A stretch of DNA of 64,000 nucleotides, from contig CM034550.1 in NCBI GenBank assembly GCA_020055645.1, positions 13,343,001-13,407,000 of the forward strand. Direction: 5' to 3'. This DNA is from Tomocerus qinae. Its lineage: Eukaryota > Arthropoda > Collembola > Entomobryomorpha > Tomoceridae. A model generated the notes under the pieces. That model saw only the letters and a program-made list of their open reading frames with translations. It did no database searches and was not told the origin of the DNA. The position numbers and the translations under genes were made by a program. Below are positions 1 to 64,000 of the stretch, piece after piece. Within the stretch, counting starts at the first letter, position 1. The number at the start of each line of letters is the position of its first letter.

Positions 1-3000
1 AGATTTCCGCTCGATTTATGGAGCCGAGTTGATAATTTCCAAACTTTGTAATGGTTTTGCCTTTAAATAATTTAAAATCATACTTGAATTGGAAAATGTA
101 TTTCAACAACTACCAAAGGAGGAACGTAGTTTGTAGTTAAGGGCGAATTGAGAACTGTAAGTCAACAATTATGGTTTTCCTCTATTAAATTAAGGAAATT
201 TCATTGGGTAAATAATATAAAAATTTAGATTGCCGCTCGATTTATAGAGCCGAGTTGATAATTTCCAAACTTTGTAATGGTTTTGCCTTTAAATAATTTA
301 AAATCATACTTGAATTGGAAAATGTATTCCAACAACTACCAAAGGAGGAACGTAGTTTGTAGTTAAGGGCGAATTGAGAACTGTAAGTCAACAATTATGG
401 TTTTCTTCTATTAAATTGAGGAAATTTCATTGGGTAAATAATATAAAAATTTAGATTGCCGCTCGATTTATAGAGCCGAGTTGATAATTTCCAAACTTTG
501 TAATGGTTTTGCCTTTAAATAATTTAAAATCATACTTGAATTGGAAAATGTATTCCAACAACTACCAAAGGAGGAAAGTAGTTTGTAGTTAAGGGCGAAT
601 TGAGAACTGTAAGTCAACAATTATGGTTGTCCTCTATTAAATTGAGGAAATTTCATTGGGTAAATAATATAAAAATTTAGATTGCCGCTCGATTTATAGA
701 GCCGAGTTGATAATTTCCAAACTTTGTAATGGTTTTGCCTTTAAATAATTTAAAATCATACTGGAATTGGAAAATGTATTTCAACAACTACCAAAGGAGG
801 AACGTAGTTTGTAGTTAAGGGCGAATTGAGAACTGTAAGTCAACAATTATGGTTTTCCTCTATTAAATTAAGGAAATTTCATTGTGTAAATAATATAAAA
901 ATTTAGATTGCCGCTCGATTTATAGAGCCGAGTTGATAATTTCCAAACTTTGTAATGGTTTTGCCTTTAAATAATTTAAAATCATACTTGAATTGGAAAA
1001 TGTATTTCAACAACTACCAAAGGAGGAAAGTAGTTTGTAGTTAAGGGCGAATTGAGAACTGTAAGTCAACAATTATGGTTTTCTTCTATTAAATTGAGGA
1101 AATTTCATTGGGTAAATAATATAAAAATTTAGATTGCCGCTCGATTTATACAGTCGAGTTGATAATTTCCAAACTTTGTAAAGGTTTTGCCTTTAAATAA
1201 TTTTAAATCATACTTGAATTGGTAAATGTATTCCAACAACTACCAAAGGAGGAACGTAGTTTGTAGTTAAGGGCGAATTGAGAACTGTAAGTCAACAATT
1301 ATGGTTTTCCTCTATTAAATTAAGGAAATTTCATTGGGTAAATAATATAAAAATTTAGATTGCCGCTCGATTTATAGAGCCGAGTTGATAATTTCCAAAC
1401 TTTGTAATGGTTTTGCCTTTAAATAATTTAAAATCATACTTGAATTGGAAAATGTATTTCAACAACTACCAAAGGAGGAAAGTAGTTTGTAGTTAAGGGC
1501 GAATTGAGAACTGTAAGTCAACAATTATGGTTTTCTTCTATTAAATTGAGGAAATTTCATTGGGTAAATAATATAAAAATTTAGATTGCCGCTCGATTTA
1601 TAGAGCCGAGTTGATAATTTACAAACTTTGTAATGGTTTTGCCTTTAAATAATTTTAAATCATACTTGAATTGGAAAATGTATTCCAACCACTACCAAAG
1701 GAGGAATGAAGTTTGTAGTTAAGGGCGAATTGAGAACTGTAAGTCAACAATTATGGTTGTCCTCTATTAAATTGAGGAAATTTCATTGGGTAAATAATAT
1801 AAAAATTTAGATTGCCGCTCGATTTATAGAGCCGAGTTGATAATTTCCAAAATTTGTAATAGTTTTGCCTTTAAATAATTTAAAATCATACTTGAATTGG
1901 AAAATGTATTTCAACAACTACCAAAGGAGGAACGTAGTTTGTAGTTAAGGGCGAATTGAGAACTGTAAGTCAACAATTATGGTTTTCCTCTATTAAATTA
2001 AGGAAATTTCATTGGGTAAATAATATAAAAATTTAGATTTCCGCTCGATTTATGGAGCCGAGTTGATAATTTCCAAACTTTGTAATGGTTTTGCCTTTAA
2101 ATAATTTAAAATCATACTGGAATTGGAAAATGTATTTCAACAACTACCAAAGGAGGAACGTAGTTTGTAGTTAAGGGCGAATTGAGAACTGTAAGTCAAC
2201 AATTATGGTTTTCCTCTATTAAATTAAGGAAATTTCATTGGGTAAATAATATAAAAATTTAGATTGCCGCTCGATTTATAGAGCCGAGTTGATAATTTCC
2301 AAACTTTGTAATGGTTTTGCCTTTAAATAATTTAAAATCATACTGGAATTGGAAAATGTATTTCAACAACTACCAAAGGAGGAACGTAGTTTGTAGTTAA
2401 GGGCGAATTGAGAACTGTAAGTCAACAATTATGGTTTTCTTCTATTAAATTGAGGAAATTTCATTGGGTAAATAATATAAAAATTTAGATTGCCGCTCGA
2501 TTTATAGAGCCGAGTTGATAATTTACAACCTTTGTAATGGTTTTGCCTTTAAATAATTTTAAATCATACTTGAATTGGAAAATGTATTCCAACAACTACC
2601 AAAGGAGGAACGTAGTTTGTAGTTAAGGGCGAATTGAGAACTGTAAGTCAACAATTATGGTTGTCCTCTATTAAATTGAGGAAATTTCATTGGGTAAATA
2701 ATATAAAAATTTAGATTGCCGCTCGATTTATAGAGCCGAGTTGATAATTTACAAACTTTGTAATGGTTTTGCCTTTAAATAATTTAAAATCATACTTGAA
2801 TTGGAAAATGTATTTCAACAACTACCAAAGGAGGAACGTAGTTTGTAGTTAAGGGCGAATTGAGAACTGTAAGTCAACAATTATGGTTTTCCTCTATTAA
2901 ATTAAGGAAATTTCATTGGGTAAATAATATAAAAATTTAGATTGCCGCTCGATTTATAGAGCCGAGTTGATAATTTCCAAACTTTGTAATGGTTTTGCCT

Positions 3001-5045
3001 TTAAATAATTTTAAATCATACTTGAATTGGAAAATGTATTCCAACCACTACCAAAGGAGGAACGTAGTTTGTAGTTAAGGGCGAATTGAGAACTGTAAGT
3101 CAACAATTATGGTTTTCTTCTATTAAATTGAGGAAATTTCATTGGGTAAATAATATAAAAATTTAGATTGCCGCTCGATTTATAGAGCCGAGTTGATAAT
3201 TTCCAAAATTTGTAATGGTTTTGCCTTTAAATAATTTTAAATCATACTTGAATTGGAAAATGTATTCCGACCACTACCAAAGGAGGAATGGAGTTTGTAG
3301 TTAAGGGCGAATTGAGAACTGTAAGTCAACAATTATGGTTGTCCTCTATTAAATTGAGGAAATTTCATTGGGTAAATAATATAAAAATTTAGATTGCCGC
3401 TCGATTTATAGAGCCGAGTTGATAATTTACAAACTTTGTAATGGTTTTGCCTTTAAATAATTTAAAATCATACTTGAATTGGAAAATGTATTTCAACAAC
3501 TACCAAAGGAGGAACGTAGTTTGTAGTTAAGGGCGAATTGAGAACTGTAAGTCAACAATTATGGTTTTCTTCTATTAAATTGAGGAAATTTCATTGGGTA
3601 AATAATATAAAAATTTAGATTGCCGCTCGATTTATACAGTCGAGTTGATAATTTCCAAACTTTGTAAAGGTTTTGCCTTTAAATAATTTTAAATCATACT
3701 TGAATTGGAAAATGTATTCCAACAACTACCAAAGGAGGAACGTAGTTTGTAGTTAAGGGCGAATTGAGAACTGTAAGTCAACAATTATGGTTGTCCTCTA
3801 TTAAATTAAGGAAATTTCTTTGGATAAATAATATAAAAATTTAGATTGCCGCTCGATTTATACAGTCGAGTTGATAATTTCCAAACTTTGTAAAGGTTTT
3901 GCCTTTAAATAATTTTAAATCATACTTGAATTGGTAAATGTATTCCAACAACTACCAAAGGAGGAACGTAGTTTGTAGTTAAGGGCGAATTGAGAACTGT
4001 AAGTCAACAATTATGGTTTTCCTCTATTAAATTAAGGAAATTTCTTTGGATAAATAATATAAAAATTTAGATTGCCGCTCGATTTATAGAGCCAAATGGA
4101 TAATTTCCAAACTTTGAAATGGTTTTGCCTTTAAATAATTTTAAATCATACTTGAATTGGAAAATGTATTCCAACAACTACCAAAGGAGGAACGTAGTTT
4201 GTAGTTAAGGGCGAATTGAGAACCCTAATTCAACAATTATGGTTGTCCTCTATTAAATTAAGGAAATATCTTTGGGTAAATAATATAAAAATTTAGATTG
4301 CCGCTCGATTTATACAGTCGAGTTGATAATTTCCAAACTTTGTAAAGGTTTTGCCTTTAAATAATTTTAAATCATACTTGAATTGGTAAATGTATTCCAA
4401 CCACTACCAAAGGAGGAACGTAGTTTGTAGTTAAGGGCGAATTGAGAACCCTAATTCAACAATTATGGTTGTCCTCTATTAAATTAAGGAAATTTCTTTG
4501 GGTAAATAATATAAAAATTTAGATTGCCGCTCGATTTATAGTGCCGAGTTGATAATTTCCAAACTTTGAAATGGTTTTACCTTTAAATAATTTTAAATCA
4601 TACTTGAATTGGAAAATGTATTCCAACAACTACCAAAGGAGGAACGTAGTTTGTAGTTAAGGGCGAATTGAGAACCCTAATTCAACAATTATGGTTGTCC
4701 TCTATTAAATTAAGGAAATATCTTTGGGTAAATAATATAAAAATTTAGATTTCCGCTCGATTTATACAGTCGAGTTGATAATTTCCAAACTTTGTAAAGG
4801 TTTTGCCTTTAAATAATTTTAAATCATACTTGAATTGGTAAATGTATTCCAACCACTACCAAAGGAGGAACGTAGTTTGTAGTTAAGGGCGAATTGAGAA
4901 CCCTAATTCAACAATTATGGTTGTCCTGTATTAAATTAAGGAAATTTCTTTGGGTAAATAATATAAAAATTTAGATTGCCGCTCGATTTATAGTGCCGAG
5001 TTGATAATTTCCAAACTTTGTAATGGTTTTGCGTTTAAATAATTA
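1..5045. repeat. 226-bp satellite array, about 22 copies
   Basis: A head-to-tail tandem array with period 226 bp: the start of the unit recurs at 1, 227, 453 and so on. The window opens inside it, so the array probably continues to the left. Copies are very similar and differ at a few diagnostic sites. The last few copies (about 4080-5030) form a separate subfamily with CCCTAATTC in place of TGTAAGTC and TTTCTTTGG in place of TTTCATTGG. The array breaks off at about 5045 inside a unit and passes directly into a different minisatellite. No reading frame of note crosses it. Confidence 0.97.
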
Positions 5046-6420
5046 ATGCAACTGTAACCGATTTTCATTTCCTTTTAATTTTAATAGTTATTATTAATCA
5101 ATTTTGATTTTCTTTTAACTTTGATAGTTAATATTAATCAATTTTGATTTTCTGTTGATTTTAATAGTCAACATTAATCTAATTTGATTTTCTGTTGATT
5201 TTAATAATCACATTATTCTATTTTGATTGTCTGTTGATTTTAATAGTCAGCATTAATTTATTTTGATTTTCTGTTGATATTAATAGTCAGCGTTAATCTA
5301 TTTTGATTTTCTTTTAATTTTGATAGTTAGTATTAATCAATTTTGATTTTCTGTTGATTTTAATAGTCACATTACTCTATTTTGATTGTCTGTTGATTTT
5401 AATAGTCAGCATTAATTTATTTTGATTTTCTGTAATATTAATAGTCAGCATTAATCTATTTTGATTTTCTTTTAACTTTGATAGTTAATATTAATCAATT
5501 TTGATTTTCTGTTGAATTTACTAGTCAACATTAATCTAATTTGATTTTCTGTTGATTTTAATAATCACATTACTCTATTTTGATTGTCTGTTGATTTTAA
5601 TAGTCAGCATTAATTTATTTTGATTTTCTGTTGTATTAATAGTCAGCATTAATCTATTTTGATTTTCTGCTGATTTTAATAGTCAACATTAATCTATTTT
5701 GATTTTCTGCTTATTTTGATGGTCAGCATTAACCTATTTTAATTTTCTGTTGATTTTGATAGCCATCATTAATTTGTTAATGTATCTTTTCCGGTATTAT
5801 TCTACCATAAATGTGCACACGGTCCCCTTTACTCAGGCGAGCTTCTGTTACGGCTTGCAGTAGGTTTTATACTCAATCACACCAACTTTAATTTTATTTT
5901 CAGTCAACAGTTATCTACTTTGGTTTTCTGTAGATTGTCATAGTGAACACAATTCTATGATTTTTTGTTGATTTTGATAGTGAACACAATTCTACGATTT
6001 TCTTTTGATTTTGATAGTAAACATTAATCTATTTTGATCTTCTGTTGATTTTTATTGTTAATCTTAATTTATTTTGAGTTTCTGTTGATTTTCATAGTCA
6101 ACAATTATCTATTTTAATTTTTAGTTTATTTTGATATTCAATCTTAACCAATTTTGCTTTTCTCTTGATTTTCAGTCAAGAATTGTCTACTTTGATTTTC
6201 CGTTGATTTTCATAGTAAACATTATTCTATGATTTTCTTTTGATTTTGATAGTGAAAATTAATCTGTTTTAATCTTTTGTTGATTTTCATTGTCAATCCT
6301 AATCTATTTTGAGTTTCTCTTGATTTTCATAGTCAACAATTATTTATTTTGATTCTCTGTTTATTTTCATAGTCAACGTTTATCTATTTTGATTTTGATA
6401 CTCAATATTAACCGATAAAT
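5046..6420. repeat. 40-bp minisatellite, family 1 (diverged)
   Basis: Imperfect tandem copies of a 40-bp AT-rich unit with core TTGATTTTAATAGTCA followed by CATTAATCTATTTTGATTTT. Copies vary by substitutions and small indels and are more diverged after about 5880. A hairpin module (5813-5868) interrupts the array. The unit shares its core (GAT-TTT-ATAGTCA-ATTAAT) with the two following families, so all three probably descend from one ancestral repeat. Confidence 0.85.
5813..5868 (+). repeat. Hairpin module, copy A
   Basis: A 56-bp sequence starting GTGCACACGGTCCCC. It contains a stem GGCGAGC / GCTTGCA around a loop TTCTGTTACG and ends in TAGGTTTT. It sits inside the 40-bp minisatellite and recurs at 6458, 8197 and 22008. 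Near-identity in different contexts marks it as a mobile or terminal sequence. A short 3' hairpin is typical of Helitron-class element ends, but I did not find a defined element boundary here. Confidence 0.75.
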
Positions 6421-6457
6421 ATGAAAACAAACCTATATCTAGTGTTCTACTAAAACT

Positions 6458-6513
6458 GTGTACACGGTCCCCTTCACTCAGGCGAGCTTCTGTTACGGCT
6501 TGCCGTAGGTTTT
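6458..6513 (+). repeat. Hairpin module, copy B
   Basis: Copy of the module with the full stem GGCGAGC / GCTTGCC (7 bp, one G-T pair) and the palindromic start GTGTACAC. It lies between minisatellite families 1 and 2. Confidence 0.8.
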
Positions 6514-6559
6514 AAGCTAAAGATGCGTTAATCAACGGGCTCTCCAATGATATCAATAT

Positions 6560-7408
6560 TTGGTTTTCATTATGTATTGACTTTCATGGTCAATATTAAT
6601 ACATTTTCATTATGTATTGACTTTCGTAGTCAATATTAATACATTTTCATTATGTATTGACTTTCATAGTCAATATTAATACATTTTCATTATGTATTGT
6701 CTTTCATAGTCAATATTAATACATTTTCATTATGTATTGACTTTCATAGTCAATATTAATACATTTTCATTATGTATTGACTTTCATAGTCAATATTAAT
6801 ACATTTTCATTATGTATTGACTTTCATAGTCAATATTAATACATTTTCATTATATATTGACTTTCATAGTCAATATTAATACATTTTCATTATGTATTGA
6901 CTTTCATAGTCAATATTAATACATTTTCATTATGTATTGTCTTTCATAGTCAATACTAATACATTTTCATTATGTATTGACTTTCATAGTCAATATTAAT
7001 ACATTTTCATTATGTATTGACTTTCATAGTCAATATTAATACATTTTCATTATGTATTGACTTTCATAGTCAATATTAATACATTTTCATTATGTATTGA
7101 CTTTCATAGTCAATATTAATATATTTTCATTATGTATTGACTTTCATAGTCAATATTAATATATTTTCATTATGTATTGACTTTCATAGTCAATATTAAT
7201 ACATTTTCATTATGTATTGTCTTTCATAGTCAATACTAATACATTTTTATTATGTATTGACTTTCATAGTCAATATTAATATATTTTCATTATGTATTGA
7301 CTTTCATAATCAATATTAATATATTTTCATTATGTATTGACTTTCATAGTCAATATTAATATATTTTCATTATGTATTGACTTTCATAGTCAATATTATC
7401 ATTAATAT
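6560..7408. repeat. 40-bp minisatellite, family 2 (homogeneous)
   Basis: About 21 nearly identical tandem copies of a 40-bp unit containing ATTATGTATTGACTTTCATAG followed by TCAATATTAATACATTTTC. TTGACTTTCATAGTCAA inside the unit is an imperfect palindrome. Much more uniform than the preceding family, which suggests recent amplification. Confidence 0.93.
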
Positions 7409-7935
7409 ATTTTGATTTTGTATTAATTATGATAGTCAATAATAATATATTTTGATTTTGTATTAATTATGATAGTCAATAATAATATATTTTGATTTTG
7501 TATTAATTATGATAGTCAATAATAATATATTTTGATTTTGTATTAATTATGATAGTCAATAATAATATATTTTGATTTTGTATTAATTATGATAGTCAAT
7601 AATAATATATTTTGATTTTGGATTAATTATGATAGTCAATAATAATATATTTTGACTTTGTATTAATTATGATAGTCAATAATAATATATTTTGATTTTG
7701 TATTGATTATGATAGTCAATAATAATATATTTTGACTTTGTATTAATTATGATAGTCAATAATAATATATTTTGATTTTGTATTGATTATGATTATGATA
7801 GTCAATAATAATATATTTTGATTTTGTATTGATTATGATTATGATAGTCAATAATAATATATTTTGATTTTGTATTGATTATGATTATGATAGTCAATAA
7901 TAATATATTTTGACTTTGTTTTAATTATGAAAATT
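7409..7935. repeat. 40-bp minisatellite, family 3
   Basis: About 12 copies of a 40-bp unit containing TTTTGATTTTGTATTAATTA and TGATAGTCAATAATAATATA. Three consecutive copies near 7780-7890 carry an extra GATTAT hexamer, lengthening the unit to 46 bp. It follows family 2 with no unique sequence between. Positions 7936-8100 hold more diverged remnants of the same core. Confidence 0.92.
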
Positions 7936-8196
7936 AATTAATGTTGACTATATGCTGATTTTCATAGTAAACATTAATCAATTTTGATTCTCTTGATTTT
8001 CATATTCAACAATTATCAATTCTGATTTTATGTTGATTTTCAAATGATATAGCTTCGTTTCCTTATAATATCAATGTCTGAATTTTAACTTTTAATGTGT
8101 CGTAGCTACATATATAAAGACTCAATTCTGAAAGTTTGTTCAAAATCCGTACGCTCGGTTTTGTGTTATGTGCCAGTACTTTACGTCTACCAAAAT

Positions 8197-8235
8197 GTGT
8201 ACACGGTAACCTTTACTCAGGCTTGCTGTAGGTTT
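8197..8235 (+). repeat. Hairpin module, copy C (internally deleted)
   Basis: Starts GTGTACACGGT and ends TAGGTTT like the other copies. About 16 bp of the hairpin have been lost between two GGC trinucleotides, as expected for a microhomology deletion, so it can no longer form the stem. It lies about 500 bp upstream of the Helentron coding region. Confidence 0.7.
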
Positions 8236-8299
8236 ACCATTAAATCCATTTTTACCATTAAGTGCATTTTTAGCTCGCCTGATAAGGCAGCTTATAGAA

Positions 8300-8480
8300 T
8301 CGCACAGTCCGTCCGTCCGTCCGTGCGTCCGTGCGTCCGTTTACACGATAACTTTTGAAGACATTGATGGATTTCAACTAAACTTGGCAAAAACATTGCC
8401 TACGGACCTATGACAAAGCCTATTGAAAATGAACCACATTGGTCCATAGGTTGCTGAGATGCCGCGCGCTCACTTTGTCT
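8300..8480 (+). repeat. CCGT-rich microsatellite and adjoining block
   Basis: (TCCG/TGCG)n runs from about 8307 to 8340, followed by ACACGATAACTTTTGAAG and an AACTTGGCAAAA block. From memory, a CCGT/ACGG microsatellite next to tandem core repeats and short hairpin ends is a layout described for non-autonomous Helentrons (pearl/DINE-like elements). That link to the Helentron downstream is an inference. Confidence 0.6.
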
Positions 8481-8706
8481 TCATTTTGATAGTCAAAATG
8501 AAAATATGGCATTAAAGGGACATAAGAAGTTCAATTGTGCTTCCAACGGATTGTTAACGGGATAGTACAAAATATTAAATGCCGTAGATTGTGGTAGTTA
8601 ACATTATGCTATGAGTTTGTATTGATTTTGAAAGTGAAAAATAATTAATTTTCATTTTCTGTTAATTTAGATTATATATTTTTATAGCTTCAAATCAAAC
8701 GTCAAA

Positions 8707-9498
8707 ATGCCAAAAACAAGCAGAAAAAGCGTCGAATCTAGAAAAGCCAAGATGAGAGACAGTATGAAACAAAAAAGACTAGATCCGGAGCACAACGAAA
8801 AGGAAAAGTACAGAGACGTTGTCAGAAAGGCTCTACTAAGGACAAATGAAGATTTCCTTGACGAGGAAAGACAACAGGCTGCTGTAAGGATGGCAAAGAT
8901 GAGGGCTGATGAAGAAATTCTTGACGAGGAAAGAAAACGGGATGCTGCAAGGAAAGCATTGTTGAGGGCCGATGAAAAATTTCTTGAACAGGAAAGAAAA
9001 CGGGACGCCAGAAGGAAAGCATTGTTTAGGGCTGATGATGCATTTCTTGACATGGAAAGAAAAAGAGACGTTGCAAGGAAAGCATTATTGAGGGCCGAAG
9101 AAGAATTTCTTATTGAAGAAAGAAAACGGGACGTTGTGAGAAAGGCCTTGTTGAGGGCTGATGAAGAATTTCTAGACGAGGAAAGAAAACGGGATGCTGC
9201 AAGGAAAGCATTGTTGAGGGCCGATGAAGAATTTCTTGAACAGGAAAGAAAACGGGAAGCCGGAAGGAAGGCATTGTTGAGGATTGATGAAGAATTTCTT
9301 GAACAGGAAAGAAAACGGGAAGCCGGAAGGAAGGCATTGTTGAGGACTGATGATGCATTTCTTGACATGGAAAGAAAAAGGGACGTTGCAAGGAAAGCAT
9401 TATTGAGGGCCGAAGAAGAATTTCTTACTGAAGAAAGAAAACGGGACGTTATGAGAAAGGCCTTGTCAAGGTCCGATAAAACGTTTCTAGAAAAATAA
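8707..9498 (+). pseudogene. Helentron replicase, N-terminal repetitive coiled segment
   Basis: 263 codons of about ten tandem 23-residue repeats (69 bp each). The consensus core is RKALLRADEEFL followed by a charged E-R-K-R-D block. The alternation of Leu/Phe with Glu/Arg/Lys predicts a long charged alpha-helix or coiled coil. The start ATG at 8707 gives a basic leader. The segment ends at TAA (9496-9498), which falls exactly where the repeat consensus has Glu, and the same frame continues without another stop for 450 codons. The stop therefore looks like a single G-to-T nonsense change rather than a natural terminus. Many Helitron proteins have basic N-terminal helices; a uniform tandem array of this length is less usual. 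The 392-residue antisense ORF here is a by-product of the repeats. Confidence 0.75.
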
Positions 9499-10848
9499 CA
9501 CAAGTGTGATGTCTTGCGAAAGACTATCAAAAGGACGGATCCCGATTTTAAAAAACAGGAGCAGAACAGAAATAATGCTTTAAAAAAAGCTAAACGCAAT
9601 CTCGTGAATTGGGATGATTGTGCTAACGTATTTCTTGAAAACATTAAATGTGGACCAACTAATGTCTGTTGCTGCTGTAATGGTTTGTGGTTCCCGGATT
9701 CTATTCGCAAATACACTTTGGATAATCTTACAAAGAAAGGACTAAGCAAAACATTTCTCTTGAATGTTATAAACAATGAAAGTGGAGTATTGTGTTTCAC
9801 TTGCTGGAATAAGATAAACAGAGGAGAGATACCCAAACTGTCAGAATTCAATGGCTTCAAATATCCTGAAATTCCAGAGGTACTGAAGGATTTGACTCAA
9901 CTAGAGGAAAGACTTTGTGCATTAAGGCTTCCGTTTATGCAAATACGAAATTTAGGTGTAGGTAAATATGGATTTAAGGGCAATGTGATCAACATTTTAA
10001 ACACAATTGATTACACCGCAACTGTCCTTCCGAGAAAGTTCAATCAAAGCAGTGTTATTCAATTGAAATTAATGAGGCGGATGTGTTACAAGAATGCGTA
10101 CCTGTATGAAAGCATTAGACCTGCTAAAGTTTATAATGCTTGCAAGTACTTATGTACTACGGAGATTTACCTAGAAGAGCAAGTTACTTTAACTGATGAT
10201 TGGGAAAACAGATTGCTTGAAGAGAATCTTGATTTCATTGTTGATGAGGTCGACAGATCAACAGAACAAATTATCAAACATAACGAAAGCAATGATGCTG
10301 AACAAGAACCCGTAAATCCCGGCGGAAACGAGACACTTCTTTTTAGCATTGAACAGTTAAATGACAATGAGGCAATAAAATATGCTCCGGGAGAAAATAA
10401 AAGACCTCTGTCTTTGATTAATGACATGTATGCGGAAGAACATGCTTTCCCAACAATTTACTGTGGTGTGAAGAGAAAATTTAAAATTAAAGTCAGTTAC
10501 GGCGACATTGCAAAATCAGAGGTACGAAGATGCGACCGAAGAGGATGTACACCTTCAAAACTATTGTATTCATTCAAAGTTTTGCAAACGCACCAAGTAT
10601 CTAACATTATTTCCATTTGCCTACGCAAAAAGAAATGTGGCATTGTTACAGCTGCGGAACTCAAATCAACCGAATTCATTGACAACTTAGTACAACATGA
10701 TGATGGCTTCCGCATGCTGAAACAGATTAGATCGTCTCCAGCTTATTGGGAACAGAAGCAGAACAATCTAATGGCAATGATACGTCAGTTGGGTATCCCT
10801 ACTTTTTTATCACTTTGTCTGCCGCAGAAACACATTGGCCGGAACTGA
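9499..10848 (+). pseudogene. Helentron replicase, DUF6570-like segment
   Basis: It continues in the frame of the preceding segment after the in-frame stop and finishes the last 23-residue repeat. It then has a Cys cluster (VCCCCNGLW near residue 50, and CFTCW), like the zinc-binding N-terminus of Helitron replicases. The stretch LRLPFMQIRNLG-GKYGFKGNVINI resembles the DUF6570 region that normally precedes Rep. Near the 3' end it begins the Rep start motif (QLGIPTF) and then leaves frame at the T-run 10803-10808. The Rep motif resumes in the next frame, consistent with loss of one T from the run. A homopolymer sequencing error would look the same. Confidence 0.8.
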
Positions 10849-13800
10849 TTGTAATACTCAGTCTTGTTTTGGATAATGCGGTTGTAACCGAAAAAGAAGC
10901 GGTAGCTTTTCCTTACGAAAAAAAAGCAGACCTTATTCGACGGGACCCTATTACTTGCGCTCGATACTTCGACTGGCGTTTGAGACAATGGAAAAAATAT
11001 ATTCTGCTCTCTCATGGTGGTGCCTTCAACGGATATCCAGTAAAAGACTTCTTCTATCGGATAGAATTCCAACATAGAGGTTCACCTCATATGCATGGAT
11101 TGTTTTGGCTAGAAGGATCTCCTAAATTCAATGATTTAGGTGGGACTGAGATAAATGAAGACTGTATTAAGTTTATAGATCAATTTATACAGTGTGAAGT
11201 GAATGTTGAAAGCGTTATCCATCAGAGTCATAGGCATACAAATACATGTGAAAGGAAAACAAGGTCGGGGATCACTTGTCGTTTTGGGATGCCATATTTT
11301 CCAATGAAAACAACTAATATTTTCCTGCCTTTGCCAGACGATTTTCCAAAAAATACCAAATCAAAGTTGAATCAATTAAGTGTCCAGATTAAAGAATTGC
11401 TGACTGAATTGCATAAAAATAATAATACCGACATCAGTATTGACGAATTTATCAGTCTTTGTGGTATTGACGAAACGACATATTTACGATGTGTGAGACA
11501 AACTATCAAACGGCCAACCGTATTTTTAAAGCGAAACGTGAATGCGGTGTTTGAAAATGCATACAATTTGAAAATTGCAACTGTCTGGAGATCAAATATG
11601 GACATTCAATTTATACTAGACCCATATGCTTGTGCGAAGTACTGCGTATCCTATATTTCGAAATCTTGTCGTGGAATGTCAAAGCTTCTCAAAGCTGTTG
11701 TAGAAGATGTAGAATATGGCAATTCTTCCATTCAACATAAATTGAGAAAGGTGGCCAACGTTTTTTTAAATTCTACAGAAGTTTCAGCTCAAGAGGCTGC
11801 ATACACGATATTATGCATCCCTCTGAGCATGTGCAGCAGAAGTACTACCTTCATTCCAACTGGAGAACGGCATCAAAGAGTAAGGTTTGCAAAATCAATG
11901 GAAGAAATAGAACAGCTAAATCCAGATTCAACTGATGTGCTAGCGCCTGGTCTATTAGAACATTATTGTGAGCGACCAGTTGAACTAGAGAAACTTTGTC
12001 TAGCAGATTTTGCAGCATACTTTACGTTTTCGAAGTCAAAAAGAGGTTCTGCTTTTTCAAAGAAATTGAATGATGGAGACCAAAATGATGACGACATTGA
12101 AGAGGTCGAAGACAGTAATGAAGCAACTAAAATCTTTAAATTGCAGGACAATTCTGGCTATATTAGAGAAAGAGGTACAGCAAAGATTATCAGGTATCGA
12201 AGATATAACAGGTATTATGACCAGGATAATTACTTCCGTGAACAAGTGATGTTATACACCTCTTGGAGAGACGAAGACGAAGAGTTAATTTCGGTAGATA
12301 TCAAAAGCATATGCCATATTAACTTTCAAAGAATCGAATCGAAAAGGAAAGAGTATGAACAGCAGTCTGGTATTGAAGATATGGATTTAGAAGATATTGA
12401 GGATGAAAATGACGAAATCGGCCAATTAGAAAATGAGAAAGAAAGTATGATTTTGGATATCCCTAGCGAAAATTTACTAAATACTGCTGGTGATTTTGAC
12501 GACGAAAAATTGAAGACGAAAGTATTCAATATTCCGAATATTTTATCCAATGAAGATTACGCTGTTTTGATGAGGTCTTTAAATAAAGAACAAAGGAGAT
12601 ATATGTACCATACACTAAATTCTCTAAAAGTAAATGAAGATCCGTCTTATGAGTTTATAACAGGCGGAGCTGGTACAGGAAAGACGCACTTAATTAAAGC
12701 TATTGTGCAATCCTCTTGCAGATACCTTAACTCACTTCCTGGTGCAAATCCAGAATCTGTTAAAATACTTTTATGTGCTCCAACAGGAAAAGCAGCGTAT
12801 AATATAAAAGGAGCTACTTTACATGAAACATTTTGCCTACCCTTGAATCAATCAAGAGGTCAAGTTTCAAGACTAACCAACAATTTTAAGAATACATTGG
12901 AATGTAAGCTAAAGGATTTGAAATTGATAATCATTGACGAGGTATCAATGGTTAGTCTTAATATGTTCATGCAAATTGATAATCGGCTGAAACAAATATT
13001 TGGAAACAACAATTTGTTTGGAGGAAAAAGTATTTTACTATTTGGCGATTTTCACCAGTTTAAACCTGTTGGAGGGAAGTTTATATTTGATAAACTAAAG
13101 GATATACAGGCAATATCTGGCAACATGTTTTGGGAGCCTTTCAAATTTTTCGAGTTGGTACAAGTAATGCGACAAAAAGATGATCTCCGTTTTGCTAACG
13201 CTTTGAACAGAATGGCAATAGGTAAAATGCTTGAAGAAGATGTACTGCTTTTCAAAAGCAGGGAGATCACACGTTCTGCAGAGATTCCTTCAGAAGCCAT
13301 GCATCTTTATTATGATAATGCCAGCGTCGCAATTTACAACCAGAACGTTTTGGAGAGAATGACAACAGAGGGCATCGTTGCAAAAGCGAAGGACAGATGT
13401 CAAGGAAAAAATCAAAATGATAGCAACGCAATTTTGGAAAGTGCAAAGAATTTGAATCTTCGAGACAGTCAAGGGTTGCCCTATGAATTAACGTTAAAAG
13501 TGGAAGCCAAGTACATGATGACAGTGAATATTGACACTCATGATGGATTGGTGAATGGAGCATCCGGCGTTTTAAAGCACATCATATATGGAAATTTAGC
13601 CGACGGCACCAGAATTCCAGCAATATGTTTGATAGAATTCGATGCATCTGAAGTCGGACAAGAATGTAGAGCAGCAAACAAAAAGTTGCCTAATGTAGTT
13701 GCAAAGAACTGGACTCCAATAAAGACGACAAATAAAATTATAAAGAACTGGGAAGGAAGAAATATACAAGTGGTAAGAAGCCAGTTCCCTTTAGTACCTG

Positions 13801-14246
13801 CCGAAGCTATAACGATGCATAAGTCCCAAGGAGCAACTTATGGATCGGTAGCTGTTCATTTGCAAAAAGGCTTAACCAGAGCTGCTCTATATGTGGCGTG
13901 TAGCAGAGCCACAAAATTATCAGGATTATTTCTTGAAGGAAATTTTGTCCCCCCAGCACGACCTCTTGCATTTGATCCAGTAGAAATAGAAATGGCGAGA
14001 CTAAGAAATAACGGCGTCGTCTTCAACTTTCCTATTTCGTCCAATTTGTCTGAAGTTACAGCCAAAATCATGTTTCACAACATTCAAAGTCTCAACAGTC
14101 ATTTTAATGATATAAGAGTTGACGAACAATATCAAAACTTGGATGCCATTTTATTATGTGAAACTTGGACACTGGAAACTGATGCATATCTAATGCCGCC
14201 GACTGCGCCGATCAAGCAAGGAAGCCACACGGCATCTATGCAATGA
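10746..14246 (+). pseudogene. Helentron replicase, Rep (HUH/Y2), helicase and start of endonuclease
   Basis: This segment carries the catalytic core. Rep: FFITLSAAETHWPEL opens the domain, HRGSPHMHGLFW is the HUH metal site, and AKYCVSYISK supplies the two tyrosines that cut and join single-stranded DNA. Helicase (PIF1-like SF1): Walker A GGAGTGKTH near 12665, Walker B LIIIDEVSM near 12925, GDFHQFKPV near 13040, and the C-terminal TMHKSQGATY and YVACSRA motifs near 13815-13905. EEP endonuclease start: FHNIQSLNSH and LLCETW near 14075-14165. All catalytic residues visible here are intact. The frame is lost near 14200-14230 and the endonuclease continues in the next frame. Confidence 0.9.
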
Positions 14247-15478
14247 AAAATGACTCAACTTTTTATAAAATTGGCCAAATGCAGACATTTAGAAAATCGT
14301 TTTCTGGAGGTCTGGTCGAGTTTGGTTTGCTCAAAATTGATGATGTTGACATTCTTTATGGCTACAAATCACCTAAAGTAAAATCTACAGATTTCTTAAC
14401 ATTTCTATGTGATACACTGCACAATGTACTTACTGGACAAAAATTCATCGTTGTCGGAGATTTTAACATGGATGTTATGAAGCCATCGTCAGATCTTTTA
14501 CAGCTAATGGATAGTTTCAGATTATCTCTTGCCTGTAAAAAAGGCCAATTTTCAACAAATAGCAATACTCAAATTGATATATGCTTTAGCAATATATCAG
14601 CTTTACGTTGTTGGTACACTGAAAGTTACTTTAGCCATCATAAGCCCGTAATGATGACCTGGTCCGTTAAACAAGACGATACCGTGATCAATGATTTTAA
14701 CAGTTTATCAATCAAAGACGGAAAGTCTGAAGAAGTGAATTTTCAAATTGACGACAAAGGTACCGACAATAATTGTGAAGTACAGGCCGAAACATTTGGA
14801 GCAAACAATTACTCAGTTATCTTTAAAATTGGCAACATAGAAGGTGACCAGAAATCCTTGGGTACTTTACATAAAAAGCAATGGTTAGACGACAGAGTGA
14901 TAAATGCATATTCAAACTATCTGCTAATTACTATCGGTTCTTCAAAAGATATTATAGTAGATAGCTATTTCTTTCATTGCGACATCAGTGGCAATTATCA
15001 TTGTATTGAATCACTTTTTCCTGAAAATTTAATTACTAATAGAAGTTTATTAGAACAATCAACCCTCTACTTACCTTCAATTCATGTAGATCATTGGTTT
15101 CTTCTGAAAATAACTTTCAATTTCAAAGTAATCACGGTAATGGACTCCTTACCTGGTCACATTAATATTACTGACCATTTATTTCGATTGAAAACACATC
15201 TGTCAAATATACTTCATATTTCTGCCGACAGTTGGGAAGTCAATTTTGCCTTTCATAACAATATTCAAAATAATAGCTACGACTGTGGCTGTTTCCTCTT
15301 AAAATTCTTAGAACAGTCGCTACTTAATCGTAACATCTACGAAGTCGACTCCCAATCAGTTAGTAACTTCAGACAAGAAATAGGAAAGGTTTTATTAAAC
15401 AGTACCATGTCTGGTAGATCTTTTCTAAACCAGTATACTAGTATAAAAGAAATATTATATATTTGTTATAGCAAATAG
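14243..15478 (+). pseudogene. Helentron replicase, endonuclease C-half plus Ulp1-type peptidase
   Basis: The first about 150 codons finish the EEP endonuclease: FSGGLVEF, VVGDFNMD (catalytic Asp and Asn), TQIDICFSN, and SHHKPV (catalytic His). After a linker, residues of about 210-395 form a C48 (Ulp1/SENP-like) cysteine peptidase. KKQWLDDRVINAYSNYLL matches the WLND substrate-channel motif, DHWFLL carries the catalytic His, MDSLPG the Asp, and QNNSYDCGCFLL the Gln and Cys. The complete triad is present. The ATG at 14243 is probably not a real start, since coding similarity continues upstream in this frame (HGIYAMKND). Ulp1-like enzymes cleave SUMO or polyprotein-type substrates; its role in the transposon is unknown. 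Confidence 0.85.
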
Positions 15479-16196
15479 TTTAAAATCGGCAATGTACATA
15501 TGTGCCTTGCCTATAGTTTTATATTTACTAAAAAGTTTTGTTACTGTAAAATAGATTTGTTACTGTAAAAACTATCTGTAAAAATGATAGATAACATTGT
15601 GTAATATGATGTCAGAAATAAAGAATTATTTGAAACTTAATGGATGGTTATCAATTATAGTATTCTTAATTTTCTTGTACTGGAATACTAAATAAATGTA
15701 ATTGTTTTTGAATTAAAACTTACACCATAATTTGGTGCAAATTTCTTATAATTCAAATAACGACACTACGAAAGGTCTGACACAAATGAGGCATAAATAT
15801 ACCGTTTACAAGTTGGAGACAAGGCAATATATACATCATAATCACTATTCGAAATAACTATTTTTAGTTTCTTGACATGCTACATTTATAATATTATTTA
15901 TCATGGTTACTAAAGTCTACATATTTATTAATATTTTATTTATCTTGGTTACTAAAGTCTACATATTTATTAATATTTTACTAACTTTCTTGTTATTCGA
16001 ACTTCAACATAGTTGAGACAAGACGCGTCAAATTCCTCTCTGAAAAATTGTTTTACTTTTCCAAAGTTCGTTTTTGAGGGCCAGTGTACCTTACTAAAAG
16101 TAAATTTCTACTGTTTATCTGTGTTTTTCAAGTCTCATAGTGAGTATCCGGAGGTTAGCCTTTACTTTTGAATTTGTTTCCTCACCTCAGTACAGA
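15479..16196. other. Non-coding stretch after the Helentron
   Basis: Contains the probable polyadenylation signal of the Helentron (AATAAA near 15617), a small inverted repeat CACCA-TAATT-TGGTG near 15725, and a 42-bp direct duplication (ATGGTTACTAAAGTCTACAT at 15903 and its near-copy at 15945). The 5' UTR or promoter of the next gene should lie at the right end. No coding frame was recognised. Confidence 0.6.
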
Positions 16197-17282
16197 ATGA
16201 ACAAGAGACAAAGTGTTGCTACTTCTAAAGAGTCGAAGACACACTCGCTACAAGATGTGTTGAACCCGTCGGCAAACGATATTGAGAAGAGGTAAGTAAT
16301 TGTTTTCTACATAATAATTGAAAACCCCCACAAATTTCTTTTCTCAAATCTAAGCCAAAATGTAAATTTTGCTACGAAGGTAAACAATATTAATTTTTGT
16401 GACAGAACACCATTTTGGGAAGCAGCTGAACTTGATAGCGACGATGATCTCTTTTATTTCCCTCTGTAAGAACTCATAAATTTAAAAATGTGGTTTGGAT
16501 AAATAACGACTATGGCCGAGATTCAATAATAAAACGGCTTTACTATTTTCAGAAATGAAGTTGAATCAGATTCTTGTCTGGATAGATCGGCTCAAGCCGT
16601 GAATAATTCTGTTCTGGATAGTTCGGATCAAGCCGTGAATAGTTCTACTCTATCCGGAGACGATTTTACTCTTAACGGAAAAGGTTCTACCCAAGTCGGA
16701 GCGGGTTCCTGTAGTACAAACTACGTGGAAAAACCAGATTCGCTGAAGAGGTATCAGAAAGTAAATTTTATTTATTATTTAGACGTTGGCAATGCACTGA
16801 CAAAAAACTTATGCAATAGAACCTATGATGCCACTGAATTGGGAATTCAGAACATCAACCTTTCCGGAACTCGGTCGGAAATAAACAGAACTAAAGCAAT
16901 TTTGAGACAGATAAGCAGAAACGGTTGTCTCCCTGCCTTAAGCCCGGTGAAACGATTGAAAATCGCTGATAACAGACAAAGGGCCATTGATTTAAGGGTG
17001 TCAAAAACAAGAAGCGTACAGCAGATTCTACCGTCAGAGCCACCTTAATTTCCAAAATTCGTTGAAGACATACTGGATCTAGCTGAAATTGTGGAAAAAG
17101 AAGAGGAGGAAGACGAAAAATTGCTCCAAGCTTTGGCCTTATGCGAAATTGGGCAGAAGTCCAAAGATTCTTCAGACCCTCAGGAAGACATTCTGACAAC
17201 TCCGACAAAATGCAAGCGAACACGAGAGACGTGCATTGATGCTAATCTTTGCCTGAAAAGCAAATTACGATCTAAAAAATGA
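16197..17282 (+). CDS. Unrecognised spliced gene with an in-frame stop
   Basis: Exons are 16197-16291, 16406-16465 and 16553 onward, with consensus junctions (AG|GTAAGT, CAG, GTAAGA, TTTTCAG) and matching phases. The start ATG gives MNKRQSVATSKESKTHSLQD. The third exon contains a small internal duplication (CLDRSAQAVNNS / VLDSSDQAVNSS). The frame meets TAA at 17046-17048 after SEPP, then continues open for 77 more codons that look coding: an acidic run EKEEEEDEK followed by a basic tail ending KSKLRSKK at 17282. Polyadenylation signal AATAAA lies near 17410. Either the protein is about 217 residues, or a recent nonsense change has removed an acidic C-terminus, or a short intron was missed. 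I do not recognise the family. It is Ser/Asp-rich and probably nuclear by composition only. Confidence 0.6.
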
Positions 17283-17518
17283 AGATTTTGGTTTAAAAAA
17301 CCTTTCCTTCATCTTATTCAATATCAACATATTTGTATAAAAATATTTATTGTTACTGATTTTGTCACGGGCTAACTTCTGATGTATATTTCTATTATTG
17401 TTACCAATGAATAAAGGTGTGTTGAAAGGAATTGTTTAATTATTGAATTAATCTTTAATAACTGATTCGTAAATAAATCAATGTCCAATTATTCGAATTG
17501 TATCCCTTGCATGATTCT

Positions 17519-18290
17519 AAAGTACGTTAGCTGAAATTATTTTATTCGTAATCAGCGTATTTGAAAACGCAAGTGCACCAAATATGGTTCTGATCTGAGG
17601 GATTTTAGTTTGGCGCGCGTGTAACCCTCGCACGGAACTAAAATACGTTGGCTGGAATTATTTTATTCGTAATCAGCGTATTTGAAAACACAAGTGCACC
17701 AAATATGGTTCTGATCTGAGGGATTTTAGTTTGGCGCGCGCGTAACCCTCGCACGGAACTAAAATAAGTTGGCTGGAATTATTTTATTCGTAATCAGCGT
17801 ATTTGAAAACGCAAGTGCACCAAATATGGTTCTGATCGAAGGGATTTTAGTTTGGCGCGCGCGTAACCCTCGCACGGACCTAAAATACGTTGGCTGGAAT
17901 TATTTTATTCGTAATCAGCGTATTTGAAAACACAAGTGAACCAAATATGGTTCTGATCTGAGGGATTTTAGTTTGGCGCGCGCGTAACCCTCGCACGGAA
18001 CTAAAATACGTTGGCTGGAATTATTTTATTCGTAATCAGCGTATTTGAAAACACAAGTGCACCAAATATGGTTCTGATCTGAGGGATTTTAGTTTGGCGC
18101 GCGCGTAACCCTCGCACGGAACTAAAATACGTTAGTTGAAATTATTTTATTCGCAATCAGCGCATTTGAAAACACAAGTGCACCAAATATGGTTCTGATC
18201 TGGGGGATTTTAGTTTGGCGCGCGCGTAGCCCTCGCACGGATATAAAGTACGTTAGCTGAAATTATTTTATTCTAATCAGCGCATCACAT
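17519..18290. repeat. 121-bp tandem array with CpG-rich core
   Basis: About 6.4 copies with exact period 121 bp: the GGCGCGCG core recurs at 17611, 17732, 17853, 17974, 18095 and 18216. Each unit has an AT-rich half (TTATTTTATTCGTAATCAGC) and a GC-rich half (GGCGCGCGCGTAACCCTCGC). Central copies are almost identical and the last one or two are more diverged. Some units carry GCGTATTTGAAAACGC, an imperfect inverted repeat. Confidence 0.95.
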
Positions 18291-18372
18291 TTTGCACCCC
18301 TGTGCTCAATGACAAATATTTCATCCTTTAACACATTGATAACTTATACAATTATACAATCTACCTCCTCAT

Positions 18373-18425
18373 GTCAGAACAGTGCCCAATGAAATTGGGT
18401 GTCGGCCTATCAACACTATTCTGAC
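18373..18425. other. Nested inverted repeat, possible stable hairpin
   Basis: TGTCAGAACAGTG pairs with CACTATTCTGACA 40 bp downstream (12 of 13 positions). Inside it, CCCAAT-GAA-ATTGGG forms a second short stem. It sits just after the 121-bp array. It could be a transposon end or a structured RNA; no further evidence decides. Confidence 0.5.
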
Positions 18426-19506
18426 ACAAGGCAACACTTAAATTCAGCTCTTTCCAAACTAACTTTCTCTGATACAATTCTAAGCAAGCTATCCGACACC
18501 CAGCAAACACAATGCAACTTTGGTTGAAATAAGATAATTGAAGTTGCGCGAGCTAAAAAAACACATTTCAATAACAAACTTGGTCTCCAGGGGGGACAAT
18601 AAAATGCCTCGAGTGTCATGTCAATAGGAAAGCCGACAGTCTTTGGAAAATGACCCGCCAAAGGTCAAATTTACCTAAAGTTGTTGATTTAATTTAAATA
18701 CGGTTTTAAAACAATTTTTCAACCTAATTTACAGCAACAAAGGGCCAAGATAAGTAGAAATAAGATAGAAAATAAGTAGCATAAGAAAAGCTTGGAATTT
18801 TAGTCATTGCAACCTAAAACATGGCAAAATAACATAGGGTTAGGATATCCAAGGTCAGATGTTAGTGAAGATTGTGATGTCTTTCATGCCAGACTCAGAC
18901 TAACTTCAAGGTTAGCAAGTGGCAAAGAAAATGAAGAATTTCAAATAAAAATATCTCAAAAATTGATGATATCCTTTGATCTCCTTTACACATAAATAGA
19001 GAGATTCCATTCCTTTGCGCAAGCGTGGCGCATAACTAAATGACCAAACCATGCCGGGGCGTAGGAAGCTTATTTTAACACAAATTTTATGCCAAAAAAT
19101 TAATTCTGATTAACAGATGAACATTTTGAAGATTTTTTAATCCCTATAATATTCGCAATAATAAGCCAGTATTTTTAATAAAAATTTCAGATTTTTATCA
19201 TGTAAAACAGGGAAGATATCATTTTTCACGTTTAATTTGGGGAAGAGTAGGCTCGCTCCAACGTGTATTCTGTAACATGTATATTGCGCGCTTTCTGTAG
19301 CTCTCACTCACGATAAGAGTTCTGTTTAGTGGATCCCTATAGCATCATAGATATAGAAAGAGGATTTCTAATTCTATGTATAGCATACGGAGGCTTCAAA
19401 GTTAAGGGTTACAATTAACACCGAAATTGAGAATGGCACATGGCATGGTTAAACTTTAACTTTTTGAAAATAGGATTTGATTACAATGACTTAAAACTAC
19501 GTATCC
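18426..19506. other. Non-coding stretch with one arm of an inverted repeat
   Basis: Positions 18548-18578 contain a sequence whose reverse complement recurs at 19944-19970 (27 identical bases, TTTGTTATTGAAATGTG then TTTTTTTAGC). The pair brackets a 1.4-kb segment. Short open frames here show no coding character I can support. Confidence 0.45.
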
Positions 19507-19749
19507 ATGCAGCGAGAAGAGCGTACAATGGGCACCTTTCTCTATCGCTTCCAAAATATGAAAACGTACAACATCTTTAAAGTACATTTCATCGCTATAT
19601 ACCCTGAAGATACATTTTATGACTCTATTGAAACTCAGGAAGAACATCCACGCAATTACGTTGCCGATATCATTAATGATTTTCCAGATCCAAACTTTGA
19701 TATTGCATTCTTGAACACCAAAAAATATACCCTGTTTCTTCCTATTTAG
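19507..19749 (+). CDS. Small hypothetical ORF (80 residues)
   Basis: Single open frame from ATG to TAG with a protein-like composition (FKVHFIAIYPEDTFYDSIE, then NDFPDPNFDIAFLNTKKYTL). A second ATG lies 7 codons in. No signal peptide, membrane segment or known motif. It lies between the two arms of an inverted repeat (18548 and 19944), so it may be part of a mobile segment or the terminal exon of a larger gene. I do not recognise it and give it low confidence. Confidence 0.25.
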   Translation: MQREERTMGTFLYRFQNMKTYNIFKVHFIAIYPEDTFYDSIETQEEHPRNYVADIINDFPDPNFDIAFLNTKKYTLFLPI

Positions 19750-20303
19750 TTTATGAGTTGTGTTCCATTAATTATTTGGTAAAGTATTAAACAATTAGTA
19801 TTACGAGCACTGTCGGGTTGTACAGACATTGCTGCACACATTACAAAGACATTAAACACATTAATGCTATTCTCATTAGTGACCTTCGGGTGCTTAGTAA
19901 TCAAGATATTAGTTGCTCACTAAATTAATAAATTCTATATTTGTTTGTTATTGAAATGTGTTTTTTTAGCACGCCCTTATTCAATTATTTATTATCAAAC
20001 TAATATTTAACCTTCTGAACGTGGTAATTGTTTACACACTAATATCTACAACTGAATGATAACATTAAATAGATCCTGGATCTCCTCGCCAGAGATAACT
20101 GACCGGCACTCGATTTTGTCATTCCTGTCTCGTAACACATGTTTCAAAGGCATAAAATTCCGTTTTCCGAGAAAACAACACAGCATACTGCTGACCAATA
20201 GAGAACAGCAATCCTTCACACTAACATTAAGAATACAATTTACTTAATATTCGTACTTTATGATAATAATATTACTACAGTATTAGACTATGCATAATTC
20301 TTT
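19750..20303. other. Non-coding stretch between two hypothetical ORFs
   Basis: AT-rich DNA containing the second arm of the 27-bp inverted repeat (19944-19970). The right end is 3' flank of the minus-strand ORF at 20304. Nothing else was recognised. Confidence 0.5.
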
Positions 20304-20840
20304 TTACGTCGATCGTATTTCGAAAAGATAACTTTTGAGTGGAGTGCCAGTAGCCAAATGCATCTGCTTCAATAATGTTTTGTGCCAACGGAAAGACCTG
20401 TCCTCTAAATCAGCCTCATAAACGTAACAGACACCATGCAGACCCTTTTTATGAATTGTGAGGCAAAAGTTATGACCCGTTGCAACACCATCCCTTTCGA
20501 AGTAGCAATCCACAGGTAGGAAAACTTGCTTCCCTTTTTTAAATTCCTTAGCTAATCTCTTCCTATATTTTAACGGGAAAGTTAGCTGCTCATCTTGGAA
20601 GAACACCTTACCGAAGGGAATAACCGCCTTTTCCTTAGGAATACCGATGGCCTTATAATGGGCGTTTTGTTGTCCAGGAACAACGTCCCAAGCCTCCATA
20701 TCACAAGAAGAGGTAGGGCGAAGAAGTATTATAATAGAGGAAGTATTTGGACACGGAAGATTTAGGATAATACCCTTCTTTTGTACCTTCAGCTTCCCTA
20801 ACGTTTCATTATCTGGTAATCGTCTCTCCACTATGTTCAT
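20304..20840 (-). CDS. Hypothetical single-exon protein (178 residues)
   Basis: A clean ATG-to-TAG frame of 178 codons on the minus strand, starting MNIVERRLPDNETLGK. It is rich in Lys with mixed hydrophobic strands (GIILNLPCPN, SSIIILLRPTSS, KQVFLPVDCYFERDG, HNFCLTIHKKGLHGVCYVYE), which suggests a compact beta-rich cytosolic domain. There is no signal peptide or membrane segment. A frame of this length in AT-rich DNA is unlikely by chance. I do not recognise the family. It is intronless, unlike the well-modelled genes nearby, so it could be a retrocopy, a transposon passenger or a lineage-specific gene. Confidence 0.55.
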   Translation of the reverse strand: MNIVERRLPDNETLGKLKVQKKGIILNLPCPNTSSIIILLRPTSSCDMEAWDVVPGQQNAHYKAIGIPKEKAVIPFGKVFFQDEQLTFPLKYRKRLAKEFKKGKQVFLPVDCYFERDGVATGHNFCLTIHKKGLHGVCYVYEADLEDRSFRWHKTLLKQMHLATGTPLKSYLFEIRST

Positions 20841-22007
20841 CTTCTATTTTTAATAAAAGTCAAAGTTAGCTACTGACTAAATAATACTACAAAATCGCCA
20901 ATACCATATCAATATGATCAAGGAGTGTAACGTTGTCTTGTTGTTCTAGTAACTGCAGTGACGAGGATCGTCAAGTAGCTAATTTTGAAAATGGGATTTT
21001 AGAGATCCAACGTTACATTTTCCTTTGTTCAGCCTTTGTTGTATCACGAGCAATTTTTTATATGGTTTGACTTTTAATCGGTAGAAAATGCCAGTGTTTT
21101 AAAATGGGAGTGACAGTGGAATGAGAAAATTGTGTTTATTGTGCTAATTATTGCAATGCAAGGAAGATAGATATAGGTAATAGGATCTCTAGTTTTTACA
21201 AAATGCTATTCTGTCTGTGTGTAGGACATACAGCTCTCTGCATGTATAATTCGATGTTGTCATCCACTCCATCAATGTAGACACACGCATAATTTACACG
21301 CACACGCATAGATACTCAATTGTGTCCCTTCAAAATACTAAATACTTCAAAATACTTCAAAATACAAAAATTCCCAATCGTTAGATGTAAATAATGCAAG
21401 CCAAGTTGGGGCATAACAAGGTTGTTGTGCAAAGAGAAGGAAACCCATCTCATCATCATTCAAATCAAAAACTGAAATGAAGGAAACTGCTAAGCACTGA
21501 TAAGTACACATAACATATTTACGTACTTCTATATTCTCTTTTTGTCAGATGAACTCCTATCTGATTGAGTTCAGTCTGACTCAAATGAGCTGAGCTGACG
21601 TTGCCCGATGAGTTGATCCCATGTTTAAGATTACGCAGAAGTGACTTGAGACCAACATTTGCTCACTTGATTCACTCATTCACGTTATAAGTAGATGTGC
21701 TCATTGCAAAAAATTAGCTATAATAGGTTAAGTTATTGCATACAGATACATTTTACATTAGGATCATTCATAAAATTGACTTACAAAATACTGGCTAACA
21801 ATATAAAGACAAAATTTTTATTGAGATAGGAAAACTTCACTGTCGAAACAGTCGAAAGGTAGTAAATTACAACGTTACTATTGCATTGTGGCAAATGCAT
21901 AAACAAACCATTAATTTGAAATATGATTTTAAGGAGGCTCACCACGCGAGCCTGCATAGCAATCACTAATGATTTACTAATCAAAAAAATGTATTTCTAT
22001 TATTACT
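20841..22007. other. Non-coding stretch downstream of the ENPP fragment
   Basis: Contains AT-rich unique sequence and a short AATACTTCAAA repeat near 21340. I searched the minus strand for the missing 3' exons of the ENPP gene and found none. The open frame at 21781-21984 has no ENPP motif. Confidence 0.5.
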
Positions 22008-22064
22008 GTGTACACGGTCCCCTTTGATCAGGCGAGCTTCTGTTACGGCTTGCCGTAGGTTTTT
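22008..22064 (+). repeat. Hairpin module, copy D
   Basis: A full copy of the module seen at 5813, 6458 and 8197, with GTGTACACGGTCCCC, stem GGCGAGC / GCTTGCC and TAGGTTTTT, 18 bp beyond the last recognisable ENPP exon. Flanking sequence differs from the other copies, so this is an independent insertion. Confidence 0.8.
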
Positions 22065-22082
22065 AAGAATAAGAATAAATAC

Positions 22083-23104
22083 CTTCTTTCGGTCTGAATT
22101 GGGATATAGGTGTTCCTACGTAGGGATCTTCAATGGACTCAAAATTCACTAGAGCAGTTATATTGACCGTATTTCTCAAAGAAACCTCCTGAAAGCCATG
22201 ATCACTCAAAATGATAATGTTTACTTGGTCATCTATCTCTTCTTCCTTTAACCGGGTGAGTAGAAGCTCAGTGACTTTGTCCATTCTCTTAATTTCCGCA
22301 ATAACTTCTGGAGATTCCGGTCCAAAAGCGTGTCCTTGACCTTCAATAAACAAAAATACTTAGACCAATCTTAGATCAAGCAATTTAAATTGAAAAATAT
22401 GTAAAGCAAGTACCATCAGGCTCGTCAAAATACATGAAAACCAAACTAGCAGGTTTCTCCTCATCAGTGAGCCAATCTATAACATACTCGATTCGATCTT
22501 CAAAGCTTAGCGATTTATTATAAGTCAAATAATGGGTTGGAAATGTTTTTTCTGGTCCGTAAGGATGATTTGATCCAGGCCAGGAAGCTCCACTGTAACG
22601 GCCATCTTTTGCCCATTCGTTTTGAATCTAGATTCAGGTATAAATTAATTTTTCAAAGTTTAAATTGTTTTCCAATTCGTTTATTGTGTCTTTTCTAACC
22701 CAAATTGGAGCGACGTCATTTCTGAATCGCCAGAATTGTTCGTTGTAAGGTAGATAACCACTAAGCTGGCCATAATCCGGATCGTATACTTGATTGTCCA
22801 TAATCCCATGATTTTCAGTATGAAGTCCAGTAGCTATGGATTGATGGTTTGGAAATGTTTTCGTAGTGAATTGAGCTTTCATGTATGGACTGTGAACACC
22901 TTCAGCTTTCAAACGATCTAGAGTTGGAGTATCTGTTTTGTCCATGTAATCGTATCGAAATCCATCATAAGAGAGCACTACCAATTTTGGATGTTTGGAC
23001 AAATTTTTCCTTTCGGATATCGTTGCACATTTGACCAAAGATATATTTATACAGATAAAAAATAGAAAATTCAAGTTCAGTACGTTTTTATTTAGTTTGT
23101 ACAT
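22083..23104 (-). CDS. Ectonucleotide pyrophosphatase/phosphodiesterase, 5' exons only
   Basis: Three exons on the minus strand (23104-22700, 22627-22414, 22340-22083) join in phase through introns of 72 and 73 bp. They encode about 292 residues. An N-terminal hydrophobic segment (about residues 9-27, ending VKCA) is a signal peptide or anchor. Catalytic features of the ENPP alkaline-phosphatase-like fold are present: LSYDGFRYDY (metal Asp), TTKTFPNH (nucleophilic Thr), NHGIMDN, FDEPDGQGHAFGP (metal Asp and His) and LSDHGF (metal Asp-His). ENPPs hydrolyse nucleotides or phosphodiesters at the cell surface or after secretion. The C-terminal part with the last metal-binding His is absent: exon 3 ends at a GT donor at 22082 and a repeat module follows. 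It is either a truncated gene or one whose remaining exons lie beyond the repeat and escaped me. Confidence 0.8.
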
Positions 23105-25807
23105 TTTCTAATACTATGCGGCGTGCAAGTGGCAAAATAATAGAATAGAGAAAACCTTTAGCTTTACACTTACACTGAATGAATAGATCGTAGTGATGTA
23201 CAAAAGTGTACTGAAGAATGTAGAGAGTGAATGTAAATAAATCGAATGCAGAATAAATTATAACTCCATACTCAGAATTCAATCTGTAGTATAATGTATG
23301 ATGCGTAATGTTAGTTCGTATATAGTTTACTCTAGCATGTGTCCATGTGTATAATAAATAGATAACCAGTTTTAAGTTGTCGTTAAAAAATATTCATTTT
23401 ACTGTATCATAAACGTAAGAATATAGACAGAGTCTGTGTATAGGTAGAATTGATTTACATGCATTCTTGTTAGCCAAGGCTCATCCTGCTATTTAAATTC
23501 ATTCACTACTACACGTTAATAGATTCTACTTAAATCCTGGGATTTTTATGGAAGAAATACATGCAATGTCATGTCTTTGCTCAGGATTGCAATTATAAAA
23601 TATGACTATAATATATTACATCGCAGACAATATCATACGAGTAATATAATAACATATAGTTGAATCTAGAAGGAAAAGGATGTTTAACTAAAATTTTCAG
23701 TGTAAATCACCTGATAGCTTTAACAAAGAATTGGATGAATCATTGGATGCATTTAATCCATACAAATATTGATACAGTCTTATTCTTAATAATATTTTTG
23801 TCATCCCTCCACTTTTGATAACACATTTTAAATAAAACTTTGTACAAATTAAAGTCACATAACTTACATTTTACGGTAAGGAAGCAATATTTTTTTGTTT
23901 TATCAGTAGAAATACATTCCACCTTCATTTTGACATTGTTATGTCACGTAGCTGACACTGACGATTTATAAATACAATAGGTTTACGTGATTCTATTCAA
24001 GTCATATAATTTGACAAGCATTTTTATGTTGTGTGCGCTTGTAAATTCATGTTTTATCAGTCGGAGATGGATTATGATTATCACTTGATTGACACATTTT
24101 GTACAACTTCAATTTAAAGTGTCCAATTTAATTGTTCATATTTTCAATACCTCAGCAATTACTTTGTATTACCCTTTATTATCATTTCCTTACATACAGA
24201 TGTTTAACGTTTAACTATTGTATACACTATATTATGTACAGAGATCTTGATTTAAGACCCAGAGCGAGCGTGACAGTTAAGTGAATTCTGTCCTACCGGA
24301 GCTTACATTTCTACACTTGGCGCTGAATTATTTGCACTTTATTATTAATGCACTTGAAAATTCGCCAACGTAATTTTTATGATGCAGTTTAGATCATACT
24401 TGTAGGTTTAAATTGTTCCATTATATTACACAAAGTAATAGTTTGACATGTATTCGTTCTAAATGGAAGAATGTAAAAAACTAGTTCCGTTTTCAAAATT
24501 TATCTACATGCAGTATGCAGGTATTGCAGGTATAATAAAATCAGACAAAGAAATATTAAGTTATGACTGTATAATGTATGCGCAGTCGACAAAAGGAAAA
24601 ACTACCAAAAAGTCTATGCAATTCCAATGCACTTGGTTCTAAAAAAAACTCATAGTTTTGTATGTACAAATTGGAATAATAGAAATGTCACTGATGATGT
24701 TGCGTATAAAATATAAATTGTGTTTAGCATTGAAAACTCAAAAGCGAACTGATGAATCAAAACATTCAAATTATACCTATGAAATAAAGGTGTAAACTTA
24801 TTGCAAGTTGTAATAAAATATCTCTTTAGTCAACGCTACATTTAAGTTGCAATAAACGTTGTTTATGCTACACATTTATATAAAGTGCCACACCCTGAAT
24901 ATAATTTCAGGAATTGAATTTTTGGCCAGGATATTAATAGGTCATAAATGCACAAGTGTGAAAATATTTGCAATTTACATTTGTCTTGAGGAGAAATATG
25001 TATAGTTAATAGGAGAGTTTATAAATAATATTTGATTGAGTAAATGCAAAATACTTTTGTATTTTCACATAAAATGGCACACATTTTACATTGGTCAATA
25101 ATTGCACCGCTTACATCTATTCAGGTATGTCCGCCTGTTCTCCTTTTAGAACACATCGTTGAAAAACATGTAAAATAGATTCATTTTCCAATATTTAATA
25201 TTTACAATTTATGCAAAATACAAATTCTCAGTTGGCAAACAAAACATAACGATGTAAATGTACAATTGTGTACTTATATATCGTATGTTTAATCTGACGC
25301 AAATAGCACTAAAAGTAATCTCATCTAATTACAAATATGGGAGCAATACATCATCGCTTTGATTTGACATTACTTTTAAAAGCAAATATTATGCTGAGGA
25401 CCCTAATCAAGACTTCCTGTATTCTATTCTTATTATTTCATAATAAGAGAATCAAGAGTCTGAGTAAAATTTTTTGAAAATCACTTTGGATACGAGGTAT
25501 TTTAATTCAGAATCCCTCCCCTTCTCCTTGGAATAAATTGACACAAAACTGTATACCTTACAGTGGTACATAGTGATAATCGCTATAGAAGAATACTTTA
25601 GTTGGCCAATTTATTCTGAAAAGAAGGGGAGGGGAAAATGAGGGAAAAATGAAAAATGAGGGAAAAGACCCCAGACTACTGAGGACCCAACATTTGTCAA
25701 TTTGCCATAGATAAAAATTATCAACTCAAAAATAAATCCTGCCTACTATCAAGAATAATATGGATAATATATAGCTCATAAGAAATAAACTATCATAGTA
25801 TACTATC
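23105..25807. other. Non-coding stretch upstream of the ENPP gene
   Basis: 2.7 kb of AT-rich DNA with no recognised coding exon on either strand. An imperfect 27-bp inverted repeat (25514-25540 against 25607-25633, a polypyrimidine/polypurine stretch with an AATAAATTG end) could fold with a 66-bp loop. The right edge is the CTATC target duplication of the retrotransposon (25803-25807). Confidence 0.5.
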
Positions 25808-27050
25808 TGTTGTCGGTTGTCAGTAGTCCCCGAGATTCTTCTATAGCTGGCGAAGGACCACCCCAGTTGACAATTAAACTGAGGAAATTTATTTCTACAC
25901 TACTCTGCACTACTCAATTAGTCACAATTTCGAAACAGTATTTATGTCGAACGGAATGTGTAAGGTTTTATTGATACTTATACGAAGCCAATTACAACAC
26001 AAAATAGATATTCACTGAGCGTTCATCCACAAGCGTTCAGCCGTTCAGCGTTCAGCCGTTCAGCCTTTCTGTTATTTCACTCCTCTTGCTAGTGGATCAA
26101 CCGAATACCTGCAAGTTACAATCCCTACTCGATGTTCACAATACAAACAATTTCAATAGGTTTCAATAGAATGAAAAGGTTCAATTACAATAGAATTACA
26201 AAGAGAGCCACGATGTTACAAAGTTAGAGGGAGAAACACACTAGGTACTATTTAGCTACCTACTCGAAGTATTGCATACCTAAATCCGTAAACGGGATAT
26301 TCTCTCAACTCATTACGGCCACATGCCGACAATGTTACGGGAGAGAAAATCAACTAGACACAATTCCACCACAATCAACTTTGGCTGTCCGCCGTGTAAA
26401 TGCCCGACTTGAGTCCCTTATCGCAATAAGGCAAATCTCAAGCCTACCTGACTTTATTCAGTAGGCAAATACTTGGCGAACAGACAGCTCAAATGAGGTC
26501 TGTTCTCTCTTTTTACTAAATAGGCTCCACCCTTACTCTCAAGATTTTGCCATTCTCAATCTTTCTAACTTCTGTGACAAATAACATTACAGTTGGTCAA
26601 CTGCGATTATTGTTTGCCTGAGTTTAAACACAGTGTGTATTTTCCTACTTATTCTCTCCACTCTAATACAAAGGCTCAATTTTCTCATTGTCAACTTGCG
26701 TAATACAATTTTCATTTCATTGGATAAACGAAGATGAGCTGAGATTTTCTCTGACCAATGCCCACTTACGCGTGTAAGCTATTTACACGTGTCACAATTA
26801 ATTTCCCCCAGAAATCAATACAATTCCACTCTCAACTCATCTTGTCTATATAAATTTCTAGACATCCCTATACAATTCCAGACATTTTTCCAGACATAGG
26901 CAATTAAGTATATCATACTACATGACTCACACAAATACATTCACATTCTACTTCACACTACAATACAATACTAACATGAATAGAATTGAAACTGACCCTT
27001 AGTCCATTGTTACAATCTAAAAGGGCCTGTTCCCTTCGTTCACCACTACA
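25808..27050 (-). repeat. LTR 1 (3' LTR of the left copy)
   Basis: 1243 bp, TGTTGTCGG to CACTACA on the plus strand. Contains a short internal repeat (GTTCAGCC/GCGTTCAG near 26030-26065) and, on the coding strand, a TATATA motif near 26868 that could serve as promoter. The stop codon of the left Gag-Pol (27046-27048) lies inside its edge. Confidence 0.95.
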
Positions 27051-30000
27051 TTCTCCCCTCTGATGGACCCTTTAGGGTTTCATCCTTATTCACTGTAACG
27101 TTGAGAACACTCAATTTTGCCACAGGCCGCTTGAAATGCCCCGTTGCTGTCCTCACATCCGCTACTCGCACTTGACCATCCTTTCCTGGGTATGTAGCTG
27201 TGACAATTCCTTTCGGCCAACTGTTGCGTGGCATAGTATCATCCACAATGATAACCACGTCACCTTCCTTCACAGGATGTCTTTTCTCGTGCCACTTAGT
27301 TCGCCGCACTAACGTAGGTAGATATTCCCGGATCCACCTTCGCCAAAATGTGTCTGCCAGCTGCTGAGTAATCCTCCACTGCTTCCTCAATTGTAGATCA
27401 TCACTAGAGAATATCCCCGGCTGCTGCATCGCACTCGATGTCCCGATCAAGAAATGGTTTGGTGTCAAACTCTCCCCATCCTTATCATCCATTGAGACAT
27501 CCGTCAGTGGCCGACTGTTTACTATATTTTCAGCTTCCACCATCAATGTCTGCAGGACTTCCTCCCTTGGACATCTCTCGTTCAGGGTCGCACGCAGGGC
27601 CGTCTTAACCGCTTTCACCATTCTTTCCCAGCTCCCCCATGTGGGGTGCTGATGGAGGTATGAAATGCCACTCGATTTTCCTAATGGCCATCTCACGAGT
27701 GAGCTCCTCCTGATCTAGTTCCTCCAAAGCCTGCCGCAACTCCTTATCCGCTCCTCTCAGGTTTGTTCCATTATCTGAGAAGATTTTCCTTGGGTAGCCT
27801 CTTCTCCCAATCATCCTTCTAATCGCCTGGATAGCCGAGTCCGTTGACAACGAAGCCGCAATCTCCAGGTGAATAGCTCTGGTGGATAAACAAGTAAACA
27901 AAACACCATATCTCTTTTCATGCCTCCGTCCTATAGTCACTGTCATAGGCCCAAAGTAATCCATCCCCGTATTAGTAAATGGACGCACGAAACTCTCTAA
28001 TCGACACTCTGGTAAGTCTCCCATGCGTGGCACTGCAGGAACGACTTTCCTGTTCTGACAAAACAAACAGTCTCGCCAAACTTTCTTCAAACTTGTCCTG
28101 GCTTTGATTATCCAGTACTGCTGTCTCAATTCATTGAGCACAAATTCCACACCTGCATGCCCTGCTTTGACATGAAAGTGCTCCATCAGCAGTTTCACTG
28201 TTTCACTTTTGGGGTTCAAAATCACCGGTCTTTTCGCATTGTCCCCCAAATTCGCAGCTCTAGTCAACCTACTATTTAACCGCATCAATCCAATATTATC
28301 CATAATTGGATCCAAAGCATAAATCGAACTGCTCTTGGGAATAACTTTCCCCTTCGACAGATGCTCCATTTCTTCCGCATAGTCCTCCCATTGTGCTCTT
28401 AACAGTAGCTGTTGTTCTGCCTGCTCCAGTTCCACTATTGTCAATTCATTTGACTCAGGTTTCCTGGTCAAGGTCTTTCTACATCGATTCGCAAACCGAT
28501 ATATCCAAGCAGTAGAACGCACTAACCTGACCCACTTAGAGAACCTATGCACTTCAGGCAAATGAGGGAATTGCTTTACTTCCCTTGCAGTCGCAGTGAC
28601 CTCTGCCTTAATTTCCAGCTCTTCTGTATTCACTGCACTACACACTTGCTTTTCCACTGGCCAGTTCTCGGGTTCCATCTTCAGAAACTCTGGCCCCGTG
28701 AACCACCGGCTGTCACTCTTAACAGATGTGGACTCACTTCTTGTGCCCTCGTCTGCCACATTTTCCTCTGAGGGCACCCACCGCCAGTTACTCACTTCTG
28801 ACGTTTCCAATATTTCACCAATTCTGAATGCCACGAACTGCTTGTATTTTCTGGCATCAGATCTAATCCAACACAATACATTTCTTGAGTCAGACCAAAA
28901 CTGCACTTTCGCCACTGGAATATCCAACTCCTCTTTTATTGTGTTGCTCAATCTCACTCCCATAACTGCAGCTTGTAATTCCAATCTCGGTACAGTCATA
29001 GGTTTCAATGGCGCTACTCTTGTTTTCGCCATGACAAACGCTACTTCCACATCACTCTCACTTGTCATTCTCAAGTAAGCTACTGCACAAAATGCCTGCA
29101 AACTTGCATCTACAAATATGTGTAGCTCTCTCACAACATCTTTTACTCGTCTCTGAGTAAAAGCTCTTGGAATCTGTAGCTTCGTCAAATTAAATAACTC
29201 ATCAATCCATTTATGCCAAACACTACTCAACTCAAGTGGCAGTTCATCATCCCAGTCTATTCCAGATCTCCAAATGTCCTGTAGTAATACCTTCACTCTC
29301 ACAGTGTAAGACGAAAGCATGCCAAGTGGATCAAAAACTGACATAATCAATTTGAGCACTTCGCGTTTCGTAGGTATTTTCTCCCTGACACGATTTTCTT
29401 GTCCAGACGAGGAAAATGACTCTTAAAGGTAAAAACATCTGTATTAGAATCCCAATACAGCCCAAGAATCTTTTCCACTTGAGGAGATTCTCTGTTCAGG
29501 TTTTTCTGTTCTTCTTGTCTTAATTCCTCTGGTATAGTATTTAGTACTTCTGCTGAAGTACATATCCACTTGGTTATTTTAAAGCCTCCACTTGCGTGAA
29601 TCTTTATGACTTCTTGGATTAACTGAATTGCGTCTTCTTCAGTATCCACACTATCCAAGTAGTCGTCCATGTAGTGTTTCCTTTTAATTGCATCCACAGC
29701 CTTTGGATGCCTTTGCATAAATTGCTCAGCATTACGATTTCGCACATACTGTGCCGAGGCGGGGCTTGAACTCGCTCCAAATATCATCCGTGACATTTGA
29801 TAAGTATCAGGCTCCCGCTGTCTGTCGGCTCCCCTCCATAGGAACCTCAAAGCCCGTTGATCTTCCTCTATTATCTTGATTTGATGGAACATTTCGGCTA
29901 TGTCTGCACTAAAGGCTATTCTTCCCTGCCTAAAACGCAGTAACATGCCGCCTAAAGAATTATAGAGATCCGGTCCAATTAGCAGCATGTCATTCAAACT

Positions 30001-33000
30001 GACACCTTGCACTTTTGCAGCTGCATCAAACACCAAACGTATCTTCCCAGGTTTATGTGGGTTGACTACGCCAAAATGAGGCAGATACCATGTTCTCCTG
30101 TCTTGCTTATTTGCCTCTTCCGGATTTAATTTACGAGCATATCCTTTCTGTAAGTATTCTTGAATCTTACTTTCATATAGCTGACCAAACTCAGCATCTC
30201 TATCGATCTTCCTTTCGATATTTCTCAAACGACTGTAGGCCATTGCCCTACTGTGTGGCAACTCAACATTGTTGTCTCTCCAAAGCAAGCCTGTTTCCCA
30301 TCTATGACCAACTTTCTTTGTTGTTGCTTTCATAATCTCTTCAGCTTGCGTTTCTTCTTTGCCTTTCAATTTCACCTTTGGCACCTGTACTCCAAAGGAC
30401 TCCGTCTTGAAAGACTCCTTCACCATTCTGTGAAGTTCTTCATCATTAGCAGACACGGTAGAGTGTAGACACAACTCTTTTGATTTTCCATTCCATTTTC
30501 CCGTGTTGCCGTGAATCACCCATCCTAATTTCGTCTTTGATAAGACAGGCTCGTCTGGTTTTCCTTCATGAATTTCCCTTGCAATAATGAGATGAATATT
30601 ATCTTGACCGATCAATATTCTCGGAGTTGCATTGTGATATGCCAAAGCTCCTCTCCGCCGAAGGTGTGGAGATCTTTTCTTAAGTTGACCTACATTCACA
30701 CTTTGTGTTGGCAGATCCAATGATTTAATTGTTCTAACTCGTTTCATTACATAAACTTCACCACCTTGGCTACTCTGGATACTCACAGTTACAATTCGTG
30801 AGTCAGGGAAATTCTTTACTGCTTTTACAAGTCGCAACTTGAAAGGCTCTCTTTTTCCTTCAATTCCCAAACGCTCAATCAACTCCTCTTCAATGAGTGT
30901 GGTTGTAGAGCAATCATCCAGCAACGCATAGGTATCTATTTTTCCTGCCGGCCCAATTAACCGCACGGGAATCACTCGCAATAAAACCTCACTGGAACCG
31001 TTCTTCTCTGTCGATCCCACTGCATTGCATTTCTCCACCTTTCCATCTTTTCTTTTCCAGTGAAGAGATGTATGGTGGTTTCTGTTGCAATTATCTATCT
31101 TGCATTGCCTTGTCGAATTACAAGTCAATGTAGAATGATCTTTTCCTAAACAAAGGAAACATCTTCGTTTTTGTGTCGCCCACTTCCATCTGTCATCGAC
31201 TGAAAGTTGCGTGTATTCTTTGCAGTTACCAACAATATGTGGTCCATCACAATAGTAACATTTGCAATTTTCTACATTCTTCTCCGTAGTACTAAATGTA
31301 GTTTCCTTCCTAACATTTCTGCCACCGAATGTAGATTTCTTCTCATAAGTTTTCTTCTCAGTAGCACCCAACTCTGTCTCTCCAATAAGCAGAGCTGCAG
31401 TGGCTTTCTCTTGCATCCAATCTGAGAAGTCTCTCAAGTTTGGCACTTTCTTGTAGTCTCTCTCCATCCTCTCCGCCCAGTTAATCTTCATAGACGCAGG
31501 CAACTTATGCAACAGTTCCTTGAGAAGCATGGGATTTGACAAATATTCTCTTCTTTTCAAATTCTCAATAGTGACTACAAGATTTTCCACTTTAGTACCA
31601 AACTGCACAAGAGTAGAGGGCTTGTCTTCTCTTACTCCTGTTATCTGTCGAACGTTGTTGGTGATTTTCTCAATAATCACTTCCGGTCGTCCGAATCTCC
31701 TTTCCAGCATGCCGATAATTTTCGTCACATTATCGGGAGTTACTAGCAACGCATGCACAGATTCCCTGGCTATTCCTTTTAAGCATTTCTGTAATCTGTA
31801 CAAATTCTCCGCATTACTATAACCGCACATTGCTGTAGATTGTCTATATTGGCTGATGAATGCCAACCACTCTTCTGGCTCTCCTGCATAGAAAGGCAAA
31901 TCCTTTCCTATAGTTTTCCTGGCTTGCAGCTGCCTCTTCGTAGGCTCTTCTGCCGCCAAGCCACTCGCAAAATAATTTGACTCATTTGCTCGAGCGATAA
32001 AGTTCCCAAGTGGATCTCCGTCGCTGTCGCTTCCGTCTGGGTCGTTGCCCCCGCCGCCCAGGACACGCCGACTATCTCTCTGAGATTTATCATTTATCTC
32101 ATTATCAACACGGGCAGGCTCGTCATTTGAACGCCCCGTAGTTGTTCTTGCGGGTTCTCCTTTTGAGTTCTCCGCTGCATCATTGGTGGGACCTCCAGCT
32201 GTAGTCCCTTTTTCCCTGGTCACAGGCTTTCCATTTGAGACAGCTGCACCAATCAGGTTCATCATTGCAGGTCCTCCATCCGAGGCCCCTGTTACCCTGG
32301 CCACAGTCTCTCCATTTGAGACAACCGCACCACTCAGGTTTATCATTGCAGGTCCTCCATCCGAGGCCCCTGTTACCCTGGCCACAGTCTCTCCATCTGA
32401 GACAACCGCACCACTCAGGTTTATCTTTAGCAAATCATTCCTTGCTATCAATTCATCTATCTTATCAAGATCAGCATGTAATTTTTCATGAGACAATCTT
32501 TTTCTTTCTAGATCTCTCAGCATAGTGGCTCGCACTTGCAGGAGTGTAGCATTCACGCTCGTGGTTTCATTCATATAGTCAATATGTTGTTGTATTGTAT
32601 GTCTGACTCTCCCAAGCTCAGACGACTCAGGGGACGAATCTTCGTCTCCGTGTACATTTACAACAGTTCTTCTCTCATCCATATTTTCCAAGCGTTTTCG
32701 CTCTTCATTCTGGAATCTCAACATATAAGATTCTGTTGGCGAATTTCTTCCACCAACATTCGCATCTGCATTCCTCTTAATCAGAGGTTCTCGGGAGGAA
32801 TCTATTATTTCTCCTTCTTCAATTTCCTCTCCTTCCGCCCATTCAGACGCATGGAACATTGAAGGATCGAAATAATTTTCCCAATCAATGGGATTAGCCG
32901 GGTTCGGATTCACCGGGCTCGGCACTCTCGCTCTCCCGATTGGAGTGGAATGTGGTACTGGTGGCTGCACGTTTCTCCTTCTCGTTGGAGATGGCAACCT

Positions 33001-33072
33001 TCCATATTCTGGCTGTTCTCCTCTAATTCGACGGCTCTCTCGATCGCCTTTCATTCTCGAGAAGAAATTCAT
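27046..33072 (-). pseudogene. BEL/Pao Gag-Pol, left copy, two frameshifts
   Basis: Collinear with the intact right copy and nearly identical to it. The frame is broken twice. At about 29390 a C-run is one base shorter than in the right copy, ending the N-terminal 1241-codon frame inside the RT-RNase H connection. At about 27634 a C-run has five bases instead of seven, ending the second frame inside integrase. Both breaks are in homopolymers, so true mutation and sequencing error are both possible. Two further sites differ by clusters of three substitutions (30851-30861 and 31081-31087). As assembled, this copy could make Gag, protease and most of RT but no integrase. Confidence 0.92.
27051..27061 (-). 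other. Polypurine tract, left copy
   Basis: On the minus strand, AGAGGGGAGAA directly abuts the 3' LTR. This is the expected position and composition of the plus-strand primer of reverse transcription. It overlaps the end of the Gag-Pol frame. Confidence 0.75.
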
Positions 33073-33121
33073 GGGATTGTAACTTTATCTTTATTCAAAT
33101 TTCAAGATCCTAGATCCTTGA

Positions 33122-33138
33122 TCCGGCTCGAAGGACCA
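33122..33138 (-). other. Primer binding site, tRNA-Tyr, left copy
   Basis: TGGTCCTTCGAGCCGGA on the minus strand, two bases inside the 5' LTR edge. It is complementary to the 3' end of metazoan tRNA-Tyr, whose acceptor 3' strand is TCGAAGG with discriminator A and CCA. Confidence 0.85.
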
Positions 33139-33140
33139 GC

Positions 33141-34383
33141 TGTTGTCGGTTGTCAGTAGTCCCCGAGATTCTTCTATAGCTGGCGAAGGACCACCCCAGT
33201 TGACAATTAAACTGAGGAAATTTATTTCTACACTACTCTGCACTACTCAATTAGTCACAATTTCGAAACAGTATTTATGTCGAACGGAATGTGTAAGGTT
33301 TTATTGATACTTATACGAAGCCAATTACAACACAAAATAGATATTCACTGAGCGTTCATCCACAAGCGTTCAGCCGTTCAGCGTTCAGCCGTTCAGCCTT
33401 TCTGTTATTTCACTCCTCTTGCTAGTGGATCAACCGAATACCTGCAAGTTACAATCCCTACTCGATGTTCACAATACAAACAATTTCAATAGGTTTCAAT
33501 AGAATGAAAAGGTTCAATTACAATAGAATTACAAAGAGAGCCACGATGTTACAAAGTTAGAGGGAGAAACACACTAGGTACTATTTAGCTACCTACTCGA
33601 AGTATTGCATACCTAAATCCGTAAACGGGATATTCTCTCAACTCATTACGGCCACATGCCGACAATGTTACGGGAGAGAAAATCAACTAGACACAATTCC
33701 ACCACAATCAACTTTGGCTGTCCGCCGTGTAAATGCCCGACTTGAGTCCCTTATCGCAATAAGGCAAATCTCAAGCCTACCTGACTTTATTCAGTAGGCA
33801 AATACTTGGCGAACAGACAGCTCAAATGAGGTCTGTTCTCTCTTTTTACTAAATAGGCTCCACCCTTACTCTCAAGATTTTGCCATTCTCAATCTTTCTA
33901 ACTTCTGTGACAAATAACATTACAGTTGGTCAACTGCGATTATTGTTTGCCTGAGTTTAAACACAGTGTGTATTTTCCTACTTATTCTCTCCACTCTAAT
34001 ACAAAGGCTCAATTTTCTCATTGTCAACTTGCGTAATACAATTTTCATTTCATTGGATAAACGAAGATGAGCTGAGATTTTCTCTGACCAATGCCCACTT
34101 ACGCGTGTAAGCTATTTACACGTGTCACAATTAATTTCCCCCAGAAATCAATACAATTCCACTCTCAACTCATCTTGTCTATATAAATTTCTAGACATCC
34201 CTATACAATTCCAGACATTTTTCCAGACATAGGCAATTAAGTATATCATACTACATGACTCACACAAATACATTCACATTCTACTTCACACTACAATACA
34301 ATACTAACATGAATAGAATTGAAACTGACCCTTAGTCCATTGTTACAATCTAAAAGGGCCTGTTCCCTTCGTTCACCACTACA
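33141..34383 (-). repeat. LTR 2 (shared central LTR)
   Basis: 1243 bp, the same length as LTR 1 and with no difference I could see. It serves as the 5' LTR of the left copy and the 3' LTR of the right copy. The adjoining bases are element internal sequence on both sides, with no target duplication. Confidence 0.95.
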
Positions 34384-37300
34384 TTCTCCCCTCTGATGGA
34401 CCCTTTAGGGTTTCATCCTTATTCACTGTAACGTTGAGAACACTCAATTTTGCCACAGGCCGCTTGAAATGCCCCGTTGCTGTCCTCACATCCGCTACTC
34501 GCACTTGACCATCCTTTCCTGGGTATGTAGCTGTGACAATTCCTTTCGGCCAACTGTTGCGTGGCATAGTATCATCCACAATGATAACCACGTCACCTTC
34601 CTTCACAGGATGTCTTTTCTCGTGCCACTTAGTTCGCCGCACTAACGTAGGTAGATATTCCCGGATCCACCTTCGCCAAAATGTGTCTGCCAGCTGCTGA
34701 GTAATCCTCCACTGCTTCCTCAATTGTAGATCATCACTAGAGAATATCCCCGGCTGCTGCATCGCACTCGATGTCCCGATCAAGAAATGGTTTGGTGTCA
34801 AACTCTCCCCATCCTTATCATCCATTGAGACATCCGTCAGTGGCCGACTGTTTACTATATTTTCAGCTTCCACCATCAATGTCTGCAGGACTTCCTCCCT
34901 TGGACATCTCTCGTTCAGGGTCGCACGCAGGGCCGTCTTAACCGCTTTCACCATTCTTTCCCAGCTCCCCCCCATGTGGGGTGCTGATGGAGGTATGAAA
35001 TGCCACTCGATTTTCCTAATGGCCATCTCACGAGTGAGCTCCTCCTGATCTAGTTCCTCCAAAGCCTGCCGCAACTCCTTATCCGCTCCTCTCAGGTTTG
35101 TTCCATTATCTGAGAAGATTTTCCTTGGGTAGCCTCTTCTCCCAATCATCCTTCTAATCGCCTGGATAGCCGAGTCCGTTGACAACGAAGCCGCAATCTC
35201 CAGGTGAATAGCTCTGGTGGATAAACAAGTAAACAAAACACCATATCTCTTTTCATGCCTCCGTCCTATAGTCACTGTCATAGGCCCAAAGTAATCCATC
35301 CCCGTATTAGTAAATGGACGCACGAAACTCTCTAATCGACACTCTGGTAAGTCTCCCATGCGTGGCACTGCAGGAACGACTTTCCTGTTCTGACAAAACA
35401 AACAGTCTCGCCAAACTTTCTTCAAACTTGTCCTGGCTTTGATTATCCAGTACTGCTGTCTCAATTCATTGAGCACAAATTCCACACCTGCATGCCCTGC
35501 TTTGACATGAAAGTGCTCCATCAGCAGTTTCACTGTTTCACTTTTGGGGTTCAAAATCACCGGTCTTTTCGCATTGTCCCCCAAATTCGCAGCTCTAGTC
35601 AACCTACTATTTAACCGCATCAATCCAATATTATCCATAATTGGATCCAAAGCATAAATCGAACTGCTCTTGGGAATAACTTTCCCCTTCGACAGATGCT
35701 CCATTTCTTCCGCATAGTCCTCCCATTGTGCTCTTAACAGTAGCTGTTGTTCTGCCTGCTCCAGTTCCACTATTGTCAATTCATTTGACTCAGGTTTCCT
35801 GGTCAAGGTCTTTCTACATCGATTCGCAAACCGATATATCCAAGCAGTAGAACGCACTAACCTGACCCACTTAGAGAACCTATGCACTTCAGGCAAATGA
35901 GGGAATTGCTTTACTTCCCTTGCAGTCGCAGTGACCTCTGCCTTAATTTCCAGCTCTTCTGTATTCACTGCACTACACACTTGCTTTTCCACTGGCCAGT
36001 TCTCGGGTTCCATCTTCAGAAACTCTGGCCCCGTGAACCACCGGCTGTCACTCTTAACAGATGTGGACTCACTTCTTGTGCCCTCGTCTGCCACATTTTC
36101 CTCTGAGGGCACCCACCGCCAGTTACTCACTTCTGACGTTTCCAATATTTCACCAATTCTGAATGCCACGAACTGCTTGTATTTTCTGGCATCAGATCTA
36201 ATCCAACACAATACATTTCTTGAGTCAGACCAAAACTGCACTTTCGCCACTGGAATATCCAACTCCTCTTTTATTGTGTTGCTCAATCTCACTCCCATAA
36301 CTGCAGCTTGTAATTCCAATCTCGGTACAGTCATAGGTTTCAATGGCGCTACTCTTGTTTTCGCCATGACAAACGCTACTTCCACATCACTCTCACTTGT
36401 CATTCTCAAGTAAGCTACTGCACAAAATGCCTGCAAACTTGCATCTACAAATATGTGTAGCTCTCTCACAACATCTTTTACTCGTCTCTGAGTAAAAGCT
36501 CTTGGAATCTGTAGCTTCGTCAAATTAAATAACTCATCAATCCATTTATGCCAAACACTACTCAACTCAAGTGGCAGTTCATCATCCCAGTCTATTCCAG
36601 ATCTCCAAATGTCCTGTAGTAATACCTTCACTCTCACAGTGTAAGACGAAAGCATGCCAAGTGGATCAAAAACTGACATAATCAATTTGAGCACTTCGCG
36701 TTTCGTAGGTATTTTCTCCCCTGACACGATTTTCTTGTCCAGACGAGGAAAATGACTCTTAAAGGTAAAAACATCTGTATTAGAATCCCAATACAGCCCA
36801 AGAATCTTTTCCACTTGAGGAGATTCTCTGTTCAGGTTTTTCTGTTCTTCTTGTCTTAATTCCTCTGGTATAGTATTTAGTACTTCTGCTGAAGTACATA
36901 TCCACTTGGTTATTTTAAAGCCTCCACTTGCGTGAATCTTTATGACTTCTTGGATTAACTGAATTGCGTCTTCTTCAGTATCCACACTATCCAAGTAGTC
37001 GTCCATGTAGTGTTTCCTTTTAATTGCATCCACAGCCTTTGGATGCCTTTGCATAAATTGCTCAGCATTACGATTTCGCACATACTGTGCCGAGGCGGGG
37101 CTTGAACTCGCTCCAAATATCATCCGTGACATTTGATAAGTATCAGGCTCCCGCTGTCTGTCGGCTCCCCTCCATAGGAACCTCAAAGCCCGTTGATCTT
37201 CCTCTATTATCTTGATTTGATGGAACATTTCGGCTATGTCTGCACTAAAGGCTATTCTTCCCTGCCTAAAACGCAGTAACATGCCGCCTAAAGAATTATA

Positions 37301-40300
37301 GAGATCCGGTCCAATTAGCAGCATGTCATTCAAACTGACACCTTGCACTTTTGCAGCTGCATCAAACACCAAACGTATCTTCCCAGGTTTATGTGGGTTG
37401 ACTACGCCAAAATGAGGCAGATACCATGTTCTCCTGTCTTGCTTATTTGCCTCTTCCGGATTTAATTTACGAGCATATCCTTTCTGTAAGTATTCTTGAA
37501 TCTTACTTTCATATAGCTGACCAAACTCAGCATCTCTATCGATCTTCCTTTCGATATTTCTCAAACGACTGTAGGCCATTGCCCTACTGTGTGGCAACTC
37601 AACATTGTTGTCTCTCCAAAGCAAGCCTGTTTCCCATCTATGACCAACTTTCTTTGTTGTTGCTTTCATAATCTCTTCAGCTTGCGTTTCTTCTTTGCCT
37701 TTCAATTTCACCTTTGGCACCTGTACTCCAAAGGACTCCGTCTTGAAAGACTCCTTCACCATTCTGTGAAGTTCTTCATCATTAGCAGACACGGTAGAGT
37801 GTAGACACAACTCTTTTGATTTTCCATTCCATTTTCCCGTGTTGCCGTGAATCACCCATCCTAATTTCGTCTTTGATAAGACAGGCTCGTCTGGTTTTCC
37901 TTCATGAATTTCCCTTGCAATAATGAGATGAATATTATCTTGACCGATCAATATTCTCGGAGTTGCATTGTGATATGCCAAAGCTCCTCTCCGCCGAAGG
38001 TGTGGAGATCTTTTCTTAAGTTGACCTACATTCACACTTTGTGTTGGCAGATCCAATGATTTAATTGTTCTAACTCGTTTCATTACATAAACTTCACCAC
38101 CTTGGCTACTCTGGATACTCACAGTTACAATTCGTGAGTCAGGGAAATTCTTTACTGCTTTTACAAGTCGCAACTTGAAAGGCTCTTTTTTCCCTTGAAT
38201 TCCCAAACGCTCAATCAACTCCTCTTCAATGAGTGTGGTTGTAGAGCAATCATCCAGCAACGCATAGGTATCTATTTTTCCTGCCGGCCCAATTAACCGC
38301 ACGGGAATCACTCGCAATAAAACCTCACTGGAACCGTTCTTCTCTGTCGATCCCACTGCATTGCATTTCTCCACCTTTCCATCTTTTCTTTTCCAGTGAA
38401 GAGATGTATGGTGGTTCCTATTACAATTATCTATCTTGCATTGCCTTGTCGAATTACAAGTCAATGTAGAATGATCTTTTCCTAAACAAAGGAAACATCT
38501 TCGTTTTTGTGTCGCCCACTTCCATCTGTCATCGACTGAAAGTTGCGTGTATTCTTTGCAGTTACCAACAATATGTGGTCCATCACAATAGTAACATTTG
38601 CAATTTTCTACATTCTTCTCCGTAGTACTAAATGTAGTTTCCTTCCTAACATTTCTGCCACCGAATGTAGATTTCTTCTCATAAGTTTTCTTCTCAGTAG
38701 CACCCAACTCTGTCTCTCCAATAAGCAGAGCTGCAGTGGCTTTCTCTTGCATCCAATCTGAGAAGTCTCTCAAGTTTGGCACTTTCTTGTAGTCTCTCTC
38801 CATCCTCTCCGCCCAGTTAATCTTCATAGACGCAGGCAACTTATGCAACAGTTCCTTGAGAAGCATGGGATTTGACAAATATTCTCTTCTTTTCAAATTC
38901 TCAATAGTGACTACAAGATTTTCCACTTTAGTACCAAACTGCACAAGAGTAGAGGGCTTGTCTTCTCTTACTCCTGTTATCTGTCGAACGTTGTTGGTGA
39001 TTTTCTCAATAATCACTTCCGGTCGTCCGAATCTCCTTTCCAGCATGCCGATAATTTTCGTCACATTATCGGGAGTTACTAGCAACGCATGCACAGATTC
39101 CCTGGCTATTCCTTTTAAGCATTTCTGTAATCTGTACAAATTCTCCGCATTACTATAACCGCACATTGCTGTAGATTGTCTATATTGGCTGATGAATGCC
39201 AACCACTCTTCTGGCTCTCCTGCATAGAAAGGCAAATCCTTTCCTATAGTTTTCCTGGCTTGCAGCTGCCTCTTCGTAGGCTCTTCTGCCGCCAAGCCAC
39301 TCGCAAAATAATTTGACTCATTTGCTCGAGCGATAAAGTTCCCAAGTGGATCTCCGTCGCTGTCGCTTCCGTCTGGGTCGTTGCCCCCGCCGCCCAGGAC
39401 ACGCCGACTATCTCTCTGAGATTTATCATTTATCTCATTATCAACACGGGCAGGCTCGTCATTTGAACGCCCCGTAGTTGTTCTTGCGGGTTCTCCTTTT
39501 GAGTTCTCCGCTGCATCATTGGTGGGACCTCCAGCTGTAGTCCCTTTTTCCCTGGTCACAGGCTTTCCATTTGAGACAGCTGCACCAATCAGGTTCATCA
39601 TTGCAGGTCCTCCATCCGAGGCCCCTGTTACCCTGGCCACAGTCTCTCCATTTGAGACAACCGCACCACTCAGGTTTATCATTGCAGGTCCTCCATCCGA
39701 GGCCCCTGTTACCCTGGCCACAGTCTCTCCATCTGAGACAACCGCACCACTCAGGTTTATCTTTAGCAAATCATTCCTTGCTATCAATTCATCTATCTTA
39801 TCAAGATCAGCATGTAATTTTTCATGAGACAATCTTTTTCTTTCTAGATCTCTCAGCATAGTGGCTCGCACTTGCAGGAGTGTAGCATTCACGCTCGTGG
39901 TTTCATTCATATAGTCAATATGTTGTTGTATTGTATGTCTGACTCTCCCAAGCTCAGACGACTCAGGGGACGAATCTTCGTCTCCGTGTACATTTACAAC
40001 AGTTCTTCTCTCATCCATATTTTCCAAGCGTTTTCGCTCTTCATTCTGGAATCTCAACATATAAGATTCTGTTGGCGAATTTCTTCCACCAACATTCGCA
40101 TCTGCATTCCTCTTAATCAGAGGTTCTCGGGAGGAATCTATTATTTCTCCTTCTTCAATTTCCTCTCCTTCCGCCCATTCAGACGCATGGAACATTGAAG
40201 GATCGAAATAATTTTCCCAATCAATGGGATTAGCCGGGTTCGGATTCACCGGGCTCGGCACTCTCGCTCTCCCGATTGGAGTGGAATGTGGTACTGGTGG

Positions 40301-40408
40301 CTGCACGTTTCTCCTTCTCGTTGGAGATGGCAACCTTCCATATTCTGGCTGTTCTCCTCTAATTCGACGGCTCTCTCGATCGCCTTTCATTCTCGAGAAG
40401 AAATTCAT
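34379..40408 (-). CDS. BEL/Pao Gag-Pol polyprotein, right copy, intact
   Basis: One open frame of 2009 codons. Approximate layout: Gag N-terminus with three related GDGE/GNGE repeats (residues 215-285); DUF1759-like region (385-530); zinc knuckles CYYCDGPHIVGNC (about 607) and CFLCLGKDHSTLTC (about 636); aspartic protease of the DUF1758 type with LLDDCS (about 718); reverse transcriptase with HYMDDYLDSV (about 1133); Pao peptidase/RNase H region with FWSDSRNVLCW (about 1393); integrase with HHCC zinc finger (1633-1672), TGMDYFGP (about 1704) and FSDNGTN (about 1766); C-terminal DUF5641-like region (about 1885-1985). All catalytic motifs seen are intact. The TAG stop lies 3 bases inside the 3' LTR. 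Copies of this element could be active, given near-identical LTRs. Confidence 0.96.
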   Translation of the reverse strand: MNFFSRMKGDRESRRIRGEQPEYGRLPSPTRRRNVQPPVPHSTPIGRARVPSPVNPNPANPIDWENYFDPSMFHASEWAEGEEIEEGEIIDSSREPLIKRNADANVGGRNSPTESYMLRFQNEERKRLENMDERRTVVNVHGDEDSSPESSELGRVRHTIQQHIDYMNETTSVNATLLQVRATMLRDLERKRLSHEKLHADLDKIDELIARNDLLKINLSGAVVSDGETVARVTGASDGGPAMINLSGAVVSNGETVARVTGASDGGPAMMNLIGAAVSNGKPVTREKGTTAGGPTNDAAENSKGEPARTTTGRSNDEPARVDNEINDKSQRDSRRVLGGGGNDPDGSDSDGDPLGNFIARANESNYFASGLAAEEPTKRQLQARKTIGKDLPFYAGEPEEWLAFISQYRQSTAMCGYSNAENLYRLQKCLKGIARESVHALLVTPDNVTKIIGMLERRFGRPEVIIEKITNNVRQITGVREDKPSTLVQFGTKVENLVVTIENLKRREYLSNPMLLKELLHKLPASMKINWAERMERDYKKVPNLRDFSDWMQEKATAALLIGETELGATEKKTYEKKSTFGGRNVRKETTFSTTEKNVENCKCYYCDGPHIVGNCKEYTQLSVDDRWKWATQKRRCFLCLGKDHSTLTCNSTRQCKIDNCNRNHHTSLHWKRKDGKVEKCNAVGSTEKNGSSEVLLRVIPVRLIGPAGKIDTYALLDDCSTTTLIEEELIERLGIQGKKEPFKLRLVKAVKNFPDSRIVTVSIQSSQGGEVYVMKRVRTIKSLDLPTQSVNVGQLKKRSPHLRRRGALAYHNATPRILIGQDNIHLIIAREIHEGKPDEPVLSKTKLGWVIHGNTGKWNGKSKELCLHSTVSANDEELHRMVKESFKTESFGVQVPKVKLKGKEETQAEEIMKATTKKVGHRWETGLLWRDNNVELPHSRAMAYSRLRNIERKIDRDAEFGQLYESKIQEYLQKGYARKLNPEEANKQDRRTWYLPHFGVVNPHKPGKIRLVFDAAAKVQGVSLNDMLLIGPDLYNSLGGMLLRFRQGRIAFSADIAEMFHQIKIIEEDQRALRFLWRGADRQREPDTYQMSRMIFGASSSPASAQYVRNRNAEQFMQRHPKAVDAIKRKHYMDDYLDSVDTEEDAIQLIQEVIKIHASGGFKITKWICTSAEVLNTIPEELRQEEQKNLNRESPQVEKILGLYWDSNTDVFTFKSHFPRLDKKIVSGEKIPTKREVLKLIMSVFDPLGMLSSYTVRVKVLLQDIWRSGIDWDDELPLELSSVWHKWIDELFNLTKLQIPRAFTQRRVKDVVRELHIFVDASLQAFCAVAYLRMTSESDVEVAFVMAKTRVAPLKPMTVPRLELQAAVMGVRLSNTIKEELDIPVAKVQFWSDSRNVLCWIRSDARKYKQFVAFRIGEILETSEVSNWRWVPSEENVADEGTRSESTSVKSDSRWFTGPEFLKMEPENWPVEKQVCSAVNTEELEIKAEVTATAREVKQFPHLPEVHRFSKWVRLVRSTAWIYRFANRCRKTLTRKPESNELTIVELEQAEQQLLLRAQWEDYAEEMEHLSKGKVIPKSSSIYALDPIMDNIGLMRLNSRLTRAANLGDNAKRPVILNPKSETVKLLMEHFHVKAGHAGVEFVLNELRQQYWIIKARTSLKKVWRDCLFCQNRKVVPAVPRMGDLPECRLESFVRPFTNTGMDYFGPMTVTIGRRHEKRYGVLFTCLSTRAIHLEIAASLSTDSAIQAIRRMIGRRGYPRKIFSDNGTNLRGADKELRQALEELDQEELTREMAIRKIEWHFIPPSAPHMGGSWERMVKAVKTALRATLNERCPREEVLQTLMVEAENIVNSRPLTDVSMDDKDGESLTPNHFLIGTSSAMQQPGIFSSDDLQLRKQWRITQQLADTFWRRWIREYLPTLVRRTKWHEKRHPVKEGDVVIIVDDTMPRNSWPKGIVTATYPGKDGQVRVADVRTATGHFKRPVAKLSVLNVTVNKDETLKGPSEGRM
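34384..34394 (-). other. Polypurine tract, right copy
   Basis: Same AGAGGGGAGAA tract as in the left copy, abutting LTR 2. Confidence 0.75.
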
Positions 40409-40457
40409 GGGATTGTAACTTTATCTTTATTCAAATTTCAAGATCCTAGATCCTTGA

Positions 40458-40474
40458 TCCGGCTCGAAGGACCA
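40458..40474 (-). other. Primer binding site, tRNA-Tyr, right copy
   Basis: Identical to the site in the left copy, two bases from LTR 3. Confidence 0.85.
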
Positions 40475-40476
40475 GC

Positions 40477-41718
40477 TGTTGTCGGTTGTCAGTAGTCCCC
40501 GAGATTCTTCTATAGCTGGCGAAGGACCACCCCAGTTGACAATTAAACTGAGGAAATTTATTTCTACACTACTCTGCACTACTCAATTAGTCACAATTTC
40601 GAAACAGTATTTATGTCGAACGGAATGTGTAAGGTTTTATTGATACTTATACGAAGCCAATTACAACACAAAATAGATATTCACTGAGCGTTCATCCACA
40701 AGCGTTCAGCCGTTCAGCGTTCAGCCGTTCAGCCTTTCTGTTATTTCACTCCTCTTGCTAGTGGATCAACCGAATACCTGCAAGTTACAATCCCTACTCG
40801 ATGTTCACAATACAAACAATTTCAATAGGTTTCAATAGAATGAAAAGGTTCAATTACAATAGAATTACAAAGAGAGCCACGATGTTACAAAGTTAGAGGG
40901 AGAAACACACTAGGTACTATTTAGCTACCTACTCGAAGTATTGCATACCTAAATCCGTAAACGGGATATTCTCTCAACTCATTACGGCCACATGCCGACA
41001 ATGTTACGGGAGAGAAAATCAACTAGACACAATTCCACCACAATCAACTTTGGCTGTCCGCCGTGTAAATGCCCGACTTGAGTCCCTTATCGCAATAAGG
41101 CAAATCTCAAGCCTACCTGACTTTATTCAGTAGGCAAATACTTGGCGAACAGACAGCTCAAATGAGGTCTGTTCTCTCTTTTACTAAATAGGCTCCACCC
41201 TTACTCTCAAGATTTTGCCATTCTCAATCTTTCTAACTTCTGTGACAAATAACATTACAGTTGGTCAACTGCGATTATTGTTTGCCTGAGTTTAAACACA
41301 GTGTGTATTTTCCTACTTATTCTCTCCACTCTAATACAAAGGCTCAATTTTCTCATTGTCAACTTGCGTAATACAATTTTCATTTCATTGGATAAACGAA
41401 GATGAGCTGAGATTTTCTCTGACCAATGCCCACTTACGCGTGTAAGCTATTTACACGTGTCACAATTAATTTCCCCCAGAAATCAATACAATTCCACTCT
41501 CAACTCATCTTGTCTATATAAATTTCTAGACATCCCTATACAATTCCAGACATTTTTCCAGACATAGGCAATTAAGTATATCATACTACATGACTCACAC
41601 AAATACATTCACATTCTACTTCACACTACAATACAATACTAACATGAATAGAATTGAAACTGACCCTTAGTCCATTGTTACAATCTAAAAGGGCCTGTTC
41701 CCTTCGTTCACCACTACA
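40477..41718 (-). repeat. LTR 3 (5' LTR of the right copy)
   Basis: 1242 bp, one T shorter than the other LTRs in the T-run near 41180. It is followed directly by the CTATC target duplication at 41719-41723. Confidence 0.95.
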
Positions 41719-42030
41719 CTATCCAAACAAGTGGCTGAATTGGGCATTGAAACTTTAACAAGTGATGGTGATAGTCGATAGTACTCTCAAATACTTTTGG
41801 GGACTGTGGGTAATTTTTTGTGTAAAAAATATTCACAGTGATGAAAGGATGTTAGATTAAATAAAATTACCACTTACAACTTGTATGTTGTAAATCTACC
41901 TGTATGATTTACATGGATAAAAAATATGAATCATGCAAATGCATGCAAAATAAGCAAACCAATAAATTGCTATTTAAAAGTGAATATTCGACAAGATATT
42001 CGACGACATTCGATAACTTTATAATATTTA
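41719..42030. other. Flank between the retrotransposon and the foldback element
   Basis: Begins with the CTATC duplication. Reading across the original insertion site, one frame gives SKQVAELGIETLTSDGDSR and then a stop, vaguely transposase-like but too short to assign. The TA target dinucleotide of the next element is at 42029-42030. Confidence 0.4.
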
Positions 42031-43552
42031 CTGATAGTTTCAGTAGTCCGTGAAACCGCTATTTGGGAGTTGCACCTGGATACGCATTCTGATTGGTCGA
42101 AATTTTTTGAATCCAGCGTTCTGATTGGCTATTGCAGTAATGAATATTCTATAGATTCCCCAGATGGGGGAATTTTAACAACATTTTGCAATTACTACAA
42201 AATACAATACATCCATGAATATTATACACAATGTATACAAAGTTTAAGCGTTGCAATATACAACAACGAAGTCGAATCATTATGAATCATTTACCCATAG
42301 TAATATAAACATTCGTTTTGCAAAACACCAGAAGTACAAAGTTGTTATATGAACATAGTAATTTAAAACCTTTGTTGTTGAAATGCGAATTCAATAATAT
42401 TATAATTTTACTACATTTACTAAATTGATAACATAGCAATCCTAATAACATCAGACAGAACTCTGTAGAACTCTTCGGCTGAATTTAGGCAGCGGTACTT
42501 CGTTTCCGCTGTTGCCACTAACCCCCGATACCTCCCAACGGCAACGGCGGCAACGAAGTAGTGCTGCTTAATTTCAGACGAACTCTTCCTCTGTTCTGAT
42601 GTTGTTGTAAGTTGTTATTGCTATTTTGCTATTATAATTTTAGTAAATGTATGTGATCAGTTTTAACCAAATGAAGAAAAGTATTATTGAATTCGCAGTT
42701 CAACATCAACGTTTTTTAGCCCATTACATCGATTTGTGCTTCTGTGAGCTTATTCTGAGATCCGAGTAATTTTGGTTGCAGGATTAAAGTTACAACCAAA
42801 AGTTATGATGGCCTTGCAACCAAAAATAAACAGGTATTCTGGGAGCTTATTCTGAGATCCGCGTAATTTTGGTTGCAGGATTAAAGTTACAACCAAAAGT
42901 TATGCTGGCCTTGCAACCAAAAATAAACAGGTATTCTGGGAGCTTATTCTGAGATCCGCGTAATTTTGGTTGCAGGATTAAAGTTACAACCAAAAGTTAT
43001 GCTGGCCTTGCAACCAAAAAAAAACTGGTATTCTGAGGTTTTTTGACAATTTGGTTGCAAATTTGGTTGCAAATTCGTTGTCGCCATGGATATTGCATTA
43101 GTTACAACCAAATGTTACACCAACTTTTGACCTGTTGTAAGCTTCCATTTGCAACCAACCTCTCTCAGAATACCACTTTATATTTTACAACCGATTAGTT
43201 CTACAACGAAAGTTACTACCACCTCAGAATAAGCTCCCTGTTTATATATAGCTGGTGTTTTGCAAAACGAGTGTTTATATTACTATGGGTAAATGATTCA
43301 TAATGATTCGACTTCGTTGTTGTATATTGCAACGTTTAAACTTTGTATACATTGTGTATAATATTCATGGATGTATTGTATTTTGTAGTAATTGCAAAAT
43401 GTTGTTAAAATTCCCCCATCTGGGGAATCTATAGAATATTCATTACTGCAATAGCCAATCAGATCGCTGGATTCAAAAAATTTCGACCAATCAGAATGCG
43501 TATCCAGGTGCAACTCCCAAATAGCGGTTTCACGGACTACTGAAACTATCAG
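42031..43552. mobile_element. Foldback element with 300-bp inverted arms, TA-flanked
   Basis: Outer arms of about 303 bp (42031-42334 and 43250-43552) are nearly perfect reverse complements. Termini read CTGATAGTTTCAGTAG, flanked by TA on both sides, as in Tc1/mariner-type target duplication. The interior holds a second, more diverged palindrome centred near 42530 (GCAGCGGTACTTCGTT against AACGAAGTAGTGCTGC) and a 97-bp tandem repeat. No transposase frame is present, so it is non-autonomous. The two open frames in the arms, of 71 and 87 codons, are the same arm sequence read from either end and are not treated as genes. Confidence 0.85.
42745..43040. repeat. 97-bp tandem repeat, three copies, inside the foldback element
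   Basis: The CTGAGATCCG start recurs at 42755, 42852 and 42949. Each unit contains TTTTGGTTGCAGG and CCTTGCAACCAAAA, themselves inverted repeats, so each unit can fold on its own. Confidence 0.88.
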
Positions 43553-43800
43553 TATATGCATTTAGTATATGAGATAGATTTATTGTTCTATGGCAACATT
43601 TCTTCGAGATATATTGATAAATTATAATGATAAGAAAATGATAAGGTTTTAAAATGTAGTACTACGACTACGACTATGATATGAAAGTATTATCCCATAA
43701 GAGGAAGCATTTTTCTCAATTTATCGATCGAAAACTGTCGTTTATATTTTGAAAAAAACTGAAGAAATAGTAAATCTGTTTTAGTTAGCATTTCGCAAAA

Positions 43801-45498
43801 ATGGATAGCAATGCAATGAAATTGTGCACAAATAACTCGGATCTGCAAACAAATCTCTCCTTCTTTCGCCGAATAGTAAGTAAAATTGGATTCCCTTATT
43901 TCATCTACGCGGTACATTATATACTAGGATAAAAATTGAATTTGCAATGTTAATTTTCTCAGGGATTGAAGTATAATCGTCTCATCCAGGTGAATACAAT
44001 GACATTAAATTCAGTGCTACATGATGGAACAATGGCCCCTTGGGTTCCAAGTCACGGTAACAAACCAAGTCTGGATTATTTTTTTATATTCGATGGAACT
44101 CAGTTTATCAGTGCTGGTCCCACTGGCTGGAACATTTGTCGATTGTAAATACAATTTTCGGAATAATTTATTATATGGTTTAGAAAATTGATTTCAAAAG
44201 TTGGGTATTTTTTTATTTTCAGCGGAGTGACTCTCAGTCACAATAGAGGAGACGAATACGTAAATCTTAGGGTGTACCAGTATCCGAAATGTAATACTGA
44301 TGTGAAGATAGCGTATGATAAAGTAGAGCTAACACTAGCATTCATAAAACATAACGAAGCTACCCGCCCACAGTACAATCCAGATGAAATTCTGTTTAAA
44401 GCAGGTATTTACCATTTATTTAGATTGTATAAATTTATATACATTATTGAACAAGAGAAGAATATTACTGAAGAATAAATTAAAATACGCGGGATTATTT
44501 CCTTTTGTTCAGATATTAAAATGTCCTTGGGGCAAAAGTGTCATCTGCCAGAATGTGCCTGTCGTCAAGAAAAGCGTGAAATAATGTGTTCAAGAAATCC
44601 ATCTTTCATGACAATAAGTCAATTAGAACAACTCATCGAACCCATGAAGTCTACTGGAGAAAGTGTATATTACAAAATAAGTTTATTTTCTTCTTTGGAC
44701 CTCTGTTCCCATCAAAATAATTTTATCGAGACCTTTATGCGACAACCGAATGAGATTGATCGAGCAACATTGTCCCACAGCGAAGTAATGAAGAAAATAC
44801 TCAGAGAAAATGTATGTACTGATGTCAAATTAAAAATTGGAGATACATTTCTGGATTGCCATCGGTGTATTTTATCAGGTATTTAGTATTATTGGTTTTC
44901 TGCTAAGTATCTTAAAGATTAAAATTATAATTTGCAAAAACAGATGACCTACTCTCCGTTTTAATGTTTTTCCAGGACATAGTCAAGTGTTTGATGCAAT
45001 GTTGCAGACAGATATGAAAGAAAGAAATACAGGAGTGATTGAGATCGTGGATTTGTCTGAAAATTCTGCCGTAGCTTTACTAAACTATCTTTATCATGGA
45101 GAAATCTCTACAATGTCAGTAGATCCAGAAATTGCTCTTGAACTTATGAAAGCTGGAGAGAAATACGCCATATTACATTTGAAAGAAACAGCTCGAGAAT
45201 GTCTCCTTGCACTAAGATCTGAAAAAATTGATATTGCCTTTGCTTTAGAAATGTTCGTTCATTCCATGCAATTTGAAGAAGATTTGCCACTGCACGCTAA
45301 ATTTATCGGAGTGATTAAAATGTAGGGCAAAAGATACTACATTACAATTCAGTAACTGTTTGATAATTTCAATAATGATTCATTCTTTTGCATAGGAAGT
45401 CGCAAGAATTGGACAAATCAAATGTTTTCCAAAAGTTCCTGCAAGAAAACCCGAAATTAGGAGCAGATTTATTCAAAGCTGTCCTCAAATCGTCATAA
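43801..45498 (+). CDS. MATH-BTB (SPOP/TDPOZ-like) protein, six exons
   Basis: Exons 43801-43875, 43963-44144, 44223-44404, 44513-44878, 44976-45321 and 45396-45498 join in phase to 417 codons. The N-terminal 240 residues are a degenerate MATH-like region (WNICRFGVTLSHNRGDEYVNLRVYQYPK). The BTB domain starts near residue 247 with CTDVKLKIGDTFLDCHRC and continues through VFDAMLQTDMKERNTGVIEI and LLNYLYHGEI. A BACK-like tail ends FLQENPKLGADLFKAVLKSS. SPOP-type proteins bind substrate with MATH and CUL3 with BTB to form ubiquitin ligases. Here HSQ replaces the usual RSP before VF in the BTB. An intron splits the BTB after ILSG, at the same place as in the paralogue at 54298. Expression and substrate are unknown. 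Confidence 0.85.
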
Positions 45499-45890
45499 AA
45501 GTGCTGTTTAAAAATAGTTTTAATAAAATACTGTTGAGAAATGTTTACTTGGAAACATCTTCAGACTTGTGTGCCAAAATCTACTTGTTATTTCAATACA
45601 CTGCGTAATATTTGATGCTGCATCTCAAAGGAGGTTATGACGGATGGCTCTTGGAGTATTCAAATCAATGCATTGGACTTAAAATTCGATTCGTAATGCC
45701 ACATCGAGGAAAGTCTCATATCAATCGGATAAAAGTGACCTGTTGTAGGATTCTTCAATGTATTGATTTGAAACTCAGAGAGTGAGATACAGTCCCTTTC
45801 TAAAGATATTTTGTCAATCCTCAAGAAGATAAAGAGCATATAGCAAGTTCATTACATAGAATCCAGTGGTACACAAGAATAGCAACTGAA
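45499..45890. other. Spacer between BTB and tetraspanin genes
   Basis: 3' flank of the BTB gene (AATAAA-like AATAAAATA near 45521) and presumed promoter of the tetraspanin gene. No other feature was seen. Confidence 0.5.
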
Positions 45891-47681
45891 ATGTGCACGA
45901 AAATAGGAGTGTTCAAGTTTTGTATCACAATATCATCTGTAAAATAACTTTGCATTTAACCAAAACTTACCATAAATTAAGTACATTCAAAGGAACAATC
46001 CGTGAAATAATATTTTGTTTCGTTTCCAGCACTATGCGTATCTCATGACTATATATTTGGTTTACGTTTACTCTTTATACGAAGATTTACCTCCTTTCAA
46101 ACACTATCACGTAGGATTTTGGCTCAATTTAGTCGGATTGACATGGACTATGATTTATATGCATTCACTGGACTACATACTGAAAAAACACCTCCGAAGT
46201 TTTCGTTTAAATGTTTTTGTAGGTCACATAAATATTAGAACATGCAGTTTAGGCTTTATGATCCACATAAATGAATTCTATGAATGTACTATCTTAAAAT
46301 GATTTAATATTAAAAAATATTTGATGATTCTAAGATGGTCATCGGCATATTGGCGGTATTATCATTCAGTGTTGGTTCAACGTGGCTTTGGCGAACTGGT
46401 ACACATAAGGTAAAGTAGTTCTTGTTCTGAATTTCATGTAATCATGCATCATTTTCATCAAAAATCAAATCGTCAATTAGATTACCAAAATACATTTCCT
46501 TTGAGCAAGCTGAAATTATTATAATTCTCATTTAGGAGGATATGGTTGAATTTTCTGCCAACTATTTCAAAAAATATAACAAAATCCCGCCATATCTTGA
46601 TAATTTTCAGAATGACTTTGTGAGTTTGGCAAGATATTTTAAATAATCATTTTTAAATCTTGGCTTTTGCGTGCTTAAGTGCAACGTGCAACAAGTTAAT
46701 TCGTAGAATATATTTTAGAAATGCTGTGGGGTCAAGGATTACACAGACTATAAAAATAAATCCGTTTTCTTCGCCCAGGAAGGTAAATTGAAAATTGTGA
46801 AAGAAATTGACAAAAATCACAAAGATTGGCATATATATGTTAAAAACAAAGACCTGGATAGACATTATTCAGAAGAGGTAAGCACATTCCGCGTTCCCCG
46901 GAGCTGTTGCCTATTACATACCAGAAGAACAAATACATCATGCGGAGATCACATACTTTTATATAATCCTAAAGATGAATGGGAATATCCACATAGTGCA
47001 GAAGTCAAATTGAACACCATTGAGAGGGTTAGTCTTAGAATAAACGTTTGAATTGCGAAAAGATTCATTTTCATTAATAAACGATTATTTTCAGGGCTGC
47101 TTTGATACATACAAAGATGTGATAACTACAGACGCGTATTTTTACTCTTGGTAAGATTGCAATAATTTGTAATTACGCTCCAGAATGTTGATTTACATCC
47201 GGGGTTTAAGTGCTACAATCTTTTCAGGAACGTGTGGCCCTTAGGATTTTTCAATCATATCTTGACAGTCCTGTCTGTTGTGATCATCTATTTTTTGTGG
47301 AAGATCATCATTAGAAATATGATTTACTTGTGGGTAGCAGAATTACCGTATCGCTACTACGAGGAATCCGATTCAAGCTCATCTTCTAATAATGAAAATG
47401 AGAGCGTAAATCCTTCAATTGTTTCTGTAAAACAAAATCCACTACCTGTCAACGATTCCAAAATGTCTTCTAAAGGAGGATTTTCAATTGGAACGTTTGC
47501 TAACTCAAGGCTTAATCTTTATCGTGAAAATTCGCAAAATCTTAACGATGCAGACGATACGACTGTACAATCGTCTGCAGTTAGTGCATTTCACAATGCA
47601 TCAATTGTATATGTACCTCCGCAATCTGATGTAACTATTGGTTCGTCAGTTCTTCCGAATAACACGATCAAAAAGGGGTGA
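45891..47681 (+). CDS. Tetraspanin-like membrane protein, seven exons
   Basis: Exons 45891-45938, 46030-46218, 46335-46409, 46536-46619, 46719-47027, 47095-47150 and 47228-47681 join in phase to 404 residues. Four hydrophobic segments are visible: around the exon 1/2 junction (CITISSHYAYLMTIYLVYV), GFWLNLVGLTWTMIYM, MVIGILAVLSFSVGSTWLW, and FFNHILTVLSVVIIYFLW. The large extracellular loop has the tetraspanin cysteine signature: CCG at 134-136, RSCC near 192, and GC at 236-237. The 120-residue Ser/Asn-rich cytosolic tail is long for the family. The gene sits between two MATH-BTB genes, all on the plus strand. The exon 2 donor (GTAGGT) and exon 3 acceptor (TTCTAAG) are the weakest junctions. 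Confidence 0.82.
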
Positions 47682-48165
47682 AATCATGATAATTCATAAT
47701 GATATCAAAACAACAATGTACTCTATACATAATATGTTTACTACTTACTATGTAATTCGTAAGTTTCATTGTTTAATAGTTAAATACGATCGCTGTAGTA
47801 AACAAACATCTTCGTAATATGGGAGAAAATTATTTTGATCGAGTTTCATGTAGGAGCATTTTAAATGTCATTTAAATACTACACACAAACATGCACATTC
47901 CTAAACCGCTGTGTACTTGGACGTAATAGACTTTGACAGTTTGTAGAATTTTCTATTTTGAAATATTTGAAATATTTCAATTTTTAAAGTAAAAGCACTG
48001 GCCTACTCAGTAGCCTGTCCCTATGACATCATTTCCTTCGTCCTCTTTTGTGTTGAAATTGTTTATTCTTCAAAATTCGTCTTCACCAAAGTAGTTCAAA
48101 TTGCTTATGAACTTTATTCTCCGATTTCTTTCATCATTCATTCAAGTCTTCTGAATAATACGACA
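47682..48165. other. Spacer with presumed promoter of the intronless BTB gene
   Basis: AT-rich; includes a palindromic TTGAAATATTTGAAATATTTCAA stretch near 47958. Nothing else was recognised. Confidence 0.45.
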
Positions 48166-49242
48166 ATGGCGGAGGATCGTCAAGAAGTCGAAAATAATTT
48201 CGGTTTGAACAATATCGATTGTATGGCAGTCAATGAGTTAAAAGAAGGTCATGTATTCTCTTTTCGCTGGGAAGTAAGAAGCTTTGAAGATCGTTTTCTA
48301 AAGCCTACTTCTACTGCATTGAATTTAAAATCACCCACTTTCATCGATGACGAAGAGGAAACGGAACATCATTGGCAGGTGGAGTTAATAGTGGATAAGG
48401 ATGCTAAGAGAATCTCAATGCCATTGCATTTGGTAAATATTAAGAAACCAACAACTGTAAAAATTCACATGGATATTCTCGGCATGAAAACAAATCGAAT
48501 GAGTGAAAACCTTTTGTGCACAATCACTCCCCCTGAAGGAATTACCCCGATGTTTCATATTTCAATCCAGGATTTACTTGACCCTAAAAACACTTTGTTG
48601 AATGATGGCTCCTTCAAAATTCAGTGCCAAATACGTGAAGTTCAAATAGATCAACCTGTAATCAGTGTTATAAAACCCAAAGCTGAGAAAAAAGCACTAG
48701 AACAGAAACGTGATCTGATTTCGGACTTGAAAAACTTGCTGGAATCGTCGGCTCTATCTGATGTCGAAATCAAAACAGGAACAGCTACCTTGAAAGCACA
48801 CAAAGCTATACTCTCATGCCGAAGTCCTGTTTTCGCAGCTATGTTTCAAACGGAAATGTCTGAATCACGAACAAACACTATCGAGATATTGGATTTTGAC
48901 AGTGAAATCGTAAAGGGAATGTTGCAGTACATCTACACTGGCCAATTGCCCCAGTTGTTTCTACAGGATCACTCCCTCGAACTTTTAAAAATAGCGAACA
49001 AGTACGACGTGAAAGGACTGAAGAATGATGCGGAGGAAAATATTATTGAGATCCTCACCGTGGAGAATGTTGCGGAGTTCCTTATTTTTGGTTATATGAA
49101 CAACGCATTGAATTTAAAGGCTAGAGCCTTCAAATTTCTCAAATTGAACAAAACAGAAGTTCAGAAAACTGATGGATATCAAAAACTACTACAAAGCAAC
49201 CACTCCGTGCAGATATTTAAAGATCTCTTCGAAGATAATTGA
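48166..49242 (+). CDS. MATH-BTB (SPOP/TDPOZ-like) protein, intronless
   Basis: One exon of 358 codons. Residues of about 25-160 are MATH-like (FSFRWEVRSFEDR, then HWQVELIVD and SFKIQCQIREV). Residues of about 195-295 are a well-conserved BTB (LSDVEIKTGTATLKAHKAIL, then RSPVFAAMFQTEMSES, IEILDFDSEIVKGMLQYIYTG, ELLKIANKYDVKGLK). The rest is BACK-like (NIIEILTVENVAEFLIFGYM) and ends KDLFEDN. It is the most canonical of the three BTB paralogues here, keeping the AILS-RSPVF motif. Its lack of introns, where both neighbours have one inside the BTB, suggests origin as a retrocopy, or intron loss. Likely a CUL3 adaptor by family; the substrate is unknown. Confidence 0.93.
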   Translation: MAEDRQEVENNFGLNNIDCMAVNELKEGHVFSFRWEVRSFEDRFLKPTSTALNLKSPTFIDDEEETEHHWQVELIVDKDAKRISMPLHLVNIKKPTTVKIHMDILGMKTNRMSENLLCTITPPEGITPMFHISIQDLLDPKNTLLNDGSFKIQCQIREVQIDQPVISVIKPKAEKKALEQKRDLISDLKNLLESSALSDVEIKTGTATLKAHKAILSCRSPVFAAMFQTEMSESRTNTIEILDFDSEIVKGMLQYIYTGQLPQLFLQDHSLELLKIANKYDVKGLKNDAEENIIEILTVENVAEFLIFGYMNNALNLKARAFKFLKLNKTEVQKTDGYQKLLQSNHSVQIFKDLFEDN

Positions 49243-49780
49243 TAAACAGTGGATCTGAAGTAAGCAAAGCAATTGAAATATTTGGCATTCCCAACAGTGC
49301 AGTGTGGATATGTGAATCTTTATAGCTTAAGTATTTAATGGAACTATCAGGTAATTCATTATCTGTAAATGCAATTACAAATTACAAACAACCAACAACC
49401 AAAGAAATTATGTACAATTACAATAGGAAAAAATTCCTATTTGTTAAAAAAGTGTAAATTAGGCAGCATGTAATATTTATGTGGTATTTGTTGTTGATTT
49501 TAGGATAATAAAATGATTAGAATTTATCCGAGTGGAATTTAAGAATCTGTTATTAATGCACATAATTATATAGTATACGATAGCAATTGGTTTTCAGTAA
49601 ACTTTCGAATGTTTATTATTACACGCTATGAATGATAATGGTAATGGTTAAAATAACTGAAACCACAATAATCGCTACTTTTTCCTAGTCGCATCTTTTT
49701 TACACATTGAAAAAATCAATTTTGTTTGCACACCTAAATTAACTAAAATGGATGTACTCGGAAGTTCTTTGTAGAATTAA
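49243..49780. other. Convergent 3' flanks
   Basis: Lies between the ends of the BTB gene (plus) and the acidic-protein gene (minus). AT-rich with AATAAAATG near 49506. No coding frame. Confidence 0.5.
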
Positions 49781-50628
49781 CTAAGATTTCACTTGATAAT
49801 CGACTTTCGATTTTTTAGCAGAAGGTGGAGAATCGTCGGAGAGTGCCAAATCGCCATTTTCTGGTTTTAGACTCGATATTCTTTTCAACAAACTATTAGA
49901 GTTCTCAATACCTATAGCTTCTTCGTCCCCTGTCCCGGATTGACTATCGCAAATAGTTTTTCCTTGTTCCTTTTCCAAAATAAGATCATCTTCTGCTATA
50001 TCAGTATTAGGAGGTACTACGAATTGTTGTGTCTGTATCATAGCTTCCTCACTGGATTCCGATTCATTTTTCAATTGCAGTTCAAGACTTTCTGCTCATT
50101 GGAAAAAATACTCTTGTAGTTAAATAAATTCTTTATATTCTATTTCTATTAAAAATTCAGACAGAATTGTTTAAATGTTTATGACTTTTGCATTAGGCTG
50201 ATTATAATATGAAAGTTACTGACGCCTGCGCAGAGTTTCACAAATTCCATCTAGTGTAGGAACCGATGGAAGGACATGGAATTTAAGCCAGTAACTTAGT
50301 GTGGTAGCTAGCATCAGAAGACACTGATTGTCTTTGTCGATTTCTGCACAATTGAATTCACTTGAATTACATTTATGTATTTTTGTTGAAATATCGGAGA
50401 CAGAAGAGATAAGTATAGTGCAATTTTGTTTAGTGAAATTGTAGCTGTAATAATGTTATCATTACCATTAGTCACTTTATCCATAGCTTTTTCACCACTA
50501 CTTGGAATATCATTATCAGTCTCTTTTATCGACAACATTGCGAGAGGATTTATTATAGAATCTTCAGCAACAGTATTACATGGTTCATCTTCCGAATGCT
50601 GATGTTGGTGAGTTACATTTGAATCCAT
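49781..50628 (-). CDS. Hypothetical acidic, disordered protein (157 residues, two exons)
   Basis: Exon 1 is 50628-50466 (starts MDSNVTHQHQHSEDEPCN) and exon 2 is 50091-49781, joined in phase across a 374-bp intron with G|GTAATG donor and GAGCAG acceptor. The protein is rich in Glu, Ser, Asp and Gln, has no membrane segment, and ends with a basic patch (PPSAKKSKVDYQVKS) that could be a nuclear localisation signal. Low-complexity composition suggests intrinsic disorder. It is the only minus-strand gene inside the BTB-tetraspanin cluster. I do not recognise the family. Confidence 0.65.
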
Positions 50629-51162
50629 TTCAAAACGATTTTACCCAAACTATTGCCGCATGGACAAAAATGAAATTAGATTGAACAAATTCTGTGTTCT
50701 CCTTTTACAAGAAGTCTGCGAAAACCGTGAGTGCGAATAAAACAAAAGAATTGAGTGACCGTGGCCGAATCGGCCAAGAAAAGGAAAGTTATTGACTGTT
50801 ATGAGCTATGAATTAACGTATCTTCTCGCCATAGGTAACGAAAAACGTGACTATCGATCATGCCAAAAAAATCTAAAAACGGTCCATTTTTTATCTGAGG
50901 GGGGCTCAATCAATGAACTATGGGAGGGAGACTTCTTTGTGTAAATTTTTATGCCAGTGAAAGTGTACTTGTCAAATGTAAACCTAGCATAATTGACACG
51001 TATAAATAAGTTATGGATAAAGTAGGATGGAATTAATCATTTCCGTGCATTAGATGATAACCAACCAAAATATCTAATTCAAAAAAGGAAAATAACACAT
51101 CATTGGATATTTATTTCACGGAGGCAATTTTTATTTGAGTGACGAATTCAACCTCAAGAAAA
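50629..51162. other. Divergent promoter region
   Basis: Separates the minus-strand acidic-protein gene from the plus-strand tetraspanin gene. It contains the near-palindrome GGCCGAATCGGCC near 50763. No coding frame. Confidence 0.45.
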
Positions 51163-53613
51163 ATGAAATTAATTTACAAAATCTTGTACATAAATATTCT
51201 CATATTTGTGGTTTGTGCAATAATACGATATGTATGATATAATATCCATAAATCAGTTCTGCGAATTGTGTAATTTAAAGTAGTTGCATTTGCATTTATT
51301 TCTATGATGAAACGAAAAGTTTTTTTTCTAATTACAGATAGAATGTTGGCTATCCTTGATATTCTTACTTACGTCACATGAGATTATGCACGGTTATCCC
51401 CCAACAGAATATCTCCAAATATTCTTTTGGTGGGAATATGGAACTGTATTTCTGTGCCACATCTTTGTCATCTTTCTCTGTCTCGCCATTGCCGCAAAAG
51501 GATCCAGCAAAATATGCTTCATAATTGTATTTAGTGATTTTGAACACTAAATTAACCATTTTTAAATCCTCAGTCATCCATTAGCTTCCTATTGTAACAT
51601 TAAGAGCCAATGGAAGCCATTATTTGACAGGAAACATAATTGTTATTATTTTATTTATGTTTACAATTTTCAGCAGGATTATAATTTACTATGTTCTATG
51701 TGTTGTAGGCGTGGGTTGGATTCTTCATATGTCTTATATTTTGTGTTCTGTCTCTTATTCTTGTATATTTCGAAGTAACACATGAAGATATGGAAACATA
51801 TTCAAAAGAGTATTTTAAGAAATGGCATAAACTCCCTAGTTTTCTGGATAGTAAGCTTAAAATCGATGGAATCTACAAAATGTTAATAATAATAAGCCGG
51901 AAGTGATTGAACATTTTATGTATTTTCAGATTTTCAGCAGCAATTTGTATGTGATCTTACTTCATGTCGTAATTGAGAAAACTAAAATTTTGTAGCTAAA
52001 ATGTTTTAATGGGGAGTGTATACCTTATTGAGTTAATGCAAAACTATTTTACAGTATTGTTGCGGTATTCGTAATTATTTGGACTATCAACCTGGTGGAA
52101 TAATGCCTTATCCTGGGAAGACATATTTTAAAATAAAAGAATTAACGAAAGAACGAATAACAACGACAACTAAACCAACAACAACCACACCTGAGTACTA
52201 TCAGACCCAAGGTTTCCCCCTTAGACCTTAGTTAAAACTTCATTTACTTTTCACTTCCTCCTGAAAAGAGGACTATTCAGTTACTAATTTTACCTAAAAT
52301 TCAAATTTCTCTCATCTGGGAAAACGCACTTATTTATTTAATGCATGGTCCTTTGCGGAGGAAGTGAAAAGTAAGTGACACTTTATCTGGGGTTTTAGAA
52401 ACTACAGTTGCTTCAACAAATGCTACTGCGAAACCTAGTACGAAAACGAGTGCGAAAACTAGTAAACGCCCTAAAACTCCGGAAGAAAAATTTAATATAA
52501 TTGAGACAGAAGATATACTTCCTGCATTTAATGTTCCACCTTCTTGTTGCGCATTTGGACCTTACGAGTCTTTAGAAGGCGAAACGTGTGGGGAAGGTAT
52601 AATTTTTATTCAATAATCATTATGAAATGCAAAGTAATAGATCTTGAATCAATAATAAAATTAACTATCTCTTTTTATGATCAGCTATTGTCGTAGGACT
52701 GAATGACGAACAAAAAGTCAACAATATATTTCAGGTATGGTATAACCTCTTAAATATAATTTACTTTATTTAATTTTTCGAATCCCGATGCGTTTTTAGT
52801 TTTTTTTAAATGACACTTGCAGTGTTGCACTCATTATGTGAACAAGGACGAATGTTTTACTTTCTAAACATTTTATTTTCCTAATTGAAATGTAAAATAT
52901 ATATGGTATAGATATGAGAATTATTTATACAAAAGAAATATAAATGTTTTAAATGAATTACAGGGATGCTTCAATCTAATACATCGTTTTACTACTACTA
53001 CTATTGTTGACAATTTTATTAAAAACGATCCTGACGATATTTCGGTATGGTTAAACTAGACCTTCAACGTTTATTATTATTTTGTTTTGCTCGCACGAAG
53101 TAGCTATATATAACCTTTTGTTATTAATTACAGATGTGGTGGTTGTTATATGTAAGTAAATTTTTTAAACTTTGAAATGTTAGGCATTTGATGTGATATT
53201 AGGTGAAAAAGAAACTATTTCACGTGAGCGAGTTTCTTTTCAATAATTTTACCTACGTAATATTTTCTGTTATATAGCTGATGAAAACACTACCGAGCTT
53301 CAAAGCGGCTCATGGTTTTGCGATAGCATTTTTTGCCTTGTTCGTATTCAAAAAGCGATCAACACCTGTACATGTGAAACCAGGTACCAATGTGATGGAC
53401 GACATTGACATGGATGATTTAGAAGATGAAGATTTTATAGCAGATGAAGCCGAAGTGATAATTCCTACTTCAGCCGTTGCTTTGGGCGTCGATCCAAACG
53501 ATCCTTTAGTACACCGAAAACATCCAACGATTATCGTGCATGAAACGGGTAGACTTGTAAAAGAGCGCAATTCCAAATATTCATTCAGCGATGATATGGA
53601 ACCACCGAAGTGA
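51163..53613 (+). CDS. Tetraspanin-like membrane protein with Thr-rich loop, ten exons
   Basis: Exons 51163-51231, 51338-51526, 51709-51850, 51930-51946, 52055-52211, 52399-52596, 52685-52734, 52964-53044, 53134-53151 and 53278-53613 join in phase to 418 residues. Transmembrane segments: KILYINILIFVVCAII, GTVFLCHIFVIFLCLAIAA, GFFICLIFCVLSLILVYF and AAHGFAIAFFALFVF. Loop cysteines: CCG at 141-143, SCC at 240-242, GC at 275-276. Residues of about 170-215 of the loop are Thr/Lys-rich (TTTTKPTTTTPEYY, then AKPSTKTSAKTSKRPKTPEE), a probable mucin-like insertion. Two exons are tiny (17 and 18 bp). Exon 2 is 189 bp, exactly as in the paralogue at 45891, supporting common descent. The acidic cytosolic tail contains DDIDMDDLEDED. 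Confidence 0.85.
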
Positions 53614-54297
53614 TGAATGCTGAAGATCTTACGGTGTATAAGTTGTTAACTGGCTGGATGTGTATGGGTTGACTCAGGGTTGACTGGACTTTCCCCTAGT
53701 GAAAGCGAGGGAAAGCATTTCCATTCCAATAAATTGAATTTCAATCCATGAATTTTGATGATAAATGTTAATTTGTAAAGAGGTTACTATAGAAAAGTAT
53801 TAAATAGAAACGAACAGTTTCATAACTAGCGCTGAAATTATCAACGCAAAGAAAAACAATGAATTGTCACCACCGGCCAATTTCGGTTCTAGTAGTAAGA
53901 CATAATTTGATTTCCTCTGCCCAGATTTTTAGATTTTAGTTCTTGCAGTCCCCTCAATTCTCATCGTCATCAAACTACAGAAAATATTTTTATAATTAGC
54001 AAGTAGATCAGCAACAGAAGTTCCGGTCAGCCATCATAAATTCTCTAAGAAAGCTGCAGAAGGGTGATGAAACCCGTAAGAATTTATAATTTAAGCCATT
54101 CCTTACCTTAATTAACAATAATCATCAAATTACTATAAAAATGATTAATTTACATACAATTTGTCGCAATTTAAGTATACATTAGTTGGGGATTTATCGT
54201 CATAATGAAGGCAATGTATAATTTGTATATTATTATGATTTTTCAATAGCAGTGCTAGTGGCCTAGTACTTTTATTCGATTAATATTACTGATCAAT
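53614..54297. other. Spacer between tetraspanin and BTB genes
   Basis: Contains a short duplication (GTTGACTCAGGGTTGACTGG near 53670). An alternative first exon of the next gene, ATGAAACCC followed by a GTAAGA donor at 54067-54075, is possible. Otherwise non-coding. Confidence 0.45.
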
Positions 54298-55881
54298 ATG
54301 TTTTCTTCATTTCAGGTCAAGGAGTTCACCCAATTATGTTTGAATCGTAAATTAACTCTACGCTCTGTAGACTGCAAGAATGAAGTAAGGAAATGGACCA
54401 ACACCAATAATATTTTAGGAGCAAATGGGGACAATGAATACAGACATTGTTTCAGAGGCGAAATGAATCTTGTTGTTGATGCAAATGAAACCTCAGCATT
54501 GTCAATGTAAGTGTTTATTTTTCCAGTGTAATTAGTAAAAAATTAAATTTGAATATTAAATTTCATCCATAATCATTTTTATAGACTTTTCGTTGTTACA
54601 AATCAAAACGGACAGCAAGGAATTCTCAGTGTGTATGGATTAGGCGATAAGAATTGCAGATTTGCTGACAAATTCATTTACGCTAGCTTGGACATTTCCT
54701 TTGTGGATTCTGAACAAACTCTAAAATTCAATCGAGGTTTGCATTTTGTGACAAAGATAATATACCCAAAGTTTCCATAGACACTTTATTGGGAGATTTA
54801 TTGTTTTCTTGTGTACAAATAGATATTTACATCAACTTGGATGCTACTTGTGAGAACGGCTGTTCATTTTCGCACGGAAAAGGCGCAGAGTGTTGGACTG
54901 AGTCTTTCATCGACTTTGAAGATATTCAAAGTGTCGTCAGCATTTCTCCTGAGGGCACACTATTGGATCTGGACACTGGTGTGTGGGTGAAAAGTTTTAA
55001 AGCCGAGATATTTATGGTGGTCACCGTGTGCTTATCATCAAGAACCACACACGATTTTTTAGCAGAGCCTTCTGCACTACCCAAAATGTCGTCACCAGCT
55101 ATCCTATCGAAATTGCTCAAGAGGATTTTGGAAAGGAAATTGAATTGTGATGTGGTCATCAAGGTGGATCAAGCAGACTTCCCTGCACACATGGCGATCT
55201 TGTCAGGTTAGAATAAAAATCAGTTACAATAGCGCCCTGATTGTTTTATACTAACCTTTCTTTGACCTTGAATAGAGTTAGTGTTAAGATTATGTGTCAA
55301 ACTGAAAAAGGATTTATACAATTCTTTGTAATTTTTATTAATAGCTAACAGCCCAGTTTTTGCTGCCATGTTTCAAACGGATATGATGGAAAAGAACACG
55401 GGAGTTGTGAGAATTGAAGATATGAGTCCTAAAGCGGTAGACGCGATGTTACATTTCCTCTACTACAGGAACATGGAGAAAATCGAGACAAATGTTGATA
55501 TTGCTTTGGAGGTTCTCCGTGCTGCTGATAAATACGATATTCCCGATATGAAGTTTACGGTCACTGCATTTCTCTGTGAGGAGTCCCCGAAACAGTTCCC
55601 AATGCTCACTATTTTGGAAATGTATCTTTATGGTCATGAGTTGGATATTGGAGAAATCAAATCAAAAGCTCTAGTAGTACTTAAAGACAAAGTGTAAGTT
55701 TATTTTGCATAACTATTCACTCGAAAACATTCATTCCCTAATGAATTGTGTATCTATTGCTTTTAGGAGAGCGAATACAAACACTTACGACTCAAAGCAA
55801 TGTGAAATCTTCAGAAACTTTGTTAAGGAAAACAGTTCAATAGTATCACATTTGCTTCTGGATTTGGCATCCTTGCCATGA
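54298..55881 (+). CDS. MATH-BTB (SPOP/TDPOZ-like) protein, five exons
   Basis: Exons 54298-54506, 54585-54736, 54781-55206, 55345-55693 and 55767-55881 join in phase to 416 residues, almost the length of the paralogue at 43801. The ATG at 54298 is in frame and gives that length. A splice acceptor at 54315 could instead join an upstream mini-exon. The N-terminal half is a diverged MATH-like region with many Cys. The BTB starts near residue 245 (LNCDVVIKVDQADFPAHMAIL) and continues SPVFAAMFQTDMMEKNTGVV, AMLHFLYY and LRAADKYDIPDMK. The intron after AILS is shared with the paralogue at 43801. Intron 3 is only 44 bp. Likely a CUL3 adaptor by family. Confidence 0.85.
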
Positions 55882-56173
55882 ACTCTCTTACAATGTTATA
55901 AACATTTCTCTTCATATGGGTCTCTTCCGTACTCCGTGCTTATAAATGATTGTAGAATGTATTTATTGATATGTGTATATGATGATATGACATAACCGTG
56001 ACTGTGACTGTTAGCTGTAATGAATTAGTGTTGCTGATCTGACATAATGGATAAAAAAATAAATGCGCTATGTAGTACGCTTACGCAATTCTGAAATTTA
56101 CAAATGTATTGTTCTTGTTGGGATTTATTTATTTAGGTTTATTTTATTGTGTATTAGTTGTTTGTGTGTCCGA
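55882..56173. other. 3' flank of the BTB gene
   Basis: Includes AATAAA-type signals near 56057. No coding frame. Confidence 0.5.
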
Positions 56174-56177
56174 TTAA

Positions 56178-56589
56178 GGGCCCAGTACCTTTAAATTTGG
56201 AAATCTCTGATGACTATCAAAATACATGTAAAAATTGCTTTACAACTCTTGGTATTCTGTCTACAGTTCTTACCCGATTTTCTTGTGTGGCACATTTTTG
56301 GAATCCTGAATATATTGTCGACCACACCATTGTACAAAATATACGATATTTAAATTTTTTAGCAGATTTTGTCGTTTACAAAATTATAATCGCAATAAGA
56401 TATATTAATGAGTAAACATATCGTATATTTTGTACAATGAGGTGGTTGACAATATATTCAGGATTCCAAAAATCTGCCACACAAGAAAATCGGGGAAGAA
56501 CTTTAGACAGAATTCCAAGAGTTGTAAAACAATTTTTACATGTATTTTGGTAGTCATCAGAGATTTCCAAATTTAAAGGTACTGGGCTC
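56178..56589. mobile_element. Palindromic element, TTAA-flanked, copy 1
   Basis: A 412-bp element whose two arms of about 170 bp are reverse complements around a loop of about 70 bp. It is bounded by TTAA at 56174-56177 and 56590-56593. Termini read G(G/A)GCCCAGTACC. TTAA target duplication is typical of piggyBac-type elements, so it may be a non-autonomous foldback of that kind. No transposase. Confidence 0.82.
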
Positions 56590-56593
56590 TTAA

Positions 56594-57395
56594 TTTGGCT
56601 TGGTTTTATGAAATACATATTGTTTGAGTTTATTATACCAGGGACTTTTTGTGGGAATTTGACATAAAAGATTGCATATGAAGCGTTGAAATGTGTTACT
56701 TATAGGTGATCCTGATTATAAAATGAAATGCATCGGTTATTGGAAGGAGAATATTATAAAGTCCTATCTCTAAAGTCCTAGCTTACAGCAGGATGCAGAC
56801 AGTTGGAATAACACAGGGTGCTGCAGTCGCCCTTGTTATGGAGGAATATGAAAGAGAATAAGAGAACGTAAGTTTTCTAAAAGCTGTAAAATGTCAAATT
56901 AAATAGAAAATCTACATTTCAATTATTTTCTACGGACTGTTTCTTGATTAATAAAATTGTATTTTCTGGGATTATAATCCCCGTTCTATGTCAAACTAAG
57001 ATATGCTATTATAGAAGACAGTTACAACTTTTTTGATTTTAATTTCCGGCAGATACCATGCAGATATGCAAAATAAATTCCTCAAGTACATACAAGTATC
57101 ATAATCACGATTACGATTAATCATTTATTCTCATCTGATGATACTTCATCATACCAATAGTTTATACAATGGCATTTATACAAGAAACGCTTTGTATTCA
57201 AATTAATTTCAATTTTGTTCAATATATAAATATAAATAGCATTTTATACTTTCTTTGCATCATCTATCATCATTACTTTTGACTTAAAAACGCACACTTT
57301 TGGATTGATAATTATAATCATAATTTAAGTAATTAAGTTACATCGAATAAGTAATAGCACCGAATTAGTTGCATGAGATTTCACTGTTTGTATCT
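56594..57395. other. Non-coding stretch, 3' flank of the basic-protein gene
   Basis: AT-rich. The right end is presumed 3' UTR of the minus-strand gene. No coding frame was recognised. Confidence 0.5.
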
Positions 57396-58658
57396 TCACT
57401 TGGATTCAGACTTCTCATCAGGTGACGCGCCATTTTTCGCCCGGCGTCGATGACTAGCAGGGGAACTTGCCTTGGATGGCCGTCTTTTCTCCGAAGCAGC
57501 TGATGCACCCGCCTTCTTGCCCCTCCGTTTTCGGGTGGCGGCCGAACTATACTTCGAACGGCGTCTTTTCTCCGAAGCAGCTGATGCACCCGCCTTCTTG
57601 CTCCTCCGTTTCCGGCTGGCGGCAGAACTATACTTGGATCGGCGTCTTTTGGAGGCAGCACCGGCATACTTGCTCCTCCGTTTCCGGCTGGCGGCGGAAC
57701 TGTACTTGGATCGGCGTCTTTTGGAGGCACTACCGGCATACTTGCTCCTCCGTTTTCGGCTGGCGGCGGAACTGTACTTGGATCGTCGTCTTTTGGAAAC
57801 ATCACCGGACTTCTTGCCCCTCCTTTTTCGGCTGGCGGCAGAACTGTACTTGGATCGGCGTCTTTTGGAGGCAGCACCGGCATACTTGCTCCTCCGTTTC
57901 CGGCTGGCGGCAGAACTGTACTTGGATCGGCGTCTTTTGGAGGCAGCACCGGCATACTTGCTCCTCCGTTTCCGGCTGGCGGCAGAACTGTACTTGGATC
58001 GGCGTCTTTTGGAGGCACTACCGGCATACTTGCTCCTCCGTTTTCGGCTGGCGGCGGAACTGTACTTGGATCGTCGTCTTTTGGAAACATCACCGGACTT
58101 CTTGCCCCTCCTTTTTCGGCTGGCGGCAGAACTGTACTTGGATCGTCGTCGTTTCGACGAAGGTTGCGTCTTCTTACTTTTTGATGCATTGTTGGACTTC
58201 CGACCAGATTTTACTTTGCCAGTTGATGCAGAATCAGCTGAAAATATAATAAAACAATGGTGTAAGTAAATTGTTGAATATTGATAAGGGTAACCATCAA
58301 ACAAAGAAACTTAGGTTACAGAAAAGAGAAAATTGGATTGCTGTAGCGTGAGACAGGAGCGTCTCTTAGTGTCATTTTGCTATGTACTATGTTCTGTATA
58401 TCCATTGAAATCGAATATCAATTTTTATGTATTTTCTTACCTTCTGCAACTGCTGCTGCATCACCATTGTTTTCCGGGGCTCCGGCTGAATTGGCCGCAT
58501 TTGCATTATCCAATGCAAGTTGTTCCTTTTTCGTTTGCTGCAAGAAAAAATTCAAAAAAATCAGGATTTGCACAAAATGATTGAAAATTAGTAATAGAAA
58601 TACACAGAAAACAGAAATAACACAATAAAATTAAACTTACACTGCGTGTCTTCACCAT
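57396..58658 (-). CDS. Highly repetitive Arg/Lys/Ser basic protein, three exons
   Basis: Exon 1 is 58658-58641 (MVKTRS), exon 2 58537-58441 (QTKKEQLALDNANAANSAG onward) and exon 3 58237-57396, in phase with consensus junctions; 318 residues. After an Ala/Asn-rich neutral leader, exon 3 is a tandem array of a 24-residue unit built of KRRRSKYSSAAS and RKRRSKYAGAAS, nearly perfect in DNA (72 bp). Variant half-units (RGKKSGDVS, SKYAGSAS, SKKAGASAASE) are arranged so that a multi-unit block is itself duplicated. The C-terminus is SPDEKSESK. Extreme basicity with Ser and Tyr spacing resembles protamine-like or H1-tail-like chromatin proteins, but that is an inference from composition. Antisense ORFs of 260 residues here are artefacts of the repeat. 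Confidence 0.82.
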
Positions 58659-59201
58659 ACTTGAGAAAATTGTTCAGCAAAATTCTAGGAATTTCATAGA
58701 GCAAAAATGTCGTCCGTACTCAAGAGACGAAAAGAGAGAATGAAGTAGATTATTAGAAATTCGTTTGTCTTGAAACATTGTTTGAAATACTACTTCGTGA
58801 ATATTAGAAGGATCATGACAACAAAGTTATGTCAAAGTTTTCTACAGTAAGCCAAGTTTCTACTGACTACGGAATGCTTTCCACTCAATATACTGAAATC
58901 GCTGGATTTTGTAAAAGTGCCTGGGTTTTGATTGTGGCCGACGACATTGCAATTTGCATTCGCAATTTTTATGGTGCGAAGAACATTCATACAACAATAC
59001 GTTCTATAAATTAGTGACAGAAGCTGCTCGTGACACCTTCCTAACTGATCTAAGCTAGTTCCAAAACGAGTATTACATACTGCGTCAACTATCCAGCCCC
59101 TTTCCCCAGTAAGGTCTACGTTTACCTAATCTGAATGTAGTCACATTACTTCCTCAAAGCCAAAACCTCTTGAAATCAATGTTGTGCTCCTAACCAAATC
59201 A
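58659..59201. other. Divergent promoter region
   Basis: Between the basic-protein gene (minus) and the eight-exon gene (plus). An ATG at 58829 followed by a GTAAGC donor (MSKFST) could be an alternative first exon, but I found no matching acceptor. No other feature. Confidence 0.4.
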
Positions 59202-62200
59202 ATGGAAGAGACAACACTAAAAAGTACTACAGTAATTCGAGGCTTTCAGCACCAAAATAACACAGCGAAACAGTTGCTGCGACAGAATTATGTCAATCAA
59301 TATCGAGACTACTATGATGGCGGTTTCAACTTGCACCGTAAGTGTTTTAACAATCAAAGTAAAATCAAAACACTGAAATCTTGGGCTTCAACACTATATT
59401 TTTTGTTTCAAATCTAGAGTGGAAAACTCACATGTATTCAAGACTAATGAAAGTCAACAAATCTTGGGAGAATCAGTACTCTTCGTTTGGAGAATTTCGA
59501 AACAATCCTCGGACAGTTACATTTAATGAAAATGTTATGTTTCACGATTATATCGGTAAATGGTATAAGCACATCAAACCGTAGTCGTAAAGTTTCTATA
59601 AAGTAGATTTTGTTAATAAATAATCAGCAATTAAATATACATAGCTTCTCTAGATTTCCTGAAATTTTCATGGTTCTACTTTTAGTATTTACTATAATTT
59701 TGAACTCACTTCTAGATTCGGAATTAGAAAATGAAGAAAAAGAACCTGATTCATGTACTGCAAATAAATTAGAGAACATTCAAAATGATGCAAATGGAAG
59801 TGAAAACCCAACATTCCAAAATCCAGTGGCACAGGTTGCTGGAAATGAAACCACATCTTACAATGAAAGTAAACAGCACACGATTTTTAAGTGTTAAGTC
59901 CACAATAACATAAAAACTCGTTTTCATAAAAAATCGTTCCGAAAATTAAAACAATAGTGTATTAATGATGACGAAAAGTTGCATAATTATTAAAAATTTA
60001 TTATCTTAAGTTATTTTTCAACAGGTGATACTTATAACATAAATTTTCAATGTGAGTGTGAGTCACAAATATCAGAATATGTGATCGCAAAACAACCTGA
60101 AGAGTTCTTATGCTTGGAAGTTGTTTCTTCGCCAATTTCGTCTATTGCGGAAGATATTCGGACACCTAAATCGGACTCTACTCCCAATCTACTTCAAACG
60201 GTTCAAACGGACCCGAAATTAAAAATGTCCAAAAGTGATACAACTATGGCAGGTGCTAAGAATAGTAAGATTAGTAGGAAGTCTCCTAAGAATAGGGCTG
60301 GTACACCTAGATATTTGTTAAAGTCCTGTTACCATAATGGTACTAAGCTTTCCCAGGCACTGGAAAAAGACTCAGATGGAAAAGGCGACAAAGAAAATAA
60401 AACAGAGAATGTCGTTAAAAATAAAGGTTATAACAAAGATTATTATTGTAGGAAGAACTATAATGATATGAAGAAATTTTGGTTTATAGTTAAAGCAGAA
60501 GAGTTGGACACGTGTCTTCCTATTCCAATCCATCCTTCAGTTACGAAGATAAAACTTCCGATAGCATTAGAGTGTGATACTCCAATTCAAAATATTTCTC
60601 AGGACCAACTCCCATTAGAATCGAAACTGTCATCACAAGATTTGGTTTGTCCAGTTGTGTTACCTGAACATTATACTTCGACTGTATATCATGTACAGGA
60701 ACAGAGTGGTGAGCCTCAGCTACCTTCACTGCCAACGGTGATATCTCCTCCTGAAAAAGAGAAACGAAAAGTTAAACGAAAATCTCGTTCCGATGGAAAA
60801 ACAAAGCAGGACAAATCACAAAAGAAAGAAGCGATCAAGTTAAAAAGTGACAAAGCTGTAAAAATTGAAAAGCCTGTTACAATGTACATCCGGAGAGAAA
60901 ATGCGAGGATTCAAGGACAGCGATTGTTCAACGAAATAAAACAACAGGTTTCAAGGTACAATGTGGACAAACGCATCTTATCAACAATCTTTAACAAACA
61001 TTTTGTATCGCTGCTTTTAACTGAGGAGACTATACGGAAGTATCGGTCGAGCGGTAATATAAACACGAGTCCAACTGTCAATATGCAAGATTCAAAGATG
61101 CGTCAAAACAAGGTTATTAAACTGGGTAGTAAATGGGCTAGTAAACCAGTTGAAACTGTCCGAATGTCTGCAGTTAAAAGTAGCCCGCAATTGATTACTG
61201 TAAAGAAAAGCAATGAAACCAGATTAAATTCAATCGCCTCAGTATTTCCTGTTGACTTAAAAAAAGAGAAAGTTGAAGATAAAAAATCGAAGCCTGGTAA
61301 TTAATATATTTTGAATGTGTTTTTCTACGAAAGAAAATTACCTGTAAATGTTGATTTTTTTGAATAGGATTGATTAAGAAAAATATGGAGACAGAAAAAA
61401 TTAAGCTGCCCCCGATATCTTCAGCACAATCGCCAAAAGCCCATAAGAAAAAATCTCCAAAGAAAGTAGAGGTGATTGAGGAAAGTCAAAAACTATCCAA
61501 ACAAATTCCCAAGAAGAACGAATTAGCTAAAGAAACGAATATTAAAGTTGTCAGTCCTATGAATGAAAAATCCCAGACACCTCGGAAAAAGTAATGAATT
61601 GTATAATTACTTCGTAAAATTTCGATGAAAGCAAAAAAGTTTTGATTTTTGAATCAGTACAACTTTTAGCTTTAGCATTTCTAATGAGGTTTATGTAATT
61701 TTTCAAATAGAGATGAAGATGAGTCCAAGGTTGATGAGATTAAATCCGATCGTAGTGATCGGTCTAAGATTCCAACAAAGATTCCTAAACCTGTTATCGA
61801 TTCAGTAAAAGATAAAATACGGTATAATTTCGATACATACAGAGACGCATTCATCAATTTGAAAATTGCAGGGCAATTATTTTACATGCTAATTTAATCA
61901 AATTTTCATAGCATGGCAAAACAATCCTCGACCAACCAAGGAAAAATATCCAGAAGTGCTTCAACAGAAATGGTTGACTTGCTTAAAACAGTTCCAAAAT
62001 CTATCACAAGTAGAATTGACAGACCACACACATGCCCACCAAAAAATCCCTTGGACTATTCTTCATTTGATAGATGGTTACTGGAAAGTAAGAAATTAGA
62101 AAACAATCGAACCTGTTCCAGTGGAGACTTAAGCGCATGGAAACTGTCGGCGGGGGATGAACGGGAGCTCAAAATTCTTCGCAGTATTAAAAGAAATCCT

Positions 62201-62361
62201 CAGTAAGCCTTTCAGCTTCAATGATCTTAAAATTCTCAGGTTCTCCAAAAGTCATAATTAATACACAATGATTTTTCAGAATGTTGGACGCTTACACTAC
62301 GTATAGGTTTGGAGGACCATTAACTCCAATGGAATTAGACCGGATGATGAAGAGATTTTGA
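59202..62361 (+). CDS. Unrecognised Lys/Ser-rich protein (801 residues, eight exons)
   Basis: Exons 59202-59337, 59418-59555, 59716-59868, 60025-61296, 61368-61590, 61711-61821, 61912-62202 and 62280-62361 all join in consistent phase with GT-AG junctions, which strongly supports the model. The N-terminus has an aromatic-rich conserved-looking region (VNQYRDYYDGGFNLH, then WKTHMYSRLMKVNKSW and GEFRNNPRTVTFNENVMFHDY). The middle is disordered and basic (KSPKNRAGTPRYLLKS, EKEKRKVKRKSRSDGKTK, KAHKKKSPKKVEV). The C-terminus is more ordered (YSSFDRWLLESKK, GDERELKILRSIKRNPQMLD, PLTPMELDRMMKRF). No signal peptide or membrane segment. Proline-flanked Ser/Thr sites suggest kinase targets. It starts 540 bp from the divergent basic-protein gene. 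Function unknown. Confidence 0.85.
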
Positions 62362-62477
62362 AGGATAAACGGGCTAAAATTTATTTCAATATATAAACTA
62401 ATTGTGCATTTTCATTTTATTATGATTCACTTGTTCGTAATTATCTACTACTGCACTATTTATCATGAATCCGATAG

Positions 62478-62872
62478 TCACGACTGACTACCCTTTAGCG
62501 TCTTCTTTAAATAGATTTTCATGACTTGGCACGCCCTACGTAGATTTTTGTCTACTTTCAATTTAGTGACATCTGCAAATAAACAGAACTATATTAAGTA
62601 TTTATTAATTGTCAAATGTTTGCAATTATTTTTCATGTCTTTCTGGATTTATCCATTACATACTCTATAAACATTCATAGTTCATACTACTCACCTTGCA
62701 GACCACGTAAAGCACGTTTCAGACCACTTTTACTACCTTCAGCTATCAATCTCCGTTGCCCCAGATCAGGAGATAATTTATTGTATTGGTTTGGAGTTTT
62801 TGGTATATATTTTTTCCTTAGCCGATAATATTCCTTCAAAGAAGTTTGGCGTAGATTGTATTTCTTTCCCAT
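62478..62872 (-). CDS. Small basic protein (90 residues, two exons)
   Basis: Exon 1 is 62872-62695 (starts MGKKYNLRQTSLKEYYRLRK) and exon 2 62572-62478, joined in phase with CAAG|GTGAGT donor and TTTGCAG acceptor. About a quarter of the residues are Lys or Arg; few are acidic. Two predicted helical stretches (GSKSGLKRALRGLQDVTKL and NLRRACQVMKIYLKKTL) follow a Tyr/Arg-rich start. No signal peptide. It is convergent with the eight-exon gene; the two stop codons are 117 bp apart. Small basic proteins of this kind include DNA- or RNA-binding chromatin proteins, but no family was recognised. Confidence 0.68.
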
Positions 62873-63585
62873 CTTCTTGCAGTAGAATTATTTCCAGCAC
62901 TTAAAAACAAAAAACAATTTGAAATCGACAGCCAATCCGTCAATCTGTTGTTTCAGACTCCAGCCAGAATACGTCAGTATGTCGACTGTCTCTGAAAACT
63001 GGCGCTGAAAAACGCTGAGGCTGTAGGAAACGGTTTTTCTCCGATTTGTCATGGGCTAAGGGCTGAAGTACGACACAGGTGATACAGGTTGCAGAGAATG
63101 GTGAGGAGGTGTGTGAGGAAGAGGAGGTCGGTAAGGGTGAGGAGGTGTGTGAGAATGAGAAGGTCGGTAAGGGTAAGAAGTGTTCACTTGAAAACAACGA
63201 TTTAAGGGTTTTAAAGGTGCATGTGTTACAGGAAATTTGTACAAGGTCGGACATTGAAAAAAGCCTGCAGTCTACGTTTCCTATATTCCTAGGATAAGGA
63301 TACTAGGCTATCCTACCTACGGGTACGGCACATTTACTAATTAAATCTTCGTGCTGATTGTTAAAGTATATTCTTCATAGCCTCATGGGAAATCATAAAA
63401 CTACATTTTCAAACGCCTACATTTTTCACCTGGTTGCTCTTCTTCGAAATCAATTTGGGTAAATAAAACATTCTTGTCGATATAATCTAGCTAACCTTCA
63501 TCACTTTCCATTTAGTTTTAATCGATTTGGAGTTGAACAAAATAACAGACAAATATGTGAAGAAAGTCACCAACTTACCTTTTCC
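62873..63585. other. Non-coding stretch with a short 36-bp duplication
   Basis: Positions 63099-63178 contain two copies of a 36-bp purine-rich unit (GAGGAGGTGTGTGAG and GAGGTCGGTAAGGGT). This gives short open frames on both strands that I do not treat as genes. The left end should hold the promoter of the small basic-protein gene. Confidence 0.5.
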
Positions 63586-63589
63586 TTAA

Positions 63590-64000
63590 GAGTCCAGTTC
63601 CTTTACATTTGGAAATCTCTGATGACTATCAAAATACATGTAAAAATTGTTTTACAACTCTTGGAATTCTGTCTAAAGTTCTTACCCGATTTTCTTGTGT
63701 GACACATTTTTGGAATCCTGGATATATTGTACACCCCCTCATTGTACAAAATATACGATATGTTTACTCATTAATACATCTTATTGCGATTATAATTTTG
63801 TAGACGATAAAATCTGCTAGAAAATTTAAATATCGTATATTTTGTACAATGGAGTGGTTGACAATATATTCAGGATTCCAAAAATGTGCCACACAAGAAA
63901 ATCGGGTAAGAACTTTAGACAGAATTCCAAGAGTTGTAAAGCAATTTTTACATGTATTTTGATAGTCATCAGAGATTTCCAAATTTAAAGTTACTGGACC
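63590..64000. mobile_element. Palindromic element, TTAA-flanked, copy 2 (cut by window end)
   Basis: Same arms and loop as the element at 56178, with a few substitutions. Left TTAA is at 63586-63589. The right arm reaches the last base of the window, so its right terminus is just outside. Confidence 0.8.

Follow-up and report, generated by a model that had tools for sequence, protein, structure and literature searches.

A Helentron family in the genome of Tomocerus qinae appears to encode a replicase in which the Rep, helicase and AP-type endonuclease domains are followed by an Ulp1 domain, and the latter is predicted to act as an exchangeable deconjugase of ubiquitin-like proteins that is tethered to the replicase. 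We place the probability of this reading at roughly 0.6, with both the activity and the substrate of the peptidase being predictions. The window, as the whole analysed stretch of 64,000 nucleotides is termed here, contains one copy of the element on the plus strand (approximately 8.7-15.5 kb), the ORFs of which are spread over three frames (Table 1). Their domains are ordered as an N-terminal repeat region, DUF6570, Rep (Helitron_like_N), PIF1 helicase, AP-type endonuclease and C48 peptidase.

Table 1. Features of the Helentron copy and its upstream flank in the window
Feature	Position	Strand	Basis
AT-rich minisatellite, ~40-base unit	5061..8042	.	Tandem repeat search
~320-base block	8267..8584	.	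Comparison of the surroundings of the copies
N-terminal part of replicase, approximately ten 63-base repeats, charged RKALLRADEEFLDEERKRD-like units	8707..9495	+	ORF list
In-frame stop breaking the window copy	9496..9498	+	ORF list and sequence
ORF, Cys-rich region and DUF6570 (~9820-10188)	9499..10848	+	PF20209, E 1.1e-16
ORF, HUH Rep (HRGSPHMH, YACAKY) and PIF1-type helicase (~12579-13211)	10731..14246	+	PF14214, E 4.5e-16; PF05970, E 1.6e-28; motifs
AP-type endonuclease, split by frame change near 14.2 kb; VGDFN, IDICFSN, SHHKP	14049..14668	+	Helentron-derived profile
Open frame, second half of endonuclease, linker, Ulp1 and stop codon; 431 codons	14183..15478	+	ORF list, Pfam
Polar linker between endonuclease and Ulp1	14669..14839	+	No Gly-Gly
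Ulp1/SENP-type cysteine peptidase (C48), QWLDD and His, Asp, Gln, Cys	14840..15475	+	Pfam, solved-structure matches, copy comparison
AATAAA, possible poly(A) signal, 139 bases 3' of the stop codon	15617..15622	+	Sequence

The N-terminal part of the replicase includes a tandem repeat (8846-9448) with a period of 63 bases and 9.6 copies. An HUH Rep with two tyrosines is present, with HRGSPHMH and YACAKYCVSY as its motifs, and the PIF1-type helicase shares its frame. The C-terminal AP endonuclease was recognised with a Helentron-derived profile, which matches residues 1787-1977 of the read-through, while the Pfam models remain below their cut-offs (PF14529, 20.6 bits with a cut-off of 27.4). The last ORF terminates with a TAG codon (15476-15478). 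The first-pass annotation had the same protein continuing from the Rep, helicase and endonuclease into the C48 domain. This holds for the second half of the endonuclease, the linker and the Ulp1 domain, which share one frame, but the remainder is split in the window copy by one stop and two frame changes (near 10.8 and 14.2 kb), all of them upstream of Ulp1 and the second frame change falling inside the endonuclease. None of the 25 longest of 93 inverted pairs provided a convincing pair of Helentron ends, and the copies are embedded in repeats. An Rfam search of the window returned no match, nor did the window pieces match the OTU (PF02338) or VTD (PF04843) families at E 0.1.

Comparison with known peptidases confirmed that the terminal region (14840-15478) encodes a SENP/Ulp1-type cysteine peptidase. 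The Peptidase_C48 profile (PF02902) matches the ORF at E 5e-9, with 36.7 bits against a cut-off of 20.7, and the codons for the catalytic His (15092-15094), Asp (15143-15145), Gln (15266-15268) and Cys (15284-15286) align with those of known peptidases. Both results agree with the first-pass annotation, which had described a complete Ulp1-type peptidase and proposed this profile search as a check. The best relatives among solved structures, judged by sequence, are SENP5 (E 2.9e-8), SENP3, SENP1 and SENP2 (to E 1.7e-5), and yeast Ulp1 was matched at E 5.5e-4 in the same comparison. In SENPs, the WL-D stretch and the Trp next to the catalytic His shape the channel for Gly-Gly, and both QWLDD and the Trp following the catalytic His are found in the window domain. 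The 266 codons between the end of the endonuclease (14678) and the stop codon are free of stops, with 17-26 stops in each of the other five frames. A chance open frame was rejected, as none of 20,000 simulated first-order sequences remained open (mean of 18 stops). A single-sequence structure model of the domain reached a pLDDT of only 33.7, so that a cysteine-protease fold is predicted from the sequence only. When the Ulp1 part alone was compared with the protein database, no relative was observed among 848 candidates at E 0.001 or among 754 candidates at E 10, and scans of viral and prokaryote contigs revealed no relative.

A search of the 334 Mb genome with the Ulp1 domain returned 23 matches, comprising 13 strong and 10 weak ones (23-28% identity). 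Three of the strong matches share 91-100% identity with the window domain (subfamily A), while ten rows, corresponding to approximately nine places, share 48-54% (subfamily B), the two subfamilies being approximately 50% identical in Ulp1. Besides the window, nine strong places (L009-L017) and seven of the ten weak ones (L018-L024) were examined. The strong fragments at C1:79.88 Mb and at C9:232.6 kb lie outside these nine, and the helicase search listed no match adjoining either of them. All ten copies compared (the window and the nine strong places) contain the endonuclease, with stops in that of L010, a whole or decayed Ulp1 domain and, upstream on the same strand, the helicase, and the same domain order occurs on contigs C1, C2, C3, C5, C7 and C9. 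Among the matches listed, Ulp1 accompanies 10 of the 11 helicase places with at least 74% identity; the exception (C10:203458) has a helicase match over 155 of 463 residues and no Ulp1 match. These counts are lower bounds, as the helicase search scored 92 of 155 candidates.

One copy, L009, comprises a single frame of 2197 codons (2181 from the first Met) encoding, in order, DUF6570, Helitron_like_N, PIF1, Exo_endo_phos_2 (19.6 bits, below the cut-off) and C48. It is open through all domains, including the catalytic Cys, with the last ~34 residues replaced after the catalytic core. In L011, 1614 open codons run from inside the Rep domain through the whole of Ulp1. The C48 profile scores 33.8 bits in L009 and 35.6 bits in L011; no match was listed for L017, in which the frame is cut off at the catalytic His. 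In six of the ten copies (the window, L009, L011, L013, L014 and L015), one frame covers both the second half of the endonuclease and the catalytic core of Ulp1. Two of the six, L013 and L014, do not differ in any of the endonuclease or Ulp1 codons compared and may thus represent one event. In L010, L012, L016 and L017 there is a break within Ulp1 or ahead of it. None of the ten is open from the first Met to a complete C-terminus, and all except L009, the window copy included, contain at least one break. The distance between SHHKP of the endonuclease and WLDD of Ulp1 is 82 residues in the window and 83 in subfamily B. The view that Ulp1 is integral to a Rep-helicase-endonuclease replicase is thus upheld by all nine further copies and by the frame of L009, which is open across all domains.

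Substitution rates were estimated with a Nei-Gojobori script on codons of the window and the fetched copies. In Ulp1, subfamilies A and B differ at proportions of 0.72-0.82 of synonymous (pS) and 0.265-0.322 of non-synonymous sites (pN), so that synonymous sites are saturated between them and protein changes are not. Elsewhere, pN between the subfamilies is 0.12-0.14 (Rep), 0.13-0.16 (helicase) and 0.19-0.24 (endonuclease half), the Ulp1 domain evolving faster than Rep and helicase. Within subfamily A the Ulp1 dN/dS ratios of the three pairs are 0.25, 0.26 and 0.31, and within subfamily B, leaving L016 aside, they range from 0.21 to 0.52 (14 pairs, the fifteenth being identical). L016 gives 0.53-1.05 against the other B copies, in line with decay, and is the copy in which the catalytic tetrad is altered (Asp and Gln changed, Cys unaligned). 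The tetrad codons are retained in the window and in eight of the nine other copies, including L012 and L017, which yet contain a stop or gap inside the domain, while the SENP-like front half (QWLDD to VINAY) is retained in all ten. Together with the retained tetrad, the dN/dS ratios indicate that Ulp1 is being preserved, under a looser constraint than Rep and helicase. The sequences thus show a domain fused in frame and shared by two diverged subfamilies, which retains its catalytic residues and evolves under purifying selection.

Tandem repeats surround many of the copies. Minisatellite arrays similar to that upstream of the window copy occur in seven of nine 10-kb stretches around other copies, in either orientation, and the ~320-base block is found, again in either orientation, in five of the nine stretches and in the neighbourhood of L015. 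In the window, the minisatellite adjoins a satellite array (1-5044; 226-base unit, 22 copies at 96%), while beside B copies on C2 and C3 (L028 and L029) a satellite with a period of ~182 bases lies 3' of the coding region, followed on C2 by an inverted minisatellite and the 320-base block. It is as if the tandem arrays were part of these elements, or hot spots beside them. Downstream of the window copy is a short, spliced-looking gene (~16199-17048), the ORF of which (16533-17048) has no Pfam match; the region 15889-16607 is also found beside L010 at 80% and may therefore belong to the element. Further downstream (25807-41724), two BEL/Pao-like LTR retroelement bodies stand in tandem, seemingly with a common LTR; 8.6 kb is repeated at 99.86%, approximately 1.25 kb is present three times and the minus-strand ORFs (27046-33084) appear gag-pol-like by eye. 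Among the weak Ulp1 matches, L018, L019, L020, L021 and L024 are C48-containing genes with a length of 393-595 codons, which form two related groups. Pfam recognises the C48 domain in L018 and L020, and no further family in these two at E 0.01; in the others the domain was assigned by similarity. They perhaps represent another transposon with an Ulp1 gene. L023 contains two adjacent minus-strand ORFs (500-2681), each with its own C48 domain.

A second Helentron family in this genome, with ~43% helicase identity, occupies at least 15 places with the same two-piece helicase pattern. Two of its copies, read in part, each contain a 444-codon ORF with an endonuclease match ending at 436, and no Ulp1 match was observed at E 1 in any of their plus-strand frames of at least 120 codons. 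The plain Rep-helicase-endonuclease form is therefore also present in T. qinae, and Ulp1 is an added module of the window's family. The first-pass annotation had reasoned that Ulp1 might be a chance neighbour if related Helentrons stop after the endonuclease; this is true of the two copies of the more distant family and false for the nine closer copies.

A search with the region from Rep to the end of the replicase returned 595 proteins, the best 120 of which were examined; the endonuclease profile matches 103 of the 120. In four of these best 120 (P0029, P0034, P0035 and P0036), C48 directly follows the helicase with no endonuclease match. The window Ulp1 aligns with a profile of the four over 158 columns with the catalytic residues in register (E 3e-6 for a search space of 1000), a result that none of 200 shuffles equalled. 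At the same position, the best match, Folsomia P0001, ends in a truncated Ulp1-like stretch (E 3e-5); this protein is absent from the Pfam C48 matches at E 1. P0044 carries an N-terminal Ulp1-like domain, which with 16.9 bits falls short of the cut-off of 20.7 and to which a stretch of P0070 is similar by profile only. Behind its endonuclease, P0057 has an Ulp1-like tail that scores only 13.4 bits with Pfam; against the profile built from P0044 and P0070 the score of this tail rises to 101 bits, which indicates that one kind of protease sits at either end. The first-pass annotation had suggested a survey for the five-domain order in one frame; besides L009 in the same genome, the order was observed among the best 120 of 595 in P0057 alone, with an Ulp1 of a different kind.

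Of 22 tails extracted from behind the endonuclease, ten were scanned for protease families. OTU domains were identified in P0002 and P0064 (above the cut-off) and in P0015 (below it), USP (C19) domains in P0032 and P0048 (above) and in P0025 (below), and three of the ten (P0006, P0013 and P0071) showed no protease family match. A USP tail is also indicated in P0077 by the database's own Pfam label and in P0062 by eye only; no report of USP-tailed Helentron replicases was found in the open-access literature. The tail of P0040, which resembles Ulp1 by eye, was rejected as no better than shuffles. In the Ulp1 tree, P0057 together with P0044 is separated from all others at 100/99, albeit on long branches. 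In the Rep-helicase tree, the window stands beside Folsomia P0001 with a support of 87, marked as a possible meeting of long branches, and apart from the four Rep-helicase-C48 proteins; this tree was not relied on. The earlier remark that Ulp1 after the endonuclease is not the standard arrangement stands in so far as the published Helentrons, in the texts available, carry OTU or VTD, but is too narrow, since the C-terminal end of related Helentrons carries several ubiquitin-family proteases.

HUH Rep proteins bind DNA covalently through a tyrosine during rolling-circle transfer. SUMO-RNF4 is described as driving the removal of proteins crosslinked to DNA (PMC8441304). The Ulp1 domain may be an active isopeptidase for SUMO or another modifier ending in Gly-Gly, which the replicase would hold at the place of transposition. 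It might there strip tags from the replicase covalently bound to DNA during transfer, or from nearby chromatin or repair proteins, and such stripping could save the reaction from being cut short by host clearance or silencing. The Ulp1 domain would then be one among several interchangeable ubiquitin-family proteases carried by Helentrons. The VTDs of zebrafish Helentrons are reported as active deubiquitinases which react with ubiquitin and partly with NEDD8 probes, and not with SUMO probes (PMC9741609), so that a SUMO target should not be assumed for every Helentron protease.

The first-pass annotation had proposed autoprocessing alongside the removal of SUMO-like marks, with the peptidase cutting the replicase into Rep-helicase, endonuclease and protease pieces. 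Clan CE does include polyprotein proteases, such as adenain. For the OTU proteases of Helentrons, the text available proposes a cleavage role (PMC4067079). Autoprocessing nevertheless appears improbable here, given that Gly-Gly is absent from the endonuclease-Ulp1 linker in five of five copies and from the helicase-endonuclease linker in two of two, an argument weakened by the possibility that the cleavage specificity of a diverged domain differs, and that SENPs are the closest solved relatives. Removal of SUMO-like marks is, on the sequence evidence, the more likely activity. It is also doubtful that the domain acts mainly by binding, as a SUMO-directed tether to SUMO-rich places such as repair foci or heterochromatin with catalysis secondary; the front half conserved in every copy would suit this role, but a pure binding module need not keep the four catalytic codons, as nine of the ten copies do. 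That Ulp1 is a captured host gene fragment, carried as a passenger without a transposon function, might be suggested by the described tendency of Helitrons to capture ORFs (PMC6431247) and by the decay of copies such as L016, but is largely refuted, and quite unlikely, because both subfamilies kept the frame, the spacing and the tetrad despite saturated synonymous sites. Several C48 genes without Helentron domains exist in this genome, some in multiple copies (L018-L021, L023 and L024), but a union of such a separate gene with a Helentron by chance or through misassembly has a negligible probability: the nine further copies with endonuclease followed by Ulp1 rule it out, the order recurs on six contigs and identity to the other C48 genes is no more than 23-28%.

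The occurrence of a SENP-like member, together with relatives that have switched protease class at a single position, points to a shared need rather than one captured gene. We tentatively suggest, as a possibility less likely than the reading itself, that the end of the replicase is an exchangeable slot for deconjugases (OTU, USP and at least two kinds of Ulp1; the opposite end likewise holds VTD and one of the Ulp1 kinds), which may have been refilled many times because the covalent Rep-DNA bond draws clearance driven by SUMO or ubiquitin; the Ulp1 domain here would keep the Rep-DNA complex unmarked. If true, Helentrons would represent natural experiments in evading the repair of DNA-protein crosslinks. 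The ubiquitin-family proteases described for rolling-circle transposons in the accessible texts are OTU and VTD. The present elements offer a testable set, with one replicase scaffold, several deconjugases and a single class of predicted substrates, either the covalent Rep-DNA complex or silencing factors that depend on SUMO.

In the available portions of the published accounts, OTU and VTD are described in Helentrons and Ulp1 in Ginger1, Mutator and Crypton elements (PMC4067079, PMC9741609, PMC3212892, PMC2836005, PMC10175614, PMC5240378, PMC13317346, PMC4289320, PMC6431247). No report of Ulp1 in a Helitron or Helentron was found in the open-access literature, as far as these texts extend, and such elements may be recorded in Repbase. 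The OTU Helentrons (PMC4067079, Mob DNA 2014) similarly combine a Rep-helicase-AP endonuclease replicase with a ubiquitin-family cysteine protease, but this is an OTU rather than an Ulp1 and is described there as encoded in additional ORFs. The VTD (herpes tegument-type) Helentrons (PMC9741609, Nat Commun 2022) have a deubiquitinase within the replicase frame, as here, that is active in zebrafish elements; it differs in its fold and in the probes with which it reacts, and the word Ulp1 does not occur in the available text. Ginger1 (PMC2836005, Mob DNA 2010) is reported to carry OTU or Ulp1 as C-terminal alternatives on the same transposase, but is an integrase-type cut-and-paste element, and this source, in the part available, names Ulp1 for Mutator and OTU, not Ulp1, for Helitron. 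Ulp1-type peptidases on DNA transposons are also described for the oomycete Cryptons (PMC3212892, Mob DNA 2011), which are tyrosine recombinase elements with the C48 of CryptonS on an additional protein, and for the KIU-carrying Vandal elements (PMC13317346, Genome Biol 2026), which are MULEs with KIU on one of three genes. The SENP/Ulp1 SUMO proteases share the catalytic tetrad and the WL-D and HW core motifs with the window domain, but are cellular enzymes with low identity to it.
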